A DNA stretch of 33,366 bases, from positions 72,127-105,492 of the forward strand of contig JAVZCJ010000004.1 of assembly GCA_038874475.1 (NCBI GenBank), read 5' to 3'. This document shows, piece after piece, positions 1 to 33,366 of this stretch. A program made the position numbers and the translations under genes. Origin of the DNA: Nitrososphaerota archaeon (GTDB taxonomy: Archaea > Thermoproteota > Nitrososphaeria_A > Caldarchaeales > JAVZCJ01). The notes below the pieces were generated by a model. That model had not been told where the DNA came from. It worked only from the letters and a program-made list of their open reading frames with translations, and did no database searches. How positions within the stretch are numbered: the first letter of the stretch is position 1; each line of letters starts with the position of its first letter.

Positions 1-259
1 CCTGAAAGTCTGGGCAACTTATACCTGGATTATGTCCTTTAGCACATACTACATTACCATCCAATTCTCTTCTATCTTCAAAGTTTTTACATTCGATACA
101 AAACCTTGTCTTAGATGCTACATTTCTTATGTCCTCAAACTTATCTTTAAAATCAGGACAATTAATACCAGGATCATGTCCTCTAGCACAGACTACATTA
201 CCATCTATTTCCATTCGATCTTCAAAATTCTTACATTCAAGACAAAATCTTGATAGCAA
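1..259 (-). CDS. Cys-rich tandem-repeat protein (partial, C-terminus outside window)
   Basis: I do not recognise a named family. On the minus strand a frame opens at a TTG preceded at good distance by GAGGTGA (264-270) and stays open to the window edge. It encodes at least two copies of a 48-residue unit, each with the pattern F-C-x2-C-K-N-F-E-D, then D-G-N-V-V-C-A, G-H-x-P-G-I, and C-P-D-F (Cys 6, 9, 24, 34 and 54, 57, 72, 82). Four regularly spaced Cys plus a His per unit suggest a small zinc or iron-sulfur site in each repeat. Its ribosome site overlaps the stop codon of the glutamate-synthase-like gene upstream, so the two are very likely cotranscribed and translationally coupled. No ATG would keep the first Cys pair, which supports the TTG start. 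Function is unknown; a partner or electron-transfer role for the upstream enzyme is inference only. Confidence 0.7.
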   Translation of the reverse strand, partial: MLSRFCLECKNFEDRMEIDGNVVCARGHDPGINCPDFKDKFEDIRNVASKTRFCIECKNFEDRRELDGNVVCAKGHNPGISCPDFQ

Positions 260-268
260 ATTTTCACC

Positions 269-1873
269 TCATGAAAGCATATTTTCCAAAATATTGTCTG
301 CTTCTTCTTCAAGCAATGGTATACCAGTTACTTTTGCAGCTCTCTCAGATAATGCTACTATATCATGTCTATTAAGTAAATTAAGTTTCCATTTCCTTAC
401 TCCAGCCATTAACTGTTGCAAACCAACTTTAATTCTATCCATGTATGTATACAATCCAATGGCACTCCAAGGTATTTCCTTAAATCTATTACCAAACATA
501 GCTTTTAACTCTGGAATGCTTATAAAGAATTTTTCTGGAGAATCACCAAATAGTTCTCCGAAGTACTTTGGTAATGTTCCTTTCTCAGCTGCTTCTACAA
601 AATAGGTTGCTTTCATTACAGCGGTCAATGGTGCTCTACCCATAAGTATAGCTTTCACGTATGGAACACTACCGAAATTACTCATAGCAATTGCTTTAAA
701 TATTTGTGTTTCATCTATAAAACCGCCAGCTATAACTATATCTGGTATGTATCTCCCTTTTTTATTAAGTGTTTCTGCACACTTCAAAACTTGAGCTTCA
801 AGATAAACTGTTGGTGTACCCATTTCATTCATCATAGGTACAGGGCTCATTCCAGTACCTCCACTAGCACCATCAAAAACTACATAGTCAATTTTAGCTT
901 CCGAAGCTACTTTCATAGTAAAAGCTACCGCTTCCGGACTATAGGCTCCAGTTTTTAAGCTTATTTTTTTAGCACCCTGTTCTCTTAACCATTCTATATC
1001 TTCTATAAAATCTTTTTCTGTTGGCATACCAACTCGACTATGCCTTTCAAAAGTTTTAAAGACTCCTTGCTTGTAAGCTTCTTGAACATTTTTATCTTCT
1101 GGATCTGGTATAACAATATATCCTCTTTTCTTTAAGAGAATTGCTTTATTTAAATCATTAATTCTAACTTCTCCTCCAATTGCTTTTGCTCCTTGTCCCC
1201 ATTTCCTTTCAATAATATCAACTTCTAAATTTGATATAGCATAAATATCAACTCCAAGTCTTTGATCTTCAACATTTGTTTGAATTGCAATATTTCCATA
1301 TTTTCCATCCCAAAATTTCCTAAATGCTTCAACTCTTCTTTTTAATTCAGGTGAATAAACAACTTTCCCATTCTCAATTCTTGCTTCAGGATCCATTCCA
1401 CATACATTCTCTCCTATAGTAACTATTATTCCAGATAATGCTCCACCAATTGCTAATCCATCCCAATTTATTCTAGCTACTTCTGTAGAACCATATGCAC
1501 CTATCATAACAGGTATTTTAAGAGGAATGCCACCAACACTTGTTTCTACGTCTACATTTGGAAAAATTGCAATATCAGAATTTTCATCTATACCCATGGC
1601 ACCTAAAAGTCTAGATTGAATATTAAAATGAGACCAATCTAAACCATAATCTTTTAAAGATCCTGCAGTACTATTACCAAACATACTAGGGTCTGGATAA
1701 AGTGCTTCTCTTCCTCTGAATGCAGATAATGAAACTTGACATAAGAATGGGCATTCTTTAATACATAATGGACATAATCCACTGCTTGGGCAAGTATCTT
1801 CAACTCTTGTTTTAGTTCTAGTTGTAGACATAGAATTCAAATATGAAGAATTTTTATGAATAGGATTGGGCAT
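269..1873 (-). CDS. FMN-binding glutamate synthase domain protein (GltB-like, archaeal type)
   Basis: The protein of about 534 residues matches the FMN/synthase domain of glutamate synthase (COG0069), a cytoplasmic TIM-barrel flavoenzyme that forms glutamate from 2-oxoglutarate and ammonia. Visible landmarks are the G-Q-G-A-K segment, I-S-L-K-T-G, the D-G-A-S-G-G-T-G-M-S-P phosphate-binding stretch and I-A-G-G-F. The glutaminase domain is absent, as in archaeal and MgsC-like proteins, and the usual Cys cluster for the 3Fe-4S centre (C-H-x-N-T-C-P type) is not seen after the barrel. Instead five Cys cluster near the N-terminus (C-x5-C-x2-C-x3-C-x3-C, residues 28-45), which may bind an iron-sulfur cluster. 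The ATG at 1873 is chosen because GAGGAG lies seven bases before it; a TTG fifteen bases upstream is less likely because it overlaps that site. The next gene, a Cys-rich protein, is coupled to it. True substrate could differ from glutamate. Confidence 0.82.
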   Translation of the reverse strand: MPNPIHKNSSYLNSMSTTRTKTRVEDTCPSSGLCPLCIKECPFLCQVSLSAFRGREALYPDPSMFGNSTAGSLKDYGLDWSHFNIQSRLLGAMGIDENSDIAIFPNVDVETSVGGIPLKIPVMIGAYGSTEVARINWDGLAIGGALSGIIVTIGENVCGMDPEARIENGKVVYSPELKRRVEAFRKFWDGKYGNIAIQTNVEDQRLGVDIYAISNLEVDIIERKWGQGAKAIGGEVRINDLNKAILLKKRGYIVIPDPEDKNVQEAYKQGVFKTFERHSRVGMPTEKDFIEDIEWLREQGAKKISLKTGAYSPEAVAFTMKVASEAKIDYVVFDGASGGTGMSPVPMMNEMGTPTVYLEAQVLKCAETLNKKGRYIPDIVIAGGFIDETQIFKAIAMSNFGSVPYVKAILMGRAPLTAVMKATYFVEAAEKGTLPKYFGELFGDSPEKFFISIPELKAMFGNRFKEIPWSAIGLYTYMDRIKVGLQQLMAGVRKWKLNLLNRHDIVALSERAAKVTGIPLLEEEADNILENMLS

Positions 1874-1895
1874 ATTCAATCTCCTCAATGGTTAA

Positions 1896-1911
1896 CGGCA
1901 ACCTATTGCCG
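1896..1911. promoter_or_regulatory. Palindrome at the predicted start of transcription, candidate operator
   Basis: CGGCAA-CCTA-TTGCCG is a perfect 6-bp inverted repeat with a 4-base centre in otherwise AT-rich DNA. It sits about 25 bases downstream of the TATA box of the glutamate-synthase-like gene, so it overlaps the expected transcription start and precedes the ribosome site. This is a common position for archaeal repressor sites. It could also be a short hairpin in the 5' leader. Confidence 0.45.
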
Positions 1912-1928
1912 ATAAGCATAAATTTTCT

Positions 1929-1941
1929 TATTTATAAACTT
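1929..1941 (-). promoter_or_regulatory. TATA-box promoter of the glutamate-synthase-like gene
   Basis: The minus strand reads AAGTTTATAAAT, a good archaeal TATA box with a purine-rich BRE-like stretch (GAAAAG) just upstream. Its centre near 1935 predicts a start near 1909, giving a leader of about 36 bases that holds the GAGGAG ribosome site. Confidence 0.55.
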
Positions 1942-2101
1942 TTCGGATAGACCATATGTGATAGTTATTTTTTCATCCTATTCTTAATATAAAGAGTAAA
2001 AATTATAGAAATTTAAAAGAGACTTTTTCTGCTTATAGTTTAACTTTTTTTAAATAATAAGAAGTTAAAGTTTTTAATATTCTTTATTTTAAGATTTTTT
2101 C

Positions 2102-2599
2102 ATGGAAGTTTTTGAGGCTATTTTAAAAAGAAGGTCTATAAGAAAATATTTAAATAAACCAATTGAAGAAGAAAAAATAATTAAAATTTTAGAAGCTGCA
2201 AGATGGGCTCCATCTGGAGGAAATCGTCAACCTTGGCGTTTTATTATTATAAGAAATGAGGAAAAGAAAATAGAACTTTCTAAAATAGCATATAATCAAA
2301 AATTTATAAAAGAAGCACCTTTAGTTATTGCAATATGCAATAAAAAGGATGAAAGCTTAGCTAATATTGGTTTAGCAATGCAAAATATTTGCTTAGAAGC
2401 TTTTGATCTTGGTTTAGGGAGTTGTATAATCGGATGGTTTAATAAAGAAGAAGCAAGAAAATTCTTTAATATTCCAGAAGAATATGATATATGTTACTTA
2501 ATTACTATTGGTTATCCTGCAGAAAAACCAACTTCAAATAGAAAGAAACTAGAAGAAATCGTTTACGAAGAAGAATGGGGTCATCATTTTCGAAAATGA
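2102..2599 (+). CDS. Nitroreductase family protein
   Basis: This 165-residue protein is a compact FMN-dependent nitroreductase-fold oxidoreductase. Family hallmarks are R-R-S-I-R-K-Y near residue 10, A-R-W-A-P-S-G-G-N-R-Q-P-W-R-F (FMN phosphate and substrate region), the long helix ending L-G-L-G-S-C, and I-G-Y-P near the C-terminus. Such proteins usually act as dimers in the cytoplasm and reduce quinones, nitro compounds or flavins with NAD(P)H; some have quite different roles, so the substrate cannot be given. The ATG is 27 bases after a TTTTTAATA element, so the transcript is probably leaderless. It stands alone between two genes on the opposite strand. Confidence 0.88.
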   Translation: MEVFEAILKRRSIRKYLNKPIEEEKIIKILEAARWAPSGGNRQPWRFIIIRNEEKKIELSKIAYNQKFIKEAPLVIAICNKKDESLANIGLAMQNICLEAFDLGLGSCIIGWFNKEEARKFFNIPEEYDICYLITIGYPAEKPTSNRKKLEEIVYEEEWGHHFRK

Positions 2600-2675
2600 A
2601 TATAATTTATAAGTTATTATGATAAATTTTATGAAAACGAAAATATAAATAAATTGATATAAAAAATTTATTTAA

Positions 2676-3809
2676 TCATAGAATAAGGCTTTCAATATCC
2701 CTTGGATATTTTGTAATTATTTCACACTTTTCTTTATGAACAATTATTGTATCCGAATGACGAAAACCACCAACATTTTTAATATATATTCCCGGCTCGA
2801 TTGTAAATACCATATTTTCTTGCAATATTAAATCTTCATCAAACCTTAAATATGGTTCTTCATGAACCCCTATTCCTATTCCATGTCCTGTTCTATGGAT
2901 TGCATATTTTCCATATCCATTTTTTTGAAAAATAGATCTAGCTTTAGCATCAACTTCTTTTGCTTTAATACCTGCTCTAACTTCATCGATTGCAACTTCT
3001 TGTGCATTTTGAGCTATTTCAAAAGCACGTTTTTGTTCAATAGTTGGTTTTCCAATGAAGAAGGTTCTTTCAAGTTCTGCTCTGTATCCATTAAAAACAG
3101 CTTGTCTACTATGTATGCCTATATCTCTTTCATTTAACTTTCTTGTTGTTGATGAAATATGCGGCATTACTGTTCTTTCTATTCCTGATGGTGTCATGGA
3201 TTCTGAAGTTATCACTATCTTTGGGAATTTTGAAGCTTCATAAAGAATTGCATGTGTTCCTTTTGTATCAATTTCAATTTCAGTTACACCAGGTGATGCT
3301 ATAGATAAACTTGCTTCTACACCAATTTTAACAAATTCTCCTGCTTTTCTTATAAGCTCTATCTCTCTATCATCCTTTATGTATCTCATTTTCTTAATTT
3401 TTTCTCCAATATCAGCAATATCAAAATTCTTCTTTATTTTTTCATATAGATATAAAGGGAAGAATGTTTTTTCAACACCTATAACTCCTTTTGTTCCCTC
3501 TATTTTATTAAATAAATGTTCATAAGGTGAAGTATCATATTTTTCCATTTCTGGATGTTCATAGTATACTTTTATTTCATTAACATATGCTTCATTTTTT
3601 GCATGCTCTTCTTCTAAAGCTGGAACTATTAAACATGTTGATTCTAAATCTATTATTAAAAATATTGGGCGGGAATAATTGATTGCTCTAAAACCTGTTA
3701 AATAAAATTGATTTTCTGGATTTAAAATTAATGCTTTAGCGATTTTTCTTTCATTCATATAATTTCTAATTCTTTTTAACCTTTTTTCTATTTCCTGCAT
3801 ATTTATCAT
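2676..3809 (-). CDS. M24-family hydrolase, creatinase/aminopeptidase fold, atypical metal site
   Basis: The 377-residue protein has the two-domain layout of Xaa-Pro peptidases and creatinase: a creatinase N-domain (about 1-140) and a pita-bread C-domain. It keeps H309 (in T-G-H-G-I-G) and E338 (in T-I-E-P-G-I-Y). The other three positions that bind metal in true M24 peptidases are changed: Ser at 234 instead of Asp, Glu at 245 (G-Y-R-A-E-L-E-R-T) instead of Asp, and Ser at 352 (G-G-F-R-H-S-D) instead of Glu. The G-Y-x-A-x-x-E-R-T pattern recalls creatinase and related metal-free C-N hydrolases. Automatic annotation as Xaa-Pro dipeptidase may therefore be wrong; a C-N bond hydrolase of small molecules is an alternative. 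An element TTTATTAATA lies about 24 bases before the ATG, suggesting a leaderless transcript. A second in-frame ATG at 3800 is possible. Confidence 0.8.
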   Translation of the reverse strand: MINMQEIEKRLKRIRNYMNERKIAKALILNPENQFYLTGFRAINYSRPIFLIIDLESTCLIVPALEEEHAKNEAYVNEIKVYYEHPEMEKYDTSPYEHLFNKIEGTKGVIGVEKTFFPLYLYEKIKKNFDIADIGEKIKKMRYIKDDREIELIRKAGEFVKIGVEASLSIASPGVTEIEIDTKGTHAILYEASKFPKIVITSESMTPSGIERTVMPHISSTTRKLNERDIGIHSRQAVFNGYRAELERTFFIGKPTIEQKRAFEIAQNAQEVAIDEVRAGIKAKEVDAKARSIFQKNGYGKYAIHRTGHGIGIGVHEEPYLRFDEDLILQENMVFTIEPGIYIKNVGGFRHSDTIIVHKEKCEIITKYPRDIESLIL

Positions 3810-3861
3810 GATTAATCCTATATTATGTATTAATAAAATTTTTTAATTTAATCTAAAATGT

Positions 3862-5298
3862 TTAAAATGTTGAAAGAAATCCATTGATAACATCTTTAAT
3901 AGATTCTATTAATGGATATTTTATTTCTCTCTTCTCTTTTGAGAGCTTTTCCAATCTTCTTATTCTAAAATATAATGGTGGATGAGGGTCCCAGCTTATC
4001 CATTCTTGAAATCTATAAAATGGTACTCTTTCATATTGTAATCTGTAAAATCCTATCTTCCTAAGAGCTTCAGCAAGTGTTTTTGCTTCTCCTAATTTTA
4101 TTGCAGAAATTAAATCTGCTCTTGCTTCAAAGAATTTTGCTATAAAGTACACAATTCCAAGCGCAATTGCTAAATAAATGAATGGGAAAAATATATAGAA
4201 AGGTAAGAAAACATATAATCTAAGTAAATATTCCATTGATGATAAACAAAATAATATTAATGGATCTCTACCTTTTAAATGCCCTAATTCATGTCCTATA
4301 ACGCTTAATATTTCTTTTTCTTCTAAACGAATAAGCAATCCTGTTGTTATAAGAATCGTGCCTTTATTTGGGCTAATCCCTGTAGCTGCTGCATTAGGTA
4401 TCATTGTATTCATAATAGCAATTTTAGGCATTTTTACATTAATTTTTTTAGATGCTTTTTCTACAAGTTCATATACATTTATTGTTTTTGCTTTCATTCT
4501 TTCAGGCACACATTTTATACCATATTTAGATAATGTTTCTTGAGCCACTTCACAATTAATTCCCTTTCCAATCATTAAAGTTTTTTCATAAATTTCTCTT
4601 TTTATTTTTCTAATTATTTCAATATCATATTTTTCTCTAAATTCTTTAAGCTCTTCGATTGAAAGGTAATATTCTATAAAATGAATATTTTTATTTCTTG
4701 AATCTATTATCCATTCTCCTATTCTTAATACAATTCTATCTGAAAATAATAATATTGAAAATTGAAAAATTAAAATAATAATTGGAGCATAAAAACTAAA
4801 TAAACTAAATACTATTATGCTTACTATGATTGATAAAATATAAAATGTTATCATATCTCTAGTAAAAATATTTGTGTATGCTTTCTTTTTCATAGAAAGA
4901 GATTTTTCAGGAATAACTTCTTTCCCCTCAATCCAAGCAAAATATATTGCTGTTTTCCTTATTTTTTCTTGAAAAAATTCTATATTTATTATTAAATTAT
5001 CTCTTAATTCTTCATATACTTCTTCAAGTAATTCTTTATTTATTGAAGATATTCTTACATTAATTGGTACTTTAGCTTCCAATTCTACATTTATATATTG
5101 CTCTGTACCAGGCTTAACTATAATGAAAGATAAACATTTTATACCTTCTTTCTCAAATATTTTGATATTTGAAAATATTATTGGATTACGAGATAAAAAT
5201 TCTCTTTGAATAAATTTTAGCATTTCTTCAAAATATATTTCAGGTATGCTAACATCGATTGTAAATTCCTTTACAAATAATTCTTCAAGTCTTTGCAT
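3862..5298 (-). CDS. M48-family membrane zinc metalloprotease (HtpX/Ste24-like)
   Basis: The protein of 478 residues has the zinc motif H-E-L-G-H at 336-340 and the third-ligand region F-E-A-R-A-D at 390-395, with P-N-A-A-A-T-G near 301 as in HtpX-type peptidases. Hydrophobic segments lie near 149-190 (probably two helices) and 361-388, so the catalytic domain is held at the cytoplasmic face of the membrane. The first 140 residues form an extra soluble domain that I do not recognise; it makes the protein much longer than the usual 280-300 residues of HtpX. M48 enzymes take part in membrane protein quality control. The gene is transcribed divergently from the HD-domain gene; GTTTTTAAAATA about 27 bases before the ATG is a plausible TATA box for a leaderless message. 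Confidence 0.85.
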   Translation of the reverse strand: MQRLEELFVKEFTIDVSIPEIYFEEMLKFIQREFLSRNPIIFSNIKIFEKEGIKCLSFIIVKPGTEQYINVELEAKVPINVRISSINKELLEEVYEELRDNLIINIEFFQEKIRKTAIYFAWIEGKEVIPEKSLSMKKKAYTNIFTRDMITFYILSIIVSIIVFSLFSFYAPIIILIFQFSILLFSDRIVLRIGEWIIDSRNKNIHFIEYYLSIEELKEFREKYDIEIIRKIKREIYEKTLMIGKGINCEVAQETLSKYGIKCVPERMKAKTINVYELVEKASKKINVKMPKIAIMNTMIPNAAATGISPNKGTILITTGLLIRLEEKEILSVIGHELGHLKGRDPLILFCLSSMEYLLRLYVFLPFYIFFPFIYLAIALGIVYFIAKFFEARADLISAIKLGEAKTLAEALRKIGFYRLQYERVPFYRFQEWISWDPHPPLYFRIRRLEKLSKEKREIKYPLIESIKDVINGFLSTF

Positions 5299-5357
5299 TT
5301 AATTTTTATACTATTTTATTATTTTAAAAACTTTTATCTTTATATTATTCTAAATAA

Positions 5358-5933
5358 ATGAAAATAAAAATGATGAGGAATATGGATAGAAATGAAGCTA
5401 TTGAATTAATTAAAAAACATGTTAAAAATGATAAATTGTATAAACATATGCTTGCAGTAGAAGCTATTATGAAAGGGATGGCAAACTTTCTTAATGAAGA
5501 TATAGATAGCTGGGGTTTAACTGGATTATTACATGATATAGATTTTGATGAAACAATTGATAACTTTAAGAATCATGGAATCTTAGCTGAAAATATTTTA
5601 AAAGGGAAAGTTAATGAAAATATTATAAGAGCAATTAAAGCACACAATTTTGAATATACTAATGTTAATCCAGAATCTAAACTTGAGAAAGCTTTAATTG
5701 CAGCTGATGCAATTTCAGGTTTAATAATTGCTTGTGCTCTTATTATGCCTTCAAAAAAGCTTAATGAAGTAAGAGTTGAAACTATTAAGAAAAAATTTAA
5801 ATCAAAAGATTTTGCTAAAGGATCTAGTAGAGAAAGAATTCTACTTTGCGAATCTATAAGTATTCCTAAAGAAAAATTTTTTGAAATAGCTTTAAATTCC
5901 TTAAAAAATATAAGTAATGAATTAAACCTTTAA
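5358..5933 (+). CDS. HD-domain phosphohydrolase
   Basis: This 191-residue protein is a single HD domain, a metal-dependent phosphohydrolase fold often acting on nucleotides. Visible ligands are H30, the H59-D60 pair (L-L-H-D-I-D-F-D), H96 (I-K-A-H-N) and D117 (A-A-D-A-I-S-G), the order expected for the fold. The spacing and small size resemble the archaeal and bacterial HDIG-type hydrolases of unknown substrate. The start is uncertain: ATGs occur at 5358, 5370, 5373 and 5382 in one frame, and homologues usually begin close to M-D-R-N-E-A; the CTTTATATT element near 5341 would favour 5370 or later, while CTTTTATCT favours 5358. It shares a 59-bp divergent promoter region with the M48 protease gene. 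Confidence 0.82.
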   Translation: MKIKMMRNMDRNEAIELIKKHVKNDKLYKHMLAVEAIMKGMANFLNEDIDSWGLTGLLHDIDFDETIDNFKNHGILAENILKGKVNENIIRAIKAHNFEYTNVNPESKLEKALIAADAISGLIIACALIMPSKKLNEVRVETIKKKFKSKDFAKGSSRERILLCESISIPKEKFFEIALNSLKNISNELNL

Positions 5934-5943
5934 TTTTTTAAAA

Positions 5944-5951
5944 ATTTATAT
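5944..5951 (+). promoter_or_regulatory. TATA box for the C/D box sRNA
   Basis: ATTTATAT is centred near 5948, about 26 bases before the GC-rich stem of the small RNA, the spacing expected for an archaeal promoter starting at the RNA's 5' end. Confidence 0.45.
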
Positions 5952-5975
5952 TAAAGAAATTATAGTTAATATATG

Positions 5976-6035
5976 GCGGCTATGATGTTTCAGAGTTATT
6001 ATGATGGATGAAATCAACGCATTTGTCTGAGCCGC
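5976..6035 (+). ncRNA. Candidate box C/D guide sRNA
   Basis: In the gap between the HD and TrmI genes a GCGGC/GCCGC terminal stem (5976-5980 with 6031-6035) encloses a layout typical of archaeal C/D guides: box C ATGATGT (5982-5988, one base off the consensus), a 12-base spacer, a weak D' ATGA (6001-6004), a C'-like ATGAAAT (6008-6014), a second 12-base spacer and a perfect box D CTGA (6027-6030). C to D spans 49 bases, which is the classic size. A TATA box lies at the right distance upstream and a run of five T follows. Such RNAs direct 2'-O-methylation of rRNA or tRNA with L7Ae, Nop5 and fibrillarin. The D guide reads CAACGCATTTGT and would pair with ACAAATGCGTTG in a target; I could not identify the target. 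The internal boxes are degenerate, so the D' guide may be inactive. Confidence 0.6.
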
Positions 6036-6088
6036 AATTTTTAAGATAATGTTTTTAATTTTCTATTATTTTTATTGTATGAAAGTTT

Positions 6089-6871
6089 ATGGATGAGAAA
6101 AGAATTTATGAAAATGATGAGGTTCTTTTCTTAACAGAGAAAAAAAGAAAACATCTCGTTAAAATTGTTCCTGGAGAAAAATTTCATAGCGAAGAGGGTT
6201 TTATTGAATTATCTAATTTAATTGGAAAAAGCTATGGTTCTTTAATTAAAACAAATATAAATTATTGTTGGAATGTATTATATCCTAGACTTGTTGATAA
6301 AGCTCTTAAGCTTCCTAGGCTAACACAAATTGTTTATCCAAAAGACCTTGGATATATATTAATTCAAGGAGATATTCAACCTGGAAGTTTTGTTCTTGAA
6401 GCAGGTACTGGAAGTGGAGTTTTAACAATGTTTTTAGCAAATTATGTAAAACCATATGGAAAAGTTTATAGTTATGATATTAATGAACAATATATTGAAA
6501 ATGCTAAAAAACAATTAGCTCGATATAATTTAGATAGATATGTTGTATTTAAATTGAAAGATGTGACTAAAGAAATAGATGAGAAAAATATTGATACAAT
6601 TATCTTAGACCTTCCTACTCCATGGCTTGCTGTTAAAAATGCTTATAATGCTTTGAAACCAAGCGGAATATTTATTTCATTAAGTCCAACTATCGAACAA
6701 GTTATTGAAACTGTTGAAGAATTGAATAAAAATAATTTTGTTGATATTTCTACAGTAGAAATTCTCCTTAGAAATTTGAGAGTAAAAAAAGGTATGACAA
6801 GACCAGAACATATAATGCGTGCTCATACAACTTATATTACTTTTGCTAGAAAAGCTTTAAAGGAAGAATAA
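6089..6871 (+). CDS. trmI: tRNA (adenine-N1)-methyltransferase TrmI
   Basis: The 260-residue protein is an archaeal TrmI, which uses S-adenosylmethionine to make 1-methyladenosine at position 58 of tRNA (and position 57 as well in some archaea). A small N-terminal beta domain (about 1-75) precedes the class I methyltransferase domain with the SAM loop E-A-G-T-G-S-G at 104-110, acidic Y-D-I-N after strand 2, and the D-L-P-T-P-W motif at 174-179 that replaces the usual active-site motif IV. Near the end R-P-E-H-I-M-R-A-H-T-T-Y corresponds to the family's R-P-x-x-x-x-x-x-H-T-G-Y element, with a Thr for the common Gly. It forms a homotetramer in characterised archaea. It lies directly after the candidate C/D sRNA, so two RNA-modification genes are adjacent. 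A tiny membrane protein gene follows 24 bases downstream. Confidence 0.9.
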   Translation: MDEKRIYENDEVLFLTEKKRKHLVKIVPGEKFHSEEGFIELSNLIGKSYGSLIKTNINYCWNVLYPRLVDKALKLPRLTQIVYPKDLGYILIQGDIQPGSFVLEAGTGSGVLTMFLANYVKPYGKVYSYDINEQYIENAKKQLARYNLDRYVVFKLKDVTKEIDEKNIDTIILDLPTPWLAVKNAYNALKPSGIFISLSPTIEQVIETVEELNKNNFVDISTVEILLRNLRVKKGMTRPEHIMRAHTTYITFARKALKEE

Positions 6872-6895
6872 AAAATTTTTGAAAGGGTAATTGAT

Positions 6896-7081
6896 ATGAA
6901 AATTTTGCCAGAAAAGTTATCAAATACATTATTTTTAATAATTGGAATTGTATTTATTTTTCTAGCTCCTTATGTAAATGTTCTTTTATACCCTATTTTT
7001 CAATGGCCAATAAGTTTATTATTTGCAATTATAGTTTTCTTAATTGGAATTTTTATAATCTATAAGTTTGTTTTAATATGA
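6896..7081 (+). CDS. Small two-helix membrane protein, unknown
   Basis: Sixty-one residues form two hydrophobic segments, about 9-30 and 36-60, joined by a short P-I-F-Q-W-P turn; there is little else. I do not recognise the family. The ATG follows GAAAGGGTAATTGAT, which contains a usable ribosome site, and the gene starts 24 bases after the trmI stop, so it is probably cotranscribed with trmI. The next gene (UppP-like phosphatase) has its own TATA element. Amino-acid composition and clean boundaries make it a real small gene rather than chance, but no function can be assigned. Confidence 0.6.
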   Translation: MKILPEKLSNTLFLIIGIVFIFLAPYVNVLLYPIFQWPISLLFAIIVFLIGIFIIYKFVLI

Positions 7082-7125
7082 AGGAAAAGTAAAAATTTAA
7101 AAACTATCTTGGTTGATTAAATATA

Positions 7126-7857
7126 ATGTTAATTTATATTTTCTTAGGAATATTGCAAGGAATACTTGAATGGATACCAATTTCGAGTGAAGGCATTATT
7201 GCATTAATAAGCAATTTTTTAATAGAAAATGCTAATCCAATAGATATAGCTTTATTTTCTCATATAGGAACATTGCTTGTAATTTTAATATATTTTAGAA
7301 AAGATTGGAAAGAAGTTTTAATGTTTAAAAATATTGAACTTTTGAAGTTTTTAATAATATCTAATATTATTTCTTTAATAGTGGCTTTTCCTATTTATAA
7401 TGTAATTAAAGATATTGTTATAGGAAATAGTCTTTTAATAATTACAGGTTTTGGATTGATTTTTACATCTTATTTTCATAAATCAAAAAGAAAAATTGAA
7501 TTAAGTTTAAATGAAATTTCAATAATTTCTGGATTTTTACAAGGTTTATCAGTAATCCCTGGTTTTTCAAGATCAGGATCTACGATATTTGGTTTATCAT
7601 TAGGAAAACTTTCTCCATCTGAAATATTAAAAATATCATACATGATGTCTGCTCCTGCAATTTTAGCTTCAACAATTTATTTATTTTTAAAAAATCCAAT
7701 TTTAATTGAAAGTTGGCCTGCTATAATTTCAAGTTTTTTTATAGGAATGATTAGTTTACATTTTCTAATTAGAATTTCTAAAAAAATGAATTTTTATAAA
7801 TTTACATTAATTTTTGCTTTACTTTGTTTCATTGGTGCAATTATCAATTTTATTTGA
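7126..7857 (+). CDS. uppP: Undecaprenyl/polyprenyl-diphosphate phosphatase (UppP/BacA-like)
   Basis: This integral membrane protein of 243 residues has both signature regions of the BacA/UppP family: Q-G-I-L-E-W-I-P-I-S-S-E-G at 11-23 (catalytic Glu15, with the second Glu at 22) and P-G-F-S-R-S-G-S-T at 145-153 (Arg149 binds phosphate). It is somewhat shorter than bacterial UppP (about 270). The bacterial enzyme removes a phosphate from C55 isoprenyl diphosphate to recycle the lipid carrier; in archaea the natural substrate is probably a dolichyl-type diphosphate used in glycosylation. TTTAAAAA about 28 bases before the ATG points to a leaderless transcript. The membrane segments between the motifs are strongly hydrophobic, as expected. 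Confidence 0.85.
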   Translation: MLIYIFLGILQGILEWIPISSEGIIALISNFLIENANPIDIALFSHIGTLLVILIYFRKDWKEVLMFKNIELLKFLIISNIISLIVAFPIYNVIKDIVIGNSLLIITGFGLIFTSYFHKSKRKIELSLNEISIISGFLQGLSVIPGFSRSGSTIFGLSLGKLSPSEILKISYMMSAPAILASTIYLFLKNPILIESWPAIISSFFIGMISLHFLIRISKKMNFYKFTLIFALLCFIGAIINFI

Positions 7858-7917
7858 AGAATATTTTTAATTAAAAACTTAAGTTTAACTTAGATATTTT
7901 ATTTAAATTGATTGTTA

Positions 7918-9459
7918 ATGAATTTAGATCGATATAAAATTTTCTTAAATGAAGAAATTACAAGTGAAGATATGGCTGCAATAGAAGAAAATGCAGAAAG
8001 TATGGGTTTTGATAGAAAATTAATGATGGAAAATGCAGGAGCAAAAGTAGCAGATTTTATAATAGAAAATATGAATGTTGAAGGAAAGGTAGCATTAATA
8101 GTTTGTGGAACTGGAAATAATGGAGGAGATGGATTTGTTACAGCAAGACATTTAAGAAATTATGGAGCTAAAATAATAATCGTACTACTTGGAAAAACAT
8201 CTGAGATAAGAACTGAAGAAGCAAAATCGAATTGGTTTTTAATAGAAAAAATGGAAGATATAGAAAAATTTTTCTTAATAGATATTTCTCAAATAGAAAA
8301 ATTTTCAGAATTATTAAGTAAAGCTGATTTTATCATAGATGCAATACTTGGTACTGGAATAAAAGGGAATTTAAGAGAACCTATAGCATCTATTGTTAAT
8401 ATTATAAATAATTCAAATAAAATTGTATTTGCAATTGATACTCCATCAGGTCTTAATCCATCTACTGGTGAGATACATGGTAATGCTATAAAAGCAAATT
8501 ATACTATTACTTTTCATAAAATGAAGAAAGGATTAAAAAGGAAAGAAGAATATACTGGTAAAATTTTTGTAAAAGAAATAGGTATACCAATTGAAGCAGA
8601 AATTTTTACTGGACCTGGTGATGTTAGAAGAGTAATCAAACCAAGAAAAACTTATTCTCATAAAGGTAATTATGGTTATGTATTAGTTATAGGTGGAAGT
8701 GAAATATTTTCTGGAGCTCCAGCTTTAGCTGCTTTATCATCTTTAAGAACTGGAGCAGGGTTGGTTTATATTTCAGCACCAATAAGTGTTGCAAATTCTA
8801 TTAGGCAATTTTCTCCAGATATCATAGTTTATCCTTTTCCACATAATCATTTAACTAAGGAAAGTATTGATTCATTTAAAGAATTAATTGAAAAAGTTGA
8901 TGCAATAGTAATAGGTCCTGGCTTAGGCTTAAATAATGAAACAATAGAAGCTATTCCTGAAATAATTAGAGAAGCAAAAGATAAACCAATAGTTTTAGAT
9001 GCGGATGGATTTAAAGCTATTAAAAAATGTCCAGAAATGCTAAAAGGGATTGTAGCAACACCGCATGCTGGAGAATTTAAGCATGTGTTTGGAATTGAAG
9101 TTGGAGAAAAATGGTGGGAAAAAGTAGATAAATCAATAGAAATAGCTAAAGAATATGAATTTGTTTTAGTATTAAAAGGTCATGATACTATTATAACAGA
9201 TGGAAAAAGATTGAAAATTAATAGATGGGGAACACCTGGAATGGCAGTAGGGGGTACTGGTGATGTTTTATCTGGGATATTAGCTACATTTTTAGCATGG
9301 AAAAATGATAAATTTCTTTCCGCAATTGCTGCAACTTATATTCATGGAGATGCTGGAAAAAAAGCAGTTGAAAAGAAAGGCTTTCATATTTTAGCTTCAG
9401 ACCTTATAAATGAAATACCAGAAGTTTTGAAAAAATTTGATAAAGAAATTTATGAATAA
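7918..9459 (+). CDS. nnr: Bifunctional NAD(P)H-hydrate epimerase / ADP-dependent NAD(P)H-hydrate dehydratase
   Basis: The protein joins two repair activities. The N-terminal YjeF_N-type epimerase domain (about 1-215) contains C-G-T-G-N-N-G-G-D-G-F-V-T-A-R-H and D-A-I-L-G-T-G; the C-terminal ribokinase-like dehydratase domain (about 220-510) has G-G-S-E-x-F-S-G-A-P, G-P-G-L-G, T-P-H-A-G-E-F and the ADP-binding N-R-W-G-T-P-G-M-A-V-G-G-T-G-D-V-L-S-G. Together they convert both R and S forms of hydrated NAD(P)H back to NAD(P)H, a housekeeping task more pressing at high temperature. Length is normal for the fusion. The ATG at 7918 is preferred over a TTG six bases upstream. A tRNA-Thr gene follows on the same strand, about 50 bases after the stop, with its own TATA box. 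Confidence 0.93.
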   Translation: MNLDRYKIFLNEEITSEDMAAIEENAESMGFDRKLMMENAGAKVADFIIENMNVEGKVALIVCGTGNNGGDGFVTARHLRNYGAKIIIVLLGKTSEIRTEEAKSNWFLIEKMEDIEKFFLIDISQIEKFSELLSKADFIIDAILGTGIKGNLREPIASIVNIINNSNKIVFAIDTPSGLNPSTGEIHGNAIKANYTITFHKMKKGLKRKEEYTGKIFVKEIGIPIEAEIFTGPGDVRRVIKPRKTYSHKGNYGYVLVIGGSEIFSGAPALAALSSLRTGAGLVYISAPISVANSIRQFSPDIIVYPFPHNHLTKESIDSFKELIEKVDAIVIGPGLGLNNETIEAIPEIIREAKDKPIVLDADGFKAIKKCPEMLKGIVATPHAGEFKHVFGIEVGEKWWEKVDKSIEIAKEYEFVLVLKGHDTIITDGKRLKINRWGTPGMAVGGTGDVLSGILATFLAWKNDKFLSAIAATYIHGDAGKKAVEKKGFHILASDLINEIPEVLKKFDKEIYE

Positions 9460-9462
9460 AAA

Positions 9463-9474
9463 ATATTTATAAAA
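9463..9474 (+). promoter_or_regulatory. TATA box for tRNA-Thr
   Basis: ATATTTATAAAA just after the nnr stop codon is centred about 40 bases before the mature tRNA 5' end, predicting a precursor leader of roughly 14 bases. Confidence 0.4.
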
Positions 9475-9508
9475 ATAAATAAATATTTCCTTAAATTAAA
9501 AATTATTA

Positions 9509-9632
9509 GCCCCGATAGCTCAGTCAGACTAAGTCCAGGCTAGATTCGCCTGGATAGGATAAAGTCGGCAGCATCGGCTTGGTAAACTTCTCAAAAAGCC
9601 GAGGGTCCCGGGTTCAAATCCCGGTCGGGGCT
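9509..9632 (+). tRNA. tRNA-Thr (anticodon GGT) with two introns
   Basis: The acceptor stem GCCCCGA/TCGGGGC (9509-9515, 9625-9631), T arm CCGGG-TTCAAAT-CCCGG and 5-base variable loop are perfect. The anticodon stem is TCGGC (9574-9578) with GCCGA (9598-9602); the loop begins TT-GGT-A, so the anticodon GGT at 9581-9583 reads ACC (Thr). The loop is 19 bases, implying a 12-base intron at the canonical 37/38 site (about 9585-9596). A second intron of about 39-41 bases splits the D loop, roughly 9526-9566; GTC occurs at both junctions so the exact cut is ambiguous. It contains a TCCAGGC/GCCTGGA hairpin (9534-9540, 9548-9554). With this reading positions 13 and 22 of the D stem are C and C, a mismatch. 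The discriminator is T, as in known archaeal tRNA-Thr. CCA is not encoded. Confidence 0.88.
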
Positions 9633-9883
9633 TATTAATTATTAAAAATAAGCAAAGGAAGTAACAAATAAAATTGAAGATTCTGAAATGTAATCTAAAG
9701 TTCTAGAGGGGATAGTTAGTACCATTCTCTATATAAAATTTTGAACAGGCAAGAAAAAATAGCAAAAGAAATTAAAAAAATATGCTTATCATTTAGAAAG
9801 ATATTTAATTTCAAATTCATGATATATTAAAATTAAAAAATAAAAATTTATATTTATAAAAATTCATTAAGAATATAAATTAC

Positions 9884-10474
9884 ATGTCTGAAATAACACC
9901 TATAAAATTAATTCCTGGAATAAAAATAGAACATAGTATAGATTATAAACAAGAAAGAGGATATTTATACATATATCTTAAAAAAGGTTGGTGGTCAATA
10001 GGTTATGAATTTAAAACTCTTACATATTCCTTGGGAGTCTCTTTAAGAACCCTTTATATAAAACCAGATATATCAGATGAAGCTCAAAGAATAATTTGGG
10101 CAATAGATGAAAAAACTGGAAAGCGTTATGCAAAAGAAATTCCAGATTGGTTAATAGGAGATGTTGAAGCTGATTTTAAAGTAATTACTCATACTATAAA
10201 TGAAATTGAAGAGGCAGAAGAACTAATTGAACCTAAATCAACAAAATCAATTCCAAAAATAGATGTTACATTAGAATATTATGAGAAAAATAAAATTTTA
10301 AAAATTCCATTTTATAAAGATGAAATAAGAATAAATATTGAAAATGAAAATTTAGAATATATTAGAAATAATAAGAAAATAATTAAAGTTTTTCCATTAA
10401 ATAAAGAAATTCATTTTTATGGAATAGAACCAAAAGTAAGAAAAGGTAAAGTTACTTTTAAAGAAGACCATTAA
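9884..10474 (+). CDS. Uncharacterised protein (196 aa), partly duplicated nearby
   Basis: I do not recognise this family. It is soluble and charged, with no signal peptide or membrane segment. The first 115 residues are rich in aromatic residues (K-K-G-W-W-S-I-G-Y-E-F) and may form beta sheets; a short acidic stretch (E-E-A-E-E-L-I-E, near 108-116) leads to a C-terminal part of about 75 residues predicted mostly beta. That end has a truncated copy on the opposite strand near 12.8 kb, so the domain exists in more than one gene. A TTTATA-rich element 30-40 bases before the ATG is the likely promoter. It converges with the 628-residue gene, whose 3' end is 36 bases away. The roughly 250 bases between tRNA-Thr and this gene show nothing recognisable. 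Confidence 0.65.
   Translation: MSEITPIKLIPGIKIEHSIDYKQERGYLYIYLKKGWWSIGYEFKTLTYSLGVSLRTLYIKPDISDEAQRIIWAIDEKTGKRYAKEIPDWLIGDVEADFKVITHTINEIEEAEELIEPKSTKSIPKIDVTLEYYEKNKILKIPFYKDEIRINIENENLEYIRNNKKIIKVFPLNKEIHFYGIEPKVRKGKVTFKEDH
10391..10449 (+). repeat. Left arm of a 59-bp imperfect inverted repeat
   Basis: This stretch, coding for F-P-L-N-K-E-I-H-F-Y-G-I-E-P near the end of the 196-residue protein, recurs in reverse complement at 12763-12821 with 56 of 59 bases identical. The two arms flank the 628-residue gene and the pseudogene before it. Confidence 0.85.
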
Positions 10475-10510
10475 AAACATAAATTGAATATTGAAATAAT
10501 TTATAAAAAT

Positions 10511-12397
10511 CTATGATTTTTTGAACCATTTAGGAGCAGAAATTATTTGATAATCATAAGGATTTTCACTAGGAACCTTTGCAATTAATACATCAATTTC
10601 TACATATTTAGAATTAGGATCTATTCTATCTTCATCAAATCCAATTATTATCACAATTCCAGCTTTACTATCTTTAAAATCATCTTTCTTAAAATATTGA
10701 TCGATTTGCACTAATGCTTCATCTAACACGCTCTTAAATATTTTATTACGCTCTTCTATAGACTTTCCAGTTAGATCACAAGATTTTACTTCTTCTGGAG
10801 ATATTATTCCATCCAATTTTATTTTAAGATCCGATGGGGCCCATCTTCCTCCTTTTGCTGTTTCTCCTTCTGGCTCGTATCCTTTAATCTCAGATATTTT
10901 AAATCCGCATATCTCACCTATTGCTCCTTTTCTTACAGTATTTGATCCCGAACCATGCCATGCTTCTGCAGCATCTATATTTATCAACCATTTATCATTC
11001 TCATTTTTAATTTCTTTCACAAGACTTAATGGATCTACAAAATATAATGCACGTGTCCTTATATTTCCTCCTCCAGTATCATATTTAATTCTTAATCTAT
11101 CTTCATTAAGATCGATATCTTTTATTCTTCTTCCTGCATCTTCCTCGATTCCAGTATAGGTTTCTAAGATTATATTCCCATCTCCATCAGTAGCTACTCC
11201 TATTTTTATTTTATTAAATTCTGATTCTACTTCTCCTTTTATTGCAAGAAACCTTCCTTGATCAATGAAATACATTTCTACATTTTTTAATTTTAATGTC
11301 TTCTCTAAATTCAATTTTCTATTAATTATTTTAATTTCATTCTCAGATAATATTTTTATAATATGATAATCGTTTTTTGAATATTTTACTATATCGCTTA
11401 TTCTTATTTCATCAAATTTTCCTTTAATTAATTTATTATACCAATCTTTTGGATTTCTTATTATATCTTCTACTTTTACATAGAAAGTATCTGTTCCAAT
11501 TCTTTCTTGAAATTCCACACTTCCAAATCTATATTCTCTTTGCCCACTACCTCTTTTTACTATAATGAAGTTTGGCCCTTTATCTTCTGTAAATATTCTA
11601 AGAACTAAATAATCTCCTTCTTGAATATTAACATCTCCTAAAGACATTTTAATCATGTCTTCAAATATGCCTTTGCCTATTTCTACTACCGGCTCACTTT
11701 TAGATATTTTTCTTTCTTCAATTCCTAATCTACTTAATCCTTTTAAGAATATATCATACACATTTTTTTCATTAATTCCATTTTCTTTTATTTCTTCTCC
11801 AATTGCATTTAATATTTTATTAATTTTCTCTTTAGTTAATTTTCCATATGCTTTATTATTTGGTTCTCCATTATATGCTTTCTCTGCTATTATTAAGCAT
11901 TCCCAGAAAATCTCTGAACAAATTTTCAATATCTTTATTTTATTTATATATTCATTAGCACTTACATCTTCACTAATTTTAACATTTTCTTCTAAGAATT
12001 TCTTGAAAGGCTCACAATGCTTTGACCATGTGCTTACATCCATTGCATAATTTTCAACATTATTCACAATCTCTGAAATTCCTTTATCTTTACTTGCAAT
12101 TTCATCTAATTTTTTAGCAAGATTACTAATTTTATTATTTTCAGAAAATTCTATTTTATTATCTTTTAAACTCTTTATTTGTTTATATTTATAAAATATT
12201 GTTAAAGCATCAATTAATGGAGCAGTAACCCATGCTTTTAATATTTCTTTTGTATAATATATTCCTCCTTTATTTATTATTTTATTCTTTATTACACCAA
12301 TTGCAGTTGCTCCAAATGAATATGCAGCTACAAATATTTTTCCTGCAGCATATCCTTTCTCTTCTTCATCAACTTCTATAATACCTGAAATTTTCAA
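10511..12397 (-). CDS. Large uncharacterised protein with possible PD-(D/E)XK nuclease C-terminus
   Basis: A 628-residue protein of no family I recognise. Residues 1-240 are mostly helical with a hydrophobic patch near 20-36; 240-470 look beta-rich; the last 150 residues carry a suggestive nuclease pattern: G-A-I-G-E-I-C-G with E495, then P-S-D with D523, then E-E-V-K with E536 and K538, and strongly hydrophobic strands after. This order (helix Glu, Asp, Glu-x-Lys) is that of PD-(D/E)XK nucleases, but it is a motif reading, not a homology result. The start TTG at 12397 has no ribosome site or TATA element, and it overlaps 29 bases of a GC-richer pseudogene, so the original N-terminus or promoter may have been lost by insertion upstream. 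The gene is flanked by the inverted repeat. Possible roles: a defence or selfish-element nuclease. Confidence 0.6.
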   Translation of the reverse strand: MKISGIIEVDEEEKGYAAGKIFVAAYSFGATAIGVIKNKIINKGGIYYTKEILKAWVTAPLIDALTIFYKYKQIKSLKDNKIEFSENNKISNLAKKLDEIASKDKGISEIVNNVENYAMDVSTWSKHCEPFKKFLEENVKISEDVSANEYINKIKILKICSEIFWECLIIAEKAYNGEPNNKAYGKLTKEKINKILNAIGEEIKENGINEKNVYDIFLKGLSRLGIEERKISKSEPVVEIGKGIFEDMIKMSLGDVNIQEGDYLVLRIFTEDKGPNFIIVKRGSGQREYRFGSVEFQERIGTDTFYVKVEDIIRNPKDWYNKLIKGKFDEIRISDIVKYSKNDYHIIKILSENEIKIINRKLNLEKTLKLKNVEMYFIDQGRFLAIKGEVESEFNKIKIGVATDGDGNIILETYTGIEEDAGRRIKDIDLNEDRLRIKYDTGGGNIRTRALYFVDPLSLVKEIKNENDKWLINIDAAEAWHGSGSNTVRKGAIGEICGFKISEIKGYEPEGETAKGGRWAPSDLKIKLDGIISPEEVKSCDLTGKSIEERNKIFKSVLDEALVQIDQYFKKDDFKDSKAGIVIIIGFDEDRIDPNSKYVEIDVLIAKVPSENPYDYQIISAPKWFKKS

Positions 12398-12731
12398 TAA
12401 ATCTATTGAAAGCTTGGTCTCTAATATTAAAGTCTGGGCCGATCTTTAGAATAATTCTATCTCGTCTTCCATGCTGTTCTACCTCTATTTTGTCTTCATT
12501 CATCCCTAGTTCCTTGGCGACCTCTTCTTTCTTGAAACGCCCAGCTTCAATATTAATACGAACATTAAGCTGGTTTGGAAATGTTACAACAGTTATCCAA
12601 TTGTATTGGGCTAAGATGAATGCTACATATAACTCCAGAGAAGTTGGATACTCCGCTAACTTCCAAAACCTTCTACTGTTTGTTTGTTACACCTCTGATT
12701 CAAATGCCAACCTTGACCATTCTCGAGCCAT
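12369..12731 (-). pseudogene. Decayed foreign gene, interrupted by an in-frame stop
   Basis: On the minus strand a frame from ATG at 12731 reads M-A-R-E-W-S-R-L-A-F-E-S-E-V, meets TAA at 12687-12689, then continues without further stop for 105 codons (through F-W-K-L-A-E-Y-P-T-S-L-E-L and V-A-K-E-L-G-M-N-E-D) to TGA at 12369-12371. GC content and codon choice (GTC, GCC, CTG, CGT, GGG) are clearly richer than the neighbours and resemble the acetyltransferase-fusion gene at 18 kb. I do not recognise the protein. It has no obvious promoter, and its end overlaps the TTG start of the 628-residue gene. A single nonsense change in an otherwise clean frame suggests recent inactivation. Two separate small genes are a less likely alternative. 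Confidence 0.55.
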
Positions 12732-12762
12732 GGCTTTTTGTGGCTACAGGCAGTATTGCTGG

Positions 12763-12821
12763 TTACCTTTTCTTACCATTGGTTCAATTCCATAAAAATG
12801 AATTTCTTTATTTAATGGAAA
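12763..12821 (-). repeat. Right arm of the 59-bp imperfect inverted repeat
   Basis: Reverse complement of 10391-10449 with three mismatches. Sequence identity stops abruptly at 12763, where the GC-richer segment begins, so this marks a recombination junction. Confidence 0.85.
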
Positions 12822-12866
12822 TGCTTTAAATAATTTTTTATTATAATTTTTTAAAAAAGGAAGATT
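12763..12866 (-). pseudogene. Truncated copy of the 196-aa gene's C-terminal region
   Basis: The frame reads N-L-P-F-L-K-N-Y-N-K-K-L-F-K-A-F-P-L-N-K-E-I-H..., closely matching the stretch that begins N-L-E-Y-I-R-N in the 196-residue protein encoded at 9884. Protein similarity reaches further upstream than the 59-bp DNA match, so this is the remains of a diverged paralogue, not merely a short DNA repeat. After V-R-K-G it runs into unrelated sequence and a stop at 12744-12746. No start codon or upstream domain survives; the space ahead now holds the promoter of the binding-protein gene on the other strand. Confidence 0.65.
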
Positions 12867-12875
12867 TGTAGAAAA

Positions 12876-12885
12876 ATTTAAATAC
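12876..12885 (+). promoter_or_regulatory. TATA box of the sugar-importer operon
   Basis: ATTTAAATAC, preceded by an A-rich BRE-like stretch, is centred about 35 bases before the ATG at 12915 and predicts a leader of about 9 bases. Confidence 0.45.
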
Positions 12886-12914
12886 TTTACTTGATATGTA
12901 TATTATGATTAAAA

Positions 12915-14234
12915 ATGTCCGAGAAAAAAATAGATAGAAGAACCTGGCTTAAAATTGTTGGAGGAACTGTCGGTGGGTTAGTTGTTGGTGGGATAGCTGG
13001 TTATTATTCAAGAACACCAGAAGTTATTAGAGAAGTGACTACTGTTACAACAACTGTTAAGGAAATTACTACCCCTACATCGACGCCTGCTAAAGTAACT
13101 TTAACTGTTATTCATGTATTCCCTGGTGAAGAATGGCCATTATTTGAACCACTTATAGAAGATTCTAAAAAGAAGCTTAATATAGATATTAAACCTGTAT
13201 GTATAAGAACCCCTGATCTTGTACCTATAATATCTTCAATGTTTCCTACAGGAACTACCCCTGGTGATGTAATTTTTACATGGTGGAGATGGGTATATAG
13301 TAAAAATGCTAAAGAGCATCTACTAGACGTTTCAGATTTATTTGAAGGAGAAAAACCTTATCTTTTGCCAGGCATGTATGAAAGATATGTTGAAGATGGT
13401 AAGGCATATGCAGTTCCCCATGGAGGTCAAAAAGTACGTTCATGTTTATGGTACAGAAAATCTTTCTTTAAAGAACATGGCTTAACTTTACCCAAATCGT
13501 GGGATGATTTTATGTCACTTTTAAAAGAAATCTCCGAGATAAGCGGTATTAAAGCACCTATAGTAAATGGGGATAGCTCATGGCCTATAAGTCTAAATAA
13601 TACTTTGGATGCTATACTCTTAACATATGGAGGATATGAATTGCATAATGATTTAGCAAGAGGTAAAGCAAAGTGGACTGATGAACAAGTAAAAAAAGTA
13701 CTTTCAGAACATTTTATTCCTATGCTTAAATACTTTAGTGAGCCTATCGAGTGGGTTTCTGCCATAGAATTATGGTGGCGAGGAGATTATGCGATATATC
13801 CAAATGGTTCATGGATAACTGCAATGGTTAAGGATCCACTTGATGTGGGGCTTCTATTATTGCCTGAGCAGAAAGCTATAGCATACACATATGATTGCTG
13901 GTTCGCACCAAAGTATACTTCTTATCCAAATGAAGCTAAAGCACTTCTTAAATACTTCTTAAGTAAAGAGGGTGGGACACTTCAATGTAAGCAAGGTGGT
14001 TATTTGCCTGCTCGAACAGATATTCCTGTAGACGTTCTTCCTCCAACTGATAGAGAAGTCTGGGAAATGGTAAAAAATTTAAAAGTTGCGGTATCGCCAA
14101 TAGAGGGTTCAATTGGAGGCATTTTCACCGAGAAATTGCAGAAAAATCATATATTATTATGGTCTGACCCTACCAAGTTAAATTCGGTACTTGAAGATTT
14201 ACAAAAAGCTGTAGAAGAAGAGTTAAAGAGATAA
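12915..14234 (+). CDS. ABC transporter substrate-binding protein, sugar type (family 1), Tat-exported
   Basis: The 439-residue protein begins with a twin-arginine signal: D-R-R-T-W-L-K at 7-13, then a Gly/Val-rich hydrophobic helix to about residue 30. A Thr/Val-rich linker (about 38-58) follows, as is usual for archaeal binding proteins tethered outside the membrane, and then an extracellular solute-binding family 1 domain: V-I-H-V-F-P-G-E-E-W-P-L-F near the start, W-W-R-W-V around 117-121, Y-A-V-P-H-G-G and the ligand-site tryptophans W-W-R-G-D-Y-A-I. This family binds mono- and oligosaccharides. The stop is two bases before the first permease gene, so the three genes form an operon. The last start candidate is kept because an upstream ATG at 12905 is out of frame. 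The sugar is unknown. Confidence 0.88.
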   Translation: MSEKKIDRRTWLKIVGGTVGGLVVGGIAGYYSRTPEVIREVTTVTTTVKEITTPTSTPAKVTLTVIHVFPGEEWPLFEPLIEDSKKKLNIDIKPVCIRTPDLVPIISSMFPTGTTPGDVIFTWWRWVYSKNAKEHLLDVSDLFEGEKPYLLPGMYERYVEDGKAYAVPHGGQKVRSCLWYRKSFFKEHGLTLPKSWDDFMSLLKEISEISGIKAPIVNGDSSWPISLNNTLDAILLTYGGYELHNDLARGKAKWTDEQVKKVLSEHFIPMLKYFSEPIEWVSAIELWWRGDYAIYPNGSWITAMVKDPLDVGLLLLPEQKAIAYTYDCWFAPKYTSYPNEAKALLKYFLSKEGGTLQCKQGGYLPARTDIPVDVLPPTDREVWEMVKNLKVAVSPIEGSIGGIFTEKLQKNHILLWSDPTKLNSVLEDLQKAVEEELKR

Positions 14235-14236
14235 AA

Positions 14237-15103
14237 ATGGGAATTACAAAAGCATTTTTTTTCTTACCAGCAATTATCCTCCTTTCCATTTTTTTAATCT
14301 ATCCACTACTCCAAACTATTTACTTAAGTTTCACATCATCTAATGGTCAATTTATTGGAATTAATAATTATATTAATGTTTTAAGTAAAAAAGAAGTATT
14401 AAATTTAGAGAATTTTCCTAAGCCTCCATTGGGTGCTTTAATTCATAATTTATTATGGACATTTATTCATCTTCCACTTTCTATATTTCTAGGCTTGATA
14501 TTCGCTGTCTTACTACGAAATGTAAAGGGAGGTACAATAATAAAATCGATAATTTTTACTGGTATGGTTATACCATTAATAGTTGGTGGATTGTTAATAA
14601 GGTTTTCTTTTGAAAGTGGTCCAGGGATAGTGCCTGCTCTTTTTCAAATATTAGGTGTCAAGTCATTAAGTAAAAATTGGGTAGCATATCCAGATACTGC
14701 TCTATTTGCTTTAATTTTAGGCTCTGTTTGGTTGTGGACCGGATTCAATTTAGTAACCTATTCTGCTGCATTAGTAGGCATACCAAAGGAATTGGAAGAA
14801 GCTGCTATGACTGATGGCGCTAATTCAATTCAAAGATTTTTTTATATTACACTTCCCTTACTTAAACCTGTTACTCTTACTACAACAATGGCTACACTCA
14901 TATTTGAACTTAAAACCTTTGATATAGTTTACATAGCTACTAGGGGCGGCCCTGGAGATGCTTCAATGACCATGGCTCTATTAATGTATTTTTACGCTTT
15001 TCGAGGGCTTGATTATAATAGTGCAGCAGTAGTGGCGCTATTTCTTACCTTACTTACTTTAATTCCAGCCTTTTTAATGGTAAAACAACATATTAGGACA
15101 TAA
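14237..15103 (+). CDS. ABC sugar transporter permease (MalF/UgpA type)
   Basis: A 288-residue inner permease with about six membrane helices. The EAA loop that contacts the ATPase is clear: E-E-A-A-M-T-D-G-A-N-S-I-Q-R-F-F-Y-I-T-L-P-L-L-K-P condensed near residues 184-208, the CUT1-family form. The N-terminus (F-F-L-P-A-I-I-L-L) starts directly with the first helix, without the long extra domain of enteric MalF. It lies two bases after the binding-protein stop and its own stop overlaps the region of the next permease start, so translation is probably coupled. Confidence 0.9.
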   Translation: MGITKAFFFLPAIILLSIFLIYPLLQTIYLSFTSSNGQFIGINNYINVLSKKEVLNLENFPKPPLGALIHNLLWTFIHLPLSIFLGLIFAVLLRNVKGGTIIKSIIFTGMVIPLIVGGLLIRFSFESGPGIVPALFQILGVKSLSKNWVAYPDTALFALILGSVWLWTGFNLVTYSAALVGIPKELEEAAMTDGANSIQRFFYITLPLLKPVTLTTTMATLIFELKTFDIVYIATRGGPGDASMTMALLMYFYAFRGLDYNSAAVVALFLTLLTLIPAFLMVKQHIRT

Positions 15104-15117
15104 TGGTGAGTATATAT

Positions 15118-15957
15118 ATGAATGTCCTAAAGATTTTAAAAAATGTTATAACAACTTCAATAATATGGCTTGTTGGTTTATTATGGACATTACCTCTAAT
15201 GGGAATTTTAATGGCTTCTATAAGACCTTATAGCGAAATTATAGATGGATGGTGGCGTTTTGAAAAATTTAATTTTACATTAGAAAACTTCTTTAAAGCA
15301 TGGAATCATGAATCTTTTCCTATAAGAATAGGATTCATTAATTCATTTATAGTTACAATTCCATCTACTATTATACCTTTAATTATAGGGGCACTTACAG
15401 GATATGGTTTTGCAAGATTCAAATTTCCTTTACGTGATTATTTTTTCCTATTTATAGTTCTATTTTTTGCTGTTCCTTTTCAATCAATAGCTATACCTGT
15501 CTTTAGAATTTTACAAGCAACTAAATTATTAGATACATATATTGGTCTGGTACTGGTTCATTCTTCATGGGGAATTCCTTTTGCTACTTTATTTATGAGA
15601 AATTTCTTTTTAACAATTCCAATTCAAATTGAAGAAGCGGCTAAATTGGATGGAGCATCTGATTTTCAAATATTCTATAAAATTACACTTCCATTATCAT
15701 TACCCGCTATGGCTTCTTTTTCAGTAATACAATTTACATGGGTATGGAGTGATTTCTTTTTTGCATTATTATATATTTTAAGCCCTGAGAAGTATTTAGC
15801 AACACAATGTTTACCATTATTAAAGGGGCTATATCATACACCATGGGATCTTTTAAGTGCTGCATCAGTATTGTTAATGAGCGTCCCCCTCCTAATTTAT
15901 GCTCTCTTTCAAAAATACTTTATTAGAGGTATGATAGGGTGGGCAATTAAAGGATAA
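15118..15957 (+). CDS. ABC sugar transporter permease (MalG/UgpE type)
   Basis: Second membrane subunit of the importer, with about six helices and the EAA motif E-E-A-A-K-L-D-G-A-S-D-F-Q-I-F-Y-K-I-T-L-P-L-S condensed in the C-terminal third. The ATG at 15118 is chosen because GGTGA lies eight bases upstream; an ATG at 15103 that overlaps the previous stop (TAATG) would add five residues and is also possible. No gene for the ATP-binding subunit lies on either side: the next gene is convergent. As in several sugar importers, a shared ATPase (MsmX/MalK type) encoded elsewhere would have to serve it. Confidence 0.9.
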   Translation: MNVLKILKNVITTSIIWLVGLLWTLPLMGILMASIRPYSEIIDGWWRFEKFNFTLENFFKAWNHESFPIRIGFINSFIVTIPSTIIPLIIGALTGYGFARFKFPLRDYFFLFIVLFFAVPFQSIAIPVFRILQATKLLDTYIGLVLVHSSWGIPFATLFMRNFFLTIPIQIEEAAKLDGASDFQIFYKITLPLSLPAMASFSVIQFTWVWSDFFFALLYILSPEKYLATQCLPLLKGLYHTPWDLLSAASVLLMSVPLLIYALFQKYFIRGMIGWAIKG

Positions 15958-15997
15958 AAGTTAATATAACCCTCTTGTAAAAACATTTTTTATTTTT

Positions 15998-17236
15998 TTA
16001 CTTTCCTCTTACTTCTAAAATACCTTCTTTTACAGCGTCCATATTTTCAAATGGTATTAAACCATAATCCCATGAAATTATTACTCCTTTAGATCCCGCC
16101 TTAAGTGATTGTATAACAGAATCTTTCACATATTTAGGAGATTGCCCAATAGCATTTATTCCTGCAACTATATCTGTTTTTCCATTAACTTCTTCTATAG
16201 CTTTTTTCACCTCTGAATAAATTTTTTCAGGAGTTAACGGTAAAGCAGGATAGGTGCCTGAATAAAACATAGGTTTTATCCAATCACAATGCTTACTTAG
16301 AGAACAGAAATCTGAAGCATATTTCCATGATTCTGAAGGCCCATAAATATCTAATGCAACTTCGACTTTACGATTTAATGATTTTACTAAGCCATATAAT
16401 TCAGCGTGAAATTCCGATAAACATTCGGCTTTAAAGAGTAACCATTCAAAATACTCTGGGACTTTTATTAAAAAGCTAATAACTTCATCAACTGTAGAAA
16501 GCTTTTGAACTTTTTCAGGTATCAAACCTAGGTTAACTCCATGAATTAAACCTTTTTTAATCTTATTAAAATCTATGTTTCTTTCTTTTGCTATTTTCTT
16601 ACAATGCTCACAAAAACATGTTAATCCCATCTCTGCTTTCTCTATTTCAACAGAACCTACTATTTCGACAAGCTCATCTGGAAGCTTTTTAAAACCATAT
16701 TGAATAGAATGGTCAAGTAAATCTAAAAAAACACCATCTATATCGTAGTTTTCAATCAAATCAGCAATTATACCATAATAAAGGTTCCTAACGTTTGGAT
16801 TATTAAAACAGAAAACATTGGGTACTGGACGGTTTAATACATCTCTAACAAAGCAATCCCAATATTCTTTGAAATAGGGAATTCTATTCAATATAAAAGC
16901 GTAACATTTCATATCTTTTTCATGTGCAAGCTTTGTTACTTCCTTTAAAATATCCATATTTCTTAGAATTGGATCTTTAGTTTTAACTGGTTTAATTTTT
17001 GTATTTTTGTAATATTCAGGTCGTGGGTCATAAAAGAAGCCACTTGATACAATTTTCTTTCTTTTTGGATTATGAGTAAGCTCTCCCCAATAGCTACTGT
17101 CCTGATAATCTATGTTTGTTAACATGAAAATAGTATTAATATCCCTTTTTTTCATTTCATTTAAAGAGTTTTCTATGCCCTCATCAACTAGCTCTAAAGG
17201 GAAAGAAATTTGCATACCAATAATAGCTCTATTCAT
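15998..17236 (-). CDS. Putative glycoside hydrolase-like TIM-barrel protein
   Basis: The 412-residue cytoplasmic protein (no signal peptide) looks like one of the poorly characterised TIM-barrel families related to glycoside hydrolases. Landmarks are an N-terminal strand followed by the N-T-I-F-M-L-T-N segment, the strand D-I-D-G-V-F-L-D-L-L-D with D167 and D172 as possible catalytic carboxylates, a C-F-C-E-H-C cluster (Cys 207, 209, 212) seen in such families near the active-site helix, then W-I-K-P-M-F-Y-S-G-T-Y and a final G-V-I-I-S-W-D-Y strand. It is convergent with the sugar-importer operon and 40 bases from it, so it may act on the imported sugar; that link is inference. A kinase or other sugar enzyme is not present nearby. 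The precise reaction is unknown. Confidence 0.65.
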   Translation of the reverse strand: MNRAIIGMQISFPLELVDEGIENSLNEMKKRDINTIFMLTNIDYQDSSYWGELTHNPKRKKIVSSGFFYDPRPEYYKNTKIKPVKTKDPILRNMDILKEVTKLAHEKDMKCYAFILNRIPYFKEYWDCFVRDVLNRPVPNVFCFNNPNVRNLYYGIIADLIENYDIDGVFLDLLDHSIQYGFKKLPDELVEIVGSVEIEKAEMGLTCFCEHCKKIAKERNIDFNKIKKGLIHGVNLGLIPEKVQKLSTVDEVISFLIKVPEYFEWLLFKAECLSEFHAELYGLVKSLNRKVEVALDIYGPSESWKYASDFCSLSKHCDWIKPMFYSGTYPALPLTPEKIYSEVKKAIEEVNGKTDIVAGINAIGQSPKYVKDSVIQSLKAGSKGVIISWDYGLIPFENMDAVKEGILEVRGK

Positions 17237-17311
17237 AATTAATCATTAATTTTAAGGTAATATAAAAATCTTAAGATTCTTCATTTTTATTTCTTTTTAA
17301 GAAATTATAGA

Positions 17312-17460
17312 ATGATTATTAAAGCACCTTCAATTATAGATGAAATATTAAATAGAGAAAATGAAATAAAAATAAATGATTTTTGGAACTTTATATTAAA
17401 AACAAAATAAAATTTAAAGAGAATACAAGTGGATATAATATAATTTGGATTGAAGATTAA
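17312..17460 (+). pseudogene. Small frameshifted gene remnant
   Basis: From ATG at 17312 a frame runs M-I-I-K-A-P-S-I-I-D-E-I-L-N-R-E-N-E-I-K and stops at 17408-17410. One base of slippage in the A run before it would join a second open piece, N-K-I-K-F-K-E-N-T-S-G-Y-N-I-I-W-I-E-D, ending at 17458-17460. Both halves look like coding sequence, so I read this as a remnant of a gene of about 50 codons or a piece of a larger one. No family recognised. Confidence 0.3.
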
Positions 17461-17527
17461 ATTTTGTATCTCAATTTCTTCTTTACTTGTTTTAATTCTT
17501 TCTTTTATATTGGATTTCCATATACCT

Positions 17528-17557
17528 CTTTCAATCCTATATTAGTCTGATTATAAC
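17528..17557 (-). CRISPR. Lone CRISPR-type repeat (relic)
   Basis: These 30 bases begin CTTTCAATCC and end TCTGATTATAAC on the plus strand; read on the minus strand they start GTTATAATCAGAC and end GGATTGAAAG, the form of many archaeal type I repeats. There is no regular array. The last ten bases of the unit (GGATTGAAAG, minus strand) occur again at 17598-17607, leaving a 40-base spacer-sized gap between, which would suit one surviving spacer with a mostly lost second repeat. No cas genes lie in the window. Confidence 0.45.
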
Positions 17558-17587
17558 GAAAAAGTTATGCCGTACAAATCGAAAATG

Positions 17588-17893
17588 CTAAATTAACCTT
17601 TCAATCCTTTCCCAAACCTTTATTTTTTCATCAAGAAAATGATTTTCTATCCTAGGTTGTTTTAAAACTTTCATTAAATCAATGGAAAATATATTTGCTG
17701 GACGATTATCAATATTCCTAAGAGTTATTAATATTTCTAACTCTTTTACTTCAAAGCTTTCAAGCTCAACTATTGGTGCCTCTTTCTTTTTGCTAATACT
17801 TTTTCTATATCTCCTCTTATGCTCTTTCTCAATTTCATTAAAAATAAAAAGTTGCCATTCTGGAGGGAGTTTTTCTAATCCCAACTCTCTCAC
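17588..17893 (-). CDS. Uncharacterised protein (101 aa)
   Basis: No family recognised. The protein is soluble and basic in its first third (E-K-E-H-K-R-R-Y-R-K near 22-31, then S-K-K-K), with a more regular beta/alpha half after residue 40. The only start that keeps the frame is a GTG at 17893; a CTTTAATAA element about 25 bases before it would allow a leaderless message. A second TATA-like stretch right at the start would begin transcription too late. The final codons coincide with the partial CRISPR-type repeat at 17598-17607, so the natural 3' end may have been replaced. It lies in a scar zone and may be a fragment. Confidence 0.45.
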   Translation of the reverse strand: MRELGLEKLPPEWQLFIFNEIEKEHKRRYRKSISKKKEAPIVELESFEVKELEILITLRNIDNRPANIFSIDLMKVLKQPRIENHFLDEKIKVWERIERLI

Positions 17894-18010
17894 TTTTATA
17901 TAAATTATTTGTTATTATTAAAGATTATTATAAAAGATAAAAAATTTGTTTTTACAAAATCTATATAAGATTTATAAACAGACATAATCATGGCTTGAAG
18001 GCGTTGATAA

Positions 18011-19129
18011 ATGCAGATTGTCGTCCACGAGATGCAACCAGGTGAAGAAAAAGAGGTTAAGAAACTTTTTACGAGGAGCCTTGGCATTACTGACAAGGTC
18101 ATCTTTCAACTTTCGTTTGAGGCAGCGCAGAAGAGCGCAAGAAAGGGAAGTGGAGTCACTTTAGTCGCAGAGCTCGAGGGAAAGATAGTTGGGTCAGTAT
18201 CTATGAGAATACAGGTTTTAAAAGGCAAGAGGACAGGTTTTATTGACGCGCTGGTCTCAGACAAAGAGCTTCGAGGGAGAGCTATTGGAAAATCCCTAGT
18301 AGAAGGAGCAATATTGTGGCTCGAGGAGCACGGATGTGAAGTCATCTATGCTACGGCCGACAGGTACAACTCTCCCTCATGGAACATATTCATACATAGG
18401 GGCTTCCATCCTTACGAGATACCAGAGCAGCTTAGGGACTATGGGCTAGACTTTCTAAAACTCTGGCTAACAGAGTTTCATTTCATAGGCTTCGGAACCT
18501 TCTTTCTTAGGCGAGATAAAGAACAAAGAAATTCTTGCGAAACAAGAGAGGTGGGACATTGGTTGGCTGCCCTGATAGGCATGTCCATAGTATGGTGGAT
18601 ACAAATATTGCGTGGTCAAGGATCGCTAATGCTTATCCCAATGGTTTCCTTGGCTGTAGCTATCAGCCTCCTAGCTCATGAGCTTTCGCAAAAGCTTGTT
18701 GCAAACAAACTTGATATAGAAACAACATTCAAAGCCTGGGGATCAGGAATATTTTTTAGCTGGCTGCTTGCGCTAGTCGGTAGCGTCTTCCCAGCGTATG
18801 GCTCAACATATGTGAAACAGCTAGACTGGCGTTATGACCCGGAAAAAGATAGGACTGGAATCGTATTCGCCATAGGTCCACTCGTCAGTCTGGCGCTCGG
18901 CTTCATATTCTGGGCAATATCAAAACTCACGGCTAAAAGTCTGATAGCGGTGCCAGCAACAGTCGGATACGTTACTAACCTATTGATCGTCATACTTAAT
19001 CTGATTCCGATTCAAGCGGCAGGGGGTTTCGTTTGGGATGGAAAAAAGATACTTAGGTGGAACAAGACCGCGTGGATCACGCTTGTTATAGCAACTTCCT
19101 TTCTAATTATGCTGGATTTTCTCCTCTAG
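18011..19129 (+). CDS. GNAT acetyltransferase fused to a degenerate M50 (site-2-protease-like) membrane domain
   Basis: Residues 1-155 form a GNAT domain; the acetyl-CoA loop is R-G-R-A-I-G-K-S-L at 88-96, and S-P-S-W-N-I-F-I-H-R-G-F-H-P is the usual C-terminal part. Residues 180-372 are membrane-embedded and match the M50 site-2-protease fold: A-H-E-L-S-Q at 222-227 takes the place of the zinc motif H-E-x-x-H, and L-I-P-I-Q-A-A-G-G-F-V-W-D-G-K (D343) corresponds to the N-P-x-P-x-x-x-x-D-G element. The second zinc His is Gln227, so proteolysis is doubtful. GC content and codons (CTC, GTC, GCG, AGG) are richer than all flanking genes, which points to transfer. A TTTATAAAC box centred near 17974 serves as promoter. 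Function: perhaps a regulatory membrane acetyltransferase; unproven. Confidence 0.75.
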   Translation: MQIVVHEMQPGEEKEVKKLFTRSLGITDKVIFQLSFEAAQKSARKGSGVTLVAELEGKIVGSVSMRIQVLKGKRTGFIDALVSDKELRGRAIGKSLVEGAILWLEEHGCEVIYATADRYNSPSWNIFIHRGFHPYEIPEQLRDYGLDFLKLWLTEFHFIGFGTFFLRRDKEQRNSCETREVGHWLAALIGMSIVWWIQILRGQGSLMLIPMVSLAVAISLLAHELSQKLVANKLDIETTFKAWGSGIFFSWLLALVGSVFPAYGSTYVKQLDWRYDPEKDRTGIVFAIGPLVSLALGFIFWAISKLTAKSLIAVPATVGYVTNLLIVILNLIPIQAAGGFVWDGKKILRWNKTAWITLVIATSFLIMLDFLL

Positions 19130-19236
19130 TTAACATGTTTTTTTCAAGCTTAAAGCAGCATTACTCCTAAGAACGATGTTTTAGAGATCACCTTATCACA
19201 TTTCTCACTACTTTCACCTCTATTAAAAGATTTTTT

Positions 19237-19416
19237 TTGAAAAAACCTCAAGATAAAAATAAATTTTCAAGAATAATTGTAGAATTAAATCCAATAGATG
19301 AATTGGAAATCCAACTAAAAAAATTATTTCTATTTGAGAAGCACGTTTTTAGGAATGATTTATTAACGGAATTAACTTCAATAATTAATATACTTGAACT
19401 TATAAAGACATTTTAA
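19237..19416 (+). pseudogene. Possible small ORF or gene remnant
   Basis: In the 320-base gap before the UroD-type gene, a frame from a TTG at 19237 encodes 59 residues with coding-like make-up (S-R-I-I-V-E-L-N-P-I-D-E-L-E-I-Q-L-K-K-L and a Leu/Ile-rich end). It has no promoter or ribosome site, and the frame stays open upstream to about 19170 without an ATG, so it is more likely the tail of a lost gene than an intact one. Nothing else is seen in this gap. Confidence 0.3.
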
Positions 19417-19448
19417 AATATAAATAATATAATCGATATAAATAATAA

Positions 19449-20597
19449 TTAAAGAGCATCAATAGTTAAAGGATATTTCCCATATTTTCTTGCTTCATCA
19501 ACCATTGTATATATATTTTCTATTTTACAATTTGCATGTAAAGAATTGCTTGATGCTAAAATAAATCCTCCTCCTTTACCTGCTGCATTTATGCATCTTC
19601 TTACATCTTTTCTTACATCTTCTTCTGTTCCATAAGGAAGAACATATCTACAATCTACATTTCCTACTAAACAAATTCTATCACCATACTTCTCTTTAAC
19701 TTCTGCTAGATCCATAACTCCAGGTTCAATTGGATGAAGACCTGATATTCCCGTATTAATTATATCATCTAATATTGGATAAAGGTAACCATCAGAATGT
19801 TTTAATACTGGTACCCCATTCTTTTTTCCTATATTAACAATTTCTTTTAAATATGGAAGTTCAAATTCTCTAAAGAACTTAGGACTCATAAGAGGGCCAT
19901 GATTATCTGCATAATCATCTGTAACAAATAGAATGTCTATGCCTACTTCAATCATTGCTTTTGCAAAACTTTGGCATGCTTTTCCAATCTTATCCATTAA
20001 TTTCTTTGCAAAACTTGGATTTCTATAAAAATCTATTACTAATTTATCAATTCCTCCTCTTACTTGAAATGCCATATGCCAACTACTATGAACTTGTCCC
20101 ATTGTAACAATGTCTTCATTTTTAACATTTTTCATAATTTTTTCCATCATTTCAATTATATCTGGATTAAATGCATTTGGAGGCTCGTATTTCTCTAAAT
20201 CTTCAATTGAATTAACAATCCCTCCAATAAAATATGTAGTTTTCCCTTCTATGCTTGTTTCCATTATTCTTCCCCATTGATCAATGAATTTTTTCCCATC
20301 AATAAATTTTGGTTTATATTTTTTATCTACAAGAGAATAATCGGAGAAAATTGGAGCTGCATCAAAATCAAGCTTTTTACATGCTTCTATTAATGCTGAT
20401 CTATATTTTATTGCAGATTCCCATGCTGTAATTGCAATACCGCTACTTAAATCTAAGCCAAATTTTGTTAATCCCAATCCCATATCCTTTTTTAAGATCT
20501 TCTCTACAATTGGTGGATCTATTGATAAATCTGTTATTGGCACATAGTCTGGTTCTTTCAATTCTAAAGCTTTAAAAAATCTTTCTCTATGATTCAT
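19449..20597 (-). CDS. UroD-fold corrinoid methyltransferase (MtaA/MtbA-like family)
   Basis: This 382-residue protein belongs to the uroporphyrinogen-decarboxylase superfamily, but its partner gene shows it is a methyltransferase rather than the haem enzyme. Characteristic stretches are M-N-H-R-E-R-F-F-K-A-L at the start, D-D-Y-A-D-N-H-G-P-L-M-S-P, K-H-S-D-G-Y-L-Y-P-I-L (H267, D269; MtaA enzymes have H-x-C here), V-G-N-V-D-C-R (C316) and S-L-H-A-N-C (C357), candidates for zinc binding. Members move methyl groups between a corrinoid protein and coenzyme M, tetrahydrofolate/methanopterin or a methylated substrate. The ATG at 20597 follows GGAGGT at seven bases and the stop of the corrinoid gene by one base, so the two genes form a tight operon. 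No separate substrate methyltransferase (MtxB) is nearby, so this protein might itself demethylate the substrate. Confidence 0.85.
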   Translation of the reverse strand: MNHRERFFKALELKEPDYVPITDLSIDPPIVEKILKKDMGLGLTKFGLDLSSGIAITAWESAIKYRSALIEACKKLDFDAAPIFSDYSLVDKKYKPKFIDGKKFIDQWGRIMETSIEGKTTYFIGGIVNSIEDLEKYEPPNAFNPDIIEMMEKIMKNVKNEDIVTMGQVHSSWHMAFQVRGGIDKLVIDFYRNPSFAKKLMDKIGKACQSFAKAMIEVGIDILFVTDDYADNHGPLMSPKFFREFELPYLKEIVNIGKKNGVPVLKHSDGYLYPILDDIINTGISGLHPIEPGVMDLAEVKEKYGDRICLVGNVDCRYVLPYGTEEDVRKDVRRCINAAGKGGGFILASSNSLHANCKIENIYTMVDEARKYGKYPLTIDAL

Positions 20598-20598
20598 T

Positions 20599-21237
20599 TT
20601 AACTACCTCCAACCCATTGCTTACATATTCTTAATCCATCAATAGCATTTCTTGCCCATGCATCAACTTCAGAATCTTTTGCTACTTTATCATTCACAGC
20701 AGCTCCTCCAATTATTACTTTTACTTTATCTCTTATCCTTTCTTTCTTTAATTCTTGAATAACATTTTTAAATTCTGGTATTGTAGTTGTTAAAAGAGCA
20801 GATAATCCTAATATTTTTGCATTATTATCTTTTACTGCTTTAACTATATCTTTAGAAGATACATCTACACCTAAATCAATAACTTTAAAATTGGATGAAT
20901 TTAGAAGCATTGCTACAATATTTTTACCAATATCATGCAAATCTCCTTTAACAGTGGCTAATACAACTGTAGCTATAGCTTTTTCTTCATCTTTTTTATA
21001 AAATGGTTCTATTATTTTTAATATTTCTTTTACGATTTCTCCTGCCATGATTAATTCTGATAAAAAATATTCATTATTTTCATATTTTTTACCAACAATA
21101 TCTAAAGCTTTTGAAATTGTTTTGAATATTTCATCCATTGATACTTCTTTAGAATAGACAATTTTTTTACAAATATCTATTGCTTTTTCAATTTCAAGAT
21201 TAATTATTGAATTTTCAAATTCATTTATCAAATTCAT
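20599..21237 (-). CDS. Corrinoid (B12-binding) protein of a methyltransferase system
   Basis: The 212-residue protein has the layout of MtbC/MtaC-type corrinoid carriers: a helical B12-binding-2 cap (about 1-85) and a Rossmann-like cobalamin domain with D-L-H-D-I-G at 99-104 (H101 is the lower cobalt ligand), G-L-S-A-L-L-T-T-T and I-I-G-G-A-A-V. It holds the methyl group on cobalt between the two half-reactions. Its stop codon region carries the ribosome site of the UroD-fold methyltransferase gene. A TTTATATA box 26 bases before the ATG gives a leaderless transcript. It is transcribed away from the aminotransferase gene across a 200-bp divergent control region with a palindrome. Confidence 0.92.
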   Translation of the reverse strand: MNLINEFENSIINLEIEKAIDICKKIVYSKEVSMDEIFKTISKALDIVGKKYENNEYFLSELIMAGEIVKEILKIIEPFYKKDEEKAIATVVLATVKGDLHDIGKNIVAMLLNSSNFKVIDLGVDVSSKDIVKAVKDNNAKILGLSALLTTTIPEFKNVIQELKKERIRDKVKVIIGGAAVNDKVAKDSEVDAWARNAIDGLRICKQWVGGS

Positions 21238-21259
21238 ATTTTTAAAACTAACTTTGTAG

Positions 21260-21267
21260 TATATAAA
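21260..21267 (-). promoter_or_regulatory. TATA box of the corrinoid/methyltransferase operon
   Basis: The minus strand reads GGTTTATATAC here; centre about 26 bases before the ATG at 21237, the classic leaderless spacing. Confidence 0.55.
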
Positions 21268-21399
21268 CCTAAATCAAAGAAGAAAAGTGAAAGTAAGAAC
21301 AATAAAGCTACAATGAAAAATAATTATAATGATAAAAACTTTTTTTGGTACAGGCAATCTATTTTTAAAATAAAATGTTGGATAGAAAAGTTTATTTTA

Positions 21400-21411
21400 T
21401 GGAAATTTCCA
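21400..21411. promoter_or_regulatory. 12-bp perfect palindrome, candidate operator
   Basis: TGGAAATTTCCA lies between a TATA-like AGTTTATTTTA (21390-21400) and the GGTGA ribosome site of the aminotransferase gene. A regulator bound here would block the promoter. AT-rich palindromes can arise by chance, so support is modest. Confidence 0.35.
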
Positions 21412-21440
21412 AATTTCTACATATAAAATAGGTGATTTAT

Positions 21441-22721
21441 GTGAGTTCTGAAGAATGGTATAAACGTGCTGTTAAGGTAATACCAGCAGGAGTAACAAGG
21501 CCTTTTAGATTTTTTGAACCATATCCATTTTATGTAAAAAAAGCACGTGGAAATAAAGTTATTGATTTTGAAAATAGAGAATATATCGATTTTTGGATGG
21601 GGCATGGAGCTTTAGTACTTGGGCATATGCATTCAGCGATAGTAAATGCAGTAAAAGAGCAAATTGAATATGGTTTTCATTTTGGTTTTTGTAATGAATG
21701 GGAAGTAAAATTAGCAGAACAAATAGTAAAACTTGTTCCAAGTGTTGAAATGGTTAGGTTTGCTAATGGTGGAACAGAAGCAAATATGCATGTAATAAGA
21801 CTTGCAAGAGCATATACAAAAAGATTGAAAATAGGGAAGTTTGAAGGGAATTTTCATGGTATTTATGAACCATTGTATGTAGGAATGAATGGTCCAAATA
21901 AAGAAATTGAGTCTGCAGGAATTGACCCTTTATCTATAGAAAATACTATAATTCTACCTTTTAATAATTCAGAAGCTATAAAAATAATAAAAAAGGAAGA
22001 ATTAGCTTGTGTGATTATTGAACCTATTATGGGTGGAGAATCAATACCAGCAGATATAGAATTTCTAAAAGAATTAAGAGAAGTTTGTAATGAAACTGGA
22101 ACTTTATTAATTTTTGATGAAGTAATAACAGGTTTTAGAATTGCTCCAGGTGGAGCACAAGAAGTATTTGGAGTTTTTCCTGATTTAACTACATTTGGAA
22201 AAGCTGTTGGTGGAGGAGAATTTCCAGTAGGAGCATTTGGAGGAAAAAGAGAAATAATGGATCTTATGGATCATTTAAAACATCCTGATAAAAAAGAATT
22301 TGTAATGCAAGGAGGAACTTATAGTGGAAATCCATTAGTTATGCATGCAGGATATTATGCTACAAAAGAATATGAGAAAAGAAGTTTATATGAACATATA
22401 AATAATTTAGGGAATAAACTTAAGAAAGGGTTAGAAGAAGTAGTTGAGGAAATAGGTAAAGGATATGTTACTGGTTTTGGTTCAATGATTAAATTGTATT
22501 TTACAAAAGAGAAAGTAAAAGATATAAGAACTACAAACAAAGCAAAGAATAAAGAAATTGAGAAGAAATATTTTCATTATTTAATTTCTAAAGGAATAAT
22601 AGCAATGACTCCAAGTGAAGTACACTTTTATATATCATTACCGCACACCGAGGAGAATATAAGAAAACTTATCGAGGCTACAGAAAGTTTTCTGAAATCT
22701 AATAGAGACAATTTACAATAA
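21441..22721 (+). CDS. Class III PLP aminotransferase (glutamate-1-semialdehyde aminomutase-like)
   Basis: A pyridoxal-phosphate enzyme of about 426 residues in aminotransferase class III. It shows G-G-T-E-A-N-M-H (cofactor phosphate), the Asp of I-F-D-E-V-I-T-G-F-R (about D226) and the Schiff-base Lys in T-T-F-G-K-A-V-G-G-G-E-F-P-V-G-A-F-G-G (about K254), the spelling used by glutamate-1-semialdehyde aminomutases. No haem genes are near, and the set of neighbours (transporter, dehydrogenase, methyltransferase) suggests a catabolic paralogue acting on another amino compound. GTG at 21441 is preferred because AGGTGA stands five bases upstream; a GTG at 21432 lies inside that site. The LivF gene follows on the same strand after 240 bases. 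Confidence 0.85.
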   Translation: MSSEEWYKRAVKVIPAGVTRPFRFFEPYPFYVKKARGNKVIDFENREYIDFWMGHGALVLGHMHSAIVNAVKEQIEYGFHFGFCNEWEVKLAEQIVKLVPSVEMVRFANGGTEANMHVIRLARAYTKRLKIGKFEGNFHGIYEPLYVGMNGPNKEIESAGIDPLSIENTIILPFNNSEAIKIIKKEELACVIIEPIMGGESIPADIEFLKELREVCNETGTLLIFDEVITGFRIAPGGAQEVFGVFPDLTTFGKAVGGGEFPVGAFGGKREIMDLMDHLKHPDKKEFVMQGGTYSGNPLVMHAGYYATKEYEKRSLYEHINNLGNKLKKGLEEVVEEIGKGYVTGFGSMIKLYFTKEKVKDIRTTNKAKNKEIEKKYFHYLISKGIIAMTPSEVHFYISLPHTEENIRKLIEATESFLKSNRDNLQ

Positions 22722-22959
22722 ATCCTATAAAGATAAAATTTTATTGAATGAGTTATAAAAATGGCAATCATTTCCTAAAAGACATTTTATTGGTGATTAA
22801 AAATTAATATAAACTTAGGTTAAATTAAAAGAATTGAAAAATTTCTGTAGTATCACAAGGATGAAGACATTAAGAGATATAAGAAGAATTTATACTTGAT
22901 AACTTAAAAATATATTAGTAACCTTTCTGTAGATTTATAATACATCAGAGGGTAAATAG

Positions 22960-23670
22960 ATGAGTTTAGAAGCATATGATATTGTTTCTGGTTATGGTAA
23001 GATGGAAATCTTGCATGGAGTTTCATTAAAGGCAGAAAAATCAAAAATTACAGCATTTATTGGTCCAAATGGTGCAGGTAAATCTACCCTTTTAAAAACA
23101 ATTTATGGCTTTATTAAGCCTTGGAAGGGGCAAGTCATATTTGATAATGAAGATGTAACAAATTTAGATCCTGATTTGAAATTAAAAAAAGGAATCGCTT
23201 ATGTTCTTCAAGGAAGGAATATCTTTCCATATATGACAGTGTTGGAAAATCTACAAATAGCAGCGTATACTTGGAAGGATCGCAGTAAACTTAAGGAAAA
23301 AATAAAAAGTATTCTTGAGAGATTCCCTATCTTGAAGGGAAGAGAAAATCAGTTAGCTGGAAACCTGAGTGGTGGTGAACAAAGAATACTCGAACTTGGA
23401 AGAGTTTTAATGCTATCTCCAAAAGCAATTTTGTTTGATGAACCAACATTAGGACTTGCACCAAAAGTTATTGATGAACTATATGAAAAGATAATAGAAT
23501 TAAATAAGGAAGATAAAATAACTTTTCTTATAGTTGAACAAAACGTACGCAAAGTTTTAAGTGTTGCAGATTATGTTTATGTCCTTGAATTGGGTAAAAA
23601 TAAACTTGAAGGTAAGGCTAATGAACTTTTAGAAAATGAAGGTTTGAGAAAAACTTACTTAGGCTATTAA
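22960..23670 (+). CDS. livF: Branched-chain amino acid-type ABC transporter ATPase (LivF-like)
   Basis: The 236-residue ATPase has Walker A G-P-N-G-A-G-K-S-T (35-43), the signature L-S-G-G-E-Q-R (136-142), Walker B A-I-L-F-D-E-P and the LivF-type ending (A-N-E-L-L-E-N-E-G-L-R-K-T-Y-L-G-Y). It would pair with the LivG-like ATPase encoded on the opposite strand 1.4 kb further on, completing a K-H-M-G-F importer. Its separation from the rest of the operon, by a dehydrogenase gene and on the other strand, is unusual. AGATTTATAATA before the ATG is a promoter candidate, and GAGGG lies seven bases ahead of the start. Confidence 0.9.
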   Translation: MSLEAYDIVSGYGKMEILHGVSLKAEKSKITAFIGPNGAGKSTLLKTIYGFIKPWKGQVIFDNEDVTNLDPDLKLKKGIAYVLQGRNIFPYMTVLENLQIAAYTWKDRSKLKEKIKSILERFPILKGRENQLAGNLSGGEQRILELGRVLMLSPKAILFDEPTLGLAPKVIDELYEKIIELNKEDKITFLIVEQNVRKVLSVADYVYVLELGKNKLEGKANELLENEGLRKTYLGY

Positions 23671-23829
23671 AGTTCATTTTAAATTTTTGAAATATTTATA
23701 TGATTATTTTAAGAAAAAGAGACCTAAAAATTAGTAATTTGTAGAATATGTTAGATACAAAATCTGATAAATTTTTTTAAAATTTAAATATGAGAATACA
23801 AAGCTTCAAATAAAGAGAGATGGAATGAT

Positions 23830-24873
23830 ATGGAAAATGAAATTAAAGTAATACTTTGTGGGCTTGGTCCAATGGGGAAATTAATTGCAAAAGAAATTTT
23901 GGAGAAAAAAGGAGTGAGAATAGTCGGTGCTGTTGATGTAGCAAAAGAAATGGTTAATAAGGATCTTGGAGAGATACTAGAGTTAGGTAAAACTCTTGGT
24001 ATAAAGGTTACTAATGATTTGGAAGGTCTTCTTTCTGATATTGAAGCGGATGTGGCAATAGTCGCAACCAGTTCTTATCTAAAGGATGTTTATCCACAAA
24101 TAGCATTATTTGTGAAAGCAGGAATTAATGTGATATCTACATGTGAAGAACTTTCTTATCCATATTACAAATATCCTGCGCTATCAAATGAAATCGATTT
24201 ATTGGCTAAAAAGCATCATGTAACAATACTTGGGACTGGAATTAATCCTGGATACTTAATGGATACCTTACCAATAACTCTTACTGGAGTTTGTAAACAT
24301 GTAGATAGCATTAAAGTAACAAGGATGATGAATTCATCTAAACGTAGAGTCTCTTATCAAAAAAAGATAGGAACGGGATTAACTCCTGAAGAATTCAAAA
24401 AAATGGTTAATGAGAAAAAGATAACTGGGCATGTAGGCTTATTAGAATCAATAGCCATGATTGCTGCTGCATTAGAATGGAAACTTGATGAAATAAAAGA
24501 ACTACCGCCTGAGCCAGTTATAGCTGAAAAGGAAATATTAACTTCTTATACGACCATCAAAGTGGGTCATGTATGTGGTTTGAAGAGTATAGCACATGGA
24601 ATTAAAGCTGGGAGACCTGTTATAATTCTTGAATTCATTTCTCATGCAGCTGTAGAAGAAGAATATGATGCTATTTTAATTGATGGAGTACCAAAAGTAT
24701 ATGAAAAAATAGCTGGTGGAATTCATGGAGACATAGGAACCGCTGCTATAGTTATTAATATGATTCCTAAATTACTTAATGCTAACCCAGGCTTACTTAC
24801 AATGAAAGATTTGCCTTTACCATCAGCTGCTATCGAGGATCTGAGAGTTTATCTCAACTGGAAGAGATGCTAA
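23830..24873 (+). CDS. 2,4-diaminopentanoate dehydrogenase-like NAD(P)-dependent enzyme
   Basis: The 347-residue protein has a Rossmann fold (G-L-G-P-M-G at 11-16) related to dihydrodipicolinate reductase and a C-terminal domain as in 2,4-diaminopentanoate dehydrogenase, with T-G-I-N-P-G-Y-L-M-D, G-H-V-G-L-L-E-S and the family ending N-P-G-L-L-T-M-K-D-L-P-L-P. The characterised enzyme oxidatively deaminates 2,4-diaminopentanoate in ornithine fermentation, but its usual partners (ornithine aminomutase, AKP thiolase) are not present, so the true substrate is likely a related amino compound. It lies between livF and the convergent livG and probably has its own promoter (TTTAAATATG around 23780). 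Confidence 0.8.
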   Translation: MENEIKVILCGLGPMGKLIAKEILEKKGVRIVGAVDVAKEMVNKDLGEILELGKTLGIKVTNDLEGLLSDIEADVAIVATSSYLKDVYPQIALFVKAGINVISTCEELSYPYYKYPALSNEIDLLAKKHHVTILGTGINPGYLMDTLPITLTGVCKHVDSIKVTRMMNSSKRRVSYQKKIGTGLTPEEFKKMVNEKKITGHVGLLESIAMIAAALEWKLDEIKELPPEPVIAEKEILTSYTTIKVGHVCGLKSIAHGIKAGRPVIILEFISHAAVEEEYDAILIDGVPKVYEKIAGGIHGDIGTAAIVINMIPKLLNANPGLLTMKDLPLPSAAIEDLRVYLNWKRC

Positions 24874-25001
24874 AAAGATCCTTTTTTAAGGTTACATCTT
24901 TATAGCATATTAATGTATATCTGGTTTATAAATGTTTATATTCTTTATTCTCATTTTTCTTTTGATTCTAAGAGTGAGGGTTAGAAAACTAAAGGCTTTT
25001 A

Positions 25002-25030
25002 TTTTTATCATTCATTTTTTATGATAAAAA
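25002..25030. terminator. Hairpin between convergent genes, likely bidirectional terminator
   Basis: TTTTTATCAT and ATGATAAAAA form a 10-bp stem around a T-rich 9-base loop. It lies between the ends of the dehydrogenase gene (24873) and livG (25056), giving T runs on either strand. Confidence 0.4.
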
Positions 25031-25055
25031 AATTAGTGTATTTCGAGACATTCTT

Positions 25056-25769
25056 TTATACTTCTACTTTACCTAAATAAGCTTCAATTACTCTCTCATT
25101 ATATCTGATTTCTTCAGGCGATCCCTCGGCAATTTTTTTACCAGCATCTAACACCATTATTTTTTCACATATGCCCATAACGAAAGGGATATTATGCTCT
25201 ACTATAAGGAAAGTTTTGCCATAATCATTTCTTAACTCTTTAATAATATCGTTTACTCTTTTTACCATTACTGGATTTAGACCTCCTACAGGTTCATCAA
25301 GTAAAATAAGATCTGGATTGCCCATGAGTACTAAAGCAAACTCTAGCATTCTTTGTTGTCCATAAGATAAGTTTCCTGCATATTCATCTTTTAAATGATA
25401 TAAATCGAAAAACTTTAATAATTCGATTGCTCTTTCTTGAATTTTCTCTTTCTCTTGTGTATAGATTAGTGGAATTTTAAGATTTTCAATTACACTTATT
25501 CTTTTAAATATTCGGGTATTTTGAAATAGCATAGCAATACCCTTTCGTACAATTTGATGCGTTTTTAAACCATTAATACACTCATTTTTAAAATATATAT
25601 TTCCAGAATCTGGTTTTTCAAAAGCCATAATTATATTAAGAATTGTTGATTTTCCTGATCCATTAGGTCCTATTAACCCAAAAATTCGTTTTTCTTTTAC
25701 TTCAAATGAGCAATTATCAACAGCTTTTATTCCACCAAATCTCTTAGTTAAATTTGTTACTTTTAACAC
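25056..25769 (-). CDS. livG: Branched-chain amino acid-type ABC transporter ATPase (LivG-like)
   Basis: An ABC ATPase of about 237 residues with Walker A G-P-N-G-S-G-K-S-T (34-42), signature L-S-Y-G-Q-Q (134-139), Walker B L-I-L-L-D-E-P, and the LivG feature P-V-G-G-L-N-P after it. The GTG at 25769 is chosen because AGGAGG lies nine bases upstream and M-L-K-V-T-N-L-T-K-R-F-G-G is the normal family start; the ATG at 25778 directly touches that ribosome site. The stop of livM overlaps the same AGGAGG, so translation is coupled. It is the last gene of the minus-strand Liv operon. Confidence 0.9.
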   Translation of the reverse strand: MLKVTNLTKRFGGIKAVDNCSFEVKEKRIFGLIGPNGSGKSTILNIIMAFEKPDSGNIYFKNECINGLKTHQIVRKGIAMLFQNTRIFKRISVIENLKIPLIYTQEKEKIQERAIELLKFFDLYHLKDEYAGNLSYGQQRMLEFALVLMGNPDLILLDEPVGGLNPVMVKRVNDIIKELRNDYGKTFLIVEHNIPFVMGICEKIMVLDAGKKIAEGSPEEIRYNERVIEAYLGKVEV

Positions 25770-25782
25770 ACTTATCATCCTC

Positions 25783-26763
25783 CTAATGAGTATTTTTGAT
25801 CTTTTTAATTTTTAGATTATTGAATATATTTATTTTTAAGTGTGGAGTACTTTTTATAGCTTCAAAAAGTTGGGCAATTCCACCTGAAAAGAACAGTATT
25901 ATCAAAATTATGATAATGCTAGTAATAACCAAGTTGTATACTACACCTAAAAAGCGTAAAGATTCTATTAAACTATACAAAACTATTGTACCGATTATAG
26001 GACCTATAATTGTACCCTTCCCTCCAACAAGAGTCATGGCCATAATTAAACAAGAATTAGCACTTGCCATTATAGTTGGAGTAACAATAACAACATAATG
26101 AGCATAAAGAGCCCCTCCTAAGCCAGCAAGGAAAGCACTAATAAAAAATGCTAAAACTTTAAAAAATGTGGTATTTATGCCACAAGCACTAGCCAATACT
26201 TCATCTTCCCTAATAGTTTGAAAGGCTAAACCTATTCTAGACTTTATTATATAATATGCAAAGAGAACGCATATGGCCATTATACATAAACAAAGAAGAT
26301 AACATTGCAATGAATCGTTAAGAAGGGGGGAAAATCTATACAAACCATAAGGTCCATTAGTTACCTCAACCCAATTATTTGCTATCAATCTAAATGTTTC
26401 AGAGATAGCTATCGTGCTTACTACAAAATAGGGGCCCCTAAGCCTAAGGGCTGGAAGAGCAAAAACCAATCCTATAAATGCACTAAAAAATCCTCCTGCA
26501 ATTATGCATAGCCATACAGAAAGGCCAAAATTTAAATTTAATAAAGCCGAAGTATAAGCTCCTATACCCATCAATGCAGCATGACCGAAAGACAATTGAC
26601 CCGTAAACCCGTATAATATATCCCAGCTGACTGCTATTATGCTATATATAGCCATTATGCCAAAAATACGTAACAAATAGTCATTCATATATAGAATAGG
26701 AAAAATAAATATTACGATATTTATTATAAAAAATATGATATTTCTAATTTTTGGGGCTCCCAT
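25783..26763 (-). CDS. livM: Branched-chain amino acid-type ABC transporter permease (LivM-like)
   Basis: Membrane subunit of 326 residues with about nine helices. It carries the LivM signature G-Q-L-S-F-G-H-A-A-L-M-G-I-G-A-Y, the R-L-R-G-P-Y-F-V-V-S-T stretch and the ATPase-contact loop G-L-A-F-Q-T-I-R-E-D-E-V-L-A-S-A-C-G-I-N. It starts four bases after the livH stop; GGGTG in the end of livH serves as its ribosome site. Confidence 0.92.
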   Translation of the reverse strand: MGAPKIRNIIFFIINIVIFIFPILYMNDYLLRIFGIMAIYSIIAVSWDILYGFTGQLSFGHAALMGIGAYTSALLNLNFGLSVWLCIIAGGFFSAFIGLVFALPALRLRGPYFVVSTIAISETFRLIANNWVEVTNGPYGLYRFSPLLNDSLQCYLLCLCIMAICVLFAYYIIKSRIGLAFQTIREDEVLASACGINTTFFKVLAFFISAFLAGLGGALYAHYVVIVTPTIMASANSCLIMAMTLVGGKGTIIGPIIGTIVLYSLIESLRFLGVVYNLVITSIIIILIILFFSGGIAQLFEAIKSTPHLKINIFNNLKIKKIKNTH

Positions 26764-26767
26764 TTTT

Positions 26768-27649
26768 TTACACCCTAACTTCTTTTCCTAAAAGTCCCTC
26801 ATGTTTAAAAAATAATATGACAATCATTAGTAAGAGACCTATCACATCTCTAAATCCTCCCTTAATAACAAATACAGATAAAGATTCTACCGTTCCTAAT
26901 AATAAAGCAGCTAATATTGTTCCGATAAGATTACCCATGCCTCCGATTATTACCACCGCAAATGATTTTGTAAGATAATATGCACCTTGATAAGGCGTCA
27001 TTGCATACATCGGAGCTAGAAGCCATCCTGCCACAGCTGCTAATACTACACTTAATCCAAAAGTGATTTTATAAATGCGATGAGCATTTATACCTAATGT
27101 CCATGCCAATGGAGCATTCTGACTTACTGCACGAATAGCTTTGCCGATCATGGATAATTTAAGAAATAGGAATAAAATTATTATTCCAAAAATAGCAATA
27201 ACAGAAGAAGTTACACGTTGTAAACCAATAGAAATCCCAAAGAAAGATAATGTCCCTTCTATTCTAAATCCTGAGCTAAAAGGATATGCTCCCCAAATAC
27301 TTAACATAGTACTTTCAAGAATGATTGAAAGTGCATAAGTAATTATAAGAGAAGTATCCCCTTCACTCCCTCTAAGGCGAGGGTATTCAAGTAGACATTT
27401 ATTTATAATCAACCCTAAAATAAAAAACATAAATAAATATAAAGGAATAAGAAGTATAATAGGAATATTAAACCAAATATACAAAGTGCTTAATATGTAG
27501 ACACCCATCACGATCATAGCACCATGAGCAAAATTAACAACACGCATTACTCCAAAAATAAGTGCAAGTCCTAAACCCATTAAACCATAAAGACAACCTA
27601 ATAAGAGACCATTAATTATTTGTTGGATTAGTAAAGTTATATCAAGCAA
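26768..27649 (-). CDS. livH: Branched-chain amino acid-type ABC transporter permease (LivH-like)
   Basis: The 293-residue partner permease begins with the LivH hallmark G-L-L-L-G-C-L-Y-G-L-M-G-L-G-L-A-L-I-F-G and V-V-N-F-A-H-G, and has the contact loop I-R-A-V-S-Q-N-A-P-L-A-W-T-L-G-I-N. The start is a TTG at 27649 with GAGGG eight bases upstream; there is no suitable ATG without loss of the first helix. It follows the amidohydrolase-fold gene by 68 bases on the same strand, so the operon order is K, amidohydrolase, H, M, G. Confidence 0.92.
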   Translation of the reverse strand: MLDITLLIQQIINGLLLGCLYGLMGLGLALIFGVMRVVNFAHGAMIVMGVYILSTLYIWFNIPIILLIPLYLFMFFILGLIINKCLLEYPRLRGSEGDTSLIITYALSIILESTMLSIWGAYPFSSGFRIEGTLSFFGISIGLQRVTSSVIAIFGIIILFLFLKLSMIGKAIRAVSQNAPLAWTLGINAHRIYKITFGLSVVLAAVAGWLLAPMYAMTPYQGAYYLTKSFAVVIIGGMGNLIGTILAALLLGTVESLSVFVIKGGFRDVIGLLLMIVILFFKHEGLLGKEVRV

Positions 27650-27717
27650 CTGATAATCCCTCTAAATTTTTCATAAAAAGTTACTAATATACTTTTTCTA
27701 ATATTCCATCTTATTCA

Positions 27718-28737
27718 TTAAAGGCCTAGTAGCTTGGAGGCATTTTCTCCTAAAACAAGATCTTTCTCAGCTTCGCTTAGGAAATTACAATGTTTCCGTA
27801 CAAAGTCAATAGCTTGTCTATAAGTGCATGTTCGCATTAGCATTGGCATGTCTGATCCCCATACTAATTTTTCTGCTCCGACAGCTTTATAAGCTTCTTT
27901 CGTCATTTTTTGTGCTAAAGGATAAGGATATTCATCAAACTTATCAAATGCTAGTAAGTAACCTATTTCATACCAAACATTTGGTAGCTTTATAAGATTC
28001 AAGATCTTCTTCGGCATTTCCACATATTCTGGATCTTTAGGATCACGAATGTTTGAGCCCATTGTTGAAATTATTACTTTCAGATCTGGGAACTTCTTTA
28101 ATACTTTAATAGTTTTTGAAACTCGAGTTAAATATTGTTCAGCAGTAGGGGTGCGCCCCAACTCTAAGACCAATGGTACTTTCAAATGCAGAAGTTCATC
28201 CCAAAATGGAAAAAGATCTTCTTTATCAATATCTGGACAATGAGAAAACTCAAAGAAAAGCCCTTTTAGTCCCAGTTTCATTATACAGCGTCTTAATTCT
28301 TTTAATTGAGGCTCTTCTGATGCTTTGGACTCGTTTATTTGCGCCACAGCAGAAAATCTATTTGGCCACTTTTTTACACAATCAGCTAGATAATCGTTCA
28401 AGCGACCATAAAAATGATTTTGATAAAGTACAGCTTTATCAACCCCTACCCAATCCATATGAGCTAGCATATGCTCAGGCGGCCAAGCCATATCCACCAC
28501 AGTTGGAGGTAAGTATCTTAAGAAACATTTTCTACCATCTTTGATCCACTCTATTTTCCCATACTTCCCAACTTTCAACTGCACATTTTCATTTGGTCCA
28601 GGGAGTGGACCTTCATATATCATATGATTGGATGTACTTACTAATTTCTGAATATATTTAAGGTGTTCTTCGGGACTCTCATAACCTGATGCTTCATTTA
28701 ATGGTGGAAATGCATGTGCATGTATATCAATTATCAT
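27718..28737 (-). CDS. Amidohydrolase-2 fold protein with altered metal site, within Liv operon
   Basis: A 339-residue TIM-barrel protein of the amidohydrolase-2 (ACMSD/o-pyrocatechuate decarboxylase) family. The strand-1 H-A-H motif (H6, H8) and the strand-8 Asp in W-G-S-D-M-P (D296) are kept. The two middle His residues of the family are not visible: the expected l-H-x-G in strand 5 is L-E-L-G (E192) and the expected H-L-G in strand 6 is S-T-M-G (T225). Either the metal centre is rearranged, with Glu replacing His, or the enzyme works differently. Family members decarboxylate or hydrolyse small ring compounds and lactones. Its place between livK and livH implies that it acts on the imported compound. 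The ATG at 28737 has GGGG seven bases before it. Confidence 0.8.
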   Translation of the reverse strand: MIIDIHAHAFPPLNEASGYESPEEHLKYIQKLVSTSNHMIYEGPLPGPNENVQLKVGKYGKIEWIKDGRKCFLRYLPPTVVDMAWPPEHMLAHMDWVGVDKAVLYQNHFYGRLNDYLADCVKKWPNRFSAVAQINESKASEEPQLKELRRCIMKLGLKGLFFEFSHCPDIDKEDLFPFWDELLHLKVPLVLELGRTPTAEQYLTRVSKTIKVLKKFPDLKVIISTMGSNIRDPKDPEYVEMPKKILNLIKLPNVWYEIGYLLAFDKFDEYPYPLAQKMTKEAYKAVGAEKLVWGSDMPMLMRTCTYRQAIDFVRKHCNFLSEAEKDLVLGENASKLLGL

Positions 28738-28799
28738 ACATTTTCCCCTTATTATTTTTAAATTATTCTTAACAAAAATATCAATAAAAAAAAGGGAGT

Positions 28800-30185
28800 T
28801 TATGAGAACGTCATAGGAACGAAATCGGTTTCTTTTAGTTCTTGTGGCCAGATTATTAAGTGTTTACCGTTTCTTATTTGTCCAACTTCTAGAGTTGCAT
28901 ATGGACGTCTATGCGTGTCTTTTTCGAAATATATTGGACCTAATACTCCCATAATATTAACATTCAATAATGCCTCAGCAATAGCATCTGGTTCAAGTGA
29001 GTTAGCTTTTTTAATTGCTTCAAACATCGCTAAAGCTCCATCGTATGTTTGACTAGCTGCTCTTGTCCAATAACCATATTTCTTCTCCATTTTTTCAATA
29101 AATGGCATCGATAGTGGAGTAACCGGCCCTCTTTTAAAAACTATTTCAGCTATCCATAATTCATTTGTTGGAGAGGTTTCTGCTGCCCATCTTGGATCTA
29201 CGAAACTTCCGAACATAGCAGCTACAGGGATACGCATGTCCAACTCTTTCCATTGGTTTACAACGCTCCAACAACCAGTTCCCCCTATGATTAGTAATAA
29301 TAGATCTGGTTTTTCTGCTTTGATCGATGTTAACTCTGGAGTGAAGTCTGTAGTTCCTTGCTCAACAAGATATTCTGAGAATTTTATATCTGAAATTAGA
29401 CTGCTTGAAGTATTCTTGAAGGCAGACATAGCATCAAGTGAAGGTTCGTCATTCATAGACAAAATTGCAACTTTCTTAGGTTTATAATAATGAGCTACAC
29501 ATTGCGCCATAGTTACACCACGATCATCTGCTATGGGGGATGTTGAAAATATATATTTCATTTTTTCTTCTTTTATTCTTCTTGGTATTTGTGAGGATGT
29601 TGTAACAGTAGTTATGTACGGTATTTTATATTTCTCGATCAAATCCATACATCTAAGAAACATGCTGCTCATATAAGCTCCTACACCTACATTTATCTTA
29701 TCTATAGTCGCAGCTCTCTCTACTAATTCTACACCTTTCTCTGCCTTTCCTTCCGTGTCATATATAATAATATCAATCTTATACCTTTTTCCTTTAATAA
29801 CAAAACCTCCTGCTTCATTAATTTCCTCCGCAGCAATATATAAAGCATGAGCGCATGCCCATTCTTCTACGCTCCACTGTCCAGTTACACCTAATAATGT
29901 ACCTACTTTAATTGTTCCATCCCATGTATATGGAACTGTAGTTACAACTGTAGTAGGCATAACAGCTGTAGTAACAACCGTAGTAGGTTGAGGGGCTGTA
30001 GTTACAACCGTTGTTGGAGCTGGAACTGTAGTTACAACTGTAGTAGGTGTTGGAGGTGGTGGTTTTGTTAGTTCAGAAATACCATAACCAATTGCTGCAG
30101 CTGCACCTGCAACTACTGCACCTGCACCAATATATTTTATATACTTTCTCCTATCCATTTTCTCTTCTTTCTTTTCTTCTGACAT
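28800..30185 (-). CDS. livK: Branched-chain amino acid/amide-type ABC substrate-binding protein (LivK-like), Tat-exported
   Basis: The 461-residue protein has a twin-arginine signal (D-R-R-K-Y-I-K-Y at 11-18 followed by an Ala/Gly-rich helix), a Pro/Thr/Val linker with four 10-residue repeats (about 47-86), and a type I periplasmic-binding-protein domain starting I-K-V-G-T-L-L-G-V-T-G-Q-W. Typical landmarks are A-A-E-E-I-N-E-A-G-G and I-I-I-Y-D-T-E-G-K. Such proteins bind hydrophobic amino acids, amides, urea or aromatic acids; the ligand cannot be told. First gene of the minus-strand operon; a TATATATAA box near 30217 gives a very short leader. Confidence 0.9.
   Translation of the reverse strand: MSEEKKEEKMDRRKYIKYIGAGAVVAGAAAAIGYGISELTKPPPPTPTTVVTTVPAPTTVVTTAPQPTTVVTTAVMPTTVVTTVPYTWDGTIKVGTLLGVTGQWSVEEWACAHALYIAAEEINEAGGFVIKGKRYKIDIIIYDTEGKAEKGVELVERAATIDKINVGVGAYMSSMFLRCMDLIEKYKIPYITTVTTSSQIPRRIKEEKMKYIFSTSPIADDRGVTMAQCVAHYYKPKKVAILSMNDEPSLDAMSAFKNTSSSLISDIKFSEYLVEQGTTDFTPELTSIKAEKPDLLLLIIGGTGCWSVVNQWKELDMRIPVAAMFGSFVDPRWAAETSPTNELWIAEIVFKRGPVTPLSMPFIEKMEKKYGYWTRAASQTYDGALAMFEAIKKANSLEPDAIAEALLNVNIMGVLGPIYFEKDTHRRPYATLEVGQIRNGKHLIIWPQELKETDFVPMTFS
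29928..30047 (-). repeat. Four tandem 30-bp repeats coding the LivK linker
   Basis: Four copies of a 30-base unit encode P-T-T-V-V-T-T followed by three variable residues. The DNA copies differ at scattered positions, so they are old or drifting. The linker probably spaces the binding domain from the membrane and may be O-glycosylated on Thr. Confidence 0.8.
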
Positions 30186-30211
30186 TTTTAATCGTAAATA
30201 TATAACGCATT

Positions 30212-30221
30212 TTTATATATA
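30212..30221 (-). promoter_or_regulatory. TATA box of the Liv operon
   Basis: The minus strand reads CTTATATATAAAA; its centre is about 32 bases ahead of the livK ATG and predicts a leader of about 5 bases. A second TATA-like stretch at 30196-30205 is too close to the start. Confidence 0.5.
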
Positions 30222-30356
30222 AGTCTTTTGTATTTTAAAAAAAGAAATTTAACAAATCAGTTTAGTCTTATTTTTTTTAATTTTTCATTATTTTATGAAA
30301 TAATAAAAAAATTTCATATAAATTATAAGATTTTAAAATATTAAAGTCATTAAAAG

Positions 30357-30464
30357 ATGATGAAAAATGAAAGAGAAGATTTTCAACATTTTGTGAGTTG
30401 TTTAATAAAAGCTGCTAAAAATATTGATACTCATTATTTTAAATTACCTGTTACAAGAAAGTAG
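30357..30464 (+). pseudogene. Truncated 35-codon gene remnant
   Basis: From ATG at 30357: M-M-K-N-E-R-E-D-F-Q-H-F-V-S-C-L-I-K-A-A, then K-N-I-D-T-H-Y-F-K-L-P-V-T-R-K and stop. The I-D-x-H-Y-F-x-L-P-V string recalls the start of a longer family of uncharacterised proteins, so I think this is a cut-off N-terminus; that recollection is not checked. It overlaps the end of the zinc-finger gene on the other strand by 21 bases. Confidence 0.3.
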
Positions 30465-30767
30465 AATGGGATACCAGCATGAAAAATTAGCATAGCAAAA
30501 TAATGTAGTAGCACTTATTATTCCTAGGGGAAGAAGAAAGATTGTTATTATTCCCATGATTCCGATAAGGAAAAGTAAATTGGATGTTAATTTTGGAATA
30601 GTTATTCTCTTTATAGGTGGAGCTTTTTTACTTAAAATTTCATCAGCATGAATTTCACAATAAATTTTTCCATCTATAATGTAAGCACAAAGCTCGCATA
30701 AATTTTTATCGCATATGATACATTTTCCTATAGAACTTATGTAAGGGTGATTATGACATTTTTCCAT
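30444..30767 (-). CDS. B-box-type zinc-finger membrane protein
   Basis: A 107-residue protein with an N-terminal zinc-binding domain of B-box type: Cys4, His7, Cys16, Cys19, Cys24, Cys27, Cys37 and His40 in the expected order (G-K-C-I-I-C, L-C-E-L-C, Y-C-E-I-H). After a basic linker (about 45-60) one or two hydrophobic segments follow (about 62-100), so the zinc finger is anchored at the membrane. Small proteins of this layout are common in archaea and bacteria next to diverse genes, and their role is unknown. GGTAAT eight bases before the ATG is a weak ribosome site; the frame is clean. The last residues overlap the remnant gene on the other strand, so the natural C-terminus may have been altered. 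Confidence 0.75.
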   Translation of the reverse strand: MEKCHNHPYISSIGKCIICDKNLCELCAYIIDGKIYCEIHADEILSKKAPPIKRITIPKLTSNLLFLIGIMGIITIFLLPLGIISATTLFCYANFSCWYPILLSCNR

Positions 30768-30887
30768 TTATTACCTTTTTCTATATATTCTTAAAAATAT
30801 ATAAGCATATCGCATAACTATTGATTAAGAAAGACATTAAATATTTTATGTGAATTTTAATTATTTAAAAAAGAGAAAAATTTTTTA

Positions 30888-30983
30888 TGCCGCGGGCCAG
30901 ATTTGAACTGGCGACAACCCGGTCTTCAGCCGGGCGCTCTCTTTCCCCTTCTTTTAAACTCGTCCAGGCTGAGCTACCGCGGC
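30888..30983 (-). tRNA. tRNA-Phe (anticodon GAA) with an intron in the D loop
   Basis: Read on the minus strand: acceptor GCCGCGG/CCGCGGC, D stem GCTC/GAGC, anticodon stem CCCGG/CCGGG, loop CT-GAA-GA (anticodon at 30925-30927), variable loop TTGTC, T arm GCCAG-TTCAAAT-CTGGC, discriminator A. All stems are perfect. The D loop is 31 bases, where AGCCTGG plus two bases is normal, so about 22 bases (roughly 30942-30963) are an intron at a non-canonical site; the anticodon loop has none. CCA is not encoded. TTTATTTAAG about 30 bases upstream is a promoter candidate. Confidence 0.92.
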
Positions 30984-31103
30984 GTATTTCACAAAAGATA
31001 TTAAAGAATACTTAAATAAAAAATTTAATAAAGATTTATAGAAAGCATTTTCTTTTGAAAAGCAAAAATTTCTTAACTTTAATTGTTAATAAATCATCAT
31101 ATT

Positions 31104-31438
31104 CTAATTAAGAATAGCGACTTTCTTCATTTCTATTAAAAGATTATACTCTTTAGCAATTTTTCTTCTAAATACACTTTTTGTATAACTTCTTAATAAA
31201 TGTTGACACATAATCCTTTTGGTATAACCCATTTTTACCTAATGCACGTCTCACATATACAATTTCATTGGTTTCTTTTGAAAACCATGCATAGACGCCA
31301 ATTTTTTAGGTACGATATTTGTTTTCATCTTTTTGGATTATGTTTTTCTGCTTTTATAAGTTTTTCAGCATATTTAAAAGCATCATTTACTAACATTTTA
31401 GTTTTTTTAAACATAGGCCACTCTATCACTTCTTTCAT
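31104..31438 (-). pseudogene. Frameshifted GIY-YIG-type nuclease pseudogene
   Basis: Four minus-strand pieces in shifting frames make one protein: M-K-E-V-I-E-W-P-M-F-K-K-T-K from ATG at 31438 to H-N-P-K; then D-E-N-K-Y-R-T with a stop; then G-V-Y-A-W-F-S-K-E-T-N-E-I-V-Y-V-R-R-A-L-G-K-N-G-L-Y; then R-I-M-C-Q-H-L-L-R-S-Y-T-K-S-V-F-R-R-K to TAG at 31104. The G-V-Y ... Y-V-x-R-A-L ... G-L-Y-x-R-I ... Q-H-L order is that of a GIY-YIG nuclease domain. At least two frameshifts and one stop are present, at A-rich runs, so the gene is dead. It lies just upstream of tRNA-Phe. Sequencing error cannot cause all lesions unless the read quality is poor. Confidence 0.65.
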
Positions 31439-31676
31439 ATTATAATTTAAAAATTTATAAAATATTGCTTCATTTGTTTTTAATTATTTTAGAAATTTTA
31501 TTAAATCTACGATATTAATTTCTAATATGTACATAATTTCTATTTATTGATAGTTTTTTAATAATGATAGACCTTACTATTCATCTCTACATTGTATATT
31601 TAAACTTTTTTAACTAGAAATTTTTATTAGAAAGACTTAAAACTTGATCTATAAGAGTCATTTAACATAACACAAA

Positions 31677-31686
31677 ATTTATATAT
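31677..31686 (+). promoter_or_regulatory. TATA box of the ribose-type binding-protein gene
   Basis: AATTTATATA is centred about 33 bases before the ATG at 31715, giving a leader of about 7 bases. Apart from this element I see nothing in 31446-31714. Confidence 0.5.
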
Positions 31687-31714
31687 TGGAATGTAAAAAT
31701 TTCTTTGAATTGAA

Positions 31715-32851
31715 ATGTCTGAAGAAAAAAGAAAAAAAGTAAGTCCATCTTTGATTGCTTCTGTTATTATCATAATAGTGCTTTTAGCCGCGTTGGTATA
31801 TTATGCAACTCTTCCTCCAAAAGTTGAAGTTGTTCCAACTACGATTGTTACTACAAAAACTCTAGAAGTTGGACCACGTGAAATAAAGATAGGTGTTATA
31901 GGAAAATCATTATCTCCATGGTGGACAATAGCAAAAGCTGGAGCTGAGTATGCTGGGAAAGTACTTAAAATTCATGTAGACTTTTTTGCTCCAACAAAGG
32001 AGGATGTCCCAGCTCAATTAGATGCTTTTGATTCATATTTAGCTAAGGGTTATGATGCCATAGCTTTTGCATGTTCCGATCCTAAAGCAAGTGTAACATA
32101 CATAAATAAAGCTATTGAAAAAGGTGTACCAGTAATTACATATAATAGCGACTCTCCTGAAAGCAAAAGACTTTGCTTTGTAGGTATTAGTGATTATGAA
32201 GGTGGAAGAGCTGCCGGCGAATTAATGATTAAAGCTTTACAAGAGAAAGGTATATCGATTAAAGGATCAAAATTTGGTATAGGACAAGGATCTGCCACGG
32301 CTTTAAATGCTATAGAAAGAGCCAGGGGTTTTGCTGATGTTATTAAAGCTGCTGGTGGAATAGTTTTAGAACCAGTAATAGATAAAGAAGATCCTGAAAA
32401 AGCATTTGAATTAGCAACAACTCTTTTAACTGCTAATCCAGATATTGTCGGAGTGTTTGGAACTTATAGCTATAATGGTAAAGCATTATCAGCAGCTGTA
32501 AAGCAACTCGGATTAGTAGGTAAAGTTACCGTTATACAATTTGATACTCTCAAGCAAAACATTGATCCAATAGCTGAAGGGGTATCTTATGGAACTATCG
32601 GACAAAGGCAATTCTTCCAAGCATTTCATGCGGTTAGACTTTTATATAATATTATTATTAACAAAATGTATTATAACGATTTAAATAAAGCAGTAGAAAT
32701 AGTTTTAACAAGTGAGATAATGGGTTATCCTGAAAATAAATGGTATCCAGTAGGATTCGATGAAGTAACCGTAAACAATCTAAAAGAAGTAGCTTTACTT
32801 TATGATAAATTGGGAATGCCAAGAGATTGGAAATATCCAGGAGAGCCTTAA
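31715..32851 (+). CDS. ABC transporter substrate-binding protein, ribose/rhamnose type
   Basis: The 378-residue protein starts with a single hydrophobic helix (about 11-31) that acts as signal or anchor, a short P-T-T-I-V-T-T linker, and a type I periplasmic-binding-protein domain of the RbsB/autoinducer family: I-K-I-G-V-I-G-K-S, F-D-S-Y-L-A-K-G-Y-D-A-I-A-F-A-C-S-D-P, G-V-P-V-I-T-Y-N-S-D-S-P and G-Y-P-E-N-K-W-Y-P-V at the end. Unlike the other two binding proteins in the window it has no twin-arginine motif, so it should leave by the Sec route. The natural partner, an RbsC-type permease, is on the opposite strand and converges with it, not in an operon. Ligand unknown; a pentose, deoxysugar or nucleoside-like compound is likely for the family. 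Confidence 0.88.
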   Translation: MSEEKRKKVSPSLIASVIIIIVLLAALVYYATLPPKVEVVPTTIVTTKTLEVGPREIKIGVIGKSLSPWWTIAKAGAEYAGKVLKIHVDFFAPTKEDVPAQLDAFDSYLAKGYDAIAFACSDPKASVTYINKAIEKGVPVITYNSDSPESKRLCFVGISDYEGGRAAGELMIKALQEKGISIKGSKFGIGQGSATALNAIERARGFADVIKAAGGIVLEPVIDKEDPEKAFELATTLLTANPDIVGVFGTYSYNGKALSAAVKQLGLVGKVTVIQFDTLKQNIDPIAEGVSYGTIGQRQFFQAFHAVRLLYNIIINKMYYNDLNKAVEIVLTSEIMGYPENKWYPVGFDEVTVNNLKEVALLYDKLGMPRDWKYPGEP

Positions 32852-32997
32852 ATCACCTTCCTTTTTTATTTTTTATATCCTACTAGAAAACATTTTTTAT
32901 CATTGAATATATTAGGCTATCCAATTTATGTTATTAAATTTTTAGAAAACAAATTTTATTTAAATATTTCATATTTTTTAAAAAAGAATTAATTATT

Positions 32998-33366
32998 TTA
33001 GCTTTCTTCTAATTTCATTTGTCTAAGGAAGTTTATTGCTACAGCAATAAATAATATAACCCCTGTTACAATTTCATGTAGATATGGAGATACTTCAAGT
33101 GTCACTAAACCAATTCGTATAGTAGCCATTATTAAGCTTCCAATAATGGCTCCTAATAGAGAACCCTCTCCACCGCTTAAACTTATTCCACCAAGAGCAC
33201 AAGCAGCAATAGCTTCTAATTCGTATCCCGACCCTGTGCCAGGCCATGCAGAAGTTAGCCTAGCTGTAATTATTATACTAGTAAGACCAACAAGAAATCC
33301 CGCGATCATGAATGAAATATATCTTATTAATTTATGATTTATTCCACACGCTATAGCAGCTTCAAG
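32998..33366 (-). CDS. Ribose-type ABC permease (RbsC-like), C-terminal part, cut by window edge
   Basis: The last 122 codons of a permease of the branched-chain/ribose (BPD_transp_2) family. The frame is open to the edge and reads A-C-G-I-N-H-K-L-I-R-Y, the ATPase-contact loop, at its start, then the hallmark G-S-G-Y-E-L-E-A-I-A-A-C-A-L-G-G-I-S-L-S-G-G-E-G-S and three further helices. The N-terminal half lies beyond 33366. With the convergent binding protein it would form a ribose-type importer; the ATPase is probably upstream, outside the window. Confidence 0.9.
   Translation of the reverse strand, partial: LEAAIACGINHKLIRYISFMIAGFLVGLTSIIITARLTSAWPGTGSGYELEAIAACALGGISLSGGEGSLLGAIIGSLIMATIRIGLVTLEVSPYLHEIVTGVILFIAVAINFLRQMKLEES

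Follow-up and report, generated by a model that had tools for sequence, protein, structure and literature searches.

Introduction

The window analysed here is a stretch of 33,366 nucleotides from a Nitrososphaerota archaeon (GenBank assembly GCA_038874475.1, contig JAVZCJ010000004.1), and it raises the question of what is encoded by a frame of 628 codons on its minus strand. A first-pass annotation had described the product as an unrecognised large protein, possibly of a new PD-(D/E)XK nuclease family, lying beside another unknown gene in the manner of toxin/immunity or defence gene pairs. The protein is indeed unrecognised, as no family was matched in Pfam, NCBIfam or PADLOC.

The genome comprises 1.92 Mb in 30 contigs, and its 16S rRNA gives a full-length match of 1539 bits to the archaeal SSU model, a model that also detects bacterial SSU. 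Genes near loci of the family described below, read by eye, include those for an AglB-like protein and for the small subunit of PolD type, and together with the SSU score they mark the genome as archaeal. Elsewhere in the window, also by eye, positions 18011–19129 encode what looks like an acetyltransferase domain ahead of a membrane part of several spans that contains HELSQ, possibly a GNAT/M50-type fusion, and positions 19449–21237 a pair of a corrinoid protein and a uroporphyrinogen-decarboxylase-like methyltransferase, which suggests methyl-group metabolism.

A broken-off end of a giant protein

The 628 codons form one open frame with a TTG start (Table 1), and the last 370 residues of the product match the ends of other, giant proteins. 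DNA homology between the window copy and the gene of a 1763-residue paralogue begins abruptly near position 12404, 7 nt ahead of the TTG, so the assigned start falls within a conserved segment. Reading the frame as a whole protein of 628 residues is therefore untenable: the N-terminal half is missing, and by these alignments the product is the broken-off end of a giant surface-type protein, incomplete as a protein. Beyond the upstream flank, an ABC-transporter gene matches the sister species weakly and partially, and the junction for this reason looks specific to the window genome. An ORF fragment upstream of the breakpoint (approximately 12414–12656, minus strand) was considered as an insertion sequence and rejected, as it is a single copy with no relatives in 46 genomes.

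Table 1. Positions in the window of the truncated gene, its parts and motif residues, and the putative immunity gene
Feature	Position	Strand	Evidence
628-aa ORF, 5′-truncated C-terminal cassette of a giant surface-type protein	10511..12397	−	Homology to 1763-aa paralogue from ~12404
Residues 1–250, end of conserved core	11648..12397	−	48% identity to middle part of 1763-aa protein
Residues ~258–460, pre-toxin segment common to other copies	11018..11626	−	22–29% identity; C8 copy 73%
Residues ~476–628, exchangeable nuclease-like tip, putative toxin domain	10514..10972	−	Paralogue alignment
E495 (KGAIGE)	10913..10915	−	Invariant in 7 paralogues
D523	10829..10831	−	Invariant in 7 paralogues
E536-V537-K538	10784..10792	−	E in 6/7, V in 7/7, K in 4/7
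Rearrangement breakpoint region	12398..12410	unassigned	Homology to intact relatives ends ~12404
Putative immunity protein, 196 aa, convergent neighbour gene	9884..10474	+	
Constant C-terminal block of putative immunity protein (DEIRIN...GIEPKV)	10319..10438	+	pN 0.06 vs pS 0.33 across copies
Inverted 82-nt remnant, 3′ end of another immunity gene	12763..12844	−	

Taken by itself, the ORF has close to an even chance of being a decaying, functionless fragment left by the rearrangement, a reading compatible with a toxin explanation for the family as a whole. The abrupt loss of the N-terminal half, an inverted immunity gene remnant in the flank, and degraded copies elsewhere, such as one with stops on contig C7 of the sister species, speak for such decay. 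On the other hand, all 628 codons are still open, dN/dS against the C8 copy is 0.56 and the adjacent immunity gene is intact. The dN/dS value and the open frame could fit either a recombination reservoir or a relic.

The giant proteins and their operon

The two intact giants, of 1526 and 1763 residues, are both encoded on contig C1 of the window genome (G000; the sister species of the same genus is G001). In each, an N-terminal hydrophobic signal-like segment is combined with a stalk rich in Ser and Thr, a hinge of sequence GGGGG, a conserved core and an exchangeable C-terminus, here called the tip; the core of the 1763-residue copy also holds a hydrophobic hairpin. Two genes precede the intact giants. 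One encodes a protein that has hydrophobic segments at both termini, read as a membrane-anchored surface protein; the other is a pilin-like gene, which matches Pfam DUF2393 (E=1e-8), is UpsA-like at a level far below the cut-off (E=4e-6), and has nine copies of more than 50% identity in G000. At the operon head at C4:116331 the giant is short and truncated. Several pilin-like copies and four tips are located at contig ends, where long repeats are expected to break an assembly. Besides the window copy, tips are found in G000 on C8, at C1:388343, on C14, at C4:131072 and on C7, and in G001 on C18 and C7.

A related tip ends the 1526-residue secreted-type protein and other giants, and this makes it very improbable that the window holds a toxin-antitoxin or defence pair that works inside the cell and has no relation to surface proteins, as the first-pass annotation implied, even though its two genes form a soluble pair and the TTG could begin a cytosolic protein. 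The PADLOC models likewise gave no match, which leaves the defence-gene reading without support; the defence-island reading was rejected on that ground.

The core is present in two of 398 genomes of the phylum, which are both species of the genus, with one further borderline match (E=6e-4). Tips and neighbour genes are absent from 42–44 other relatives, and pattern scans for relatives in GTDB r220 genome contigs and IMG/VR returned none. Among the genomes searched, the family was found only in one genus. Domain-profile searches, including Pfam, detected in it no known domain for toxicity, secretion or immunity.

Several loci depart from the common arrangement. The tip of the 1763-residue protein (L009:7332-10670, G000:C1) differs from the others and occurs once across 44 genomes, and its neighbour (L009:10707-11261) is a different gene on the same strand; the two may represent a second kind of toxin/immunity pair built on the common chassis. 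At a syntenic site beside a ParB-like gene (G001:C21 L135:10831-12522 vs G000:C4 edge L023) the pilin-like gene of the sister species is broken and neither giant nor immunity gene is present, an apparent loss of the module there. Decayed immunity and toxin remnants occur at L057:4595-4849 (G000:C8) and L025:1091-2492 (G001:C7), and the same leucyl-tRNA-synthetase-like gene adjoins them in both species.

Exchange of tips and co-segregation of the neighbouring gene

The copies of this family are mosaics, in which identity in the core does not go along with identity in the tip. The C7 and C14 copies are 93% identical in the core and 24% in the tip, and the G001-C18 copy and the 1526-residue protein show the same pattern (91% and 32%). 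The reverse is seen between C14 and G001-C18, whose cores share 23% identity, their tips 84% and their adjacent immunity genes 76%. These pairs display the constant N-terminal part and exchangeable C-terminal module that characterize polymorphic toxins. A neighbouring gene that moves with the tip is a further such feature: the gene adjoins the tip in 8/8 aligned copies, and its identity tracks that of the tip (r=0.83, reached in 2/720 permutations) and not that of the core (r=−0.21). The exchange of tips, together with a neighbour gene whose variation follows theirs, lends good support at the system level to the toxin/immunity pair first guessed for this locus, with toxicity of the one and immunity by the other as the likely functions.

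The neighbour is convergent with the tip gene in every copy save the 1763-residue one, where both lie on the same strand. In the window its 196-residue product is predicted to be soluble, without a TM-like segment. Selection acts unevenly along the gene: across copies pN and pS are nearly equal in the N-terminal part (0.32 and 0.31), whereas over the last ~40 aligned codons pN falls to 0.06 with pS at 0.33. Homogenization of the 3′ end at the DNA level was ruled out because pS in this block matches that of the rest of the gene; the block is instead kept by protein-level selection. At a site syntenic with the sister species, dS is 0.12 for the neighbour gene and 0.034 for a flanking NNR gene. 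The first-pass annotation had credited the neighbour with a duplicated C-terminal domain. The duplication is real, but it amounts to 82 nt of the 3′ end (10368–10449) that recur inverted beyond the breakpoint with 90% complementarity, and no complete second immunity gene is found at the repeat. An orphan immunity-like gene, divergent and encoding 188 residues, occurs elsewhere in the genome without a tip beside it (G000:C9:39084-39572; L056:5076-5639).

Is the tip a nuclease?

The residues on which the nuclease proposal was based, E495, P521-S522-D523 and E536-V537-K538, are located where they had been placed. In a single sequence such a motif is at chance level: the pattern E-x(20-35)-D-x(8-20)-[DE]xK occurs in 99.9% of shuffled versions of the 628 residues and in 78% of shuffled C-terminal thirds. 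It gains meaning from conservation across paralogues, for which seven divergent tips with 20–78% identity to the window copy were aligned. Eleven columns are invariant (G491, I493, E495, D523, P534, V537, G544, F554, F569, G580 and G586), and among them only E495 and D523 carry a charge. The remaining motif positions are conserved in part, as E536 is replaced by S in one copy and K538 by T, T and E in three; the absence of K538 from 3/7 tips means that some may be inactive or non-nuclease. The tip of the 1763-residue copy, different in sequence, likewise reads ADYVFGKDVIDVK by eye.

Comparison of the tip with 30 archaeal Mrr_cat-type sequences by hhalign places D523 and E536-x-K538 in register with the D and the final xK of those sequences, at a score equalled by 1/200 column shuffles. 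The same register is obtained with Hjc, at a score that 39/200 shuffles reach, which is shuffle level. Both profile scores are weak (Prob 2.3 for Mrr and 0.2 for Hjc). Pfam matched none of the seven tips, and a PDB profile search found no solved relative, its matches being designed helical proteins that reflect composition artefacts. Two AlphaFold2 single-sequence models had pLDDT values of 44 and 43 and were unusable, which leaves the fold unconfirmed. The PD-(D/E)XK assignment therefore gains from motif conservation and a weak in-register Mrr-type match and not from structure; on balance, we consider that the tip is probably such a nuclease.

The same conserved residues bear on whether the giants serve instead as variable adhesins or in self/non-self recognition, in the manner of VARTIG or variable pilins, with tip and neighbour acting as ligand and partner. 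Their surface-type architecture and weakly UpsA-like operon partner would suit this role, since variable regions of UpsA are described as deciding species recognition in Sulfolobales (PMC7064770; PMC8416519), as would the finding that no toxin domain was recognized in the giants. We regard it as unlikely, however, because the only invariant charged residues of the tip lie in the E/D/(E)xK pattern and a soluble neighbour without a TM-like segment would be an odd partner for a surface ligand; the pattern fits a toxin with a cytoplasmic immunity protein better.

Comparison with known systems

Like the window family, polymorphic toxin systems have a long secreted-type protein with a constant N-terminal part and an exchangeable C-terminal module, a co-moving (here putative) immunity gene and stand-alone toxin-immunity cassettes (Zhang et al., 2012; PMC3482391). 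Tips of the restriction-endonuclease fold are common among them (PMC3482391; PMC6393860), and the Tox-REase-7 signature GxxxE, IxD, ExK (PMC3482391) resembles the KGxIxE, (A)D, ExK of the window family. Their immunity gene is usually, although not strictly, downstream on the same strand, whereas here it is convergent outside the 1763-residue copy. The window family also has no recognized bacterial delivery domain, and an archaeal pilin-like operon stands in place of a known bacterial secretion route. Compared by sequence alone with nucleases of the Mrr/Hjc type, the tip has the same order E...D...ExK, but the K is not universal among tips of the family.

Two archaeal systems are also close. 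The archaeal polymorphic toxins of Makarova et al. (2019, mBio), as presented in papers that cite that work (PMC8416519; PMC6393860), share predicted nuclease tips and a contact-dependent logic; the window family differs in being limited to one genus among the genomes searched. The VARTIG modules described from Thermococcales likewise combine large surface proteins, a recombining variable C-terminus and co-varying adjacent genes, which are downstream in VARTIG (PMC8416519). VARTIG tips, however, are Ig domains with no nuclease found there, and VARTIG neighbours are membrane proteins (PMC8416519), whereas in the window family Pfam found no Ig domain and the neighbours are predicted to be soluble.

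Proposed mechanism and significance

Taking these lines together, we think it likely that the locus belongs to an archaeal surface-displayed, polymorphic-toxin-like system with nuclease-like tips, in which the window copy would be a displaced toxin-immunity cassette. The alignments show directly the modular build of the giants, the swapping of tips, the neighbour gene that travels with them, the truncation of the window copy and the conserved acidic residues; surface display, delivery, nuclease action, toxicity and immunity are inferred. In intact copies, a three-gene operon encodes the giant secreted-type protein together with a type-IV-pilin-like protein and a putative surface protein anchored in the membrane. 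After export the giant would be displayed on its stalk, where it may be linked to the pilin-like protein, and when cells touch, its tip would reach the neighbouring cell. This tip is probably a nuclease of the PD-(D/E)XK type and may then enter that cell and cut nucleic acid. The soluble product of the convergent gene would probably serve as the immunity protein that lets siblings survive; its fast-evolving N-terminal part would recognize the tip, and its constant C-terminal part would carry out a task common to all copies. Tip and immunity gene are exchanged together between cores by recombination, and the window copy, now without its secretion part, may persist either as a silent reservoir for recombination or as a relic in decay.

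A more specific proposal, which we offer tentatively and hold rather more doubtful than not, is that of a lineage-specific archaeal contact weapon built from archaeal parts, with giants encoded alongside their own pilin-like and anchor proteins, exchangeable nuclease tips, convergent constant-plus-variable immunity genes and as many as about nine loci in a genome. In 2012 archaeal polymorphic toxins were reported to be uncommon and to have a probable bacterial origin (PMC3482391), and as of 2021 they were predicted but not experimentally characterized (PMC8416519). A multi-locus family of one genus, with visible tip swapping, a co-varying immunity candidate and a pilin-like operon partner, offers pairs that can be tested directly and a concrete model of toxin display and exchange by an archaeon.

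Follow-up and report, generated by a model that had tools for sequence, protein, structure and literature searches.

Several described systems draw methyl groups from their substrates with a protein of the UroD superfamily. The substrate:corrinoid methyltransferases MtvB, OdmB, VdmB, MtoB, CdmB, and CmuA all belong to it (PMC13222342), and the substrates described for this type in the literature consulted are methoxylated aromatics and haloalkanes. An archaeal precedent has a UroD-type substrate methyltransferase (MTI) feeding an MtrH-like MTII (PMC8630106). Among native amine dehydrogenases, group 1 is marked by an Arg where 2,4-diaminopentanoate dehydrogenase has a Phe; the published group counts 1,427 models, to which no role has been assigned and for which gene context gave no clear clue (PMC11164908). 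Among class III aminotransferases, Kat is a HemL-like 3-aminobutyryl-CoA transaminase from a genome described as having no other porphyrin genes (PMC3149608).

Members of all three families lie side by side in a 33,366-nucleotide stretch of a Nitrososphaerota archaeon genome (hereafter, the window). Ten genes had been named at positions 19449-30185 in a preliminary description. All ten were found there in the list of open reading frames and in domain profile searches, which agree with the earlier calls:

19449..20612, minus strand: UroD-superfamily methyltransferase, probable substrate:corrinoid methyltransferase (UroD; PF01208 URO-D, 1.2e-40)
20599..21237, minus strand: corrinoid carrier CorC (B12-binding PF02310, 1.7e-26; PF02607, 4.3e-12)
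21432..22721, plus strand: AT3, HemL-like class III aminotransferase (PF00202, 1.7e-61)
22960..23670, plus strand: LivF-type ATPase, set apart from the other Liv genes (UrtE/LivF models, 214/198 bits)
23830..24873, plus strand: native amine dehydrogenase, group-1 type, annotated as diaminopentanoate (DAP) dehydrogenase-like (PF19328 DAP_DH_C, 1e-47)
25056..25778, minus strand: LivG-type ATPase (PRK11300 LivG, 236 bits)
25783..26763, minus strand: LivM-type permease (PF02653 BPD_transp_2, 4.2e-46)
26768..27649, minus strand: LivH-type permease (PF02653 BPD_transp_2, 4.6e-29; UrtB-like, 152 bits)
27718..28737, minus strand: Amidohydro_2 protein with a predicted ACMSD/dihydroxybenzoate-decarboxylase fold (PF04909, 5.9e-28; Foldseek)
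28800..30185, minus strand: LivK-type substrate-binding protein with an archaeal-looking signal and a Thr/Val/Pro linker (PF13458, 9.4e-42)

UroD and CorC form a tight pair. The probable true start of UroD is an in-frame ATG at 20597, one base past the CorC stop, rather than the TTG at 20612, a choice supported by relatives that start at the same MNHRERFF or near it; the spacing is likewise 1 nt in another genome, G180. CorC carries the B12 motif GDLHDIGKN and accounts for one of the genome's 10 B12-binding_2 matches. With its URO-D fold domain and adjoining cognate corrinoid gene, UroD has the makeup of an MTI. The preliminary description had remarked that no MtxB-type substrate enzyme accompanies the pair; the premise that UroD lacks its substrate enzyme fails, because UroD-superfamily proteins act themselves as the substrate:corrinoid methyltransferase in several systems (PMC13222342, PMC8630106), and UroD is closely paired with CorC. 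The combination of a UroD-fold protein and a small corrinoid carrier is shared with MtoBC of Methermicoccus, MtvBC of Moorella, and OdmB/VdmB and CdmBC of Acetobacterium. The likeness extends to an MtrH-like protein encoded in the genome and to a RACo activase gene alongside UroD in relatives, whereas no MTII or activase gene was detected among the window proteins scanned, unlike in the mto or cdm clusters.

UroD is also distinct from the methylcobamide:CoM methyltransferases MtaA and MtbA, which bear the zinc motif HxC...C. The window protein contains no HxC, has HSD at the aligned position, and falls short of the MtaA/CmuA cut-offs (TIGR01463, 90 of 235 bits; NF040654, 90 of 400), which places it outside MtaA/MtbA. 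The zinc motif of O-demethylase methyltransferases is E-x14-E-x20-H. A variant, D-x14-E-x20-H, begins at residue 236 of UroD and occurs in the same register in 6 of 21 other UroD proteins compared, all near relatives; we gave it no weight, because the motif string appears in none of the papers searched for it. Pyrrolysine was considered at an in-frame TAG of the UroD gene in two genomes (G072 and G093) and rejected: the aligned protein is stop-free from its conserved start in both, and the TAG of G072 lies just 5' of MNHRERFF. MtgB of Bathyarchaeia was set aside as a comparison, being a different protein type according to its own paper (PMC10989822). A plasmid search returned 17 records for UroD and 10 for the amidohydrolase-fold protein, all under 60% identity.

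Elsewhere in the genome, MtaB has no match, the single MttB adjoins a different corrinoid protein, and the single MtrH is on another contig. MtxB homologues paired with this corrinoid protein elsewhere, which the preliminary description had named as evidence against its proposal, were thus not seen in that form. The genome stretches scanned hold 15 UroD-family open reading frames besides the window's own. Together with the corrinoid protein count, this inventory suggests that UroD-type demethylation is a main route of methyl entry here.

Domain and family models identify all five components (K, H, M, G, and F) of a Liv-type ABC importer. The importer is therefore complete, as had been proposed, and the amidohydrolase gene is indeed built into it, but the system is split: the minus strand reads LivK-amidohydrolase-LivH-LivM-LivG, while LivF stands alone on the plus strand between AT3 and the amine dehydrogenase. 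We infer from this position a link between the importer and the two amine enzymes. AT3, LivF, and the dehydrogenase may be separate transcripts, because the gaps between them are long (238 bp and 159 bp, respectively) and both hold TATA-like hexamers, an observation with no control set. CorC and AT3 diverge from a common 194-bp region, which could allow co-regulation. In G180, a distant UroD relative (47% identity) has a class I/II aminotransferase as its neighbor and a complete Liv importer about 4 kb away. Beyond the divergent region and the G180 locus, we observed nothing that ties methyl transfer to an amino compound.

At about 20% identity, the solved relatives nearest to LivK are, judging by their titles, binders of pyroglutamate, leucine, hydroxybenzoates, or urea; the best is SAR11_0655, with L-pyroglutamate bound. 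The LivK binding domain has no close relative in 300 genomes of the phylum. Pyroglutamate was considered as the substrate on account of SAR11_0655 and of the PxpABC-type genes beside relatives of the dehydrogenase (below), but is not favored, as the genome has no PxpA family match and 20% identity is too low for a safe ligand assignment. The predicted structure of the amidohydrolase-fold protein (pLDDT 78) matches the ACMSD-type decarboxylase fold in Foldseek (7pwy, 9.7e-15; TM by query length about 0.54-0.62). Amidohydrolase-family decarboxylases of the ACMSD type have HxH, a beta-5 His, a beta-6 His, and a beta-8 Asp, and the beta-5 and beta-6 His hold the metal in dihydroxybenzoate and 5-carboxyvanillate decarboxylases. 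Alignment indicates that the window protein keeps HxH and the Asp, and has LELGRT and ISTMGS where most aligned relatives have the two His; it thus departs from the ACMSD residue pattern. Its best other match among 150 relatives scores 36 bits.

The amine dehydrogenase resembles Ord, the 2,4-diaminopentanoate dehydrogenase of ornithine fermentation, in its family, PF19328, and in matching over its whole length. The earlier label “diaminopentanoate-dehydrogenase-like” holds to that extent; the protein reaches 324 of the 400 bits set for that enzyme (NF040740) and carries Arg where the enzyme has its active-site Phe. In all 33 sequences aligned, the catalytic Glu is kept and Arg stands opposite Phe175 of 6g1h. 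This pattern points to group 1 of the native amine dehydrogenases, with the Arg column read as published position P12 and the alignment gapped at position P15 (the group-1 His). Among the solved relatives, three sequences bear the name amine dehydrogenase, and 7 of 20 loci have relatives of the enzyme beside PxpABC-type genes.

Only AT3 in this genome scores above 160 bits against the HemL model, and it is probably not HemL in function. A role in tetrapyrrole synthesis as glutamate-1-semialdehyde aminomutase is not favored because AT3 scores 398 of 527 bits against the equivalog model (TIGR00713) and because ALAD/HemB has no match in this genome (97.5% complete), in a search that found ALAD in 11 of 14 controls. 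Against this, AT3 is the only strong HemL-like protein and nearly reaches the PRK00062 subfamily cut-off (394 of 398, 4 bits short), which one relative (L134) passes. By description, Kat is alike in being a HemL-like class III enzyme from a genome that lacks other porphyrin genes, as the AT3 genome lacks an ALAD match; its neighbors are lysine fermentation genes, while that of AT3 is the amine dehydrogenase.

AT3 and the amine dehydrogenase form a recurrent pair in relatives. Among 300 genomes of the phylum, and with kinship ignored, the dehydrogenase is present in 51 of the 65 with a strong AT3, as against 26 of the 235 without; 14 genomes have a strong AT3 and no dehydrogenase. The two are immediate co-directional neighbors in 10 of the 51 (gaps of 56-120 bp) and lie apart in 39, counting the best AT3 match only. 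None of the 10 adjacent loci has a match to LivH, LivM, LivK, or CorC; an ABC ATPase at 25-34% identity occurs in three. The window dehydrogenase groups with three other sequences in a clade (support 99/99), none of those three lying next to AT3, so its proximity to AT3 here was not simply inherited from the clades with adjacent genes.

We consider it somewhat probable (roughly 55%) that three modules of different histories, CorC-UroD, AT3-dehydrogenase, and the Liv importer, have come to lie side by side. By analogy with relatives at low identity, UroD would bind a methylated compound and pass its methyl group to Co(I) on CorC, a two-protein methyl harvesting that would operate independently of its neighbors here; the MtrH-like protein, encoded elsewhere, would then probably move the methyl group from CorC to a pterin. 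AT3, a PLP enzyme, would move an amino group, and the dehydrogenase most likely acts next, its NAD(P)-dependent reaction freeing ammonia, either to restore the amino acceptor or to process a diamino acid's second amino group. The Liv importer would probably bring in the carboxylate substrate of these two enzymes, or its precursor, on which the amidohydrolase-fold protein may act.

The preliminary description had instead joined all the genes into one pathway, in which a methylated amino compound enters through Liv, UroD-CorC demethylates it, and AT3 and the dehydrogenase deaminate the rest. Its importer-deamination link is plausible, given LivF within the recurrent AT3-dehydrogenase pair, and the physical proximity of the genes, the shared CorC/AT3 region, and the G180 locus also speak for it. 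Nevertheless, relatives carry the parts apart, an outcome the description itself had named as contrary to its proposal, and neighbors are therefore the likelier arrangement. In the genus-mate G001 the parts are on three contigs, with UroD cut by a contig end and an AT3 copy (93% identical) that lacks the window's neighbors. Named archaeal MAGs hold UroD relatives (53-73% identical) at 14 loci, some sharing one MAG and several ending at contig ends, and none of these loci has a nearby match to AT3, the dehydrogenase, or a Liv permease. No adjacent AT3-dehydrogenase locus has the CorC-UroD pair (0 of 10), though two contain, within 20 kb, a remote UroD match (23-30%). The literature sections consulted also list no amino compound as a substrate of UroD-type MTIs. 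The single pathway is thus unlikely. A recently assembled route, in which the Liv system takes up a diamino or amino-dicarboxylic acid methylated on N or O, UroD demethylates it onto CorC, and AT3 and the group-1 dehydrogenase deaminate it, strikes us as quite improbable.

It is possible, if doubtful, that CorC-UroD serves a carbohydrate-type ABC importer unrelated to Liv and demethylates an O-methylated sugar or hydroxyacid. In one locus (L200), where gene families were tested, UroD is the last gene of a co-directional run of binding protein, MalF, MalG, and D-2-hydroxyacid dehydrogenase; L202 has a like run by similarity (10-12 nt before UroD in both), and the last genes of truncated L201 and L203 agree. 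A MalFG or ribose-type importer also lies within about 2.5 kb of UroD in three of seven other UroD stretches of this genome, as against 1 of 20 random 11-kb stretches (that one overlapping the window), in a small and biased control with queries from the window and the positive stretches and with UroD genes in two random stretches. The other four stretches have no importer of these types, nor does an eighth outside the count (L214, a weak UroD match). The window's own candidate, a binding protein-MalF-MalG set at 12915-15957, is 3.5 kb off on the other strand, with three genes between and no adjoining ATPase gene. Moreover, the window UroD is slightly closer to RACo-linked copies (68-73%) than to importer-linked ones (64-67%); in L194 a close relative adjoins the RACo activase gene and has CorC and MtaB no farther than 8 kb away (families tested), and L195 and L197 were assigned the same arrangement by similarity.

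Improbable, in our view, is an aromatic route, with Liv importing a methoxylated aromatic acid, UroD-CorC as O-demethylase, and the amidohydrolase as aromatic acid decarboxylase. Several characterized UroD-type MTIs are O-demethylases (PMC13222342), the predicted amidohydrolase fold resembles dihydroxybenzoate and 5-carboxyvanillate decarboxylases, and hydroxybenzoate binders are among the LivK fold matches. Pyroglutamate and leucine binders rank equally high, however, the two metal-holding His are absent from the amidohydrolase-fold protein, and AT3 and the dehydrogenase are left unexplained.

If the recently assembled route were true, it would give a UroD-type demethylase an amino-compound substrate and group-1 amine dehydrogenases a role. 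The recurrent pairing with a HemL-like aminotransferase itself suggests a lead on these dehydrogenases, for which the published context analysis found no clear role (PMC11164908), and a concrete two-enzyme assay. The methyl-transfer genes point to UroD-type demethylation as a main methyl-entry route of such archaea.

All ten genes that a preliminary description had assigned to one catabolic neighbourhood are real, as judged from open reading frames and family matches. The window that holds them is G000:C4:72127-105492, in an archaeal genome (G000) of 1.92 Mb in 30 contigs, 97.5% complete. The Liv importer is complete as had been claimed, but it does not form one block, since LivF is detached from the other importer genes and lies on the plus strand between an aminotransferase and a dehydrogenase.

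Gene runs of the neighbourhood (window coordinates)
21237 to 19449, minus strand: corrinoid carrier (CorC) and UroD-superfamily methyltransferase (UroD)
21432 to 24873, plus strand: HemL-like class III aminotransferase (AT3), LivF, amine dehydrogenase (PF19328)
30185 to 25056, minus strand: LivK, amidohydrolase-fold gene, LivH, LivM, LivG, in that order

Around these runs, the window holds MalF/MalG-type permease genes with a binding protein but no adjacent ATPase gene (12915-15957), a second, ribose-type binding protein (31715-32851), two long open reading frames of 628 and 412 aa with no Pfam match over cut-off (10511-12397 and 15998-17236), and a 372-aa protein in which a GNAT acetyltransferase domain precedes a stretch that matches a peptidase M50 model weakly, below cut-off (18011-19129).

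The family name, DAP dehydrogenase, is misleading for the window dehydrogenase. Of the eight solved sequences matched, three carry the name amine dehydrogenase; the others are called dihydrodipicolinate reductase or something similar. 6g1h and 6g1m are AmDH4. The column of 6g1h Phe175 is Arg in all 33 aligned sequences (the window and 32 others), with the catalytic Glu kept. We read this column as position P12 of PMC11164908, which marks group 1 of the family by Arg in place of the Phe of 2,4-diaminopentanoate dehydrogenases. A Vulcanisaeta enzyme was docked there with carboxylate substrates, and according to that paper neither virtual screening nor gene context gave group 1 a clear role. Dehydrogenase relatives (53-59%) adjoin 5-oxoprolinase PxpABC-type genes (LamB_YcsF/CT_C_D/CT_A_B) at seven loci, with families tested in L073 and the others assigned by similarity (L076, L079, L080, L082, L083, L084). 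The PxpABC-linked dehydrogenases fall in one supported tree group, together with unlabelled sequences.

Against the HemL model AT3 scores 398 of 527 bits, and nothing else in G000 exceeds 160; against the broader PRK00062 it reaches 394 of 398, a cut-off that a relative at locus L134 exceeds. Because ALAD has no match in G000, AT3 is unlikely to feed tetrapyrrole synthesis. We infer from this absence, together with ten corrinoid-protein (B12-binding_2) matches, that G000 probably salvages imported corrinoid. Kat, a HemL-like transaminase, was identified by the same argument (PMC3149608).

AT3 and the amine dehydrogenase co-occur across the phylum. The dehydrogenase has a match in 128 of 398 genomes, and some AT3 match is present in 288 of 300. 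Over the 300 genomes that both searches covered (dehydrogenase E < 1e-40, AT3 at least 330 bits), the dehydrogenase occurs in 51 of 65 AT3 genomes versus 26 of 235 others (Fisher p 2e-25, uncorrected for relatedness). Ten of those 51 have the genes as immediate neighbours on one strand, 56-120 bp apart. Of the other 41, the best hits put the genes apart in 39; in the window LivF separates them, and in G099 they stand on opposite strands with 1.6 kb between. Four weaker-AT3 genomes outside the 51 (G051, G072, G079, G093), added after their nearness had been seen, carry the pair 1.3-2.9 kb apart on opposite strands, and G138 has a second AT3-like gene within 6 kb. The ten adjacent loci have no match to LivH, LivM, LivK or CorC. 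Matches to an ABC ATPase (25-34%) appear at three of them, and distant UroD matches (23-30%) at two. The window dehydrogenase forms a well-supported clade with those of G347, G086 and the genus-mate, G001. As AT3 is adjacent in none of these three, the proximity in the window either arose separately or was kept where others lost it. Among the matches listed from open-access full texts, we found no report of a HemL-like enzyme paired with an amine dehydrogenase.

The UroD-fold protein had been described as lacking a substrate enzyme. This was not borne out: MtvB, OdmB, VdmB, MtoB, CdmB and CmuA are UroD-fold proteins that themselves act as substrate:corrinoid methyltransferases (PMC13222342; PMC8630106). 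Window UroD scores far under MtaA models and lacks the HxC motif that three G000 paralogues have. Its likely start lies one base after the CorC stop, a spacing repeated in another genome, G180. We found no MtxB-type homologue paired with this CorC: G000 has no MtaB match, and its sole MttB adjoins another corrinoid protein.

The nearest UroD relatives (53-73% identity) occupy 14 loci in 11 archaeal MAGs, three of the loci being contigs also covered by a separate reading of relatives' UroD loci; a fifteenth (Clostridiales, 21%) was excluded from the comparison of neighbourhoods. At L194 the relative adjoins a corrinoid activase (RACo), and both CorC and MtaB are no more than 8 kb away (families tested); L195 and L197 are alike by similarity, and L196, a short contig, has the activase alone. 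At L200, UroD ends a run of binding protein, MalF, MalG and 2-hydroxyacid dehydrogenase (families tested), as at L202 by similarity and in truncated form at L201 and L203; the remaining relatives have other surroundings. No AT3, amine dehydrogenase or Liv permease lies near any of the 14, many of which are cut by contig ends. The co-directional runs with a carbohydrate-type ABC importer and D-2-hydroxyacid dehydrogenase span L200:5724-11149, L202:5717-11134, L201:2-3155 and L203:3-2984, and three of these four MAGs also hold a RACo-linked copy (L194, L195, L196). Such runs point to an O-methylated sugar or hydroxyacid that is imported and then demethylated. A MalFG or ribose-type importer lies near three of seven other UroD stretches of G000 and is absent at four, compared with one of 20 random stretches, which overlaps the window; this control is small, L214 (weak UroD match) is uncounted, and some of the queries were drawn from the positive stretches. 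In a same-order genome, a UroD relative (L176, G038:C22) is interrupted by multiple stops and frame changes and seems to be decaying.

None of the 300 genomes from the phylum holds a close relative of the LivK binding domain; the top score was 105 bits (27%), with at most five candidates scored per genome. Of solved structures, the closest to LivK binds L-pyroglutamate; those ranked next are, by their titles, binders of leucine, hydroxybenzoate and urea. LivK (28800-30185) residues 5-94, the signal and linker, are 76% identical to those of another G000 open frame (G000:C5:83352-83618), the match stopping short of the binding domain; export parts may have been swapped. For the amidohydrolase, a search of 150 relatives gave 36 bits at best, again no close match. 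Its fold resembles ACMSD and dihydroxybenzoate decarboxylases, but in the alignment it lacks two of the metal-binding His of those enzymes.

That all these parts belong together is favoured by LivF lying between AT3 and the dehydrogenase, by the divergence of CorC and AT3 from a shared 194 bp region, and by the 4 kb distance between a UroD relative (47%) and a complete Liv importer in G180. Against it stands the genus-mate: in G001, AT3 (93%), the dehydrogenase (62%) and UroD (82%, contig-end-cut, with the CorC side outside the contig) lie on three contigs, C2, C3 and C25. We conclude that the amine pair and the importer may well cooperate, and that CorC-UroD more likely forms a system of its own.

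G000 carries 15 UroD-family open reading frames in 11 stretches besides that of the window (one weak, 64 bits; one cut by a contig end). Acetogens offer a parallel, with 26 methyltransferase systems in A. dehalogenans (PMC13222342). Because UroD frames are many while MtaB has no match and MttB and MtrH have one each, UroD-type proteins are likely the methyl-entry enzymes of this archaeon.
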